This document shows positions 1 to 64,000 of a stretch of DNA of 64,000 bases, piece by piece. The notes beneath the pieces were generated by a model. That model did no database searches, was not told the origin of the DNA, and saw only the letters and a list, made by a program, of their open reading frames with translations. How positions within the stretch are numbered: the stretch's first letter is position 1; every line of letters begins with the position of its first letter. The position numbers were made by a program, and so were the translations under genes. This DNA is from Cantharellus purpuraceus (Eukaryota; Basidiomycota; Agaricomycetes; Cantharellales; Hydnaceae), in contig JALBUN010000016.1 in NCBI GenBank assembly GCA_025174535.1, positions 124,001 to 188,000 on the forward strand. The letters run 5' to 3'.

Positions 1-2794
1 TCTCCATCTCCATCACAAGGGGGCTCTTGGCATCGTTTCCTGATATCTTTGCGACTTTCATGGGTGTCCATACAGGTTTGCACTCGTTCATGCTGCACCT
101 TTCCAGGACCCCATCGATGTATTGGCATTGCGTCAGAGAGATGGTTCGCAGCTTTCTATCCCTTTTGATCGCGCATCTTGAAGGCCGTTGACAATTTTCC
201 TTTGATCTCTTCCATGAAGCAAGGCTGCTAACAGGAGGTCATCAACGTAGACGACAAGGAAGCAAGTGTCTCCTTTGGCACCCTTGAGCACGTACAGGCA
301 AGTTTCTGTGTTCAGTCTTGTAAATCCAATGTCGCTAAGTTTGGCGTTCAGTGTGCGATTCCATGCTCTGCCAGACCATACAGGGATCTTTTGAGTCCCC
401 AACAACACCCAGATGGAATGGGCATGCCGCCTGGAGGTTGCAAGTAGATTTCTTCTTCTAGTTTTCTGTTCAGGTATGCAGTGGCCACATCCATCTGATC
501 CAGTTCTAAGTCATATTTTGCAGTAAGCGCGATGATTATTCAGATTGATTCCAGGTTCACTATAGGGGCAAAAACTTCCTGATAATCCACCCCTTCCTTC
601 TGAGCTTGTGCCAGTCAATGTTTCTGTTTCTGTCAAGTTTGATGCACATCACTGGCTTCGAGGTGATTGGTGTTACCCCCTTGGGTATGGGTACGATGTC
701 ATATACATCATTGTCAGCTAAGTTCTGCAGTTCTTCATTGAGTGCAGATCTCCAAAACTTAGCATCTGGTCCTGATAACACTTCTTTCAGCATTAAGGGG
801 GTTCTGGCCCCTTTTGGTCCAGTGTTTGCAATGCCAGCAAAGTGGATATCATTGTGGTCTGCACTGTCCCATTGTTCAGTTGTCTGGAGGCTCGGTCCAT
901 CTTGTTTGTCCCCTCTTTGTTCTCTTGTTGTGGTGATCCTGAGTTGACACCTTTCTTGCAGATGCTGCTCATGCACTTCCCACGTCCTTTCATAGTCACA
1001 ATTCTGATCTGCCCTTGGTGGCTGTCTGGTGGGTCTGCGGGCTTCTTCAACTCGGGGTGTAGATTGGGGATGTGAGGTGTCGGCAGCCTCACTCTCTGGC
1101 ACAATGAGTTGGGTATGTGAATTCAGTGTGCAGCTCCTCTGTGGGATCTGTGATGGTGTGGACGGGAGTTGAGGTCTCCGTGAGGGCTGCTCTCCCACTG
1201 TCTCCACTGCTTGGTCGCATTCCAGTGCACCTCCTACTACCATCAGATGGTGGTTTTCATGTTGTGCATTTCTGGGTTTGTTTGGCTGAAGCATATACTC
1301 CCACTCATTCTTGGACTCATTCTCTTGTTTTTGGAGGTTTGGGGGAATTGTCCCATTCTCATTGAAGATTACGTGTCGGCTGTGGAACACTTTTCGAGTC
1401 TCAACATCAAGTAGCTTGTATGCCTTCATCCCAAGTGTGTACCCTAGCAATATGCTCTTCTGGCCCCTCTCACTGAATTTTCTGATCTGCTTTTCTTTAG
1501 GGATCAGTGCATACGATATGCAGCTGAAGGGTCGGAAGAAGGTGCAGTCAACCTTCTGCTTGAATAGTTTTTCATATGGGGATTTTTTGTGTATTCCTGA
1601 TGTGGGACTTCAGCCAATGAGGTAGCATGCTGTCAGCATGGCTTCCATCCAAAAGGTTTTTGGGAGTCTCAATTCGATCAGCATAGTGGTTGCTTTGCTT
1701 ACAAGTGATAGGTTCATGCATTCTGCAAGCCTATTTGACTCTGGTGTATCTGCAGCTGTGGTCTTGTGGATTGTGCCTTCAGCAAGTAACTGTCTTTCAA
1801 AATCATGGCTGCAGTACTTGCCTCCACCATCTGTGCGTAGGAAATCAATGAAATTTGCAGAGAAGTGAATTTGACTGATTTTTCATTGAAAAAGGCTTGT
1901 ACATCACTTTTCCACTGGTTATAGACAGTTTGTGCTTCTGCCTTCCTTTTCATGAAATATATCCATGGGAAGCGACTATATTCACAAATGAAGGTGATCC
2001 AGTACCAGTGTCCACTTTGGGATGTAGGTGTGATGGGGCCACCTACCTCGGAATGAATGATTTGGAGCAGCTGTTTTGCATTTCTATGTGTCAAGGGCTT
2101 GAATGGCAGTTTCTTTGCCTTTCCAAGTGCACATGGTTCACAGAAGTCAAAGTTCCTGGTGATGGCTGTTACATCTTGTAGTTGTCCTTGTTGTACCATG
2201 CATCTTAATCCCCTGATCCCAGCATGTCCCATTCATCTGTGCAGTACATTTGCATCGATTGAGAGGTTCACATGTTCTGATTTGATCACTGGTGTCGCAT
2301 CTAAGTGATAAAGCCCTCACTTGTGTGGTGCTTTCATAACTGTGGCTTGGCCCTGTTTTAAATAACATGCTTGGTGTTTGAATTTCACTGAAAGTCCAGC
2401 ATGGTCTAGTTTGTTGACTGAGATCAGTGATAGGGAGAAGCTTGGAACCAAGAGTACATTCATTAGGAAGAACCTTGCTCATGAGGTGCACCTTGCCCAT
2501 TCTGACGGCCTTGGCTGAGGAGTCATCACCAAAACGCACCATGTGTGGCGGTTGTATCAGTTTGTAGCTCCCTGGAATGAACCATTCTTGATGAGGTACC
2601 ATGTGCACAGATGCTCCTGAAACTATTAAGATGTCATGCTTAGTGCATGCAGGTTTGGACACAAAATAAGTGAAAAGGTGTTTCTTTTGGTTCTTAGAGG
2701 AGTGTACATTTGTGAATTGCACATGCTCATCATCTGAACTCTCTGAAGAAGATGAGGATTGAGAGCTGTCACTGTCATCAGTGGTCTCTTCTGC
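1..2794 (-). pseudogene. CopA copy 1: degenerate Ty1/copia pol (protease, integrase, reverse transcriptase)
   Basis: Read on the minus strand from 2794 down, the order is protease, GAG-pre-integrase, integrase and reverse transcriptase, which is the copia order. The protease motif is VSGAS near 2650 instead of the usual DSGAS. The zinc-binding stretch CEPCALGK lies near 2125-2150. The RT active site YVDDLL is near 250. The reading frame is broken several times, for instance inside the integrase near 1860 and after the RT core near 210, so no functional polyprotein is possible. The window edge cuts the element before RNase H. It is the same family as the copy at 35880-39930 but has lost many CpG sites. 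It was later hit by the solo LTR at 2795-3250. Confidence 0.9.
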
Positions 2795-3250
2795 TGTTAT
2801 GACTATATTCATTAACATCCAGATCCCCGTCCGATCCACTCAGATCCCCGCGCATATGAAATCTATACTCCATTTGGAAACCGCCATCTCCATCTACCTG
2901 TCCGATTGTCACCACTGATTCCACCCACCCGTCTCTGGTTCCGATTGATGCATCACCATCACCATAGGAACCCGGACATCCGTCCCCATTGGACTCGGAC
3001 ATACTCATGTAAGGCCGTCGGCCTCGGAGACCCATCACCGGAGTAATTATTATTAGATTTCAAAATATGTATTTAAGTCCGATCCTAACTCTCTAAGTCG
3101 TACTCCATCTCTGAAATCTCAGACACTGGTATTAGTGAGGGCGCAGCACATAAGCTGAAGCCAAGTCCGTTCTGACCCCCACGACGTGCTCCGACTCCAA
3201 CCCAACCTCCGACCCAATCTCCGACCCCCAATCAGACCTAGTGCATAACA
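2795..3250 (+). mobile_element. GypA-type solo LTR inserted in CopA
   Basis: The element starts TGTTATGACTATATTCAT and ends GTGCATAACA, giving the TG...CA ends and short terminal inverted repeat of an LTR. It is flanked on both sides by TCTGC, a perfect 5-bp target-site duplication (2790-2794 and 3251-3255). It closely matches the LTR at 11234-11774. The CopA reading frame resumes across it (gag tail ...RANKA, then AEETTDD), so it went into an existing CopA copy. The 456-bp length against 541 bp shows internal deletion. Confidence 0.93.
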
Positions 3251-4043
3251 TCTGCCTTGTTTGCCCTCTCATGCTTGTTTCGCCTCTCCTTCTTCACCTT
3301 CCCTTTTTTGCTCTTCTTTTTCTTCTCACAGCCCTTCAAGGTTCTGCATTCACTTGTTTCATGTGAGCAGTCTCCGTGCAGGGTGCAGTGCATGCTCCTG
3401 TTGGACTTTTGAGCCTTGAGGGCAGATTCAGAATTCGCCGATGTGGAGTTGCTGCCCAGACAGGTTATCTTGGCTGTGAGGCATGCATCTACTGTGGTGA
3501 ATGACAATGTCATGTTGGATGTCAATGAGTTCAGCACTGATGATTTGAAGGTTTCCCATATTGTGTTGGATGGAAGGGAGTGCAGGAGGAGGAACACTAG
3601 GAATTCATTGTCTATTCCCTTCTTCATTGCGATGAGTTGGTGGTTTGCTGACCAAATAGTAGCTATGTGTGTCTATTTGTGAGGTTCATTAGCTCTACAT
3701 AGGTATAGAAGGTGTTTATTCTGACATTGGTTTTTTCATGGAGTTTGATGATGTGGTCAAGGAGTCTTTTTGATGTGTCTTGGCTATAGACTTAAAGGAG
3801 TATTCTATTGCAGATGTGTTCAGTGATGATGCCATGTGCCTTTGCATTGCGCAATTCCCAGCTGTTGTTTGTGTGAAACATAGTGGTGGCTGGTGCTGCT
3901 GTCAGCTTTGGCTTGGTTCCATCTGCCACACTATAGACCTTTTCCTTCCTCAGTTTCGCTTTTATTTGCAACTTCCATTTTTGATAGTTCTCCGGGCCTA
4001 GTAGGACTGGGCAGTTCGTAGAGATGGATTTGGGCATCGTCAT
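3251..4043 (-). pseudogene. CopA copy 1 gag
   Basis: The minus-strand ORF starting at 4043 has the copia Gag N-terminus (LGPENYQKWKLQIKAKLRKE), a UBN2-like capsid domain. A frame break around 3630-3790 separates it from the C-terminal part at 3627-3251. That part carries a copia-type Cys/His motif (CTLHGDCSHETSEC, about 3350-3395) and a lysine-rich tail. Gag normally packages the element RNA in cytoplasmic particles. The solo LTR at 2795-3250 separates it from the protease. Frame loss makes it a pseudogene. Confidence 0.85.
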
Positions 4044-4105
4044 GGTTCATGAGAGTGTGCCGCCTGGTTTGAGGATCCTTTTTTTGTATCTTCTAAGTGC
4101 TGCAA

Positions 4106-4117
4106 GGGCCCATAACC
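4106..4117 (-). promoter_or_regulatory. CopA copy 1 primer-binding site (initiator tRNA-Met half-molecule type)
   Basis: On the minus strand GGTTATGGGCCC directly follows the LTR end. This is the primer-binding site type known from Drosophila copia, which pairs with the anticodon arm of initiator tRNA-Met rather than its 3' end. The same string lies at 5168-5179 and 29823-29834 and, with one change, at 16899-16911. Confidence 0.75.
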
Positions 4118-4303
4118 TAACAAGGTTCAGGCAGCATAAGAGGGCAGTTATCTATGTTGAACTCAAAGACGCAGGTAGATTGTTGTTAAAACTTCACTTG
4201 ATCATCTAATCTCTCTACAAACATTGTGTAGTTACAGAGTTCGTGCACATAGTGTCTAGTGCCTGGATGGTGACTATGCTCATCCATAATAACTGAGGAT
4301 ACA
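4118..4303 (-). mobile_element. CopA copy 1 5' LTR
   Basis: Bounded on one side by the primer-binding site. The other end was set by similarity to the 3' LTR at 39706-39930 (shared blocks around GAGCATAG, CCAGGC and GAACTCTGTA/GGACTCTGTA). It is about 186 bp. The terminal CA has decayed to TA. No target-site duplication could be found because the other end of the element is outside the window. Confidence 0.65.
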
Positions 4304-5022
4304 TTCCTTCTCAGTTTTCATCAGCAGGTTGTGCTTTTCTCCACAGACCATCTACACTCTCATGTGTTCCCTTCCGTTGCCTTGCCCTCACTCTTCACAT
4401 CAAAATTGGCCATCTATTTTTCCATTGCAAGGTCAAAAAAACTGTTTAAGCATATTTTTCTATTTATAATGTTCCCATATAATAAGGTGTCTTTTTGCTC
4501 ACACCCGATTCTGGCACTCTCAGCCACAATACTTGGCTCCCTAAAACACAGCATAGCAAAATAGACAAATTATAATCGCAAGTGTGGGACCATGCAGGAC
4601 CACACAGGGGATCCATGTCCAACTGGTTTGAGAACAATGGTGACTATGTGCTGAATGACACATTCCAATCCGCCAAATGGTGTAAGCATGTGCCACTGGC
4701 TCATGTGCTCTTTCAATACATACCTCACTGCCTTGTAGACCCTATCGCTCATATCTCTGGCAACATGCCTCCAGCGTTCATTGGTATAAGAATAATGAAA
4801 AGTGCCTGATGCACAAGTGAGTAAAAGCATGACCCTTGCTACATGATCATACTAGATGTTCACAGCCTGTGCATTTGTTGGCAAACTTGTTTGGAGCCAT
4901 GGCACTGACTTCTGCACTGACTGCCAATTGTGACTGCACAGATCAGGGCCTGCCACATCAATTACCCTAAATGGCACTGTTTGCTGATCACCACGACGAT
5001 TGACACCAATATTTGATGATAA
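4304..5022. other. Flanking sequence without a recognisable gene
   Basis: Only short open frames are present. The longest is an 86-residue minus-strand frame (4830-4570) with no motif I recognise. No LTR ends, tandem repeat or splice-consistent gene was seen. It may be host DNA or the remains of an older element. Confidence 0.4.
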
Positions 5023-5167
5023 AATTCCTCGAGCTTATTGGAATCCTTCCTAATGAGTAGTACACACATGCAAAGTCCCAACAGTATACGTAAGCACTGT
5101 CAGCACTAGTGATTTTCCCTCAGTTGTTTAATCTACAACTGAGACTGAGAATAGTCAGATCTTAACA
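5023..5167 (+). mobile_element. CopE copy 1 5' LTR (approximate start)
   Basis: It ends TCTTAACA immediately before the primer-binding site. Its body matches the LTR before 29823 (TATTGGAAT, TAATGAGT, TTTTCCCTCAGTTGTTTA/TTCTTCCCTCAGTTGTTTA). The left boundary is set only by where that similarity fades. Confidence 0.6.
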
Positions 5168-5179
5168 GGTTATGGGCCC
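5168..5179 (+). promoter_or_regulatory. CopE copy 1 primer-binding site
   Basis: GGTTATGGGCCC directly after the LTR end, identical to the CopA site. It is followed 60 bp later by the gag start, which is the expected spacing of a copia leader. Confidence 0.75.
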
Positions 5180-5239
5180 TGCCTGGTCCTAACACACCAG
5201 GCGATTAAGATCACATACCAGCAATGTACCTGATAATCC

Positions 5240-5665
5240 ATGAAAGTGAACACTCACAGAACGACAGGAGAGAATATGCAAGCCACCACAACACCAGGTA
5301 CAATAGCGAGTATGCCAATGTCAGCACTCTATCCAGCATCTATCAAACTGGAAAAATTTCAAGCACTGATGGAGGACACATACGAGACTTGGGCACGCAC
5401 AGCAAGAGAAAATCTGATAGTCGGAGGCTACTGGCCATTCTTCTTGGGAAAAAGGCCGAAACCGAAGGAAGACTATGAAGATTGGGAATGGTTTAACCTT
5501 CAGCTAGTTGCATACTTACAGACACATATGCACCTGACCCTACAACACCACCTTGATGACATCGATACTGCGGAACAGGCATGGGAAAAACTTAGAGATA
5601 AGTGTAGAGAAAAGGGAACGGTGACGAGCCAGGACGCATCAAGGACGTATATCAAACCACTCTGA
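5240..5665 (+). pseudogene. CopE copy 1 gag, truncated
   Basis: A 141-residue frame with the copia Gag pattern: LPASIKLEKF-like start (here YPASIKLEKFQALMEDTY), then YWPFFLGKRPKPKEDYEDWE, then a helical stretch typical of the UBN2 capsid (DTAEQAWEKLRDK). Full copia Gag is 300 residues or more, so this is the N-terminal part only. Sequence after about 5690 is unrelated, so the rest of the element has been lost. A second copy of the same gag is at 29917-30117. Confidence 0.8.
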
Positions 5666-5689
5666 CAGTCCAACTCTGCCAGCATCTTT

Positions 5690-6447
5690 TCATATCAACC
5701 TTTAAATAGCGCTGCGACTCCCTCTCCACCTCAGTCTCTAATTCTAGCCATCGATCATCGCTCGTGTTTCATCGCCATCGATCATTATCAGCCTTCAATT
5801 CACACCGATCCTTTCATCATCATTCACATGGCTTCCAATTCTATTCCCCTCTCCAACATCTCTTCTAATAATACGTCACACTGGTCTCTGGACACAGAGG
5901 ACTATCAAAAATACGCCGAGCTCCACGGACATGTTAAGCCACCTCCACGTGTCAAAATACTTCCAAAACTCTTTCAACGTCCAAGATCCCCACCATGTCT
6001 CTCTTATGCCATTGGCAATCCCATATTCTTTCACAATTCCGTTGAACCATATACATTCCTCAGCATTTCACCTCTATATTGTAACACGGATAGAAGAGTC
6101 GAACGTGAGGTAGAATTTCAGTCGCCATCGCCGACCTATCCTCCCACTTCAATCCGACTCAGGTTACATCATGTCAGGCAAAGGGACCGAATACCCTTGG
6201 AACGGGATACCATATGGAGACGTATCACTAAGACAATAAGGAGTATTTGTTGTGGATGCTGACTGAAATCCTCATGTGACTCAGGGTCAATTTACCTTCG
6301 GAGCCGTATGGAAGATGGTATTGGTGGATGTTTCTATTGTTCTTTTATATGACTCACCCCTGTTTCATCTTTTAATTCATACATGACTTACTCATCCTTG
6401 TTCTATTTTTGGTTCTTTTATTACTCATCACCCCCTATTCTTACAAA
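5690..6447 (+). other. Unassigned segment with a TATA-like site and a 144-residue ORF
   Basis: A TTTAAATA box at about 5701 and pyrimidine-rich sequence precede an ATG at 5828, giving an ORF of 144 residues (5828-6262) that starts MASNSIPLSNISSN. I do not recognise the product. The layout resembles the leader and gag start of a gypsy element or a small host gene. No zinc knuckle or catalytic motif is present, and the far end of the frame is Arg/Ile-rich and looks like read-through. Confidence 0.35.
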
Positions 6448-7201
6448 GATTACCTCTATCTGTCGCTTCATTTCTCCATGATTTCCCCATTAGTAGTTCA
6501 ACTTCACACGCTTCGTCAGCTGGCTTGATCAGCATTTCTTGCATCATATCGCATCATTTGCTCTTCATATTGTGTCGTTGTGCCCTGGGGATTTGTATAT
6601 AAAAGGGCGCTAGTTTTTGCCTTTGGAAGGAATCAACAAGTTTTCAGCCAACACTCTAAAGTCAAAGTCCACGCTCTAAGTCTACGCTCTACGCTCTACA
6701 TCACAATCCATCATCTCTACACTAAGGTAAAGCACCTTGGTTCCACGATCAGATTTCCCTCCTCCACTGAGAGCTTGAAACCAGCTTTCGCGTACCTCCC
6801 AACCGGGCTATCCATTGTCATCCAGTCACAGAGCACAATCAGCCATCGGGACCGACCTTTTGCTCCCATCCTCATCCAACCACAGAGCACTATTCCACTT
6901 CCCTGTTATTAAGTACTATTTTCCCTCCTCCACTGAGAGCTTGAAACCAGCTTTCGCGTACCTCCCAACCGGGCTATCCATTGTCATCCAGTCACAGAGC
7001 ACGATCAGCCATCGGGACCGACCTTTTGCTCCCATCCTCATCCAACCACAGAGCACTATTCCACTTCCCTGTTATTAAGTGCTACCTCTACCCCTCAACC
7101 TGATTGATCTTTGGAGTGCTGAACAACTGCATTACACACCGTCTGTTTGCTAGGACCGTTGCGCGCAGGCTTATAGGATCTATTCCTTAAGTGAACCGAC
7201 A
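6448..7201 (+). mobile_element. N07 LTR-like repeat, copy 1
   Basis: A block homologous to 32958-33564. Shared landmarks are TTTCTCCATGATTTCCCCAT, a core promoter-like GGGGATTTGTATA(TA)AAA and the end GTGAACCGACA. The repeat ends in CA and stops abruptly at 7201, where GypA RNase H coding sequence begins. The second copy stops at the same base beside different coding sequence. The left end was not found, so calling it an LTR is inference. Confidence 0.6.
6755..7086 (+). repeat. Tandem duplication, two copies of 166 bp
   Basis: Two nearly identical units, 6755-6920 and 6921-7086, each beginning TTCCCTCCTCCACTGAGAGC. They differ at only a few bases. The N07 copy at 32958-33564 has a single diverged unit, so the duplication is specific to this copy and probably recent. 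Confidence 0.95.
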
Positions 7202-9198
7202 ACGTTCCTATCCTATTAGAGACCGACGCCTCCGACTATGCACTTGCTGCGATCCTGTCCATCATCTCTCCGGACGACGGACAAGTCCACCCGATCGCTT
7301 TTCACTCGCGTACATTTACGCCCCCCGAACTGAACTATGACGTCCATGACAAAGAGCTCCTTGCCATATATGAAGCCTTCTGGATATGGAGACACTACCT
7401 TGAGGGTCCCTCCGATCCAGTGGACGTCATAACTGACCACAAGAACTTGGAATATTTCTCCACAACGAAACTGCTCACCTGGAGACAGGTCCGATGGTCC
7501 GAATACCTATCTCAGTTCAATCTCATTATCCGTTTCCGTCCAGGTCAACTTGGAGCAAAGCCCAACGCATTAACTAGACGCTGGGATGTCTACCCTAAAG
7601 AGGGGAATAGTGACTATGCCACTGTAAACCCACACAACTTTCGTCCTGTGTTCACTAACAAGCAGCTGGCATTGTCCCTACGAGCATCCACCCTCATGAC
7701 TCCCACTCTCCGAACTGTCACCATTATGGACATCGACCAACTCCGCTCCGACATCCGCTCATCACTCCGATCTGATCCTGTTGCAGTTAAACACTTGGAC
7801 AACCCTTCCAATCTGAAATGGTCACTTGACCCCGAAGGACACCTCCGACACAACAACCGGATATATGTCCCTGATGCCAACAGCCTCCAACTCCGAGTTT
7901 TGCAGTATTATCATGATCACCCGATCTCCGGCCACTTCGGGCAAAATCGCACACAAGGATTAATCCGATGAGACTATGTATGGCCAAAAATGCAGGAATA
8001 CATTCAACACTACTGTAACTCCTGCACCATGTGTATGCGCTCAAAATCGCAAAGGCACAAACCCTATGGAACGCTTAAGCAACTTCTGATCCCGGAGCAA
8101 CCATGGAACTCCATCTCCATGGATTTCATAGAGAAGATCCCCCCATCGCTCGGATATGACACCATACTCATGATTGTCGACAGGTTCACTAAACAGTCAC
8201 TATTCATTCCGACACATGACACCATCACCTCCGCCTCGCTAGCTAAATTGTTTGTTCTCCACGTATTCTCTAAACATGGAGTCCCATCGCATGTCACGTC
8301 CGATCGGGGCTCGGAGTTCATGTCCTCCTTCTTCCGCACACTAGGAAAGGCTCTTGACATGAAGCTTCACTTCACCTCTGGATACCATCCTGAAGGAGAC
8401 GGACAAACGGAACAAATGAATCAGTCCCTGGAACAATATCTCCGAATCTATTGTAACTATCAACAAGACAACTGGGCTGATCTGCTTCCGTTAGCAGAGT
8501 TTGCCTACAACAATGCTCTGAACGCGACTACCGGCATCTCTCCGTTCTTTGCTAATAAAGGCTACCATCCGAACATCTCCGTCCACCCTGAGAAGGAACT
8601 TGCCTCCACCAAAGCCCGTCAATTCGTAACCAACCTCGATCAACTACACCAACATCTCTGAGAGACCATCTCCGATGCTCAGAAACAATATCAAGTCTCC
8701 ACAGACCGACGCCGCATTCCGGCTCCAGACCTACAAATCGGAGACAAAGTATTTGTTAAGGCCGAACACTTCCGGACTACCCGCCCATCGAAGAAACTCT
8801 CCAAGAAATACTTAGGTCCTTATGAGGTCATTGCTCGCGCAGGCAGCAGGTCCTTTACCCTCCACCTCCCAGACCACTTCCGAGCAGTTCATCCGGTTTT
8901 CCATATATCAATGCTCGAACCTGCTACTATAAACGAGATCTCCGGTCGCACACAACCCCCACCTCCCCTGATCATCATTGAAGGAGACAATGAATATGAG
9001 ATATCCAAGATCCTGGACTCGAAGATCGACCATCAATACAAGTGCAAGCTCCAGTACTTAGTCAAATGGACTGGATACGAAGGCACCGATGAAGAGTCCT
9101 CATGGATCTCCATGTCCGAACTCGATCACGCATCTGAATCCATCTCCAACTTTCACTCCACTTATCCAGACAAACCTGGCCCCCTTATGAATCTTTAA
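7202..9198 (+). pseudogene. GypA Ty3/gypsy chromovirus pol 3' half: RNase H, integrase, chromodomain
   Basis: One continuous frame apart from two TGA codons (7969-7971 and 8659-8661), both where CGA (Arg) is expected. Order: RNase H (LLETDASDYALAAILS at about 7211, then DHKNLEYF), connection with RPGQLGAKPNALTRR, integrase zinc region (HHCC-like around 7905-8040), integrase core with DFIEKIPPS, DRGSEF and GYHPEGDGQTEQMNQ supplying the D, D and E residues, then a C-terminal chromodomain (YEISKILDS ... YLVKWTGY, about 8995-9130). Chromodomains steer integration to particular chromatin. Gag, protease and the RT core are missing: the frame begins abruptly at the N07 boundary. The two stops make it non-functional. 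Confidence 0.92.
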
Positions 9199-9345
9199 GT
9201 TCGATTACTAATGCTAATTCTATTATTTCGCATCACCATTTTATTACAAGTCAAGGGAAATTACATGCCTGCCCAAAAGCTCCGAAGGAATCACTCCGCC
9301 TCATTTGTCCCTGCTCCGAAATTTATAATCATAATCATTTTTATT

Positions 9346-11116
9346 TTATACATCGCGTTTCCTCTTTCCCTTCCCCTTATCTACCTCAGGCTCTGTCTCT
9401 GACTCATCATCACTCTCTACATCCGACACCCAATCTTTTTCATCCCCCATGTCCGAATCCTCATCCAATGGGGCCATGAACTTCTGCAACCGACGTAACT
9501 CGGCTGTCCGACGACCCTCCAGAACCTCCTTCCATTTCATTGTTTTCACCAAGTCCACTAGCAACCCCTCCATCCGCCGAAGGTGCTCCGACTGCAGGTT
9601 AACCAGTACTATTGGGCGCCGAGATGTGCCCTGTACCTGCACCGGTCATTGCCCCTTCCGATCCAACGCCACTACCCCCAGCTGCCACAGCACCTGTCTC
9701 CGTCCACCTCTTTTTGGTCAGACGACCCTACGATTCTTTTTCTGCCCCTCCTTGTACCACTAGTCGGGGCTTGACACTCTGACTCCGGGGATCGAACTTT
9801 CCATCGATCCTACACCCCCCTTTCCAACCCCAACAACAATCGCAGGACCGAAGTCGGCGAGTTGGGCCAGTAGGCCACACGCACTCCACACCCGCATCAT
9901 GACATAAGTCACAAGTTATGCCGGGTCCACCAAATGGCTCCGTTGGAGCCAGAGCCTTGGGTAGTCTGCCCCTTCTCGCTGCAGCCTCCAAGCATTCCCT
10001 CTCCTCCTCCTTGTCCTGCTGTTCTGCTGCCACCTTCTCCATCTCACGCTTGCGAAGCTGGATCGCCAACCTAGCAACAGGCAGCTCCTTCTTACGGGTC
10101 GCCAAAATGCGACTCTCCACCTTGCACCATATGACCCTCCGATCCGCCTCCCGCTTCTCCATATCAGCACTCAGGTACGCCTTCAGTGAAAAGACCGCGA
10201 TGTCGAGGTTCTTCTTGATGGTAGTGGCATAGAGCTCTGCTCTTTTGCGAGCCTCGACCACAGCTACCCAAGCCATCTCCTCGTAAGAATTCGAAGTGGG
10301 ATCCGGCTCCGCATCCGTCCCAACATCCATGCCCCCCTCAGGCTCCGCATTTGCATCAAGCTCCACATTGGCATCGGGATCCGCCTCCACCTCTGCCCTC
10401 TCCATCTCCACTGCATCATCTTCCTCAGCTGCCCCCAACTCAAATAAGGGCCGTGTCCGCGGATGTAACGGTGAGTCCTCCGCAGTGACAGTCCTCGAAC
10501 GAGTCATCTCCATCCATGTAATGGAGATGATGGCGACTTCCGGGGTCCCTGGCCGTATTGGCACACTCAGACTTCCTGGGTGGCTGGTTCCCCCTGCCCC
10601 GGTCACCTCCTCCTCTACCTCCATGGCGGCCTCTAACTCGTGCGCCTGCTCCTCCACTTCTTTCAGTCTCGCAGCCTCCATCGCTGCCACAAGTTCCTTC
10701 ACCATGCGGGCCCTCTCGACCTTCGCTTCCTCCTCTTTCCTTCTCTGTTCCGTTTTCGCCGCCTCTTTCCGCCGCTGCTCTTCCTCCTCCTTCCGTCTCC
10801 ATTCTGCCTCCTCCTCCTCCTTCCGTCTCTGTTCCGCCTCCTCCTCCTCCTTCCGTCTCCGTTCCGCCTCCTCCTCCTCCTTCCGTCTCCGTTCCGCCTC
10901 CTCCTCCTCCTTCCGTCTCCGTTCCGCCTCCTCCTCCTCCTTCCGTTTCCGTTCCACCTCCTCCTCCTCATTCCGTCTCCGTTCCGCTTCCTCCTCCTCT
11001 TTCCATTTCCGCTCCTCCTCCTCTTCCTTTCGTTGGGCCAAGAGCAACTGCTCAAGCTCAGCCACACTCATGCTTGCCAGAGGGTTTGACATCGTTGAGG
11101 ATAAGACCTCAATCAT
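9346..11116 (-). pseudogene. Large antisense ORF of GypA: acidic/basic coiled-coil protein with Cys-rich motif
   Basis: It lies between pol and the 3' LTR, opposite to pol. The main frame (11116-9728, 462 residues) starts MIEVLSSTMSNPLASMSVAE. It continues with a long E/R/K coiled coil made of 10-residue repeats (EEEEAERRRK type), an acidic middle, a second helical region and a Cys cluster (CDLCHDAGVECVWP, then CDCC). After a stop at 9728 the same frame stays open for a while. A frameshift then leads to the C-terminal piece 9642-9346, with LRRMEGLLVDLVKTMK and the basic end KGKGKRKRDV. Function is unknown. The Cys cluster loosely resembles a fungal Zn(2)Cys(6) finger. I recall similar antisense ORFs in mushroom gypsy elements, but this needs a database check. 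Confidence 0.7.
10790..11010 (+). repeat. 30-bp coding tandem repeat
   Basis: About seven imperfect units of TTCCGTCTCCGTTCCGCCTC plus a CTCCTCCTCC block. On the minus strand they encode 10-residue E/A/R units of the coiled coil in the antisense ORF. The period is a multiple of three, so unit number can vary without breaking the frame. Confidence 0.9.
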
Positions 11117-11219
11117 GCCCCTCCTTTTATATGTCTCCAGACCCCCAGCATAACTCCGACCACGCCCAATCGTCTCACCTATTCAATCCACAGACATGAG
11201 GCCTCAGGGGCTCGGCCTT

Positions 11220-11233
11220 AAATGGAGAGATAC
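11220..11233 (+). promoter_or_regulatory. GypA polypurine tract
   Basis: AAATGGAGAGATAC lies directly before the TGTTATGAC start of the 3' LTR, the expected place for the plus-strand primer in reverse transcription. It fixes the orientation of GypA as plus. Confidence 0.55.
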
Positions 11234-11774
11234 TGTTATGACTATATTCATGAACGACCAGATCCCCATCCGATCCACTCAGATCCCCGTGCATATGAAA
11301 TCTATACTCCATTTGGAAACTGCTGCGTCTCCATTTACCTGTCCGATTGTCACCGCCGATTCCGCCCATCCGCCTCCGGTTCCGATTGATGCATCAGCAT
11401 CACCATAGGAACCCGGACATCCGTCCCCATCGGACTCAGACATACTCACGTAAGGCCGTCGGCCTCAGAGACCCATCACCGGAGTAATTATTATTAGATT
11501 TCAAATATGTATTTAAGTTGCCCGACTGGGGACTTCATTCCCCAGTTCGAATATTGAATCACGCCTAGCTCCTAAGTCCGATCCTAACTCTCTAAAGTCG
11601 TACTCCGTCTCCGAAATCTCGGACACCAGTATTAGTGAGGGCACAGCACATAAGCTGAAGCCAAGTCCGTTCCGACCCCCACAACGTACTCCGACCCCGA
11701 CCCAACTTCCAACCCTAACTCCGACCCAACCTCCGATCCAATCTCCGACCCCCAATCGGACCTAGTGCGTAACA
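11234..11774 (+). mobile_element. GypA 3' LTR (541 bp)
   Basis: Starts TGTTATGACTATATTCATGA and ends CCTAGTGCGTAACA. It holds a CT-rich repeat TCCGACCC... near the end. Solo copies occur at 2795-3250, 44365-46374 (interrupted) and 47761-47987. The base run after it (CTACC) would be the target duplication, but the 5' LTR is missing, so it cannot be tested. GypA therefore inserted into the leader of the HP element that continues on its right. Confidence 0.9.
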
Positions 11775-12215
11775 CTACCTCATAGATGGTAGTTCTCAGA
11801 GAGGTGGAGCCCCAAAGATCTAATGGGGCTCAAGGGGGAGAAGTGGAGCTACCAAGAATAAAGGTAGCTCCTAGTGGGATGCAACAAGGAGCTACCATCA
11901 ATAACAGTAGCTCAATGAGGGGAAGAGGAACTACCTCAATTAATGGTAGCTCCTAGATAAGGATAGAGCTACCATAACAGGCAGCTCGATGGTAGAAAAA
12001 ACTGCTCCCATAGGGAGCAGTTCACTGTTGTGCTACTCATAGTAGCACGAAAGGGGTAAGCGGTTATTAATTGTGTTACACCCATGTGACATAGTCACTG
12101 GAAAAATTCTCAATAAAGAATTTTTGAGCTCAGCCATAAAAGGCTAGCAGTGTTTCTTTGAACCACCACAACCCCCATCCATCACCCTCATGGGTGCAAC
12201 AAGTGCAACACATAT
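11775..12215 (+). other. HP element copy 1 leader: stem-loop array
   Basis: No coding frame of note. It holds perfect inverted repeats in close series: GGAGCTACC 11845-11853 with 11863-11871; an 11-bp stem 11888-11898 with 11943-11953; AACTGCTCCC 12000-12009 with 12013-12022; GTGCTACT 12030-12037 with 12041-12048; AAAAATTCT 12102-12110 with 12117-12125. A CATAAAAGG TATA-like site follows at about 12135. It is probably the 5' LTR or leader of the element whose ORF starts at 12216. Confidence 0.6.
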
Positions 12216-12366
12216 GTGTCACATTTAATTGAGGCCCAAAATGGAGGCCAACTATATCTTTCCACTGCTTCGGTGGAAAGAGCATTAAGAGTCGTGTGGC
12301 CACGACTTATATGCAACATCAAAGATGATGTCACAACACCTTATCATGAAGACTACAATAAGATGT
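12216..12366 (+). pseudogene. HP element ORF, N-terminal part, copy 1
   Basis: Starts MSHLIEAQNGGQLYLSTASV and runs to YHEDYNKM, where the M06 LTR is inserted. Removing that LTR and one GATGT joins it in frame to YKDNSDLFVQ on the other side. I do not recognise the family. The most likely role is the Gag-like structural protein of an LTR element, because it begins just after the leader. Confidence 0.6.
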
Positions 12367-12985
12367 TGTTAAGGGCTGGGAAACTCAGGGTTCAATGGAA
12401 TAACCAGAGTTAGGCTGCTAGCAAAGAGGGGGATGGGACTTTACTGTTCCAGTTCAGCCGGAGACAGAGTGGGAACAATACTATTGAGTCAGATCAAATG
12501 GACTTGGCTTCAACTTGTGTGTTGCACCCCCTTGGATTGTCAGTCCAATATTTCAGAGTCAGAGTATGGAGTTGGATCAGGGATCCAGAGTTCAACTTGT
12601 CAAGAAGGTACTTGTCAAGAAGCTAGCAACCAAGAAGTTGATGGGGCAAATCTTAGTCGATATACAAACTACTGTAATAGACAGAGAGTAGCCCATATAA
12701 GTATGTGGAGAATTGAATGCTGAAACTAAAACAATAAGACAATAAGATGGATAGGGAGTACAACATGGAAAGGGGTTTGGAGTTTGGACCCAAGTCCAAA
12801 CTATACTAAGCAATATAAAACAAGAGGTTTGTTGTAACCCATAAGAAGAAATTACTTATAAGGAGAACAATAAAAAAGGAGTTTGGGGTTGACAGAGGTG
12901 GAGTTGACGGAGGTGGAGTTGATGGATAATGGAGATGACGGAGATGGAGATCCAGAGATTGGACTTGGTGTTACAGAATGTATCA
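12367..12985 (+). mobile_element. M06 solo LTR, copy 1 (619 bp)
   Basis: Begins TGTTAAGGGCTGGGAAACTC and ends GTGTTACAGAATGTATCA. It is flanked by a perfect 5-bp duplication GATGT (12362-12366 and 12986-12990). The HP reading frame is continuous across the site once the LTR is removed, which proves insertion into an existing ORF. Other copies are at 32215 (truncated) and 34213-34805. Confidence 0.95.
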
Positions 12986-14302
12986 GATGTACAAGGATAA
13001 CTCAGACCTGTTTGTGCAGGTCCAAGAACTTGAAGGACCTCTCGACAATGAGAAGTCCGAAGTAACTCATCTCAGAGACAAGTTAAAAACACTGAAGGAG
13101 GCTGCTGATAGAGCACCTCCTACATTCAAGACCAAGCTCACAACGGTGTGCTTGGCCCCAGTAGCATCGCTATCACATGCTATGGCAGGCAAATCATTGC
13201 CTGCCATTATGCCATCACAACCTGTGGCTTCATCGTCACAGGAAACAAGTGATCTCACCAAAGAGGATGATCTCCTGAGCAAATTGCCTCAGGTTGACCC
13301 TCAAGGGTTTGAGGGTCAAGATTGGGATGACACCAACCCAATCTGGGAAGGATACAACCATGATCATGGTCTCCTCCTGGCTAGCATCCCCAAGGGTGCT
13401 AAAAGCAACCAGGCAAACTCAAAGAGTTTGCCCTATCAGAAATCGAAGCTGAGATTGATCAGCTTCAAAAGGAATATATGGCTAGTGATGCCAGCCGTAC
13501 CTTAAAAGACCCAGCATTGAAGACACTGGAAGAAGCCCAGCATACAAATTATTGCAAACACTGGGATGATTTCAGGCATACTCTCAAGCGTGCCAATGTG
13601 GGGAAATCATTCCCCAAATGGGCACTGTGGTTCATGACTGCAGCTGACCCCCCCAGAGCAGTCACTGGCCACCTGCCGCAACCTCTGGGCAAGTCCACCC
13701 CTATCAGGGCAGACTGGTTTGACATCTGTGATACAGACACTCCAGAGTTTGTATTGCTCCATAAAAAGGCATTGGCCATGCCATTTGCAGAATGGACTGT
13801 ACCGATGCACAGAGTCATCAAGAGAATGACTCTGCTGGCTTGCACTGATAACACGAATCTTATCGTCACTCTACCGACCACACCAGTAGATACACTTGCC
13901 CTCATACAGGGGTGGCAAGTAAACCCTAATGGGGCCCCCCCAGCCATCCAACAGGAGTTGGATGGTACTATGAACTTGTCCGATGTGGACATCTGGATGT
14001 GGCTGCAAAAGGCCACTCCCAAGAAGGGTTCTTCTGCGTTTAAGAAGAACCTCTGGACTATGTTCCAGAATCCTGGCCACTGGGGACTATTGACCAGTGG
14101 TCAAAAGTTCTCACCAATTCTTGGTGACACCTTTCATGCTTCAGTCACTGGAGCATATGATTGGAATCGCTACCCCAAAGAACATACTGAATTAGAGCTT
14201 GCACTCTGGTTTGGGCAATCTGGAGACATCACCCCCGATTGCGCTGCTATATTAGAGGAGTTTGCTAAACGCATCACCTCTGGAGCAGCTTTTAACCAGC
14301 CC
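12986..14302 (+). pseudogene. HP element ORF, main part, copy 1 (Gag-like, unknown family)
   Basis: It continues the ORF from 12216 with a coiled coil (VQELEGPLDNEKSEVTHLRD, about 13015-13090), a Ser/Pro/Ala linker and, after one frameshift near 13405, a 270-residue globular region (KEFALSEIEAEIDQLQKEYM ... GAAFNQP). There is no zinc knuckle, protease or RT. L14 interrupts it at 14302. The second copy (33565-35021) shows the C-terminus and a PPT-LTR junction right behind it, so the ORF is the last, and perhaps only, gene of the element. The coding sequence is packed with perfect stem-loops. Confidence 0.6.
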
Positions 14303-15735
14303 TGTTTTGAAACCTGCAAAATTATGGTGTTAGGGCAAACTCTAAATCACCACAATTCTGTGAATGAACAGCTGAGAAGAATATCAAACCCTGCTGCAGC
14401 ACAACTCCAGAAATGATTTAATGTTTGTACTTTGGTTACAATCCTTTGTATTGGTCAATGCAGACTATACGCAGAAAAGTAATACGTTTCTTAGCAGCAA
14501 GAAATGAATAAGATTTCCAGAGTCTAGAGTTCATGGATGCTTAGGGGTCCAGATATTACAAAAAGAGGGGAATGTACTTAGAGGCTAAAGGAAGTAGGTG
14601 GATGAATCCAACTGTCCAACCAGTGGCACTCTGAAGTGGGTAACAGCAATGTGTGAAGTAGTCTAGCAACTGCTTCACACAAGTTCAAGTTTCTAATGCT
14701 CTGCAAAGGCAGTACACACTAGTAACTTAAACAAGAGCAATAATGGCAGGACTATCAACAGACAATCTCACCCTGTAGATTTGTAGTCATGTGGGGCAGA
14801 TACTACACTCATACCCAAAGCAGGAATATCACTACTTTGAGTGCAATCAAGTACAGTTACACAACTGTAAAAGATCATTGAACTGGTAATCAACAGTTAC
14901 TGAGATAGAGGATGGCACTGTATGTCACTCTAGTCACACTGGTGTGCAGAAGATGGGTAGAATATGATGGATATGTTTCTATTTCAGAGGCAGAATGGCC
15001 TCCTTATATATTGTATTTACAGGGGCTGACTAATGGTTCTGGAATATTCTACCTATTAATAGATGGAAGCTACTGGAAGGTTGTGGAAGGTGGAAGAAAG
15101 GGGTAGAATATTCCAAGCCAATCACAGGTTCTGATCACTGGACTAACATTGATCAGGAGCTGAATAATGGTTCTGGAAAGTTCTATCTAATAATAGAAGG
15201 AAACAGCTAGAATGTTATGGAAAGGGGTAGAATATTCCAAGGCAATCACCTGATTTGATCACCCATCAGCTGATTTGATCCCTGAACTAGGCACTGATCA
15301 GGCAAAAAGAAGGGTGTCCACCCTGTTTTCTGCACTGGTTTGGACAGCCATGGATAGCCACATCTCATGTGATGATCTGCATGGAAAATAGTGCCCTGAG
15401 AGGCTGTGGTTGTCAAGTTAGAGAATATTTATTGATCAGAGACATCTGAGCTTGAATTCAGGCTGAATGCCTGGTCCAAAGGTGGATAGCCGGCTGTGTG
15501 AAGGTTTGTGGGCGCCTATGGGTCCACAACTGTAGCACAGCAGAAATAAATGATTCTGGGCCGAGTTCTGCATGGAATATTCCCGGAAAAATATGGAAAA
15601 ATAGAGAATATTTGAATAAGTCCATTCCAGGTACAAGCATCAAATATATGCTGATATTTAGGAATGGAAAAGCAAAGAATAGCACATTGGTGCTGCATAA
15701 ATGGAATTTGATAGGGAAAAGGTGGTTCCCATACA
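14303..15735 (-). mobile_element. L14 LTR, copy 1 (1433 bp), junction copy
   Basis: Ends TGTTTTGAAACC and GGTTCCCATACA match the other three L14 copies. Direction is given by the TATA and AATAAA signals of the copy at 44665. The flanks are AGCCC and AATGC, so there is no target duplication. Left of it is the HP ORF, right of it the CopC protease region. It therefore bridges two unrelated elements. Its upstream part carries AATATTCCA and CCAAT-type blocks in place of the TGACTCA array of the 44665 copy. Confidence 0.85.
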
Positions 15736-16859
15736 AATGCTGCTGTGTATCCACTCTGTGCTAGCTGACACACTGACAGTAATCTTGCCGCTATGCCAGG
15801 CACCCATGACATGTCTCAGAGCTCACCAAAGGCTTCACCGCCATCCTTCAGCCAGATTGCATACTGCAGAGTCCCAGCTCCTATGGCCTGCACCTGACCC
15901 TTCGCAGTGGTAATCATGTGGGGAGCGGTAAATGGTGCGTAATTCTGCAGATCCTCTTGGCATCGTGTGTAGTGGCTAGATGCCCCAGAGTCTAGATAGT
16001 ATGTAGTGGTGCCATCATGTCCTGCTGCCTGTGCATTCAGCACCATAAACATGCACCCCACAGGCGCTTGTGCATCTCCTTTTGCATTTGAGTCACTCTT
16101 CTTCTTCTTCGGCTTCATGCAGTTGCGTGCCCAGTGCCCCACTTCTCCACAATTGTGGCACTTTCCCTTTTGCTTTGTATTCGTTCCCTTGCCCTTTCCT
16201 TTAGCCAATAACCCTGCCTCACTACCACCTTCACCACATAGCTCACGGTGTAGCTCCATCTGTCTGAGCCTCATTGTGACATTCATGACAGTTTCCATAG
16301 TGTGATTAACTGTAGTGGTGAATTGGTCAAGCTCAGCTGGTAAGGAGTTAAGAAAATATGAAAGGAACTGTGAATTGGGTATGTTCTGTCCAGCTGCTAT
16401 GAGCTTCTGCTGGACCTCTTCCATTTTTAGCTGGTGCATCTGGATCGGCATCCCAGCCATGTACTTCATGGTCATTATCTGTGTGAACAGCACTGCATGG
16501 ATGCCATCCATGCTTGCACCATATGTGTCCTCTAGAGCTTTCCAAGCTTTCACTGGATCACGATTGCCTATAATAGGCTGCTTTCACTCATCTTCAATGT
16601 GCAGGGCAATCTCCATATATGCCCTTCCAGTGTGAAGATCCCATGCCACAATGGCTGCCATCTCAGCTGCCTTCAGTGCCATTGCATCTGCTGGCTCTGG
16701 CCTGAGGACTACACCTTGAACCATTACCATCTGGTTCAGTCCATATAGTATCGTCTCCATGTTGTTCTTCCATGAGTAGAAATTTGTCGAGTTGAGTTTT
16801 GGGAACATTGAGAACCCATTCCCAGTTGTAGTTATGTAGTTGAGTTGCATAGTGGTCAT
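15736..16859 (-). pseudogene. CopC copia gag and protease
   Basis: Minus-strand frame starting at 16859 (MTTMQLNYITTTGNGFSMFP). It reads through two in-frame TGA codons, at 16584-16586 and 15816-15818, both where CGA is expected. Domains: copia capsid (LNSTNFYSWKNNMETILYGL; later LPAELDQFTTTV), zinc knuckle CHNCGEVGHWARNC (16119-16160), protease active site YYLDSGASSHY (about 15975-16005), then the GAG-pre-integrase start WVPGIAARLLSVCQL. Integrase and RT are missing: L14 begins at 15735. The frame is otherwise clean, so this is a fairly young but inactivated copy. Confidence 0.9.
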
Positions 16860-16898
16860 AGTAATTGAGTAGATAGTTCATTCAATTTATGCAGCGGC

Positions 16899-16911
16899 GG
16901 GACCCATAACC
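16899..16911 (-). promoter_or_regulatory. CopC primer-binding site
   Basis: GGTTATGGGTCCC on the minus strand, directly after the LTR end. It is the copia type that pairs with the anticodon arm of initiator tRNA-Met, with one C-to-T change. Confidence 0.75.
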
Positions 16912-17052
16912 TGTTGAACAGCAACTTTACACGACAGTCGGGGATAAAAAAACTGACTCTATTGCATGCGACCAGAGAGAAACTATACACATGCTAACTA
17001 ATAGCGAGCGCGCTATATATATATAGTAAGTGAGCATAATTTCTCTTCTACA
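16912..17052 (-). mobile_element. CopC 5' LTR (141 bp)
   Basis: On the minus strand it starts TGTAGAAGAGAAATTATG and ends TTGCTGTTCAACA, right before the primer site. It contains TATATATATAG as a promoter. It is very short for an LTR. The right edge lies exactly where DUF6533-type gene sequence resumes (ATAGCTGCCCTCAG, as in the copy at 27598). Confidence 0.85.
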
Positions 17053-18946
17053 ATAGCTGCCCTCAGTGAGCCGAAGGCTCATGTGCGCAACCTAGCTAAC
17101 AGCGTTCTGCTTAAAACAGCCCTCCTTTCCTATGACACCGTTCTGACAATCTCACACAAGATTCAATATGTCTGGAATAAAAAAATTAAACTGGGGACAG
17201 TCCTGTATTTTCTGGCACGATACTCTGCGCTGTTGTTTTCCTCGCTACAAATATTTGTCGGTTTTTTCAATTTCACGTCACTTGAGGTCTGTTCCTGTTG
17301 ATGAATTGTGTTCATCATGAGCACATAGATGACACCTGATGTAGTAAGTTCAAGGGCAACCATTGCAAAGTAGACATTTATGCGAATCAGAACCTGTGAT
17401 GGGATTCTTCACTCGATGAATGCTCTCAACATCCTCCCACTTGTCTGTATTCAAGGTGATGTGAGCTGTCCCTTGCAGGAATAGATCATTGACGATACTA
17501 ATTATGCAAGGATTCTGCTGGCATGGGCATATGCAGTTAGCAATTGGAAGAGGGTGGTATTGGGTGTTCTCGGAGTTCTCAGAGGTTGCACCATCACAAT
17601 GCAACTGGTATGTGTACATGTCTGCATTTCTGTGGACAGGCATGACAGACACCCATTATAGGCACAAGCAGTCTTGGATGGATGTGACGTCACCAGTGTA
17701 CCACGCCACACTTTCTTCATGTAAGTCAGTATAGTCTGAAATGAACAGTGCTCAATTATTCACCAGATGTAAGACATGTGAAAGTAATATTTTTTATGGC
17801 ATGGTTGATTCCCTGCTTTCAGTCGGTGACATCGACGCGATTGCGGTCATATTGTTTGACACAGTAGTGGTTGCTGTGACACTCGTCAGCACACTTGGAA
17901 CATGGAGAGTCTACAAATGATCGGCATGGAACAAGCTAACGCTGACACATTTACTGGCCCAGCAATGTAAGTCATAGTTTCCATTACCGTAGAATTCTCA
18001 CGGACAGACATGAATCTCAGGTCTGATGAGATTTGGGTATTTCATCTGCCACCACCAACGAATCCTGAATTGATTATTTTCAGATTTGTGTTGACGCTCA
18101 CTCTTGCTAACAACAATCGTGCTATTGGTATGTCAATATATCAATATCTATGCCATCGTTAACCGGATGCACTAGACCTTGAGAGTACGTCACACATTGG
18201 TATCTGCTGCAGTGCTTAAACTTTACTTTAGTCTGTTGGAATGTGGAATGTATCCACACATTACGTCACCCTAGCCAGAACCGGTTGACGTGGGGCTTCG
18301 TAGTCCACCGTCAACTATATTTAGCTGACACGGACTTCACATGCCGTCTGGCGCACATATATAAGATAGTCGCCAGCCGTTCCTTTTTCCTCAGTCGTAT
18401 TTACTACATACAGACTGAGGTAAGGAATCATCCCTTGTTTATTCTATTGGATCACTTATGTACTATCATGTCATACAGATTAACCTGTACAGGTAGTGAC
18501 AATATTAGTCGTATTTACTACATACAGACTGAGATTAACCTGTACAGGTTTCAACATAGCCTACAATTTCTGGTGTCCTTTCACCTATTCAGGAGAGGTG
18601 AGTCAGAATACAGAATTTCAGACTTCTACTAAATATATGCAGCTTGTCAGCAATCATCATCTGCCGGTTCCACCTCGACCTCCAAAGGAGACACGCGCAC
18701 CCAAACAGCACCACCTCCCTGGGAATCCCTACCATATCTCTTGGCAGTTTCCATGCGGCCACGCACAGCATTCATGACGCTGTGATGACAGAGTTTGGAG
18801 ATTCACCTGGTGTTGGAACAGAAGCATCGCTGGACACGGTCGAGTCCACAGAGTTGGATACACCGGCAGTGACGACAGAAAATGATATCGAGCTTGAAGA
18901 AATTCAATTCGGGCCACAGGCAGCTCAAATTACTTTGGAGGCGTAG
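17053..18946 (+). pseudogene. D1: DUF6533-type membrane protein gene, broken
   Basis: Exon 1 and most of exon 2 are missing, cut off by CopC. Exon 3 (from 17120) encodes LLSYDTVLTISHKIQYVW and ARYSALLFSSL, the hallmark first helices of the basidiomycete DUF6533 family. Later exons match D5: VILFDTVVVAVTL, the IIICRFHLDLQRR end and the acidic tail ENDIELEEIQ. In exon 4 there are TAG stops (AAG TAG and GAA TAG) where D5 reads through. A solo LTR sits at the intron-exon 8 boundary (18234-18556). The family is predicted to be multi-pass membrane proteins of unknown function. Confidence 0.8.
18234..18556 (+). mobile_element. Copia-type solo LTR in D1 (323 bp)
   Basis: Begins TGTTGGAATGTGG and ends GGTTTCAACA, the classic TGTTGGAA/TTCAACA ends. 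Flanks are TAGTC (18229-18233) and TAGCC (18557-18561). D2 has ACTTTAGCCTAC uninterrupted, so the duplication is TAGCC with one C-to-T change. Inside are two direct repeats (AGTCGTATTTACTACATACA at about 18394 and 18507; ATTAACCTGTACAGG) and a TATATAAG promoter near 18357. Because the duplication contains the splice acceptor, an acceptor TAG is kept in front of exon 8. Confidence 0.92.
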
Positions 18947-20535
18947 TGGCGGACTATTTTCCATCATGTTCGGTTGGTGCTGGCTGACAAGACGAGTTTA
19001 CATCGTTTCACACTATTCCCCTGTCACTTGGAGGGCCGTGTGGAGAGCGTTTGAATATTTATTCAACATTAATCACTGTCTCAGACATAACTTGATGTTT
19101 CAATATGTATGCGGTATCATTGTTTTTGTATTGGTCAGGCTCATTCGAATTTTATAATACTCTGGATGTTTACAAAAGGTACTCGAACGATTCTGCAATT
19201 GCCGTCAGATGGATGAGACGATCGCGCGCCGTCTCCTGCATCTGTTCTGTTTCAAAGTTGTCCCTCGTCGCACAGCGTGTCCTGCGCGTTAGGTTTAGGT
19301 ACGGTAGGACTTTCCATGCTTCGCTACATGAGAAACCAGCGGAAGACGACAGCGAAGGAGACGTGGGATTCTGGTGCACACATATTAGTGTTCATTATCA
19401 CCTTCTTGTCACTCAAATATCAAGAGATAATTCCAGGTCATGGGAACATATGTGCAAAGAGCTTTTTCGTCGTGACTGGTCGCTCGAAGATGCAGCCTAA
19501 CATGGGTAAGAATACGACCGCTCGCGCGCAGACCCGCTGAATCCTGCATGAATCTCAATGAAAGGGATAGTCGAAGCGTCTCGCACGCCATTACCCCCTG
19601 GTGAGGGTGAAGGCAGGTAGACGGAGGAAGCGGTGCTGGAAACGGGGAGATGGAATGCTGATGAGGATGGTATGGAGGCGGAATTAGATTGGGGGGAACT
19701 CTGAGATCGCAGTTGTGTGTGATGGCTGCAAGAATGCTGACTTTTGGCCTGACTCATAACAACCTAGAGGCCACCTCTCATACGTATCGACATGGAAAAC
19801 ACTGGTAACTCTTTGGTGCTTGAGTGGGTGCCTGCGTGCGTGATTTCCATGGCATCCATCCGGGTGAATGCATTGTTTGGAATTACTACAATTCATCTGA
19901 ATGGCCGCAAGACACGTAGGTAGTCCTAGCCATTATATCCTGTCCTCTTGCACTGTATGTGGGCATGGACCACTTGTGTATGTAAGGCCATGCACGGCTG
20001 CACCTGTGGTTCGCAGTTATGTAGCTGGAGCGGGCATAGTAAATGGAGGAGTCTCTCCCTCAATCTCAGGATCTTTGTCCCGGGATTGTCTGGTCCCTGC
20101 TTCGTCAACTATCTGGGCTGGTCCTCGATTGTACTGTCTCGGACTATATGTAAGTCTTCGTCACATTCGGTTGAGAGTGGCTGGTATGTTGGATTTTTAG
20201 GTGTGATTCTGGAACACCTATCAAACTTCCTGTGTGGCTGTGGAGGAGAGTATGCGTGGACATTATATATCACTGCGATGGGTGTGTGTGATCTCGAATG
20301 GCTTCCGCGCTCTCTAGGACAAACACAACGACTCACTCAATCTTGACCTTCAAATATCAATGGGAAGGAGTGGGAATGGTAAGACTCACAATAATATGCA
20401 CATAGCCAGAACGCAGAGGGGCCGCCAGTTGTAACATCCAGTTTGCGGAAGCTCTCTTGCTTATTCAGCATAATCATCCGATCAATTCCGGGCGGCTACA
20501 TTCACGTGGAGTTTCCGTCGAACATTGTCAAAGGT
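18947..20535. other. Intergenic part of host unit 1
   Basis: Conserved with 23866-26335 and partly with 58100-58255 and 61150-61900, but no spliced gene could be built. The short open frames (for example minus 19757-19497) are not kept open between copies. I see no coding signal. Confidence 0.5.
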
Positions 20536-20540
20536 ATCGC

Positions 20541-20672
20541 TGTTGAAATATAGATATATGTGCAGTATAAGCAGCACATGTGTTGAACATATATAATACT
20601 TCTGTGATGGTTTCCTCACCCTCAGCCGTATCCATAATATACGCACTGAGTTTTATTATTCAGAATTCAATA
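20541..20672 (+). mobile_element. Short solo LTR (132 bp)
   Basis: TGTTGAAATATAG to GAATTCAATA, absent from the matching place in unit 2 (about 26335). Flanks ATCGC and ATTGC are a 5-bp duplication with one C-to-T change, and the terminal CA has decayed to TA. It has a TATATAATAC promoter-like site. The length is close to the CopC LTR, but the sequence differs. Confidence 0.75.
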
Positions 20673-20687
20673 ATTGCATGTTAAGAC

Positions 20688-21043
20688 TAAAGGATATGAA
20701 CACGAAGAGGAGCTAAGTGTATAACTTCAGTTGTGCGGGGAGCAATCAACTGATGCATTCAGTAGCTACCTAAGTGTATACGCGGTTAACGTAGTTATAT
20801 ATGAGAGAAAGAAATGGGACGTACACTTCAGTTGTGCGGGGAGCAATCAACTGAAGGTCCAATAGAACAATATGAAACTTATTTCCCACCGAATCAGGTG
20901 GGCGAACTGAGATAAGAATCGCCGTACTTGACCGCCGTGCTTGGCCGCTGTGCCTGTGTATTTACGGCTGTTGAGGTCTGTGGTACCCAAGCTATGCTTC
21001 CGTCCTCGTTGCTTCCGTCTTGGTCGGCCTCGATACTCCAACA
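20688..21043 (+). mobile_element. Solo LTR-like insertion (356 bp) with AAGAC duplication
   Basis: Flanked by AAGAC on both sides (20683-20687 and 21044-21048). Unit 2 has a single uninterrupted TTAAGAATTCTAA there. It ends ACTCCAACA; the start TAAAGG has probably lost its TG. It contains a direct repeat of CTTCAGTTGTGCGGGGAGCA (about 20728 and 20827) and a TTATATATGAG promoter-like site. A second, CpG-poor copy is at about 35255-35589. Confidence 0.85.
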
Positions 21044-21048
21044 AAGAC

Positions 21049-22165
21049 TTCTAATTATTTCTAAGAATGGGTGTGTGGCAGTTATTTGTGATTTTATTGA
21101 GCCACTCTGCTCGTCGTGAGTCGTATGCCAGCCATCAAGACAACACGAACTAAGTTGCACCCCCAGCTAGCGCCTGCACCTGCCGCTTCCATAAACCATC
21201 TTTCAACTAGGCAATGCTCTCTGCTGATATACCACAGGATTCAGAACATCAATATAGAAGCTAAATTTGTCACCAACGCGAACGCCGAAGACCGTTACTA
21301 GGAGCCAAGGGATCGCATCTGAGCTCAGCGACCCTCGAGCGTGGGCTCATGCAGCCACTGTTTCCTGTTGGTATAGCTTATGCTAGATTCACGGGCTGCA
21401 CTGATCTTCTGTACGGTTCGTCATCTCACTTTAGCCTCTTAATGAGAATCACAAGGTGCCTTCAACTGTGTGCGTTATGGGATCCCCGAGAGCCTGAGGC
21501 AGAGGCCATCATTTCCCGATCACTCTTCTCTCAGACGCCCTAGTGGATCTACCCGCGATGTGCCTTTGTTGCTTCACTGCCCCATTCATGATGAGTGATC
21601 AGAGGCTTCTATTTATAGACAGTGATACTGATGAAAGATTGGTTGTTCTGGTTGTCACGAGTCTTATGCAGCAGCTTCCTCGCATCGTATGTTGCCCCAT
21701 ATCTGACATGCCACGTATACTGATACTTCAAATTCATAGATGGACATGCTGTTGTCAACAGAGTGATAGTGCCAAAGAAGTTGACTCAAGAGATGAGCTA
21801 TAACCATGGAAAAATCAGTCCGTACCCTGTGCACAAATATGCTAGTTTGCGCTCGGTTATCGGTAAGAATATCTTATTTTCGACCTAATCACTGAGATCA
21901 GACGATGGAAACAGCTTCTTTCAATTCGATGCTTAAGTAGGATGAAGTTACACATGTGCCTGGCCTTCTAACGAAACATCACTGGCCATGAGGCCGAACT
22001 ATTTTCAGCCTCATGGCTGTACGCCTAGCTGTTCGTTGTTATTGGTACCAGGATGTTACATACACAAATAGCACTCCTGGATTTCAGTATATATACGAAC
22101 CCCTTGCAGCATTCTACCCATCGCACACTCGTATTCTAGTCCACTTGGTATACCTCTCCATCGAC
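21049..22165. other. Upstream region of D2 (conserved intergenic)
   Basis: Conserved almost base for base with 26370-27473. A TATATACGAACC TATA-like box sits about 75 bp before the D2 ATG, and a matching one precedes D3, so this is likely the gene promoter region. No coding frame was supported. Confidence 0.5.
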
Positions 22166-23865
22166 ATGGCAGCTCAGACAGAACAAGCGGCAATTCAAGC
22201 AGCGTCAGATACGTGCGTCACCTCTCACTATATGCGCAGTGATTTTTGAGTTCATATATGGCATCAGTATGGCTGGTGATTACGCCTTGATAGCTGGCCT
22301 CGGTAAGCTCAAGGCTCGTGTGCGCTGCGCAACCTAGCTAACGGCGTTCCGCTTGAAACAGCCCTCCTTTCTTATGACACCGTTCTGACAATCTCACATG
22401 AGATTCAATATATCTGGAATAAAAAAATCAAACTGGGGACAGCCCTGTATGTTGTGGCGCGATACTCTGCGCTGTTGTTTTTCTCGCTAGAAATATTTGG
22501 GAATTTTTTCAATTTCACATCACTTGAGGTCTGTTCCTGTTGATGACTTGCGTTCATGCACATAGATGACACCTGATGTAGTAAGTTCAAGGGCAGCCAT
22601 TGCAAAGTAGACATTTATGCGAATTAGAACCTGTGATGGGATTCTACACTCGATGAATGCTCTCAACATCCTCCCACTCGTCAGTATTCAAGGTGATATG
22701 AGCTGTCCCTTGCAGGAATAGATCATTGACAACACTAACTATGCAGGGCTTCTACTGGCGCGGGCATATGCGGTTAGCGATCAGAAGAGGGCGGTATTGG
22801 GTGTTCTTGGAGCTCTTGGAGGTTGTGCCACCATATTCACTCTGGTATGTGTACATGTCTGCATTTATGTGGAAAGGCATGACAGACACCCATTATAGGC
22901 AGCAGCAATCTTGGATAGGTGTGACACCACCGGTGCACCACTCCACACGATCCTCATGTGAGTACAGCATAGTCTGAAATGAACTGTGCTCAATGATTCA
23001 GCAGACGTAAGACACGTGAAAGTCATATTTATTACATGGTTGATTCCCTGCTTTTAGTCGGTGACGTCGACGCGACCGCGGTCATATTGTTTGACACAGT
23101 AGTGGTTGCTGTGACACTCGTCGGCACACTCGGAACGTGGAGAGTCTACAAACGATCGGCGTGGAACAGGCTAACGCTGACACATTTACTGGCCGAGCAA
23201 AGTAAGCCATGTTCTGTGTAGCAGAATTCTGACAGATAGACATGAATCTCAGGTCTGATGAGATTCGGGTATTTCATCCCCTATCACCGTCAACGAATCT
23301 AGAATTGATTATTTTCAGATTTGTATTGACGCTTAGTCTTGCTGACACGATCTTGCTAGTGGTATGTCAATGTATTATTATCTATGCCATCGTTAACCGG
23401 ATGCACTAGACCTTGAGAGTACGTCACACATTGGTATCTGTTGCAGTGCCGCTCCAACTTTTACTTTAGCCTACACTTTCAACTGTCCTTTCACCTATGC
23501 AGCAGAGGTGAGTCAGAATACAGAATTTCAGACTTCTACTAAATATATGCAGCTTGTCAGCAATCATCATCTGCCGGTTCCACCTCGACCTCCAAAGGAG
23601 AAACGCGCACCCCAACAGCGCCACGTCCTTGGGAATCCCTACCATATCTCTTGGCAGTTTCCATGCGGCCACGCGAAGCATTCACGACGCTGTGATGGCA
23701 GAGTTTGGAGATTCACCCGTCGATGAGCATGTTGGAACAGAAGCATCGCTGGACGCGGTCGAGTCCACAGAGTCGGATATGCCGGCAGTGACGACAGAAA
23801 ATGATATTGAGCTTGAAGAAATTCAGTCCCGGCCACAGGCAGCTGAAATTATTTTGGAGGTGTAG
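22166..23865 (+). pseudogene. D2: DUF6533-type membrane protein gene with nonsense changes
   Basis: All nine exons can be found. Exon 1 is 22166-22212 (MAAQTEQAAIQAASD), exon 2 22268-22302, exon 3 22362-22528 (ALLSYDTVLTISHEIQYIW), exon 4 about 22565-22845 (AGLLLARAYAVSDQKRAVLG), then VILFDTVVVAVTLVGTLGTW, RFVLTLSLADTILL and the last exon ending ILEV at 23865. Exon 4 has two in-frame TAG codons (CAG or CAA to TAG at about 22609; TGG to TAG at about 22715) that D5 lacks. A truncated product or alternative splicing cannot be excluded, so pseudogene is likely rather than certain. Confidence 0.75.
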
Positions 23866-26800
23866 TGGCGGATTGTGAGTAAGTCTCCGTTATGTTCGAC
23901 TAGTTATTGACACGTTTACAGGAAACCACTCTCATACTACCATGTGACTGGGAGCGGCGAGCGTGGGCGAATTTGAATATTTATTCCATTTAACACTGGG
24001 ATTGTTTCAGAAATAACTTGATTTCCGAATATGTATGCGGTGTAATTGTTTTGTATGGGACAGGCGGGATAGAATTTCAGAATATTTTTGATATGTTTAC
24101 AAAAGGTACTCGGAGAATGCTGCTGCAATTGTCGTCAGATGGATGAGACGATCGCGCGCCGTCTCCTGCATCGGTTGTATTTCAAAGTCGTCCCCCCCGT
24201 CGGATGGCGTGTGCTGCGTGTTAGCTCTGGATTTATGTACGGTGGGGCTGTCCATGCTTAGCTACCTGGGAAACCGGAGGAAGGCGATGGTGAAGGGGAT
24301 GTGGGATTCTGGTGGGTACGTATTAGTTACTGAATATCAGGAGGTAGTGGTGGTAGCGGCAGTTTGGCGATGAATCGCTCGACGAGAGAGATGTTAGTGG
24401 ATCACTGGACTGCGTAAGAGGCCGTGATGTGTGAGGAATATGCTTCGTGTGGTGTCGAAGCATACGCGGCGGTGGAGGTAGGCACAGCTGCGGTACGACC
24501 CTTGTCCTTGTCTTTCCCTCGTCCGACAGTGGCGCCTGTTAGCACTTTGACCCCCCCCCCATCGCACTGGGTTTTTCATTGGGACCGCAGGCGGGACAGA
24601 AGTATTTCCTGAACCTACACCCATTTCCCAGCATGTCGGTTTCAAAAAAAGGGGGCTGGATAACTTACCTGCAATGCAGGGTTGAAAACCGCCCTCGGCT
24701 TATAGAAAGCCTGCCGGACATGCGGGTATTTGCTCTGATACGCCAACAGCTGCAACGACAGCAGCACGTTTGATGGCATGGCATAGACTCCTCGGTGTGC
24801 GTGTGCGTGTGAGAATGAATGGGTTACACTTACACCCCCAAAGCCATGTTGTGCCGTCAAGTATGCGTCTTGTGCTCTGTGGTGAGCCGCTACTTATACA
24901 CCCTCTGCTGTTTGTTTGGCTGTCTCCCCAATATTCGTTGCTGTCAGTGATATTTCCGCTGGAGGACAAAGTCAATAAGACAGAAAATACATGGGAGAAA
25001 GCAAATGTACTCATCGAGGCGCTACGTCCAGGTGTCTTGACATTACTCCTGTCGCCAAGCGCGACCGAATTCCATAATATTCTGGATATGTTGACAAAAG
25101 GTACTCGAGGAATGCTGCAATTGCTGTCAGATGGATGAGACGTTCACGAATTATTGCGCGACGCGATTGAGTATACTTAGACGAAGCATGTCCTGAAAAC
25201 CAGCAGCAGCACACAAATCAGCAGCAGCACACAGATTGGCAGGAGTCTGACATTGATAAATGAGGTCTTATCTAGGATCCAGCAGGTCTGTGGGCGAGCG
25301 GTCATGTTCTTCATCCTGACAGATGCTAGGCTGGATCTTTGACACTCTCAGTGAAAGGGGTAATCGAAGCGTCTCGCACATCATTACGCCCTGGTGAGGG
25401 CAAAGGTGGACGGAGGAAGCGGTGCTGGAAACGGGGAGATGGAATGCTGATGAGGATGGTATGGAGGCGGAATTAGATTGGGGGGAACTCTGAGATCGCA
25501 GTTGTGTGTGATGGCTGCAAGACTGCTGACTTATGGCCTGACTCATAACAACCTAGAAGCCACCTCTCATACGTATCGACATGGAAAACACTGGTAACTC
25601 TTTGGTGCTTGAGTGGGTGCCTGCTTGCGTGATTTCCATGGCATTCATCCAGGTGAATGCATTGTTTGGAACTACTACAATTCACCTGAATGGCCGCAAG
25701 ACATGTAGGTAGTCCTGGCCAATATATCCTGCCCTCTTGCACTGTATTTGGGCATGCTCCAGTCCACTTGTATATGTAAGGCCGTGCACAGCTGCACCTG
25801 TGTTCGCAGTTTGAGCGTCAGAGTGTAGCTGGAGCGGGCATGGTAAATGGAGAAGTCTCTCCCTCAATCTCAGGTCCTAGGATTGACTGGTCCCTGCTTC
25901 GTCAACTATCTGGGCTGGTCCTCGATTGTACTGTCTCGGACTATATGTAAGTCTTCGTCACATTCGGTTGAGAGTGGCTGGTATGTTGGATTTTTAGGTG
26001 TGATTCTGGAACACCTATCAAACTTCCTGTGTGGCTGTAGGAGAGTATGCGTGGACATTATATATCACTGCGATGGGTGTGTGCGTGGTCTCGAATGGTT
26101 TCCGTGCTCTCTAGTAGAAACACAACGACTCACTCAGTCTTGACCTTCAAATATCAATGGGAAGGAATGGGGATGGTAAGACTCACAATAATATGCACAC
26201 AGCCAGAACGCAGAGGAGCCGCCAGTTGTAACATCCAGTTTGCGGAAGCTCTCTTGCTTATTCAGCATAATCATCCGATCAATTCCGGGCGGCTACATTC
26301 ACGTGGAGTTTCCGTCGAACATTGACAAAGGTGGGTTTAGGTAATGCATGTTAAGAATTCTAAATATTTTTTAAGAATGGGTGTGTGGAAGTTATTTGTG
26401 ACACTTAATGGGCCACTCTGCTCGTCGTGAGTCGTATGCCAGCCATCAAGACAACATGAACTAAGTTGCGCCCTCAGCTAGCACCTGCACCTGCCGCTTC
26501 CATGAATCATCTTTCAACTAGGCAATGCTTTCTGCTGACATATCACAAGATTCGGAACATCAATATAGAAGCTAAATTTGTCACCAACGCGAACGCCGAA
26601 GACCGTTACTAGGAGCCAAGGGATCGCATCTGAGCTCGGCGACCCTCAAGCGTGAGCTCATGCAGCCACTGTCTCCTGTTGGTATAGCTTATGCTAGATT
26701 CACGGGCTGCACTGATCTTCTGTACAGTTCGTCATCTCACTTCAGCCTCTTAATGAGAATCACAAGGTGCCTTCAACTGTGTGCGTTGTGGGATCCCCGA

Positions 26801-27473
26801 GAGCCTGAGGCAGGGGCCATCATTTCCCGATCACTACTCTTCTTTCAGACGTCCTAGCGGATCTACCCGCGATGTGCCTTTGTTGCTTCACTGCCCCATT
26901 CATGATGAGTGATCAGAGGCTTCTATTTATAGACAGTGATGAAAGATTGGTTGTTCTGGTTGTCACGAGTCTTATGTAGCAGCTTCCTCGCATCGTATGT
27001 TGCCCCATATCTGACATGCCACGTATACTGATACTTCAAATTCATAGATGGACATGCTGTTGTCAACAGAGTGATAGTGCCAAAGAAGTTGACTCAAGAG
27101 ATGAGCTATAACCATGGAAAAATCAGTCCGTACCCTGTGCACAAATATGCTAGTTTGCGCTCGGTTATCGGTAAGAATATCTTATTTTCGACCTAATCAC
27201 TGAGATCAGGCGATGGAGGCGGCTTCTTTCGATTCGGTGCTTACGTAGGATGAAGTTGATGTGCCACATGTGAGCCTTCTGAAGAAACATCACCGGCCAT
27301 GAGGGCGGACTATTTTCAGCCTCATGGCTGTACGCCTAGCTGTTCGTTGTTATTGGTACCAGGATGTTACATATACAAATAGCACTCCTGGATTTCAGTA
27401 TATATGAGCCCCTTGTAGCATTCTACCCATCGCATACTCGTATTCTAGCCCACTTGTATACCTCCCCATCGAC
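23866..27473. other. Intergenic part of host unit 2
   Basis: Matches unit 1 between D1 and D2, without the two LTR insertions. It contains extra sequence around 24360-25260 not seen in unit 1, including a short CA(A)ATCAGCAGCAGCACA direct repeat near 25210. No spliced gene was supported. Confidence 0.5.
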
Positions 27474-29136
27474 ATGGCAGCTCAGACAGAACAAGCGGCA
27501 ATTCAAGCAGCGTCAGATACGTGCGTCGCCTCTCACTATATGCGCGGTGATTTTCGAGCCCATTATACGGCACCAGTATGGCTGTCAATTATGCCTTCAT
27601 AGTTGCCCTCAGTGAGCCGAAACCTCGTGTGCGCAACCTAGCTAACGGCGTTCCGCTTGAAACAGCCCTCCTTTTCTACGACACCTTTCTGAAAATCTCA
27701 CATGAGGTCCAATATGTCTGGAATAAAAAAATTAAACTGGGGATAGCCCTGTATTGTCTGGCACGATACCCTACGCTACTGTATCTCTTGCTAGAAATAT
27801 TTCTGGAATATTTCAATTTCACATCACTTCAGGTGTGTTCCTATTGATGCCTTGAATTCATGCAACATAGCTAACACATGGCGCAGTAGGTTCAAGGGCA
27901 ACCTTTGTAGTGCAAAAATTCATACAAATTAGAACCTGTGATGGGATTGTTCACTTCATCGATGCTCTTGTCTTCCTCCCACTCGTCGGTATTCAAGGTG
28001 ATATGAACCGTCCCTTGCAGGATAGATCATTGACGGCACTAATTATGCAGGCCTGCTGCTGGCGCGGGCATATGCGATTAGCGATCGGAAGAGGGTAGTA
28101 TTGGGTATTCTCGGAGTTCTCGGAGGTTGCGCCATCACATCGAATCTGGTATGTGTACATGTCTGCATTGATGTGAATATGCGTGACAGACACCCATTAT
28201 AGGCAGCAGCGATTTTGGAAGGGTGTGACATCACCAGTGCACAACTCCACACTTTCCTCATGTGAGTACAGCATAGGCTGAAATGAACTGTGCTCAATTA
28301 TTCACCAGACGTAAGACACGTGAAAAGATATTTATTATGACGTGGGTTGATTCCCTGCTTTTAGTCGGTGACGTCGACTCGGTCGCGGTCATATTATTTG
28401 ACACAGTAGTGGTTGCTGTGACACTTGCCGGCACACTCGGAACGTGGAGAATCTACAAACGATCGGCATGGAACAAGCTATCGCTGACACATTTAATGGC
28501 CCAGCAAAGTAAGTCATGGTCTTCGTTGCAGCAGAATTCTCACGGACAGACATGAATCTCAGGTCTGATGAGATTCGGGTATTTCATCCCCTATCATCGT
28601 CAACGAATCTAGAATTGATTATTTTCAGATTTGTGTTGACGCTGACTCTTGCTGACACGATCTTCATATTGGTATGTCAATATATCCATTGCTATGCCAT
28701 TTCTAACCGGATGCACTAGACCTTGAGAGTACGTGACACATTGGTATCTACTGCCGTGTTGCACCAACTTGTACTTTAGCCTACACTTTCAACTGTCCTT
28801 TCACCTATTCAGCAGAGGTGAGTCAGAATACAGAATTTCAGACTTCTACTAAATATATGCAGCTTGTCAGCAATCATCATCTGCCGGTTCCACCTCGACC
28901 TCCAAAGGAGAAACGCGCACCCTAACAGCACCACCTCCCGGGGAATCCCTACTATCTCCCTTGGGAGCTTCCATGCGGCCATCCAAAGCATTCATGATGC
29001 TGTAATGGCAGAGTTTGGAGGTTCACCCCTCAATGAGCGTGTTGGAACAGAAGCATCGCTGGACATGGTCGAGTCCACAGAGTCGGATATGCCGGCAGTG
29101 ACGACAGAAAATGATATTGAGCTTGAAGAAATTTAG
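27474..29136 (+). pseudogene. D3: DUF6533-type membrane protein gene, nearly intact
   Basis: Starts ATG 27474 (MAAQTEQAAIQAASD). Exon 3 from 27666 encodes ALLFYDTFLKISHEVQYVWN. The first half of exon 4 is open (QKFIQIRTCDGIVHFIDAL), unlike D1 and D2. A 1-bp loss near 28020 then shifts the frame before AGLLLARAYA. The last exon carries a CAG-to-TAG change that ends the protein at ELEEI (29134-29136), 13 residues early. These lesions differ from those of D2, so the copies decayed independently. Confidence 0.75.
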
Positions 29137-29630
29137 TTCCAGCCACAGGCAGCTGAAATTACTTTGGAGGTGTAGTGGCGGATTGTGAGTAAGTCTCCGT
29201 TATGTTCGACTAGTTATTGACACATTTACAGGAAACCACTCTCATACTACCATGTGACTGGGAGCGGCGAGCGTGGGTGAATTTGTATAATTATTCCATT
29301 TAACACTGGGGTTGTTTCAGAAATAACTTGATTTCCGAATATGTATGCGGTGTAATTGTTTTGTATGGGACAGGCGGAATAGAATTTCAAAATATTTTTG
29401 ATATGTTTACAAAAGGTACTTGGAGAATGCTGCCATTGCCATCAGATGGATGAGACGATCGCACGTCCTCTCCTGCATCGGTTCTATTTCAAAAGCCATA
29501 CCTGCCGTTGGACTGTGTGTCCTGCGTATTAGATCTAGGCTTAGGTACTGTGGGGCTGTCCATGCTTAGCTACCTGGGAAACCGGAGGAAGGCGATGGTG
29601 CAGGGGATGTGGGATTCTAATGCGTACATA

Positions 29631-29822
29631 GTGAGCGTGCCACTATTGGAATACGCTCTAATGAGTGACACATGCACCCACAGCGGTGTTAGTACAACTA
29701 GGCACTTCTCAGCGCCTAGTATTCTTCCCTCAGTTGTTTATACCATGAGGTAAGAATCATTGTCAGCATACTGGCATATACTTACATTGTTATGTAGACT
29801 GATATCTAGTCAGATCTCAATA
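29631..29822 (+). mobile_element. CopE copy 2 5' LTR
   Basis: Starts at about TGAGCGTGCCACTATTGG, where the match to host units 1 and 2 stops, and ends ATCTCAATA before the primer site (CA decayed to TA). It matches 5023-5167. It ends the tandem host array. Confidence 0.7.
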
Positions 29823-29834
29823 GGTTATGGGCCC
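29823..29834 (+). promoter_or_regulatory. CopE copy 2 primer-binding site
   Basis: GGTTATGGGCCC directly after the LTR, identical to the site at 5168-5179. Confidence 0.75.
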
Positions 29835-29916
29835 CACCCGGTTCTAACACACCAGGTGATTGAGATCACAATATCAGTAACAAACTTGTCTTAAAACCTA
29901 CACCCTCAAAGAGGAA

Positions 29917-30117
29917 ATGCCAGGGACTGATGGAGTCATTACAACAGTCAGCATGCAAATGCCAACACTCCTTCCAGCATCTATCAAACTTGAAAAATTC
30001 AAGGCATTGACAGAAGATACCTATGAAACATGGGCACATACTGCAAAAACTAATCTAGTGGTAGGGAGCTACTGGCCATTCTTCTCTGGCAAGAAGCCAA
30101 AACCGAAGGAGGATTAT
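29917..30117 (+). pseudogene. CopE copy 2 gag, truncated by L14
   Basis: Starts MPGTDGVITTVSMQMP and has the CopE signature LPASIKLEKFKALTEDTYET and YWPFFSGKKPKPKEDY, parallel to 5240-5665. After GGATTAT the sequence changes to the L14 LTR, so only about 65 residues of Gag remain. Confidence 0.85.
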
Positions 30118-31358
30118 TGTATGGGGCACTGGTTTTCCCTGAAAAGATCTTGTTTATGGTCCTGAAATTATATATTTTCACCTTAAAATATCAGCATATA
30201 CATGCTGCTTTCTCTATTTAGGGTCATTCAAATATTCTCTATTTTTTCATATTTTATCAGGAATTTTCCATGCAGAAATAGGTTCACAAATTTATTGTCC
30301 TGCTGGGTGAAGTTTTGGACCCACATGGACCCACAAAACTTCACAGATGTCAGCAGCTTCAAAGTCAGCAGAGTCACCTGATCTACTGACTCATTTTTGA
30401 TCACATGACTCATTTCAATCTCTGACCCAATCTGATCACCACTGCCAGCAAATGCTCAATATCTTGGCAACCACAACTCCTCCTGACTCCACTTTTGGTG
30501 AAGCTTACAATTGAAGCTGTGCCTACCCATAGCTGTGCTGATCAGCCTGGGAAACAGGGTATTGCTGGAGTTATTTGAGTTATAGTGACTCATGCTATGA
30601 CTCCTGCCATGACTCATAACTATTAATAGGTAGAAGGATTAGTCAGCTCCTGTAGATACAGTATATAAGGAGGCCAATTTGCCTCTGAATAAATAACCAT
30701 CTTCTACCCCATCATTTGCACATCAGTGTGACTAGAGTGACATACAGTGTCATCCTCTATATCTCAGTAACTGTTGATTGTCCAGTTCAAGGGTCGCTTA
30801 CAGTTGTGTAACTGTATTTGATTGTACTCAAAGTAGTGATTGTCCTGCTTTGGGCATGAGTGTAGTATCTACCTTGTGTGACTATGAATCTACAGGGTGA
30901 GATTGTCTGTTGATAGTCCTGCCATTAGTGCTCTTGTTCTAGTGTGTACTGCCTTAGCAGAGCATTAGGAGCTTGAACTTGTGTGAAGCAGTTGTTAGAC
31001 TACTTCACACATTGCTGTTACCTGCTTCAGAGTGTCACTGGTTGGATGGTTGGATTCATCCACCTACTTCCTTAAGCCTCTAAGTACATTCCCCTCTTTT
31101 TGGAATATCTGGACCCCTAAGCATCTGTGAACTCTAGACTCTGGAAATCTTATTCATTCTCTACTGCTAAGAAACATATTACCTTCCTGCATATTGTCTG
31201 CATTGACCATTACAATAGATTGTAACCAAAGTACAAATGTTAAATTGTTTCTGGAGTTGTGCTGCAGTAGGATTTGATATTCTTCTCAGCTGTTCATTCA
31301 TGGAATTGTGGTGAGTTAGAGTTTGCCCTAACACCATAATTTTAGAGGTTCCAAGACA
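30118..31358 (+). mobile_element. L14 LTR, copy 2 (1241 bp), junction copy
   Basis: Runs from TGTATGGGGCACTGG to GGTTCCAAGACA, with TATATAAGG near 30662 and AATAAATAACC soon after. Left flank ATTAT and right flank CAGTC do not match. The left neighbour is CopE gag and the right one GypA pol. Only about four TGACTCA sites are present, against eight TGASTCA sites in the copy at 44665. Confidence 0.88.
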
Positions 31359-32128
31359 CAGTCTCTGACTCCAAGTTTTGCAGTACTATCATGATCACCC
31401 AATTTCTGGCCACTTTGGGCAAAACTGCACACAAGGGTTAATCTGACAGGACTACATATGGCCAAAAATGCAAGAGTATATTCAACACTACTGTAACTCT
31501 TGTACCACATGTATGTGCTCAAAATCGCACTTAAGCAGCTTCTGGTTCTGGAGCAACCATGGAACTCCATCTCCATGGATTTCATAGAGAAACTCCCCCC
31601 ATCAGTCAGATATGACACCATACTTGTAATTGTCAACATGCTCACTAAACAGTCAGTATTCATTCTGATGCAAGACACCATCACCTCTGCCTTACTAGCT
31701 AAGTTGTTTGTTCTCCATGTGTTCTCTAAACATGGAGTCCTATCACATGTCACATCTGATCAGGGCTCAGAGTTCATCTCCTCCTTCTGCACATTAGAAA
31801 AGGCTCTTGACATGAAGCTTCATTTCACCTCTGGATACTATCCTGAGGGAGATGGACAAATGGAATGAATGAACCAGTCCCTGGAACAATATCTCTGAGT
31901 CTCCTGGCTTCAGACCTATGAATCGGAGACAAAGTATTTGTCAAAGCCAAACACTTCTGGACCACCCATCCATTGAAGAAACTCTCTGAGAAATACTTAG
32001 GTCCTTATGAGATCATTGCTCACGCAGGCAGTAGGTCCTTCACCCTCCGACTCCCTGACCACTTCCAAGCAGTTCACCTGGTCTTCCATATATCAATGCT
32101 TGAACCTGCTACTAAAAACAAGGTCTCT
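31359..32128 (+). pseudogene. GypA pol fragment 2 (integrase to before chromodomain)
   Basis: Homologous to 7892-8945. It has the zinc region, FIEKLPPS, DQGSEF and GYYPEGDGQ. Relative to the first copy it lacks internal pieces and has lost most CpG: DRGSEF reads CAGGGCTCAGAG rather than CGGGGCTCGGAG. At 32128 it stops within the part before the chromodomain and joins inverted HP sequence. Confidence 0.88.
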
Positions 32129-32214
32129 ATCATCCCAATCTTGACCCTCAAACCCTCAAGGGTCAATCTGAGGTGGTTGCTTGGATGATTGTCCTCCTTG
32201 GTGAGGTTGATTGT
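32129..32214 (-). mobile_element. Inverted fragment of the HP ORF
   Basis: The reverse complement matches about 13250-13331, including the TTGACCCTC stem-loop. It joins GypA pol on the left to an M06 LTR on the right. It is a rearrangement product and has no function. Confidence 0.75.
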
Positions 32215-32645
32215 TGTTAAGGGCTGGAAAACTTGGGGGGGGGTCAAAGGGAATAACTGGAGTTTGGCTGCTAGTGGTGAAAGGGAGGGGACTTTACTGT
32301 TCCAGTTCAACCAGAGACCGAGTGGGGGAAATAACTATTGAGTCGGATTGAGTGGACTTGGCTTCAACTTGTGTATTGCACCCCCTCAGATCGTCAGTCC
32401 AATATTTTGGAGTTCAGAGTACAGAGTTGGATCAAGGATCCAGAGTTCAACTTGTCAAGAAGGTACTTGTCAAGAAGCTAGCAACCAAGAAGTTGATGGG
32501 GCAAATCTTAGTCAATATATGAACTACAGTAATAGACAGAGAGTAGCCCATATAAGTATGTGAAGAATTGAACATATCCATCTTATTGTCTTATCATTTT
32601 AGTTTCAGCATTCAATTCTCCACATACTTATATGGGCTACTCTCA
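32215..32645 (+). mobile_element. M06 LTR copy 2, truncated and folded back
   Basis: Begins TGTTAAGGGCTGGAAAAC like the other M06 copies but stops near 32578. From there to 32645 the LTR continues on the opposite strand. The arms are 32539-32572 and 32611-32644 (34 bp, one mismatch), forming a large foldback. Confidence 0.85.
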
Positions 32646-32957
32646 TGGATCCTTTCTTATACAATACTTGTAACATAATTTGAACTATCTTTAATCCTCA
32701 CCTGGTATTTGTATATCTAAATATCCTATATAATACCATTAATACATACATTCCTATTATATTCATCTCAACCAAATATCTTATCTTTTAAAGTTTATCA
32801 AAATATGAAATATATGTTTATATTTATGAAAATTTCACACATCTGAAATCTTTTAAGATAAATTGTAACTCCCTGGCTTTATGTATCATTGAAATTCTGA
32901 TGTATATCTCATATGCATCAGAATATTGTATAATGACATGATTCTGAACAAGCATCT
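32646..32957 (-). mobile_element. MITE copy 2, truncated
   Basis: The reverse complement matches 37156-37490 of the complete MITE. It keeps one terminal repeat (TTCTGAACAAGCATC at 32943-32957, followed by TTA) and has lost the other end at the M06 foldback. Confidence 0.85.
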
Positions 32958-33564
32958 TACTCATTGTCTCCTATTACCCCTATCTGTCATTTCATTTCTC
33001 CATGATTTCCCCATTGGTAGTTTAACTTCACACACTTCATCAGCTGGCTTGATCAGCATTTCTTGCATCATATTGCATCACATATTGTGTCATTGTGCCC
33101 TGGGGATTTGTATAAAAGCACACTAGTTTTTGCCTTTGGAATCAATCAACAAGTTTTCAGTCAATGCTCTAAAGTCAAAGACCATGCTCTAAGTCTACAC
33201 TCTATGCTCTACATTCCAAATCCATCAGCTCTACACTGAGGTAAAACACCTTGGTTCAACAATCAGATTTCTCTCCCCCACCAAGAGGTTGTGTCTCTTA
33301 AAACCAACCTTTGCACACCTCCCAACCATGTTCCCCATTGTCCTCCAGCCACAGAGCATGGCCAATTGTCTTGACAGAAAGCACATAGCACAATCTACCA
33401 TCTCAACAGTGCCCTTTTCACTCACCATCACCCTCACCAATCACCCAGCACTACCACTCAGCCTGACCATTCTTTGGCATGCTGAATGACTGCATTAAAC
33501 ACTGTCTATTTGATAGGACCGTTGTGTGCAGGCTTATAGGATCTATTCCATAAGCGAACCAACA
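32958..33564 (+). mobile_element. N07 LTR-like repeat, copy 2
   Basis: Homologous to 6448-7201, CpG-poor and with one unit of the 166-bp segment. It ends GCGAACCAACA at 33564 and abuts the middle of the HP ORF, just as copy 1 abuts the middle of GypA pol. Confidence 0.7.
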
Positions 33565-34212
33565 ATAGACACTCCTGAGTTCATATTGATGCACAAGAAG
33601 GCATTGGCCACACCATTTGCTGAGTGAACAGTGCCAATGCACAGAGTTATTAAGAGAATGACTCTGCTGGCTTGTGCAAATAATGCAAGTCTTATTGTTA
33701 CCCTACCAACTATGCAAGTAGACCCACTTGCCCTAATACAGGGGTGGCAAGTAAATCCACATGGGGTGCCCCCAGCCATCCAACAGGAGTCAGATGGTAC
33801 CATGAATCTATCTGATGTGGATATATGGATGTGGCTCTAAAAAGCCACTCCCAAAAAGGGTTCATCTGTGTTCAAGAAGAACCTCTGGACTCTGTTCCAG
33901 AATCCTGGCCACAGGGAATCATTAACCAGTGGTTATAAGCTTTCACCAACAATTAGTGATTTGTTCTGTGCTTCTATCATGGGAGTGTATGATTGGGAGG
34001 ATTGCTCCCCCAAGGAACATACTGAGTTAGAGCTAGTGCTCTGGCTTGGACAAACAGGAGGTATCACCCCCATTTGCACTGTCCTCCTAGAGGTATTTGC
34101 AAGTCACATCATCTCTGGAGAAGTATTCAACCAACCTACCAGGGTTGGTAAATGAAAACAAGAGGCTCTAGGAGCCTCTCAAGCAGCCCAGAAGGCTGCT
34201 AAGTGCTCCCTC
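33565..34212 (+). pseudogene. HP element ORF, copy 2, central part
   Basis: Matches 13733-14302 at protein level (KRMTLLACANNASLIVTLP; MNLSDVDIWMWL; PKEHTELELVLWLGQ) and extends it past the L14 break of copy 1 (EVFNQPTRVGK). In-frame stops occur, for example TAA at 33838-33840, where copy 1 has Gln. It still carries stem-loops, such as AGAGGCTC 34161-34168 with 34172-34179 and AGCAGCC 34182-34188 with 34194-34200. Confidence 0.7.
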
Positions 34213-34805
34213 TGTTAAGTGCTGGAAAACTTGGGGTTCAAAGGAATAACCAGAGTTTGGCTGCTAGTGAAGAAGAGGAGGGGACTTTACTGTTCCAGTT
34301 CAACCAGGACAGAATGGGGCAATAACTATTGAGTCAGATTGAGTGGACTTGGCTTCAACTTGTGTGTTGCACCCCCTCAGATCATTGGTCCAATATTTCA
34401 GAGTTTGGAGTATGGAGTTGGATCAAGGATCTGGAGTTGACTTGTCAAGAAGGTACTTGTCAAGAAGCTAGCAACCAAGAAGTTGATGGGGCAAATCTTA
34501 GTTGATATATGAACTACTGTAATAGACAGAGAGTAACCTGTATAAGTATGTGGAGAATTGAATGCTGAAACTAAAAGTGATAAGACAATAAGATGGACAT
34601 GGAGTACAACATGGAAAGGAGTTTGGAGTTTGGACCCAAGTCCAAACTAAACTAAGCAATATAAAAGAAGAAGGTTTGTTGTAACCCATAAGAAGAAACT
34701 ACTTATAAGGAGAACAATAACAGAGTTCAGGGTTGATGGAGGTGGAGTTGATGGAGAATGGAGATGGAGATCCAGAGATTGGACTTGGTGTTACAGGATG
34801 TAACA
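34213..34805 (+). mobile_element. M06 solo LTR, copy 3 (593 bp)
   Basis: Runs TGTTAAGTGCTGGAAAAC to TTACAGGATGTAACA with a perfect 5-bp duplication CCCTC (34208-34212 and 34806-34810). It is inserted in the HP ORF at a different site from copy 1, so M06 hit this element family at least twice. Confidence 0.95.
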
Positions 34806-35021
34806 CCCTCACTGAGTGCTTAGGTCACAATAAACTCAATCCATGACCTTGATTGAGACACCATGTTAGCAGTTGCCTCCTCCTCATCCATTCAGTTGGA
34901 TGAGGATGTAATGATGACATTGGAGACAACTGAGAGTTGTCCTCCTCCAGAGCCATATGATCAAGATGATCATATGGACACCGACTCATCTGAACAGCTC
35001 CACAAGAAGCTGTACAACTAA
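34806..35021 (+). pseudogene. HP element ORF, copy 2, acidic C-terminus
   Basis: The frame at about 34870-35021 reads an acidic tail (SIQLDEDVMMTLETTES; YDQDDHMDTDSSEQLHKK) and stops 39 bp before the LTR. Upstream of it the frame is broken. The DNA is a run of stem-loops: TCCTCATCCA 34881-34890 with 34897-34906; GACAACT 34925-34931 with 34935-34941; CCATATGATC 34953-34962 with 34968-34977; TGAATGAGGT 35026-35035 with 35039-35048 just after it. Confidence 0.55.
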
Positions 35022-35047
35022 TTAGTGAATGAGGTTATACCTCATTC

Positions 35048-35060
35048 AAAACAGGGAGGG
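35048..35060 (+). promoter_or_regulatory. Polypurine tract of HP copy 2
   Basis: AAAACAGGGAGGG immediately before the TGTAAGTACC start of an LTR. This fixes the HP element as an LTR retroelement on the plus strand and its ORF as the last gene. Confidence 0.7.
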
Positions 35061-35250
35061 TGTAAGTACCCTAGGTACTTACTTGTGGTAAAATATTATA
35101 TATATATATATATATGCTTGTATTTGTATCTACAGCATTCCCTTAAGAAATGCTGCTTCTTGGTAGCTATATGCACCCATGGGGTGCATATATACAGTTA
35201 TTATATAATCAGTGGACCCAAGTATATGTGTGGGTCCACATGTAGTTAGA
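35061..35250 (+). mobile_element. HP 3' LTR, GypB-type (right end uncertain)
   Basis: Begins TGTAAGTACCCTAGG and shares its first ~160 bp with 47187-47340 (GCATTCC, TGCACCCAT, GTTATTAT). It contains stems GTAAGTACC 35062-35070 with 35074-35082, TATGCACCC 35170-35178 with 35182-35190, and GTGGACCCA 35212-35220 with 35231-35239. The likeness to the GypB LTR suggests HP is a non-autonomous relative of GypB. Confidence 0.65.
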
Positions 35251-35254
35251 GTAA

Positions 35255-35589
35255 CTTAGATTTTACCACACCACTGTCACATATAGCACAACCAATATAT
35301 CTTGGTTGAGTTCTGTGTCAGTGTAAACTAAGTCCAACCTTACACTACCTAGATGTATACTACAGGGCTCACAGTCAATGTAGTTACACATGTGAGAATG
35401 ATATGGAATGTACACTTCAGTTGTGTGGGGAGCAATCAACTGAAGTATCTGATAGAACAATATGGGACTTATATACCACCAAGTCAGGTGGGAAATAAGG
35501 ATCTTCACCACTATGCATGTGTATTTGCAGCTGTTGCACTGTGGTACTGACACTATGCTTCCATGTTCATCAGCCTCCATATTCCAACA
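35255..35589 (+). mobile_element. Second copy of the AAGAC-flanked LTR (left end uncertain)
   Basis: Positions 35400-35589 match 20818-21043 (ACACTTCAGTTGTG, GGGGAGCAATCAACTGAA, ATATTCCAACA end). CpG is largely converted: GTGCGGGG reads GTGTGGGG and CACCGAATCAGG reads CACCAAGTCAGG. Confidence 0.7.
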
Positions 35590-35879
35590 ATCTCACCATG
35601 TAGCATCCTCAACAGTGCTGATATGAGAGGACATATGGACAATGACAATCAGCTCCTACCAAAAGCTCTTCCACATAGTATGTCTTATTTTTCTATATCT
35701 ACTTGCCACTCTCTTGTCTTTTCCCACAGCAATCTATTTGGCATTGACTACTGGACCACCCAACTCAATGAGGGGAGCAGTGAAGGCATTTGACAGTCTG
35801 GATAGTGCAATTAAAAAGGTCAATCTTTTCTTTTATTTTTGGTGCCAATGAACATCTATTTACAGTACTACCATGATAA
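35590..35879. other. Unassigned segment
   Basis: About 290 bp with only short open frames (for example 69-76 residues) and no recognisable motif, lying between a solo LTR and CopA copy 2. Confidence 0.4.
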
Positions 35880-37155
35880 ATGCATTGTTTCACCGTCTCC
35901 AGCAACTCAGACGAACGACAATGCATAGCCGGTGTCACTGGTATCGGTCAACAAATTAGGCCATGCTGGCCTCACAGTGAAATTCAAACATCAAGCTTGT
36001 CGCATAAAACAAGGCCGAATCACGGTCATGAAAGCAATGCACAAGCGAGGACTCTATCACCTAGATGTGACACCAATAACCCAGCCGGAACACGCAAACT
36101 TCTCAATTGACGCAAACACACTACACAGAAGGATGGGACATGCCGGAATAAAAGGATTAAAGCGTGTGGTGCAGCAAGGAGGATTACGAGATGTAAAAGC
36201 CATCACTGGGAACTTCGATTTCTGTGAACCATGTGCACTTGGAAAGGCCAAGAAACTATCATTCAAGTCCTCAACGCACAGGAACGCAAAACGTCCACTC
36301 CAAATTATTCACTCTGATGTAGGCGGCCCTGTCACACCTGCATCCCAAAGTGGACACCAGTACTGGATTACCTTCATCTGCAAATACAGCCGCTTCCCAT
36401 GGATATATTTCATGAAAAAGAAGGCAGAAGCGCAGGCCATCTACAACCAATGGAAAAGCAATGTACAAGCCTTCTTCAACAAAGAGGTTGGTCAGATCCA
36501 CATCTCAGGAAACTTCATTGACTTCCTACGCACCGATGGTGGAGGCGAATACTGCAGCCATGACTTTGAAAAACAGTTGCTCACCGAAGGTGTGATCCAT
36601 GAGACCACAGCCGCAGATACACCAGAGTCGAACGGGCTTGCAGAATGTATGAACCTGTCACTTGTGAGTAAGGCAACCACCATGCTAATCGAATCGAGAC
36701 TCCCAAAGTCCTTCTGGGCAGAAGCCATGCTGACAGCATGCTACCTGATTGGCCGAAGCCCTGCATCGGGACTACATGGAAAGTCCCCATACGAAAAACT
36801 TTTCAAGCGGAAGGTAGACTGTGCCTTCTTCCGACCCTTTGGCTGCATATCATATGCACTAGTTCCTAAAGAAAAGCGGACCAGAAAGTTCAGCAAGAGG
36901 GGCCGGAAGAGCATAATGCTTGGGTACACACTTGGGAAGAAAGCATACAAACTACTTGATGTCAAGACTCGAAAAGTGTTCCACAGTCGACACGTAACCT
37001 TTGACGAAGAAGGCACCATCCCCTCAAACCTCCAAGATCGAGCAAATGGGTCTGAAAACAAGTGGGAGCATATGCTTCAACCAAACAAACCAAAGAGGAG
37101 TACAATTGGAGGTGCCAGCTCTCAAGTGCGACACCTAAACCATCACCCAATGGTA
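35880..37155 (+). pseudogene. CopA copy 2: GAG-pre-integrase and integrase
   Basis: A single open frame from 35932. Relative to its first Met, the zinc-binding residues are H65, H70, C98 and C101, and the integrase triad is D129 (IHSDVGG), D202 (RTDGGGEY) and E238 (NGLAE), an intact DD35E spacing. The end motif FKRKVDCAFFRPFGC and the LGYTLGKKAYKLLD region follow. Integrase inserts element cDNA into chromosomes in the nucleus. Gag and most of the protease are absent on the left (5' truncation). The frame is interrupted after HHPMV by the MITE at 37156. Confidence 0.92.
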
Positions 37156-37720
37156 GACGCTTGTTCGGAATCATGTCAGTATACAATATTCTGATGTACA
37201 GGAGATATACATCAGGATTTCAATGATACATAAAGCCAGGGAGTTACAATTTGGATATCTTAAAAGATTTCGGATGTGTGAAATTTTCATAAATATAAAC
37301 ATATATTCTATATTTTAATAAACTTTAAAAGATAAGATATTTGGTTGAGATGAACATAATCATTTACATGGATATAATAGGAATGTCTGTATTAATATAA
37401 TTGGTATTATATAGGGTATTTAGATATACAAATACCAGGTGGGGATTAAAGATAGTTCAAATTATGTTACAAGTATTGTATAAGAAAGAATCAATGATAT
37501 TTGGATATTCCCTCAAGAGAGTTGCCACCACTAAATGGGGAAAAAACAATTATTTTTGAGAATTATGCCAAAATATCACAATATGTTTTAATCTAGTATA
37601 TTGTGTAAAATTTGAGAATCATGTTGAAATATGAAAATAAGTTTGAATTGAAGTGTATTGTGTAAAATTTGAGGAAAATAGGTTGTATATACGTATTTGT
37701 TGTATTTCTGAACAAGCATC
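37156..37720 (+). mobile_element. Intact 565-bp MITE with 15-bp terminal inverted repeats
   Basis: Ends are GACGCTTGTTCGGAA and, reversed, GATGCTTGTTCAGAA. It is flanked by GTA on both sides (37153-37155 and 37721-37723). Without it, CopA reads HHPMVVGG, as copy 1 does, so the empty site is known from a paralogue. It is AT-rich, has no ORF and repeats TATTGTGTAAAATTTGAG twice. A 3-bp duplication fits PIF/Harbinger-type elements, though their usual target is TWA. A truncated inverted copy lies at 32646-32957. Confidence 0.93.
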
Positions 37721-39708
37721 GTAGTGGGAGGCACACCAGATTGTAACCAAGCGGTGGAAACAGTGGGAGAGCAACGCTCACAGAGACCACAACACCTGCC
37801 CACTCCATCAAGGATCCTGCAAAGGAGCAATGTACCAAATCCACATACCCAAGATGCTACGCCAGGGGACAAGACCGCTGACACCTCACATTCCCAACCT
37901 GCCCGAACCGAAGGAGTCCACAGGTCCACCCGAGAACTGCAAAGAGCAGATCGAAATCACAACTACGAGAGGGCACGGGAGGCACACGAACAACGGCTGA
38001 GAGAAAGGCATCAGCTTAGGATTACCAAAACAACTGAACAACAAGGGGACACAGACCACAATGAGATGCACTTTGTAGGCATTGCAAGCACCGGACCAAA
38101 AGGGGCTAGGATCCCTTTAACACTGAAAGAAGCACTATCAGGCCTGGATATGAGGTATTGGAGACCTGCACTTAACGAAGAATTGCAGAGCCTGGCTGAA
38201 AATGACGTGTATGATATTGTACCTATACCCAAGGGGGTGACACCAATCACCTCAAAACCTGTAATGCGTATCAAACTCGACAGGAATGGAGACATTGACC
38301 GGCACAAACTCCGAATCATCGCCCGAGGGTTCACACAAAGGGAGGGCATAGACTACCAGGAGGTTTTTGCCCCAGTAGCGAACCTGGAATCGATCCGGAT
38401 AATCATCGCACTCACTGCAAAATATGATTTAGAGTTGGATCAAATGGATGTAGCCATGGCATACCTGGACGGAAAACTAGAAGAGGAAATCTACCTGCAA
38501 CCTCCAAGTGGTGTGCCCATCCCACCCGGGTGTTGTTGGTGACTAAAAAGGTCACTGTATGGACTGAAACAGGCTGGCAGAACGTGGAACCGCTCACTAG
38601 ATGCCAAGCTCAGTGACATAGGTTTCACAAGATTGAATGCGGAAACATGTCTGTACGTACTCAATGGCGCAAAAGGGGACATATGCTTCCTCATCGTTTA
38701 CATTGATGACCTCCTGGTGGCCACTTCGTCATGCCGCTTCATGAAAGAGATAAAAGAAAAGTTGTCGGCGGCATTCAAGATGCGTGATCTGGGGCCGGCT
38801 TCATACATGGGATCGAAATCAAGAGGGACAGAAAGCTACAAACCATCTCTCTAATGCAGCGCCAATATATAGATGCAGTTTTGGAACGGTGCGGTATGAA
38901 TGAATGCAAACCCGTGTGGACGCCCATGAAAGCCGCCACAAAGATATCGGGAGACGACGCTAACAGTCCTACTGTTACAGAGACAGAGATTGGGGGGAGA
39001 ACAATCTCATACGCAAGCGTGGTGGGATCGCTCATGTACGCAATGCTAGGAACTCGTCCCGACATCGCCTTCCTAGTGGGAGTGCTTGGCCGTTATAGCG
39101 CTAACCCAAAGGCATGTCACTGGGAGCTGGTAAAGCGTGGATTAAGATATCTGAAAGCCACACGGGACATGGAACTCAGGTTTGACGGTTCTGACATTTC
39201 CATGGATATGAATTTCCACGGATACACCGATGCAGATTGGTCCGGCGACCCGGACACCTCTCGATCCACATCTGGCTATGTTTTCATCAGCAACAGAGGG
39301 GCTATAGGATGGGCGAGTAAGCGCCAGTCAATGGTTGCGCTGTCCAGCACCGAATCCGAGTACATAGGTCTCAGCAATGCCGGTCAAAAACATATTGCCT
39401 GGTTACGCACCTTCTTCTCGGAGTTAGGACACGCTCAGAAGGGCCCAACTGTCCTATCGTGCGATAATCAAGCTGCGATAGTGTTGAGCCGAGATGCACA
39501 ATTCCGTGCTAGAACGAAACACATACAACGCAAGTACCATTACCTTCGTGATGATTTGGTGGCCACAGGAGAGGTAATCGTGCGATACGTGCCCACCGAA
39601 GACATGGTCGCCGATGTATTGACCAAGGCGTTGAGCCACGAAAAGCACTGGAAGTTCGTGCGCGCCATGGGACTTCGACTTCGCTCGAGTGGGAGTGACA
39701 GAGAATGA
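37721..39708 (+). pseudogene. CopA copy 2: reverse transcriptase and RNase H
   Basis: It resumes at VVGGTPDCNQAVE. It contains the copia RT start (LNEELQSLAENDVYDIVPIP), GFTQREGIDYQEVFAPVANL, SLYGLKQAGRTW and the active site IVYIDDLL (about 38695). Two lesions kill it: an in-frame TGA at 38540-38542 where Arg is expected (before LKRSLYGLKQ) and a 2-bp loss near 38807. The RNase H part (38854-39708) is open, with TDADWSGDPDTSRSTSGYVF, LSSTESEYIGL and the CDNQAAI motif. The stop codon at 39706 is formed by the first bases of the LTR. High CpG content marks this as the younger of the two copies. Confidence 0.92.
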
Positions 39709-39930
39709 TACAGTTTATCCTTTCTATGAACGAGCATAGCTATCGCCCAGGCGCCCAACACTGCGCGTGGGGACTCTGTACTTATTTACAAAATGCTGAT
39801 TAGGGCAATTATATAAGCACAAGAAGTTTTTCAATACTCTCCACCAACAACCTGCTGTTGACGTTGTTGACTACAAGGCATCGCTCACGCTATACACACT
39901 ATCCCAGGGCCAATAGTACGGACTTTGTTA
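39706..39930 (+). mobile_element. CopA copy 2 3' LTR (about 225 bp)
   Basis: Begins TGATACAGTTTATCC after a purine-rich tract (GAGTGGGAGTGACAGAGAA) and ends GACTTTGTTA. Host-unit sequence follows (CACTCACCTTTGT). It contains AATTATATAAGC as a promoter. It aligns with 4118-4303. Confidence 0.75.
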
Positions 39931-41429
39931 CCACTCACCTTTGTTACCTTGTAATGTTCGACGGAAACCACAATGTAGCTCTCCCGGAACCGATCGGATC
40001 ATCATGCTGAATAAGCAACCGCGCTTCTGCAAACTGGGAAGCGGCGACTCGCGAGTCCCTGGAGCCTGGCTGTGTGCACACGGTGTATATTCATCGAGTC
40101 ACAGGGAGACTGCATGGTCGAGGTGCACGTCAGGGTCCAGGCAAAGATGGTGTCTGTGGGACGTATTCGGTTCTGAGACGCATCTGTCTGTCCTCGTATT
40201 TTTGCCTGCACGCTTTACAGCATCCCAGTGTGCCCATCTTATCATCTCTGCAGACCACTCACCCAGCTTCACGATTGATCATCCCCATCATTCCCATCCG
40301 TTGGTTTCTCTTAAGTACGTCGAAGGCGCATTTACATACCGTGCCCTGGTGCCTGTTTCGGTGTATCCCTCGAAAAGATAAGCACATGCCTCAGTTAAAC
40401 CTATGAAAACGGCCACTATCGCATCCTTCCGCTCGTCAATGTAGAGAGGGTACGCCAGGCCAACAGAGAACCGCGCTCGTATGGGCGCACGCACGAGGGT
40501 CGCCGAGCTCGCACGTGATCGATTGATCCTTTGCCCCCAGTGACAGGCGTCGTGATGACAACACTGGCCTCTATTATTCACATGCGGAATCTTCTGACGT
40601 AGAAGCAGAAGCATAGAATTTTGATAGATGATCCATGGCAGCAGTGAGTGGAGTTACTGACTAGGTGGCCTGATATGAGGGCGTTCAACTTGTCTTGTTG
40701 GCTGCAATGGCTCACGACCCTCGACGAGCAAAGTAGTCCATTAAGGATCAAGCGTCAAGTATTGTGCTCACAGAGAACCGTGATACACCCATGCAACACT
40801 ATTCACGTATGATTAACGAACATGGCAAATGTACGCACCCAACATCTCGTTTGTGGCTCCCTTTTCGTTCTGAAGAGTTTGACAGTAATTCTGTCGGCCC
40901 ATGTATCATGACGCTCTGCACCGACTCACGTTGAACCTGAATTTTCTTGTCGGAGACCGAGGTAGATCCACGCCGAAGAAATACATTACACCTTGGTCCA
41001 AGCCACACTTGCAGCTCTAGCTCAACGGTTGACCTAGCTGTGCGCTTGCCCTGGACAGATCTAATGAGTCTGGAGGACTATATATCATCGCGGTTAGATT
41101 GGCCTTGATTGCGTCTCCATCACACGAGAGTTTGTGAGCAGGAGAGGAGTTCAAACAGCCCGAAATATGGCATTCTTCGAGCACCTTTGTAAATAGATAA
41201 CCGACTGGGCCCATTCAATAACAGTGGTTACGCTGTGGGAAAACCAAGACTAGGTCTCCCTGAGACTCTGACAGCGACTGAAGCAAAATAAATATCCAAG
41301 CCCCCTACACAATCAGTCATTACAGTCCGACAAGAATCGTGTTGGTAGTGGGGCCATAGTAGCCTCTACCAGTGGAAAATATGCTAAATCAGCCAGTCCA
41401 GCCAAGTAACGAGAGTAACTTACACCCCA
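39931..41429 (-). other. Host unit 4: region downstream of D4, inverted
   Basis: Matches the D1-D2 intergenic part in reverse (ATGTTCGACGGAAAC at about 39952) and the block at 60800-61200. CopA inserted next to the conserved CCTTTGT-GTTCGACGGAAAC motif. No gene supported. Confidence 0.5.
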
Positions 41430-43130
41430 CTACACGGTTGTTTCAACTTTTTGTGGCCGGGGCTGCATTTCTTGAAGCCCAATGTCGTCCCCTGCCGTCT
41501 CTGCTGGCATATCCGGATCCGCGCACCCGACTGCATCCCGCGATGCTTCAGTTCTAACGCTCTCATCAGCCTGCCAATCGCCAAACTCAGCCATCACAGC
41601 GTCGTGTATCCTTTGGGTGGCTGCATGAAAACTCTCAAGGGAGATAGCAGGGACGCCTCGGGAGGTGTTGGTGTTAGGGTATGCGTGACTCCTTTGGAGG
41701 TCGAGATGGAAACGGCAGATGATAATTGCTGACAAGCTGCATATATTTAGTCGACGGCTGCCATACCTAATTCCAACTCACCTGTTCTGAATAGGTGTAA
41801 GAACAGGTGCAAGTGTAGGCTAACGGTCGAGTTGGAGGGGCAATGCAACAGATATTAATGTGACGTACTCTCAAGGTCTGCCACGTTTGGTTAATGAAGG
41901 TATGGCAATCGATATATAGACATACCAATATCAAGACCACGTTAGCGAGAGTGAGAATCAACACAAATCTATGACAATAATCGATTCTGGGTGCATTAAC
42001 AATGACAGGGGATGAAATACCCGAATCTAATCAAACCTGATACTCATGTTTGTCTGTGAGAATTCTACGGTAATGGAGACCATGGCTTACTTTGTTGGGC
42101 CAATAAATGTGTGAGTGACAGCTTGTTCCAATTTGACCATTTGTAGACTCTCCAAGTTCCAAGTGTACTGGCGAGTGTCACCACAACGACCACTGTGTCA
42201 AAAATGATGGCCGAAATCCCAGTGATATCACTGACTGAAATAAGAGAATCAAAGACGACATAAATATCAGGTTAATGTGTCCTACGTCTGGTGGCTCATT
42301 GGGCATGGTTCCTTTGAAGCAGTGTTGTACTTACATGAGGATAGTGTGGAGTTGCGTACTTGTGATGTCACAGCTATCCAAGATTCCCACTGCCTATAAT
42401 GGGTGTCCGTCACGCATATCCACAGAAATGCAGACATGTACACGTACTACCGGTATGAAGACGAAGCCACCGAGACCCACCAGAACACATAATACCAGTC
42501 TCTTGAGGTCGGTAATCGCATACGCCCGCGCTAGTAGAAGGCCTGCATAATTCATGTTCTCAATGATCTATTGCTGCAAAAGAAAGACCATATTACCTTG
42601 GATGCCGATGAGTGGTAGGAGGCCAAGAAAATCCGTAAAGTGAGCCATCACAGTACATGTCCTAGCTTGCGTGAATTCCCACGTTACAAGAAATACCCTT
42701 GTACTCACTACATTCACAAAGTGTCATCCACGTGCATTATAGTAATAAAGTTGTCAGAAGACACAAACCTGAAACGATGTAAAGTTGAAAAAATTCGCCA
42801 TTGTCACTAGCGAGAGATACAGTAGCACGGAATATCGAGCTAGAAAATACAAGGCTGTGCCCAATTTGAACTTTTTGTTCCAGATATAACGAATTTCATG
42901 CGCCATCGTTAGACACAGTGTGTCATAGGAAAGGAGAGCTATTTTAAGCCGAAGGTTGTTAGCTGGGCTGCGCACACGAGCCTTGAACTTACCGAGGGCA
43001 GCTACAAGCGCGTTATTGTTGGCCATGCTGGTACCGTAGCATGGGTTCAAACATCAAGGTGCATACAGAAAGCGGCAACGCACCTATCTGACACTGCCTG
43101 AATTGCGTCCTGTTCTGTCTGAGATGCCAT
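41430..43130 (-). pseudogene. D4: DUF6533-type membrane protein gene, inverted diverged copy
   Basis: Start ATG at 43130 (MASQTEQDAIQAVSD). Exon 3 reads ALLSYDTLCLTMAHEIRYIW and ARYSVLLYLSL. Exon 4 has RTCTVMAHFTDFLGLLPLIG but meets TAG after CAGCAA at about 42570, at the same place as D1 and D2. The last exon (41735-41430) is IIICRFHLDLQRSHAYPN ... PRPQKVETTV. It is the most diverged of the five and has its own acidic-tail sequence, so it is an older duplicate. Whether it is expressed cannot be told. Confidence 0.7.
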
Positions 43131-43990
43131 GTCGATGGAACGATAAAGGAGGAGGTGTATCAAGTGAACTAGAGTGTGGAGAGTATGTGACGGATAAAAC
43201 GGCAAAAGAGACCCATATGTATATTGGCAATTTTTTGTCCAGGAACGAATGGCCAAAATCTGCCTTTTTAGGATCCGGCCTACGTAGGGATTGTCGGGAG
43301 TCCTCTGATCGCTCGTCGTGACTGGTGAAGCTAGTACAACCGTGGAAGGCGATCAAGGCACATGGTGGAGAGATCCATTAAGCGTCCGAAATAGAAGTAG
43401 GCATCGGGAGACAATGGTTTCAGCGTCAAGCTTCCGGAGATGTGACATTGACCATAAAGTACAGAGACTTGGGAGTATGGTTTGGCTTGTCATTAGGAGA
43501 CCGGCAAGTAACATGGTGAACTGTAGAGAAGTCTGGACTTCACCCAGACAAACAGAGAAGTGTACCTGTATGATGAGAGTCGGGCTCAGATGCAATCCCT
43601 TGTCCATAGTGACAGTATTTGGCGTTGTGTTGATGAAAACATGGCATCTGTCATTCATGCTATGTTGATCTATCATCAGAAGCATGACATCTGAAAGATG
43701 ACCGATGCAGTTGGTTGGTGCTAACTAATGACGCAGCTTAGTTCTGATCGTCTAGATGGTTAGCACGGCTCACGACTCCCGATAAGCACGATAAGGAGAG
43801 TGGTCCATCAAGTGTTGTGGGCTCGCAGAGAACTGTGACACACCCATGCAACGCCTATTCCACCAAGGGGGTATCGGGACGGGAATCCCGGACCAGACGT
43901 AAAGGCTGAGATTGTTATTTTGACTTGCATATTACCTGATGCCACCAAGCCACAATAGGAAAAGGATTTACTAATAACCCTCAGAATCTA
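43131..43990 (-). other. Upstream region of D4
   Basis: Contains the gene-proximal sequence shared in part with 59956-60830. No coding frame is supported beyond short open frames. Confidence 0.45.
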
Positions 43991-44364
43991 TCCCACAAAG
44001 TCTCCAGTAGATACCATAGTTACCTGACAGCTGTGGGTGAAATTTTTGGTTTGGTTGACTTTTCTGTATTGTGTGTTTCAAGTTGGGGGTTAGGGTCAGG
44101 GTTAGATTCTGGGGCATGACATGTATGGAAGACTGGAATATTTGACTTGCATGCTTGTGTTATGAAGTTTTTGACACCATGATGACCAAGCATTTGGTCT
44201 TGTTTGTCATCTGGCAGTACATGCAGACAGAGAGATTCATGGGAGAGACTCATTTTCTACTCCCACAAATCCCAGGTATGATGCCACACACTTTGCTTTT
44301 TTGTAACACTCTGCACCATGTAACTCTTGTTAACACTTCACCTGTGACACTCTTGCAACAATTG
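43991..44364. other. Unassigned AT-rich segment
   Basis: It carries a 77-residue minus-strand frame (44253-44020) without known motifs. The same unidentified sequence seems to continue after the LTR nest at 46375, because both sides share TTGTAACACT-type repeats. It may be the remains of an older element. Confidence 0.4.
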
Positions 44365-44664
44365 TGTTATGACTATATTCATTAATGCCCAGATCCCCAT
44401 CCGATCCACTCAGATCCCTGCGCATATAAAATCTATACTCCATTTGGAAACCACCATGTCTCCCTCTACCTGTCCAATTGTCACTGCCGATTCCGCCCAT
44501 CCATCTCCAGTTCCGATTGATGCATCAGCATCACCATAGGAACCTGGACATCCATCCCCATCGGACTTGGACATACTCATGTAAGGCCATTGGCCTCAGA
44601 GACCCATCACCAGAGTAATTATTATTAGATTTCAAATATGTATTTAAGTTGCCCGACTGGGGAC

Positions 44665-46118
44665 TGTATGGGAACTGGTTTTCCCTTAAAAAGATCTTGT
44701 TTAAAGTCCCAAAACTGTACAATTCCGCTTGATGGCCTTAAAATATCAGCATATATCTGCTGCTTTCTCTTGATTCAGGGCCATTCAAATATTCTCTATT
44801 TTTTCATATTTTTTTGGGAATTTTCCATGCAGAAATGAGTCTACAAACTTATTGTTCTGCTGGGCGAAGTTTTGGGACCCACATGGACCCACAAACCTTC
44901 GCAGATGTCAGCAGCCTCAAAGTCAGCCGGAGTCACCCGGACAACTGACTCATTTTCAATCACATGACTCATTTCAATCTCCGACTCAATCTGGTCACCA
45001 CTGCCAGTAAATCCTCAATATCTTCACAACCACTGCACCTCCTGACTCCATTTTCAGTGGAGAGTTCAATAGAAGCTGTGCCTACCCATAGCTGTGCTAA
45101 TCAGCCTGGGAAACGAAGTATTGACCGAGTTATTTGAGTAATGGTGACTCATGCAATGACTCCTGCCATGACTCATGCTATGACTCCTTCCATGACTCAT
45201 ACCATGACTCCTGTGATTACTCATACTATGACCCCTGCTCTGAGTCACACTATGACTCCATCCATGACTCATGCCCTGAGTCAGAGCAAATCCAAGCAGC
45301 TCATTGGCTAGGAAACTTCCACCCCCTTCTCACATATTCCACTAGCTTCCAGTAGTTTCCATCTATTAATAGGTAGAAGTTTCCAGTAGTATTAGTCAGC
45401 TCCTGTAAATACAATATAAAAGGAGCCCATTCTGCCTCTGAAATAAATAACCATTTCTACCCCATCATTTGCACATCAGTGTGACTAGAGTGACATACAG
45501 TGTCATCCTCTATATCTCAGTAACTGTTGATTGTCCAGTTCAAGGGTCGCTTACAGTTGTGTAACTGTATTCGATTGCACTCGAAGTAGTGATTGTCCTG
45601 CTTTGGGCGTGAGTGTAGTATCTACCTCGCGTGACTACGAATCTACAGGGTGAGATTGTCTGTCGATAGTCCTGCCATTAGTGCTCTTGTTTAAGTTACT
45701 AGTGTGTACTGCCTTTGCAGAGCATTAGAATCTTGAACTTGTGTGAAGCAGTTGCTAGACTACTTCACACATTGCTGTTACCCGCTTCAGAGTGCCACTG
45801 GTTGGACGGTCGGATTCATCCACCTACTTCCTCTAGCCTCTAAGTGCATTCCCCTCTTTTTGGAATATCTGGACCCCTAAGCGTCCGTGAACTCTAGACT
45901 CTGGAAGTCTTATTCATTCCCTACTGCTAAGAAACGTATTACCTTCCTGCGTATCGTCTGCATTGACCATTACAACGGATTGTAACCAAAGTACAAATGT
46001 TAAATCGTTTCTGGAGTTGTGCTGCAGTAGGATTTGATATTCTTCTCAGCTGTTCATTCATGGAATTGTGGTGATTTAGAGTTTGCCCTAACACCATAAT
46101 TTTGCGGGTTCCAAAACA
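44665..46118 (+). mobile_element. L14 solo LTR, copy 3 (1454 bp)
   Basis: TGTATGGGAACTGG to GGGTTCCAAAACA with 5-bp duplication GGGAC (44660-44664 and 46119-46123). The uninterrupted LTR at 11234 shows the empty site. The upstream half holds eight TGASTCA motifs. A TATAAAA box at 45415-45421 and AATAAA at 45442 define the direction and the likely transcript start. The ends GGAACC and GGTTCC form an inverted repeat inside the TGT/ACA termini. Confidence 0.95.
44946..45283 (+). promoter_or_regulatory. Array of TGASTCA (Gcn4/AP-1-type) sites in L14
   Basis: TGACTCA at 44946, 44965, 45145, 45169, 45193 and 45265, and TGAGTCA at 45241 and 45277. The sites from 45145 on sit in imperfect repeats of roughly 12 and 24 bp containing ATGACTC. 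All lie 130-470 bp upstream of the TATA box. In fungi this 7-mer is the binding site of the bZIP factor Gcn4/Cpc1, which answers amino-acid starvation. Binding here is inferred. Confidence 0.7.
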
Positions 46119-46395
46119 GGGACTTCATTCCCCAGTTCTTATATCGAATCATGCCTAGTTCCTAAGTCTGATCCTAACTCTCTAAGTCATACTCTGCCTC
46201 CGAAATCTCAGACACTGGTATTAGTGAGGGCGCAGCACATAAGCTGAAGCCAAGTCCGTTCCGACCCCCACGACGTACCCGACTCCTTCTCCAACTCCAA
46301 CCAAACCTCCAACCAAACCTCCGACCCAATCTCTGACCCAATCTCCGACCCCCAATCGGACCGAGTGCGTAACAAATTGTAACACTGCAATGAAA

Positions 46396-46500
46396 ATAAA
46401 ACCCACACTGCATGAAATAGAACCCACACTGCATGAAATAGAACCCACACTGCATGAAATAAAACCCACACTGCATGAAATAGAACCCACTGCATGGATT
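46396..46500 (+). repeat. 21-bp tandem repeat, about five copies
   Basis: Units of AGAACCCACACTGCATGAAAT, with A/G variation at the second base and a shortened last unit. It lies just outside the GypA-type LTR. Confidence 0.93.
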
Positions 46501-46639
46501 AAAACACACTGATCCAATCCACTGACCCAAACCCATGAGCAATGTCTTTTTGTAACACTTTTGTAATCAAGTGATGCTTTTTTGTTTGTTTGTAACACCT
46601 GCTACACTATATAACACTAAGTTCATTAATGCCACAGAA

Positions 46640-47186
46640 AGAACCCTTGGCCAATGCAAAAGCAATAGCAAAGTAGATTGTCAGAACTCATGAATTATTT
46701 GCTTTTTAAGAGAAGCAGGTATTTGATGTGGCCATTTATTATTACCCATTGAGGCCTCAATATGCCTTCTCTTAGGTGTAGGTTCACTATCATGTATGAA
46801 ATCCCCTCATCAAAGAGTGTTGGCCCAAGGCTGCTTTGATTGCACATGATGGCTGTCATTTGCATTAGCATACAAGTAATGAGATTCTTCCTGGGGGGAC
46901 CAGAATGAATAGACATTGTTATGCACATCATGGATAGAATTAGAAGACAAAGAAGGCACTGGGATATCATGGGGGTCAAAAGTGCAAGAAGCATATAAAC
47001 AAGCAGTATGAAAATCAGAAGCATTATATAATTGTTGAACATGAATACCAGCTGCAAAACAATCTGCAACTGTAATAAGACATGTTGAAACACAGCAGTG
47101 ATCTTGAAACAGAAGTAGCAAATCATGTTTCAACATACTAGCTGATGGTAAGTGGCAATGTATGAAATTTGAGGAAGCTACAAAGC
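46640..47186 (-). other. Unassigned segment with a 129-residue ORF
   Basis: The minus-strand frame 47199-46810 (YNASDFHTACLYASCTFDPH; VYSFWSPQEESHYLY) overlaps a second open frame, 47126-46695. Neither matches a family I know. An old transposase fragment or host gene piece are both possible. GypB starts at its right edge. Confidence 0.35.
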
Positions 47187-47603
47187 TGTAAGTACCCAAG
47201 GTATTTACTTACTATAGTATATAGCTAGATAGTTATAATTAATGTATGCAGCATTCCATTAAGGAATGCTGTCTTCTTGATAGATATATGCACCCATAGG
47301 GTGCATATGTATAGTTATTATGTAATCCAGTGCATCATAAATGATGAACAGTGGCACATAGCCAGCAGCAAAAGCTCCCAGGAAGGGGAGCTAGACCCTA
47401 GAGAAGTTGCAGGGACTTCTCATAAGGAAGACTCTAGAAGAGAGTTGCCATGATTGTGAGACCACACAGACAATCGCACAATAGATTGTCTGTCGAACAA
47501 GAACCCTTCATTGAGTGGTTCTTTGATTAGAGAAGAAAGGAGGAGACAGTCATCCACTGTCTCCAATGTTCCTAAAGAAAAGGAATGTGCTCAATATACA
47601 AGC
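47187..47603 (+). mobile_element. GypB 5' LTR/leader, left part
   Basis: Begins TGTAAGTACCCAAGG like the LTR at 35061. Stem-loops: AGCATTCC 47250-47257 with 47263-47270; ATATGCACCC 47286-47295 with 47299-47308; GGAGACAGT 47542-47550 with 47556-47564. The L14 solo LTR interrupts the leader at 47604. The exact LTR end and primer site could not be placed. Confidence 0.6.
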
Positions 47604-49254
47604 TGTTTTGGAACCCACAAAATTATGGTGTTAGGGAAAACTCTAAATCACCACAATTCCATGAATGAACAGCTGAGAAGAATATCAAACCCTGCTGCAG
47701 CACAACTCCAGAAACAATTTGATGTTTGTACTTTGGTTACAATCCTTTGTATTGGTCAATTGTTATCACTATATTCATTAACATCCAGATCCCCGTCCGA
47801 TCCACTCAGATCCCCATGCGTATGAAATCTATACTCCATTTGGAAACTGCCATCTCCATCTCCCTGTCTGATTGTCACCGCCGATTCCGCCCATCCATCT
47901 TCAGTTCCGATTGATGCATCAGCATCACCATAGGAACCCAGACATCCAACCCAATCTCCGACCCCCAATTGGACCTAGTGTGTAACATCAATGCAGACTA
48001 TATGCAGAAAAGTAATACATTTCTTAGCAGCAAGAAATGAACCAGCGTCTAGAGTTCATGGATGCTTAGGGGTCCAGATATTCCAAAAAGAGGGGAATGC
48101 ACTTAGAGGCTAAGGAAGTAGGTGGATGAATCCAACCATCCAACCAGTGGCACTCAGAAGCAGGTAACAGCAATGTGTGAAGTAGTCTAGCAACTGCTTC
48201 ACACAAGTTCAAGCTTCTAATGCTCTGCAAAGGCAGTACACACTAGTAACTTAAACAAGAGCACTAATGACAGGACTATCGACAGACAATCTCACCCTGT
48301 AGATTTGTAGTCATGTGGGGCAGATACTACACTCATGCCCAAAGCAGGAATATCACTACTTTGAGTGCAATCAAGTACAGTCACACAACTGTAAAAGATC
48401 CTTGAACTGGTAATCAACAGTTACTGAGATATAGAGGATGACACTGTATGTCACTCTAGTCACACTGGTGTGCAGAAGATGGGTAGAATATGTTGAATAT
48501 GTTACTATTTCAGAGGCAGAATGACCTCCTTATATATTGTATTTACAGGGGCTGAGTAATGGTTCTGGAATATTCTACCTATTAATAGATGGAAACTACT
48601 GGAAGGTTGTGGAAGGTGGAAGAAAGGGGTAGAATATTCCAAGCCAATCACAGGTTCTGATCACTGCACTGATCAGGAGCTGAATAATGGTTCTGGAAAG
48701 TTCTATCTAATAATAGAAGGAAACAGTTATGGAAAGGGGTAGAATATTCCAAGCCAATCACCTGATCTGATCATCAATCACCTGCTCTTGCTCTGATCCC
48801 TGAACTAGGCACTGATCAGGCAAAAAGAAGGGTATCCACTCTGTTTTCTGCACTGGTTTGCACAGCCATGGATAGCCACATCTCAGGTCGTGATCTCCAT
48901 GGAAAATTGTGCCCTGAGAGGCTGTGGTTGTCAAGTTACAGAATATTTATTGATCAGAGACATCTGAACTTGAATTCAGGCCAAATGCCTGGTCCAGAGG
49001 CAGAGTGCTGACTGTGTGAAGGTTTGTGGGCGCCAATGGGTCCACAACTGTAGCATAGCAGAATAAGAGCATTCTGGGCTGAGTTCTGCATAGAATATTC
49101 CTGAAAAAAATATGGAGAAATAGAGAATATTTGAATAAGTCCATTCCAGGTACAAGCACCAAATATATGCAGATATTTAGGAATGGAAAAGTGAAGTATA
49201 GCACATTGGTGCTGCATAAATAGGATTTGATAGGGAAAAGGTGGTTCCCATACA
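47604..49254 (-). mobile_element. L14 solo LTR, copy 4, with nested GypA-type LTR
   Basis: TGTTTTGGAACCC to GGTTCCCATACA, flanked by CAAGC on both sides (47599-47603 and 49255-49259). Without the nested 227-bp LTR it is about 1.42 kb. It has the same CCAAT-type upstream half as the 14303 copy, not the TGACTCA array. It splits the GypB leader from gag. Confidence 0.95.
47761..47987 (+). mobile_element. GypA-type solo LTR, internally deleted (227 bp)
   Basis: TGTTATCACTATATTCATTA to GTGTGTAACA, flanked by TCAAT on both sides (47756-47760 and 47988-47992). About 310 bp are missing between CCCAGACATCC and AACCCAATCTCC. It is the innermost layer: GypB holds L14, which holds this LTR. Confidence 0.95.
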
Positions 49255-50982
49255 CAAGCACAAGTAGAAGTAGCAATACTTCTACTAGGGAATCGCGCAG
49301 CACAGATCGATGTGAAACCCACAGGTCAATCGCAAGATTGACTGAACAACTCATGCATAATCAACATGAGATGAAGAGCATTAGTGAAGCTAGTGCTCAG
49401 GCAGCTAAGATGGCTGCCAAAGCAGCTAGGAACGATGTTAAAATCACTCCAAGAGAACTCTGAGTGATGCAAGTCACATTGCTGAAGATCAGATTCTCAA
49501 CAAGAATCTGAATCCAGAGAGTCTGGACCTCCCTGGGGTGAGAGGGTCCAACCGAATGATTGGTTAGACAGAGGAAATGAATTTTCCCCAATGGAGGGAA
49601 TTAGAGACCCAGTAATCCCAGCGAGGCAAGGATTACTGATCCAGATTGAAGAGGAAACTCCTCAATCTATGGCAAAGGAGCTCAATCAAGAGATCGAGCT
49701 ATGGAAACAACAAGAAGTTGAGGCTTCTCATAAACATAGATTAGCCCTCAAATGGAAGGCTAAACATGCAAAGCAGGAGCTCGGCCAGCTGTTTAGAGAG
49801 CAGCGGCCCCAGCAAGAGCTCAATGTGGCTGTCAATTTGAATCGACAGTCACAACATGCACTGAACAGTTATCAGCATGTACAAGCGGTGGGCCTTTCAG
49901 GAGACACCCACCATGAGCAACAAGATACCCAATGGGTACCTCAAGAAGACATTCCCCATAACAGGGAGCAATCAGCACCATTGACCCTAGAAGGTCAAGG
50001 CATACCAGATCAATTGGACACAATTGATCCTATTGATAGCATTACTCGCATGGTGTGAGTAGCCATAGTCAATAATAGAGACACAGACCCAGAGAGTCTG
50101 TACTTGCCAAGGCGGGCATTAAAGTATTGCCTCCTGAGCAATATGCAGGAGGTGCAGATCTTGAAGAGTTTGAGATCTTTGTAGCAGGTATGCTACAATG
50201 GCTGAAGATGAATAATCTCCTAGGGCCATCAAGTACAAAGTTTCAGCTATTGTACTTAGGCACTCACCTTAAAGGTGAGGCCCAGGAATGGTTCTACAGG
50301 AATGTAGGACACTATGACAGGGCAGTCCAAGACTGAACCCTGGAAACTGCAATCCAAGGATTGCAGTGTAGATTCCTACACACCCTGACGCATCACCATG
50401 CATCAAATAAATTTGACTCTGTAATACAGGGTCAAAGGATCATTCACGAATTAATGAACGACCTAGATAAGTACGCGGGTTGCATGATAATGCCACCAGA
50501 CGCATACACATACAGGAAGAGGTTTGTAACCGCAATGCCTGAACCTCTGAGACAAGAAGTCCTCAAGAAGGGCTTCAATGCCAAATTTAGCAGTATCAAG
50601 CAGTTATATGAAACTGCTCGAATGATAGAGGAAGCAACATAATACCACCACAGTATGTGATGCCTGGAGAATGTGACTAATGCGTCCTCCTCAACCCATA
50701 GACCAGTAGTCAATAGAACTACTGGTATGATGAATATGGGGAGCCAACCCACACCCCAAGGACATGTGTATATGGCTCTCAACACATACTCATGACAAGT
50801 TAGTGTGTCAAGGTTGGAACCCTGTAATGGAAGCTCTGGGTCCAATTCCAACAATTACCTTTTCAAGGGTAATTATCAATTGAAACCACCAGCACACGCA
50901 AGTGGTGATCAATTGAACAATGTTACTAGTAATGTTGTGTGCTACAAATGTGGCCAGACAGGTCACATGTGACCTAGCTGCC
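49255..50982 (+). pseudogene. GypB gag (gypsy type) with zinc knuckle
   Basis: Several frames follow each other: a coiled-coil N-terminus (IARLTEQLMHNQHEMKSISE), a Gln/Glu-rich part (49591-50058), then the gypsy capsid (YAGGADLEEFEIFVAGML, LGTHLKGEAQEWFYRN, MPEPLRQEVLKKGF; 50127-50642) and a CCHC knuckle CYKCGQTGHM-stop-PSC (50940-50981). The TGA inside the knuckle is where Arg is expected, and another TGA near 50334 replaces Trp. Frameshifts separate the parts. Perfect stem-loops run through it, such as CAGTAATCC 49610-49618 with 49630-49638 and ACTGCAATCC 50346-50355 with 50358-50367. Confidence 0.85.
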
Positions 50983-52250
50983 CCAAATTAAAGGGCAACA
51001 TAAGGTTGGCTGCAGTCCAAAAGGATGTGTCCTCACACATAGTGGAGGATAAGGTAGACAGATTCTCCCCGATAGAGGGAGAACATGAAGAAGCAATGGA
51101 TGATCCCAAGGACCATCTAGATGAAAAAATATCAGCTATAGAAGTGGCTGATGAATGGGATGAAGAGGTCACCCCATATGAATGGGACGACCAAGATGAT
51201 GCTGAAAGGGAGGCTATGCCAATGTATCGCTCTAATGCGATACAAATTCAACCCAATGATCAAATTCCACCAAGACACACCTATGCAGTGCATTTCTGTA
51301 GTGCAACAAAATTCCTGAGAAACAGGGAATCATGACAGCTGCATATAGCTGCTGTCAGTGTCAACAGATCAGCCAAACCTGTGTATAATCATAGGAGCTG
51401 ACAGGAGTTGACAGCACGACCAGATAGACCATGCATAGACAACAAAACAATCTCTGGGTATTGGGAGATTGGTGGAACACTAGCCCACTGTCTATTAGAC
51501 AGTGGAAGCGAGGGGATAATGATATCCCCTGAATTCATACACATGAGAGGTATGAAAACCTTTGTGCTAGAGCAACCCATCGCACTGCAATTAGTGTGCA
51601 TTGGGAGCAGGAGTACCATAAATTATGGTACTCACACTACCATAAAATTTGGTAGTCAGGACATTGAAGAATATTTCGATGTCACCAACGTTGAGTATTA
51701 TGATACTTGGCACCCCATTCCTACAAAAGCTAGGAATATGCCTGGACTTTAATGGCCCAGGCCAAATCATGATGGGAACTGAAGAAGTCCCCACCAATGA
51801 AGAGCATAATACCGATGCTCTTCATACCCCATCATGGGGTATAAACTCAATGTGAGGAAGGAGTATTGGCACAAATAAATGACGCCAAGGGGGTAACTCT
51901 AAACATGAGCTACCCACAATGCAGTCCTTTCTAAAAAAAGGACTAGACTCGGTAAAGGACCCCCCAATGGAGGATCCAAATAAGAGCACAATGTGAATAG
52001 CTTCGTCTTGTGAAGGATCAACTGCTTACATGGCTGGTCAGATCCCTCAGTTGAGGGATCAATGAAAAGAAAAGTACACTGACCTACTCGGCAGCATACC
52101 CTTAGAACTTCCCCCATTTAGGGAAGTTAACCACAAGATTAATCTTGTGGATCCTGACAAGCAAATACATTATCACTTGCCTAAGTGTCCAGAGCACTAC
52201 TGAGCAGAACTTTCTTTGAAAGTTCTGCGATACACCACTGCTAAATGGTG
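50983..52250 (+). pseudogene. GypB acidic linker and aspartic protease
   Basis: An acidic stretch (51006-51335, EEAMDDPKDHLDEKISAIEV) is followed by a retroviral-type protease: GGTLAHCLLDSGSEGIMIS, with the DSG active site at about 51497, then GSRSTINYGTHTTIKFGSQ (51408-51752). The frame breaks at about 51735 and again later, so no active enzyme is expected. Ten or so stems of 7-11 bp lie between 51485 and 52278, including a perfect 20-bp palindrome at 52131-52150. Confidence 0.8.
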
Positions 52251-53160
52251 GGTATCAGCTACAGCCCAGCAGGCTGTACCAATGCTATGCATTCCCAAAA
52301 AAAAATGGGAAGCTCCACACCATGTTTGACTTGCATGAACAGAATGATAATACAGTGAAGGACATAAAACCCTTCCCCAATCAGGACAACATTAGACACA
52401 ATGTTGCCCACTGTACATATCGATCTAAACTCAATATGTCTGAGGCATAGGAACAGATACACATCAGACTGACAGATATACCCAAGACGGCATTTGCAAC
52501 CGTCTTGGGGACATTTGTCAGTCAAGTTGTGCAGCAAGGGGACTGCAATGCCCCCTTGACATTTCAGCAGCTCATGACTGCCATCTTCTGAGAATATATC
52601 AGAAGATTCATTTATGTAGATCTGGATGACATATTTGTGTACTCTCATACTATACAAGAGCACAAACACCACCTAGAGATGGTGTTCACCAAGCTCAGGA
52701 AAGTACATATGTTCCTGAGCAAGGATAAGATCGATCTATACTCAACAAGTATGGATTGCCTTGGTCACCTAATAGATGACCAAGGCATGCACGCAGATAA
52801 TGCAGTGAATATGAGAGTGGAGACAACCTAGGTCATACCATGAAGTCCAATGTTTTCTTGGACTAGTGCAGTATCTGGCACACTATATGCTAGACATAAC
52901 TGCATACACAACCCTGTTATCAGGTTGTGCTCATAATAATCATTCATTCTTATGGACACTGCTGCTGGAGAAATGCTTCAAAAGCATCAAGCTCCTAGCG
53001 TGTAGGGCTCCAATATTGAAGCCCATTGATGTCAATAACCCTGATACTATTTGAGTTATTACTGACAGCTCCAAAACTGGAGTCAGAGCCATATATGGAC
53101 AAGGAAAAGATTGGCAGACCTGTTGGCCTGCCAGATTCCTCTTTCTGTCTCAAATGCCAC
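52251..53160 (+). pseudogene. GypB reverse transcriptase and start of RNase H
   Basis: MFDLHEQNDNTVKDIKPFPN-type RT start, then GDCNAPLTFQQLM, the active-site region FIYVDLDDIFVYS (about 52610-52650; canonical YxDD with an altered spacing residue) and the thumb HLIDDQGMHAD. It then reaches the connection and the first strand of RNase H (ITDSSKTGVRAIY). Stops at TAG 52448 and TGA 52590 (Arg expected before EYI) inactivate it. The element ends at about 53160 and host sequence follows; integrase and 3' LTR are lost. Confidence 0.85.
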
Positions 53161-55554
53161 TCACGGACGAGGGGCTGCGGATAGTGGGAAACAGAGAGGG
53201 CGAAAGAGGTCGAGGATGAGGTCGAGGATGAAAAATGATGGGCTGGAGCTTTGACTTCGCCACAACAGAATTTGGGGGGCTACTCTTGCGCGTCAGTCGC
53301 GGCAAATACCGCCTGTGGATGTGTCATCAATTGAGTGTGATCACGTCAAGACGGCTAAGCAAGAATGTATAGTAGATGGTGACGAGGAAGTGAATAGATA
53401 GTTAAAGTCTCCATGAATGAAACCAATCAAATAAGACGCCATGACAACAAGTCACCTCATAATGACAACAAAACAAGCTCACCAACACGTCCGCACCAGA
53501 AGGCCATATTTTCTTCAGCATCACCCTCATCGGGTTCACATGGATGCTGCTCCCCCTGCTGTACCGAAGCCCACATCCAACAGGCGAGGCACGCAGTGCT
53601 AGTGTTGGGAAAACGTTTAAAGCGAAACAGATGCAAGAAGGGGGACATATAGCAATAGACAGGGCACGGCGGGGTAAGAGGTAATCGCGCTTGTCGGTGG
53701 CAGTGTACATGATATTATTTTGTACCGTTCACAGAGAGGTCGTTAGATATGTCATGTGCTTGCTGTTGGTCCTTGTCAGAAGTTGGGTCCGCTATTTGGG
53801 ATACTCCCGGGAAATGTGTTCAAGTCAGGATATGGATGCGGGTTACATATTTTCCTGTTGAAGGGTTCCAGGGCTGGCTGGGTGACTGCTGCCATGAACT
53901 CAGTGTTTTTGCTGGGGATTCAGCATCATGGCTCAATGTCTCGCTGGGGGAGTAATGCATGGGAGGGTGTATCTTCTCTCCAAAACGTATGCATGGGGGC
54001 CCTATACACGGCACATAAGCATTCGTGATAAATACTACAGTGATTGGGTTGGTAATGAGAGAACGCGCAATTGAAACGATCCATACCATTTGGTACATTC
54101 CTGTGCCCGCGTCACTCTATTCAACTTCAACATTCGACATCACGCGCACAATCAGCTCCTAAACGGGTCTTGCCCGTACTACTACAGACTGAGCCGGGAT
54201 GACAACAGACGCAACAGCCATGCCAATACGAGCTTCAAGACTTCATATGTATTCAGGAGGTGAATCATACCTCAAGGTCTGTAATATTCTGGGCGAGCGG
54301 GAAAGGTAGATTCAATTACTCAATGAGGGGTCTTCACGGTCTTCACACCCCGGAGACCAGTCTAAGAATAGACTTCTTCAGCTTGAAGGGTAGCGCAACA
54401 GCGCCTCCCGCGACCCTCAAACAATACAGCCGGAAAGGACGGCTCATCCCACCGAGATAGGCGTTCCAGATCGTCCTGATTCTGGTTGACCATATTCCTC
54501 ACTCTCGATGTCGGCTGTTATTAGCCCGCGATATGGAGTTAAGTCGATTGCGCTTGGCACTTGGATTTGTACTTGTGCTAAGTCTGCATCATTGAGAAGT
54601 GCTTGGAAAGCAGAGTCTGTAAAGAGTATCTCCAGGATAGACAGGAGAGGCGAAGAAATGGAGAAGGACGTCAGTTGGCTGCAGAAGCATATCCTGTTGA
54701 TTACGTAATTGGGCATTCCGAGTTTGTCTTTTACCTCGTTCTGCCCTTTACAGGCAACATAGGCGACACAAGTGAACTATCTTTGAGGGGATCGGGACTC
54801 TATTCGGGCATTTGGCACTCCAAAGTTGTGATGACTTATACTTCCTTGATCACACTGACATTAGTAGACTGACATAGGGCTTCGACAGCTGCTGCAACAG
54901 TGACAAGAAATTGGATACTCATCTACTAGGACTAATTGTCGGCTCTACCGGGCCAAGTGATGCCATTGCTCTCAAAGAGTGGGGATTTATTTGAACCAGC
55001 AGCTGGTCAACACTCATGAAATCAGACCCTGAAACACCGGCACTTGCAACGTCCTATCTACATGCTACAATAATAAAACAATGGACCACATGTGCCTATG
55101 CAGCGGATGGCCGGATATGTGAAGCCGCACTTTCAATAGCTGCCGTTCCGTCTGGGGAAGCTGATAAGCGCCATGCAAGGAAGAGAATCATATAGGGCAT
55201 CCTGGGCCATCAGGCCCGGTGACGGAAGAGAAGCACATGCATAAAGTTGAAACGTTCGTGCGGTTGTCCGAACGCCTCGCGTAATACCAACTTCGGCTCA
55301 GTTGCTTTGACTTGAAGTTTGATTTCAAAGCTTAAGCGTTTGATCGAGGCGTGGGAGCGCTAAACAAACCTGTCCATTGATGTGGAGCAGATAGACTTTG
55401 CCAACGTGCTTCAGAAGAGCCTTGGCATCGCCACTGCTGCTGAGTCAGCAGGTCTCCATACGGGTATTTGCATACATGCACATGCTCACCTGTGCGTGGC
55501 TCTTGCCCCGCCGCAGTCAGAACTGGACAAGTGCGGTAGGCTCACACCTCCCGC
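53161..55554. other. Host region with only weak gene signals
   Basis: GC-richer, CpG-containing sequence. The best open frame is minus 54716-54444 (90 residues, ending LTPYRGLITADIESEEYGQP), preceded by an AG acceptor-like site. It could be the last exon of a minus-strand gene whose other exons I cannot place. A plus frame at 53756-54028 has no motif. No transposon sequence was recognised. Confidence 0.4.
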
Positions 55555-55562
55555 GTATATAA
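55555..55562 (+). promoter_or_regulatory. TATA box of the RNase T2 gene
   Basis: GTATATAA, about 50 bp upstream of the ATG at 55613, in otherwise GC-rich promoter sequence. Confidence 0.6.
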
Positions 55563-55612
55563 CCGTCCTCTGAGAACGTTATGGTGTTCTTGTCGTTGAA
55601 CCCTTGAAAGCA

Positions 55613-57130
55613 ATGCTCTCCTCGTGGACTGTGTCTGTGCTGTCGTTCCTCGGAATTGCATACGCCGGTGTAATCGACGTCTCTCCTGCACGTTTGTTCC
55701 CACGCGCTTCGTCCGGCTGCCAAGCGGGAGGCGAAACGTCATGCCAAAACACTACCACGCAGGACAATCTCTGTTGCTTTGAATCACCCGGCGTGAGTAC
55801 GCCGTCCCGTCTCCTGTTATTATCTCTGAAAATGTGGTCCACACCAGGGGCTGTTGCTGCAAACCCAGGTATGCCCATCTTTCATATCATATTATTTCTA
55901 CTGCATCCTTCTGTCAGTTCTGGGACACGTCAGGCCCCGGAGTGAACCTTCCGAATTCCTGGACTGTTCATGGCAAGTTCATGACATACAATCTGATTGA
56001 ACGGTAACTCATCGAATGTCAGGACTTTGGCCGGATAAGTACGTCTACGTTATACGCTGCCATGGCTGTTTGGGTTAAAGTACAATTCAGTTGCGATGGA
56101 TCGTTCACGGAGAACTGTGACCCATCTCGTGCTTACACTGGTATGACCTCTGTGAGTCTGTGGTTTTCTAAAGATATTTCAAGGCAACGTTTATGTCAAT
56201 CACTGTATCATAGATCATCCAGAACGCTGGCCAGACAGAGCTTCTAGATTTCATGAACACCGTGCGTACATCTTGACACATATTCCAAGATGCCTATTGA
56301 GTCATTTAGTTCTGGGTTGACATCAACGGGAAAAATGAACGATTCTGGGAGGTGCGTTGTCAAGGACATCTTGCTTTACTACTTTTAGCTGATTGCTTGG
56401 GAATACGTCAGCATGAGTGGTCCACTCACGGAACCTGCTACAGGTGCGCCTTTCTTAGATCAAGACTACATATGGATTGATTTCCCTTCTGGCTCCCAGC
56501 ACCCTCCAACTGCAGTGTCTCCCATCAGACGCTCAGACAGGCACAGATGTGAGTAAGAGCTAAAGCCAAAGACGCACCCTCATTCGTTTTTCACAGGCCG
56601 TGGATTTCTTCCTTACTGTCGAGAAGCTCTTCAAGGTATGTCGAGAACTTGGCGTCCACCATGAAGACACTAACTGTAAGTGTTAATTTCAAGTCGCTTC
56701 CTACCTTCGATTGGCTCTCCCAAGGGGGTATCACGCCTTCTACGACCGATACTTTCACTCTTGACCAGATCACGAGTGCACTAAAGTCTGCATCTGTATG
56801 TGCAATTCATAAATCAGTGTAATTCACTACTGACAACCTGTCTTCTTGTTTGTTACTTTCTGCTCACATCCGGTGGCCCGTATTTCTTCATGGATCCTCT
56901 GCCGGAAATGACTAGGGAGTAACACCTGCACTCGACTGCAAGGGTACGGACATCAACCAAATCAGCTGGTACTTCAATCTTCAGGGCAGTATGATCGACG
57001 GTAATTTCATTCCCATTGGTGAGTTGACTTTTCTTTGAGTTACGGCTGGAGGTGCTCAAAAGAGATTAAAGACGCGCCGGTGTCGGGCTCTTGCGCGTCC
57101 AGCGGACTTACGTACCCACCGAAATCTTGA
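55613..57130 (+). CDS. Secreted ribonuclease T2-like protein, 13 exons
   Basis: RNase T2 enzymes cleave single-stranded RNA outside the cell or in the vacuole. A signal peptide (MLSSWTVSVLSFLGIAYAG) is followed by the family's Cys-rich start (CQNTTTQDNLCCFESPG) and GLLLQTQFWDT. CAS I is WTVHGLWPDNCDG and CAS II FWEHEWSTHGTC, where the usual Lys before His is Thr. The C-terminal part has LPTFDWLSQGGITP, ALDCKGTDINQISWYF and the end SCASSGLTYPPKS. Exons: 55613-55792, 55848-55868, 55918-55972, 56023-56038, 56091-56151, 56214-56261, 56310-56351, 56412-56443, 56500-56548, 56597-56635, 56694-56795, 56916-57018, 57072-57130; all phases agree. The intron after 55972 has a GC donor. No stop or frameshift was found. 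Confidence 0.92.
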
Positions 57131-57139
57131 TAGTGGTTG

Positions 57140-57849
57140 CAGGGCAGTTTTGGAAGCTCGTTTCATTGGTTGGTAGAATTTCAAGCGATATTAATTCTGC
57201 AAGTAGGCTTCCAACCTTGACAGCTGCATCATAGTTCTTTAGCAGAGAGTGTAGTGAATTCAATTTATTGGACAAAACGATGTGGACATAGCTGAGGTCA
57301 GGAATGTTTCCAATTGAGAGACCGACGCCTCCTGTGCGTCCGCGGGCATGCCGCTAAGAATATCCACTTATCAGAGACTGCTGTCCGTTTGTGTCCGGTG
57401 CTATATGAATGCATGGTCGCTTCAACCCGGACTTCCTCCTCAGAGTAGATCCTCTCGCAGTTATGAAACGGGGAACTCTCCATCCACGAAACCGCGCACA
57501 GGTATCGCAAATTAATGCAGCCCAGCGGACATGTCAGTCCAATCACAGTCTGTTTGTTCCACCTTCGCGCCCTTCCGTCCGAATAGTGTTCTGCATCTAA
57601 TTCATTTTTCTCAAATGTCACTGGAAACCGCGGGAGATGATACGCACATAGATCGTCAACGAACAATGCCATATCATCTCGGATTGGGAGGGGGTGCCAT
57701 TTTGTTGTCGACGCTTCCCGCGGTGGACCTGCTTCCGTCCCGTCGTTATTGGAAGAGTGTGCCACTGATGCAGCCCGTGATGGTCCTGAAGTTGAGGCTG
57801 CTGATGATGGCCCTGCGGTCCGACGTTCAGTCTGGGAGGTGTGTGGCAT
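57140..57849 (-). CDS. U1: unknown host gene, convergent with RNase T2 (exon structure unresolved)
   Basis: The minus frame from 57849 (MPHTSQTERRTAGPSSAAST) has a Ser/Ala-rich start and then a structured part (MALFVDDLCAYHLPRFPVTF; VIGLTCPLGCINLRYLCAVS). A later exon in another frame reads GRTGGVGLSIGNIPDLSYVH and VGSLLAELISLEIL. It is matched in the duplicate at 62190-61905 with mostly conservative changes, which supports coding. I do not recognise the family. Its 3' end runs into the 3' end of RNase T2. An 18-bp GTAAGT...TTCTTAG stretch (clear in the duplicate) looks like splice sites but is too short for a normal intron. Confidence 0.5.
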
Positions 57850-58256
57850 CTGTCTGCTAAAGTGCCATTGGAAAACTGCAGGATGTGTTGAAGTTGGAGA
57901 TCCTACACTGTTGTATCACCCGATTTTACAGCTGTATGAAGCAGAATGTCAGTGCGCAATGTATGTAGACTGTGATGGTGTACAGCACTCTTGAGGACAA
58001 TCAAGAAACGGCGCTGACATTCGAGATTATGATATCGCACAGTGATATGCATTGAAAATTGTGCCATCTTTGAAGCCAATATATGCAAGTAAGGTGAATC
58101 TTCAAGTTATTTCTGAAGCAGCCCCAGTGATTAAATATTCAAACGTCCCCACACTCGGCCCTCCCAGTGACAGGGTAATATTACGAAACGATGGTTCACT
58201 GTAAATTCGCCCTATCAGCCAGCACCAACCGAACATGACGGACAAATAGTCCGCCA
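57850..58256. other. Intergenic, part of duplicated block
   Basis: 57850-58100 is repeated at about 62700-62960. The rest matches sequence downstream of D1 (about 18950-19080) in reverse. No gene seen. Confidence 0.5.
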
Positions 58257-59955
58257 CTACGCCTCCAAAGTAATTTCGGCGGCCTGTGGTCGGGACTGAA
58301 TTTCTTCAAGCTCAATATCACCTTCTGTCATCTCTGCCGGCATAGCCGACTCTGTGGACTTGACCATGTCCTGTGATGCTTCAGATCCAACACCCTCATC
58401 GACGGGCGAATCACCAAACTCGGCCACCACAGCGTCGTGGATGCTTTGTGTGGCCGCATGGAAACTGCCGAGGGAGATGTTAGGGATTCCCCGGGAGGTG
58501 GTGCCGTTGGGGTGCGCGGATCTCCTTTGGAGGTCGAGGTGGAAACGGCAGATGATGATTGACGATAAGCTGTATATGTTTAGTAGATGTCTGAAATTCC
58601 GTATTCGGACTCACCTCTGCTGAATAGGTTCAAGGACAGCTGACATTGTAGGCTAAAGTAAAGGTTGAAGGGGCACGGCAGCAGATACCAATGTGTGACG
58701 TACTCTCAAGGTCTAGTGCATCCAGTTAGAAATGGCATATATAATGATATATCCACATACCAATCGCAAGATCGTGCTAGAAAGAGTGAGGGTCAACACA
58801 AATCTGATAATAATCAATTCAGGATTCGTTGACGGTGATAGCGCCGGATGAAATACCCGAATCTTATCAGACCTGATATTCATGTCTATCTGTGAGAATT
58901 CTACCGTAACTGAGATCATAGCTTACATTGCTGGGCCAGTAAATGTGTCAGCGAAAGCTTGTTCCATGCCGATCGTTTGTAGACTCTCCATGTTCCAAGT
59001 GTGCCGGCGAGTGTCACAGCAACCACTATCGTGTCAAACAATATGACCGCGATCCCATCGACGTCAAGAACTAAAAGAAGGGAATCAACCATGCCATAAT
59101 AAATATGACTTTCACGTGTCTTACGTCTGGTGAATCATTGAGCACAGTTCATTTCAGACTATGCTGTACTTACATGTGGATAGTGTTCAGTTGCGCACTG
59201 GTGATGTCACATCCATCCAAGATTGCTACTGCCTATAATGGGTGTCTGTCATGCCTGTCAACAGAAATGCAGACATACACATACCAGTTTCGATATGATG
59301 GCACAACCTCCGAGGACTCCGAGAACACCCAATACGGCCCTCTTCCGATCGCTAACCGCATATGCCCGCGCCAGTAGAAGCCCTGCATCATTAGTGTCAT
59401 CAATCATCCACTGCTGTAAAGGAAAGCTCATATCACCTTGAATACCGACGAAAGGGAGGAGACTGAGAGCATCGATAAAGTGAAAAACCCCATCACATGT
59501 TCTAATTTGCATGAATTTCTGCGTTACAATGGCTTCCCTTGAACTTACTACGTCATGTGTCATCTATGTGCATGAACGCATGTCATCAACAGGAACAGAC
59601 CTGAAGTGATGTGAAATTGAAAAAATTCCCAAATATCTCTAGCGAGAGATACAGTAGCATGAGGTATCGTGCCAGAAGATACAAGGCCGTTCCAAGTTTA
59701 AATGCTTTATTCCAGACATACAGAATCTCACGTGAGATTGTCAGAAAGGTGTCGTAGGAAAAGAGAGCTGTTTCAAGCAGAAAGCCGTTAGCGGGGTTGC
59801 GCACACAAGCCTTCAGCTCACTGAGGGCTAATATGAAGGCGTAATTGAGAGCCATACTGATACATATGATTAACCAAATAAATGTGCATATAGTGAGAGG
59901 CGACGCACTTATCTGACACTGCTTGAATTTCCGCCTGTTCTGCCTGAGCTGCCAT
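58257..59955 (-). CDS. D5: DUF6533-type multi-pass membrane protein, apparently intact
   Basis: Nine exons in consistent phase. Exon 1 from 59955 (MAAQAEQAEIQAVSD); exon 2 MALNYAFILAL; exon 3 ALFSYDTFLTISREILYVWN; exon 4 59563-59285 (THDVVSSREAIVTQ ... ARAYAVSDRKRAVLGVLG); exon 5 AVAILDGCDITSAQLNTI; exon 6 DVDGIAVILFDTIVVAVTL; exon 7 MNIRSDKIRVFHPALSPS; short exon 8; exon 9 IIICRFHLDLQRRSAHPN and the acidic tail to ITLEA at 58257. Hydrophobic stretches fit a multi-helix membrane protein; DUF6533 has no known function. Unlike D1, D2 and D4 it has TGG where they have TAG in exon 4. The intron before exon 4 would be only about 37 nt, which is short but possible. Confidence 0.75.
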
Positions 59956-61928
59956 GCCGATGGAACGATAAAGGGAGAGGTATACCAAGTGGACTAGACT
60001 ATGAGTATGTGATGGGTAGAACACCATATATATATACTGAAATCTAGGAGTGCTATTTGTGTATGTGACATCCTGGTATCAACAGCAACGAACCGCTAGG
60101 CCAATAGCCATGCCGCTGAAATACTTTGACCTCGTGGACATAGTGGTGATGTTTCGTCAGAAGTCCTGTGCAGCACATGTGACCCAGCAAGTCCGTGCTA
60201 CGTAAGTATCGCATTGAAGGGAACTGTCCCCACAGCGTGGTCTCGGCTATCATGTCGAAGACTCGCAAACAGGACATTCTTACCGATAGCATGAGGGTGA
60301 ACCAAATTTACGGACTGATGTTGCAAAAATCAGAACTGATTCATTGTCTATAGTCAAATTATTTGGCACTACGTTGACAACATGTGCATCTATGAATTGA
60401 AGTCTGATTCAGTAGACGTGGCATGTCAGATATAGGGGAACATACGAAGTGAGGTGCCGTGGAAGACTGCTACATTAAACTTGCGACAGGTGGAATACCT
60501 AATCTTTCATCAGTTTCAGTGTCTGTAAACATCATACACGTGTGCACCTATATGATGTCTCGTCCACTAGCCTCTGATCACTCGTCATGAATGGTGGCGC
60601 CAATAAATCCGCAGAACATAACAACATAACAATGGCCTCACGGAGGTATTCATTAAGGCGTCTGAAAAAAGAGTAGCGCTATCAGCAACTGATGGCCTCA
60701 GTCTCAAGCTCCCGGACATCTGATATTTGACCATAACGGACGGAGAGTTGAAGGCACACTGATTTCTCAACAAGAGGCTGAAGTGCCATGGCGGTACCAA
60801 CATATAACAGTGGCTGTATGAGCGCACACGCAAGGGTCGCCGAGCTCAGATGCGACCCCCTGGGTCATAGTAACGGTCTTCGGCGTTCGGGTCAGCGACA
60901 AATTTGGCCTCTATATTGATGTTCTGAATCTTGTGATATATCAGCATAAGCATTGCCTAGTTGAAAGGCAATTCATGAAAGCGGCAGGAACTGGTGCCAA
61001 CTGAGGGCGCACCTTGGTTCCGATGATCTGGATGGCTGGCATACGAACGAGAATGGCTCATCAACTATTTTTTTTGAAATCAGACATACCCATGCAAATA
61101 CCTAAACTCACCTTTGTCAACGTTCGACGGAAACTCCACGTGAATGTAGCCGCCCAAAATTAATCGGATGACCATGCTGAATCAGCAAGAGAGCTTCCGC
61201 AAACTGGATGTTACCATTGGCAAGTCCTCTGCGCTGGCTGTGTGCATATTATTGTGAGTTTTGCCATTCTCATTTGATCACACACGCACCCACTCAAGCG
61301 CCGAGGAGTTGGTACCATCGGCGTCGTTTGGTTTCTAATGGTTGGAGTGTGGGGTAGTTGTTGAAGGTCGGGGACCTGAATTTAAGGCTGAGAGTATGAC
61401 GAAAGTGCGTCCAATATCGATATGTATGAGAAGTGCCTAGTGGCTGCTAAGTTGCTATGGGGCAGGCCATAAGTCAGTATTCTTGCAGCCATCACAACTA
61501 CGATCTCATAGCCCCCCCAATCTAATCCGGCCTCCATACCATCCACATCAGCATTCCACCTCCCCTTTGCCGGCACTGCTTCCTCCATCCCCCTGCCTTC
61601 GCCCCCACCAGGACGTAACTATGTGCGAGAAGCTTCGACCACCCCTTTCATTAAGAGTCATCCATGATCCAGCGGCCTGCATGCGAGCGGCCATGTTCTT
61701 GATTCTGACCGATGTTAGGCTGCATCTTCGAATTTACGGGGACCGGACACGGCAAAATATCCCTATCCAGATATGTTCCCGTGACCTAGAACGCGATCAT
61801 GTCTGGGTGCTGGAGTGACGAGAACGTGATAATGAAGTGGCAAGCTCACTGATACGTATGCACCAGAACCCCACATCCCCTTCAACATCTCCCTCCTCCG
61901 GCTCCTAGCCAAGCATGGAAAGCCCTAT
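59956..61928 (-). other. Upstream region of D5 and remains of another host unit
   Basis: 59956-61150 matches the D1-D2 intergenic sequence in reverse, with CCTTTGTCAACGTTCGACGG at about 61107 (without the LTRs that unit 1 carries). 61150-61900 matches the region downstream of D1 and D2. A sixth unit probably once lay to the right. No coding frame supported. Confidence 0.55.
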
Positions 61929-62731
61929 CAAAGATGCGCCTGTGTCGGGCTCTTGCGCGTCCAGCGGACTCACGTACCCACCGAAATCCTGATAGTGATT
62001 GTAGGGCGGTTTTGGAAGCTCTTTTGGTAGAATTTCAAGCGACATTAATTCTGCAAGCAGGCTTCCAGCCTTGACAGGTGCATCACGTTTCCTTAGAAGA
62101 GAGTGTAGTGAATTCAAGTGATTGGACAAGACGATGAGTATCCACAGATCAGGAAGGTGTCCAATTGAGCGACCGACGCCTCCTGTGCGTCCGCAGGCAT
62201 GCCGCTAAGAATATCTACTTACCAGAGACTGCTGTCCCTTTTTGTCCGCCCTATATGAGTGCACGGTGGCTTCAACCCGGGCTTCCTCCTCAGAGCAGAT
62301 CCTCTAAGTTATGAAACGGGCGGCGGTGGAAACTCTCCATCCACGAAAACGCGCACAGGTATCGCAAATTAATGCAGCCCAGCGGACATGTCAGTCCAAT
62401 CACAGTCTGTTTGTTCCATTACTCTCGACTACCTTCGCGCCCTTCCGCCCGGGTAGAATGTTCTGCATCTATTCAGTTTTTCTCAAATGTCGCTGGAAAC
62501 CGCGGGAGATGATCGCCCATAGATCGTCAACAAACAATGCCACATCATCTTAGATTGGGAGGGGGTGCCATTTCCTTGTCGACACCTCCCGCGATGGACC
62601 TGTTTCCGTCCCATCTTGGTTGGAAGAGTGTGCCGCTGATGCAACCCGTGATGGTCCTGAAGTGCCAAATTCAGTCTGGGAGGTGTGCCGCATCTGTCGG
62701 TCAAAGTGCCATCGGAGACTGCAGGATCCAA
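61905..62731 (-). pseudogene. U2: duplicate of U1, probably broken
   Basis: The C-terminal frame (62129-61905) reads LNSLHSLLRKRDAPVKAGSL and goes on through the antisense of the RNase T2 exon (YQDFGGYVSPLDAQEPDTGA). The N-terminal half is shifted relative to U1 (several indels between 62300 and 62700) and has no Met-initiated frame like that at 57849. The product is unknown. Confidence 0.5.
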
Positions 62732-62960
62732 TTCTATCTAAAAGGGTTGAAGTTAGAGATCCTACACTGTTGTATCACCCAATTTGACAGCTGTATGGCG
62801 CAGAATGTCAGTGTTCGATGTAGACTGCACCCTCCTTGATGATTTACAGCACTCTCGAGGACAATCAAGAAACGGCGTAATGCTACTCACTTGACATTCG
62901 AGATTATGTTATCGCAGTGATATGCATTGAATACTTGTGCCATCTTTGAACCCGATATAT
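61929..62960 (+). repeat. Partial duplicate of 57060-58110
   Basis: The sequence from the last exon of RNase T2 through U1 to about 58110 is repeated in the same orientation with many substitutions and small indels. It places a second U-type gene fragment beside the end of the D5 unit. Confidence 0.88.
61932..61992 (+). pseudogene. RNase T2 last-exon fragment
   Basis: It encodes APVSGSCASSGLTYPPKS and the stop at 61990-61992, identical in protein to exon 13 of the gene at 55613. No other RNase T2 exon is present, so this is a duplication fragment only. Confidence 0.9.
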
Positions 62961-64000
62961 GAAAGTAAGGTGAACTTACATCTTACGCATATATTGCTCT
63001 CCAGATTAGTCTCCCAGGCGTCATAGGCTACAAATCGTGCAAACTGTTACCTCGCGTTTTTATACACGTTTAAATTTATGTGTTCCGTCGACACACGGAA
63101 CAGTGTGTCGGATCCAAAGTCTGCAGCGGGTCATCGTCTTGCAGGAAGTTGACCAAACATCTCAGCTGAAGCCCTATTTCTGTTGCTTTCGCTTGGAACG
63201 CGTTGCGTTTTCCGGCTTGGGACATCTGTCGGCATCTTCTTCCGTTCTACAGGAGCGTGGGCAGGAGTAGTGCCCGTAAAACAATGGCAGCTGGCTGCTG
63301 GCATCCATGTACAACGCCACTGTTTCAAAGAACATGGTGTCGCCGCCCATGTATCGACGACGCCTTCCGCAACGGCAGCGATTCCATCCTGAAATGTGTA
63401 AACACGACTACTTTCGGCCAATAAGTCGCTCAAATGCTGAAGCGTTGCATAAAAAGGAGATGTTAGTGGTAGCCCCCGAATGTTGATAATGGGTCCAATC
63501 CATGGACTCGCCCCGATATTGGAAATAGGTGCTATTGGTCGTAATTGAGACCCTCATTCAACCACCACTGATTGATCACAACTTGAAAAAGAACTTACGC
63601 TGAGTCACGAACCGATATGTCTGAGCATCTCAGAGTATCGCTTCGATTCCCGATACCACATCGTTCGAGATGCGTTCTTGTCGTAAAAGAAATCACACAG
63701 CTTACAATGACACAAAGTTTGCTCGGAGTTCTGCGACTACGTAACAGGCCTCAAATTTCCTTTGAACCCGCTCCTCCCACCAAGAACTATATAATTGCAG
63801 TGAGCAAATGAAATCTCCTTTCTGAAAAATAGAAAACCGTGATCTTGCCGTTTTATGCAATGGATCAAACCCGGGCACTATCTCCAGGTGTCAACCAACT
63901 AGACGGGGTGTCCGGCAATGAAACGGCGAGGGGAGACACCCGCTAGTGCATCTTCTCGTTAAGATCGCCTGGGCCTTTATTTTCCTTTGTAACAATAATT
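62961..64000. other. Right end of window: no recognised gene
   Basis: A 100-residue minus frame (63433-63131) and shorter plus frames exist but carry no known motif. The sequence is CpG-rich and has no LTR ends, so it is probably host DNA, perhaps the edge of a gene beyond the window. Confidence 0.4.

What the first reader, a model, noticed from the sequence alone, without database searches (positions are those of the whole stretch)
12986..14302. A protein-coding ORF built as a chain of perfect stem-loops (HP element)
Perfect inverted repeats with tiny loops follow one another inside the ORF: ATGGCAGGCAA 13183-13193 with 13198-13208; TTGACCCTCAA 13294-13304 with 13309-13319; AGATTGGG 13319-13326 with 13337-13344; palindrome 13357-13370; GGCAAACTC 13412-13420 with 13424-13432; GAAGCTGA 13445-13452 with 13459-13466; TGGGGAA 13599-13605 with 13610-13616; CCATCCAA 13944-13951 with 13958-13965; TTGACCA 14090-14096 with 14098-14104. 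An 8-bp stem with a loop of 12 nt or less should occur about 0.2 times per kb by chance (1000 x 13 / 65536). Here the rate around 13.2-13.6 kb is near one per 55 nt. No feature type I know explains this in coding DNA. Possible causes are RNA structure needed for packaging or for avoiding silencing, or a mutation process that copies short inverted repeats, such as reverse-transcriptase template switching.
Basis: seen in the sequence. Interest (0 to 1): 0.9.

Follow-up and report, generated by a model that had tools for sequence, protein, structure and literature searches.

The report
Retrotransposon built of perfect hairpins
A Ty3-type jumping gene in this fungus carries short perfect hairpins along its coding and non-coding parts, tens of times more than comparable elements in the same genome; their paired letters change far less than the letters between them, which points to an unexplained structural function.

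Summary
The flagged stretch (window 12985-14302) is the 3' ORF region of a multi-copy Ty3/Gypsy LTR retrotransposon. The family is hairpin-rich: copy L011 has 58 perfect stems of 8 bp or more (loop up to 12 nt) in 5757 bp, against 5 in 24,708 bp at eight other Ty3-like loci of the genome, and far above dinucleotide and synonymous-codon shuffles. Hairpins lie in RNase H and integrase motifs, gag-pol, 3' ORF and LTR. Copies share them and lose them by CpG decay.

Between subfamilies about 79% identical, LTR-stretch stems differ at 1 of 126 columns, the rest at 66 of 321. In the coding stretch only third codon positions show it clearly (3/28 v 42/122). So pairing looks selected. Loop inversions show template switching at some hairpins, but 23 of 2651 mutation clusters fit it, all at one hairpin.

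Against simple RNA selection: no covariation above shuffles in the LTR, no consistent G-U preference. RNA or single-stranded cDNA is undecided. Ten literature searches found no such element.

The parts
11774..12184 (+). Segment of the hairpin Ty3 family upstream of the core (equivalent to L011 3738-4107); 5 stems >=8 bp with loops <=12 start here, more with longer loops
12175..12366 (+). Family segment (L011 4273-4460); about 166 bp present in L011 are missing between it and the previous part
12367..12984 (.). Other repeat of about 0.6 kb inserted into this copy; L011 reads across, with a 12-bp overlap of the two matches
12985..14302 (+). Core: 3' ORF region of the Ty3 family, two open frames in this copy (12978-13505, 13478-14416)
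13182..13207 (+). Hairpin, 11-bp stem, 4-nt loop
13294..13319 (+). Hairpin, 11-bp stem, 4-nt loop; broken by CpG-type changes in most of 20 copies
13319..13344 (+). Hairpin, 8-bp stem, 10-nt loop
13357..13370 (+). Palindrome, 7+7
13412..13432 (+). Hairpin, 9-bp stem, 3-nt loop; loop inverted (AAA/TTT) between copies, a mismatch changing arm with it
13445..13466 (+). Hairpin, 8-bp stem, 6-nt loop
13599..13616 (+). Hairpin, 7-bp stem, 4-nt loop
13810..13834 (+).
13944..13965 (+). Hairpin, 9-bp stem, 4-nt loop
14027..14051 (+).
14077..14104 (+). Two overlapping 7-bp hairpins
14111..14127 (+). Hairpin, 7-bp stem, 3-nt loop
33567..34208 (+). 3' ORF part of a subfamily-B copy (80% identical to L011)
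34820..35332 (+). 3' end and LTR of the same subfamily-B copy; hairpins shared with subfamily A
47187..47332 (+). 5' LTR of a further copy, starts TGTAAGTACC, cut short here
47333..47602 (+). Leader region of that copy, with hairpins at 47466 and 47542
49255..53140 (+). gag / protease / RT part of that copy, hairpins throughout; gag-, protease- and RT-like motifs read by eye from the ORF list

Best explanation
A Ty3/Gypsy LTR retrotransposon family (Tf2-like SH3 domain at the integrase C-terminus, an extra 3' ORF after integrase, LTRs of about 270 bp) whose sequence has been shaped into a chain of short perfect hairpins (8-13 bp stems, mostly 3-8 nt loops). A single copy shows about one per 100 nt; positions shared by copies number about one per 70 nt, through coding and non-coding parts alike. 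SHOWN: the density, its absence from the other elements sampled, the sharing by copies, the near lack of change in LTR stems between subfamilies, and hairpins inside conserved protein motifs. INFERRED: in the active element pairing itself was under purifying selection, most simply because the full-length transcript, or the single-stranded cDNA made from it, has to fold into local hairpins. My guess at the benefit is compaction of the genomic nucleic acid for particles together with poor access for host RNA silencing; neither was tested. Template switching at the perfect arms flips loops as a by-product and may have helped make the first stems. Inserted copies no longer keep the structure; they decay, largely by CpG-type mutation.
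For: Density: L011 58 stems >=8 bp in 5757 bp v 5 in 24,708 bp at eight other Ty3-like loci; in the window and 19 flanked copies, family-masked DNA 741 in 114,450 bp v 74 in 139,550 bp outside. Synonymous shuffles, 400 each, of six L011 ORF pieces, >=8 bp: RT-RNaseH 2 v mean 0.13 (max 2), RH-connection 3 v 0.12 (max 2), IN-a 3 v 0.20 (max 2), IN-b 0 v 0.15 (max 3), 3' ORF parts 10 v 0.28 (max 3) and 3 v 0.28 (max 3); with >=7 bp five of the six exceed every shuffle. Hairpins in DGSKAGVGAI, DYDYLLVVID, DLIMSDQD; most of the DYLLVVID residues are conserved in 13 relatives aligned. 82 hairpin positions shared by >=2 rows in five alignments. Subfamily A v B, LTR stretch, stems defined on A: 1/126 v 66/321, Fisher 1.6e-9, 0 of 427 circular shifts as low; on B: 5/147 v 62/300, 2e-7, 0 of 427. 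Loops change like spacers: 7/35 and 60/286. Coding stretch, third positions: 3/28 v 42/123, 3/28 v 42/122, p=0.012, without duplicate rows, and 3/25 v 42/125, p=0.033, with stems from B. Pairs changed on both sides between subfamilies, not CpG by the printed context: T-A 31/A-T 8, G-C 25/A-T 6, A-T 27/G-C 4, and G-C 17/A-T 6 with 10 A-C. Folding z, strand as given: -3.35 and -3.07 in the family, -0.12 to -0.28 in three other Ty3 loci, -0.21 in a Copia stretch. Loops of 0-2 nt in 14 of 106 hairpins.
Against: Covariation in the 22-copy LTR alignment is not above shuffles: score 0.073 v 0.071, 3 pairs with both sides changed v 4.1. Coding stretch, all positions: p=0.055 with stems from A, 0.37 from B; 0.039 and 0.37 without duplicate rows; first and second positions show no difference (3/52 v 19/252). 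No consistent wobble signal: G-T exceeds A-C in both LTR sets (138 v 88; 70 v 48), A-C exceeds G-T in the five internal sets; terminal mismatches A-C 36 v G-T 13; both strands fold equally. One stretch (-1395 to -866, integrase C-terminal part) has no shared hairpin. Facing CpG sites decay in all four combinations, so nothing keeps pairing in inserted copies. A lower mutation rate of paired letters could mimic part of the contrast. No function was tested.
Confidence: 0.55

Rival explanations
1. Mutation-driven hairpins: the element's reverse transcriptase, or host replication of the element, switches template between nearby inverted repeats so often that imperfect palindromes become perfect stems, and purifying selection on the proteins merely filters the outcome.
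For: Loop inversions in 4 of the 10 L011 hairpins with 3-nt loops (alignment rows AAA/TTT 26:7, ATA/TAT 15:5 and 10:1, CAA/TTG 17:1), one a flip of the whole hairpin with its mismatch, one seen also in L058 but not in the similar row L055 (by eye). No consistent wobble preference. Arm homogenisation and spacer inversion are known in yeast genes (PMC8604942, abstract and section 6), and template switching is proposed to create and maintain RNA hairpins (PMC8794818, passages).
Against: 23 of 2651 in-family multi-base clusters fit local reverse-complement copying, all at hairpin 13412-13432; 0 of 1017 outside the family (clusters are counted per pair of copies, and the scan did not recover the other three loop inversions, so it is not exhaustive). 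I saw no clear hairpin birth between subfamilies. Unbiased arm-to-arm correction would let stems diverge at the neutral rate in paired steps, but LTR stems hardly diverge.
Confidence: 0.25
2. DNA-level function: the hairpins matter in single-stranded cDNA or as cruciforms in double-stranded DNA (for example second-strand priming, integration, or protection of the intermediate), not in RNA. This overlaps with the cDNA half of the best explanation.
For: Equal folding of both strands, no G-U preference inside the element, A-C rather than G-U at stem ends.
Against: 5' closing bases and loops are strand-biased (A or C 70 v T or G 36; A 0.39 v T 0.25 in loops), and the LTR sets show more G-U than A-C. 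I know of no Ty3 step that needs so many hairpins (recalled).
Confidence: 0.2
3. Ordinary: chance, composition, tandem repeats or assembly artefact.
For: None found.
Against: Shuffles, other coding regions and other Ty3-like loci, the same stems in many copies on different contigs.
Confidence: 0.01

Closest known systems
Ty3/Gypsy (Metaviridae) LTR retrotransposons with a Tf2-like integrase C-terminus
   Same: RNase H, integrase zinc finger and SH3_Tf2-1 domains match Pfam above cut-off; LTR starts TG and ends CA, about 269 bp; many nested, decayed copies
   Different: About 10 stems >=8 bp per kb in L011 against 0.2 per kb at eight other Ty3-like loci of the same genome; extra 3' ORF without Pfam match above cut-off
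Genome-scale ordered RNA structure (GORS) of persistent vertebrate RNA viruses (search listings and starts of abstracts seen; details recalled)
   Same: Excess local folding energy over coding and non-coding parts; synonymous sites constrained
   Different: Here discrete perfect Watson-Crick stems, both strands folding equally, in a fungal retrotransposon; no link to persistence known
Template-switch hairpins (PMC8794818, passages read; PMC8604942, abstract and section 6 read)
   Same: Perfect stems, loop inversion at short loops
   Different: Those are single events in genes; here some hundred hairpins in one element, shared between subfamilies, with arm copying almost absent among present copies
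Dispersed packaging-signal hairpins of RNA viruses (recalled, no call)
   Same: Many short hairpins along a genome
   Different: Loops here are not conserved and I saw no common motif in them (no motif search run)

Membership tests
Ty3/Gypsy LTR retrotransposon | RT - RNase H - integrase order and domains | tested here: met
   L011 ORF pieces in order: RT_RNaseH_2 2.8e-15, RT_RNaseH, Integrase_H2C2 1.9e-7, SH3_Tf2-1 4.8e-12; rve 0.0011 is below its cut-off. The RT itself was read by eye as an LDD motif in ORFs, not submitted to Pfam
Ty3/Gypsy LTR retrotransposon | Long terminal repeats with TG...CA ends | tested here: met
   About 269 bp at the 3' end of L011 (6089-6357) and at the 5' side of L027 (229-494); no single copy with both LTRs was shown
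Ty3/Gypsy LTR retrotransposon | Short target-site duplication, primer binding site, polypurine tract | not tested
   No complete undisturbed copy was fetched
GORS-type structured genome | Folding energy well below sequence-order controls along the genome | tested here: met
   Mean z -3.35 (47 segments of L011) and -3.07 (32 segments of window 49256-53140); three other Ty3 loci -0.12 to -0.28
GORS-type structured genome | Structure formed in the RNA and tied to host defence | not testable with these tools
   Needs probing and expression data
Selected RNA secondary structure | Covariation above controls | tested here: inconclusive
   LTR alignment of 22 copies: not above shuffles. Three strongly covarying pairs in the coding stretch, not tested formally
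Selected RNA secondary structure | Stem columns more conserved than loops and spacers | tested here: met
   LTR stretch 1/126 v 66/321; coding stretch clear only at third positions, weak or absent over all positions
Template-switch-generated hairpins | Loop inversion at perfect arms | tested here: met
   4 of the 58 L011 hairpins
Template-switch-generated hairpins | Multi-base changes of one arm that copy the other | tested here: not met
   23 of 2651 clusters, all at one hairpin and reflecting its inversion; deeper history not readable

The most novel reading that the evidence does not exclude
A retrotransposon lineage has turned its genome, catalytic domains included, into an array of about a hundred or more near-independent perfect mini-hairpins kept by selection: a genome architecture I found described for no retroelement, with a function (shielding from silencing, packing, or an unusual replication step through self-folding cDNA) that would be new.
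Probability: 0.4. Interest if true: 0.9.

Novelty: new variant of a known kind. Interest (0 to 1): 0.76.

Why it matters
If pairing is selected, this element solved two coding problems at once: proteins of ordinary Ty3 type and a dense chain of hairpins. It would be a natural experiment on why a mobile RNA needs local structure, with hairpin-poor Ty3 relatives in the same nucleus as controls. If it is mutation-driven instead, it would be the most extreme product of template switching known to me. Both readings can be tested with probing data and genomes of related fungi.

Tried and rejected
Homologs of the 3' ORF (L011 piece, 300 aa) in the protein collection: none at E<=0.001 among 533 candidates. 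Integrase piece: 224 proteins of 229 candidates, 120 listed, sources given only as jgi, ena, ncbi or src; 13 of them were aligned. DNA relatives in viral contigs and genome contigs with one protein and with an alignment: none confirmed. Rfam on window 11000-16000: 0 matches at gathering threshold. AlphaFold of window 13478-14413 without alignment: mean pLDDT 34, useless. Template switching as a common process in present copies: not supported (four settings gave 23 of 2651, 14 of 2026, 11 of 915 and 16 of 7014 in-family clusters, no reverse-complement fit outside, and 2 fits of a control template outside). Codon register of hairpins: 11 of 46 pair third with third positions, not significant (p=0.21). 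Ten literature searches on hairpin-rich retrotransposons, fungal hairpins, RNA structure and template switching showed no description of such an element in their listings; most subscription papers are not held.

Weak points of my tests: subfamily groups were made by a 4-point identity difference to two anchor copies; 6 of 35 LTR rows and 1 of 42 coding rows fell between and were left out. CpG-type columns were dropped. Stem columns were those in perfect stems of at least 20% of one group; at 10% the LTR contrast is weaker (8/166 v 59/281; from B 12/181 v 55/266). Row L042 repeats a copy that is also in L022, and L032, L033 and L035 are near-identical; the LTR set has no such rows, and the coding result was recomputed without three of them; the 36-row core alignment still holds these rows, and L014/L037 besides. 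differ by one column (67 v 66 of 321) through ties. The family mask includes a nested foreign repeat (window 47603-49254), so its density is an underestimate. Counts are alignment rows, not copies. One search scored 40 of 1412 first-look candidates.

Full report
What was checked. In 12986-14302 there are 13, 8 and 6 perfect stems of at least 7, 8 and 9 bp with loops up to 12 nt; 300 dinucleotide shuffles average 1.11, 0.32 and 0.10 and never exceed 5, 2 and 2. Synonymous-codon shuffles do not explain it either, though for the second frame at >=8 bp 2 of 500 reach the observed 3. Seven other open frames of the window have 0-1 stems of 8 bp.

What it is. The window lies in an assembly of 40.15 Mb in 50 contigs. 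The stretch matches 39 other places over 800 bp or more, at 87-92% identity; only 40 of 1412 first-look candidates were scored. Comparing 20 loci with flanks, the window's own among them, shows that it is the 3' part of a longer element: upstream come RNase H, integrase zinc finger, integrase core (weak) and a Tf2-like SH3 domain, so it is a Ty3/Gypsy element. An LTR of about 269 bp (TG...CA) ends it. The window also holds the 5' half of another copy (LTR 47187-47332, leader to 47602, gag-pol 49255-53140) and the 3' end of a diverged copy (33567-34208, 34820-35332). In the flagged copy a repeat of about 0.6 kb is inserted at 12367-12984 and a different repeat follows at 14303. The 3' ORF has no Pfam match above cut-off and no relative in the protein collection.

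The hairpins run through the family. Copy L011, which begins within RT, has 58 stems >=8 bp in 5757 bp. Alignments of 6, 12, 14, 36 and 19 rows along it contain 82 hairpin positions shared by at least two rows, about one per 70 bp, with one empty stretch of some 530 bp in the C-terminal part of integrase; counting singletons there are 106. Eight loci of the same genome around other Ty3-like matches, 26-48% identical in RNase H or integrase pieces, have 5 such stems in 24,708 bp. In the window and 19 flanked copies, family-masked DNA has 741 stems in 114,450 bp and the rest 74 in 139,550 bp. Folding z-scores average -3.35 and -3.07 in two stretches of the family, -0.12 to -0.28 in three of the other Ty3 loci and -0.21 in a Copia stretch.

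Hairpins and protein. Hairpins lie in DGSKAGVGAI of RNase H (11-bp stem), DYDYLLVVID (11 bp) and DLIMSDQD (8 bp) of integrase; that these are catalytic motifs is recalled. Thirteen relatives, chosen from 120 listed, keep most of the DYLLVVID residues, so that stem could be reached largely through codon choice. Of six L011 ORF pieces, five have more stems than the mean of synonymous shuffles and one (IN-b) has none of 8 bp; at >=8 bp the observed number equals the largest of 400 shuffles in two of the five, at >=7 bp all five exceed every shuffle.

Age and decay. Copies share the stems and often lose them by CpG-type changes; CpG observed/expected is 0.18 in L011 and 0.58 in the window. Where two CpGs face each other, all four decay combinations occur. 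The hairpins thus belong to the active ancestor and inserted copies do not keep them.

Selection. Two subfamilies about 79% identical were compared. In the 3'/LTR stretch (17 and 12 copies, no near-identical rows) stem columns defined on A have 1 majority difference in 126, the rest 66 in 321 (Fisher 1.6e-9; 0 of 427 circular shifts as low); stems defined on B give 5/147 v 62/300. Loops change like spacers (7/35, 60/286). In the coding stretch (34 and 7 rows) the all-site contrast is weak (6/80 v 61/375, p=0.055; from B 8/74 v 59/381, p=0.37). Without three duplicate or near-identical rows it is 6/80 v 62/373, p=0.039, and from B 8/74 v 60/379, p=0.37; third codon positions give 3/28 v 42/122, p=0.012, and from B 3/25 v 42/125, p=0.033, while first and second positions do not differ (3/52 v 19/252). 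A lower mutation rate of paired letters should lower all three positions; the numbers are too small to exclude it. Four pairs that are not CpG by context changed on both sides between subfamilies. In a 22-copy LTR alignment covariation does not exceed shuffles, because the stems hardly change.

Template switching. Four of ten L011 hairpins with 3-nt loops show reverse-complement loops in some rows; in one, a mismatch changes arm together with the loop, and one flip appears also in another subfamily (by eye). Spacer inversion at perfect arms with 2-5 nt spacers is known from yeast coding genes (PMC8604942, section 6). But 23 of 2651 multi-base clusters fit local reverse-complement copying, all at one hairpin; the scan missed the other three inversions, so it is not exhaustive. 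I saw no clear birth of a hairpin between subfamilies; a few positions, AT-rich or too decayed, could not be judged.

Which strand or molecule. The evidence is mixed. Folding is equal on both strands. G-U exceeds A-C in the LTR sets, A-C exceeds G-U in the five internal sets and at stem ends (36 v 13). Loops are A-rich and closing bases strand-biased. I therefore claim constraint on pairing, not on RNA pairing specifically.

Judgement. A known kind of element with an architecture that ten searches did not show described. The constraint is well supported for the LTR stretch and moderately for coding parts; the function is a guess.

Noticed in passing
window 11234-11774; also 2794-3250, 44365-44665, 46133-46379, 47761-47987: A repeat of about 540 bp whose end at 11774 abuts truncated ends of the hairpin element at the same base in the window, in L011 (600/601) and near it in L015 (922/929); fixed-end insertion or a shared junction.
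   Followed up: partly
window 14303-15735, 47603-49254, 30226-31358, 44741-46119: A further repeat family, nested in the hairpin element and elsewhere, itself poor in hairpins.
   Followed up: no
window 12463-12982 and 34308-34802: A repeat of about 0.6 kb found twice next to hairpin elements, about 90% identical.
   Followed up: no
L049, alignment A2 columns 448-500: One stem arm of the LTR hairpin stands three times in tandem in this single copy.
   Followed up: no
window 10690-11049: Tandem array of 30-bp units within the minus-strand open frame 9728-11116.
   Followed up: no
L011 600-6357: Strong CpG loss (o/e 0.18 v 0.58 in the window), as in methylation- or RIP-like decay of repeats.
   Followed up: partly
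L011 about 3060-3590 (-1395 to -866): A 530-bp stretch of the element, integrase C-terminal part, without shared hairpins.
   Followed up: no
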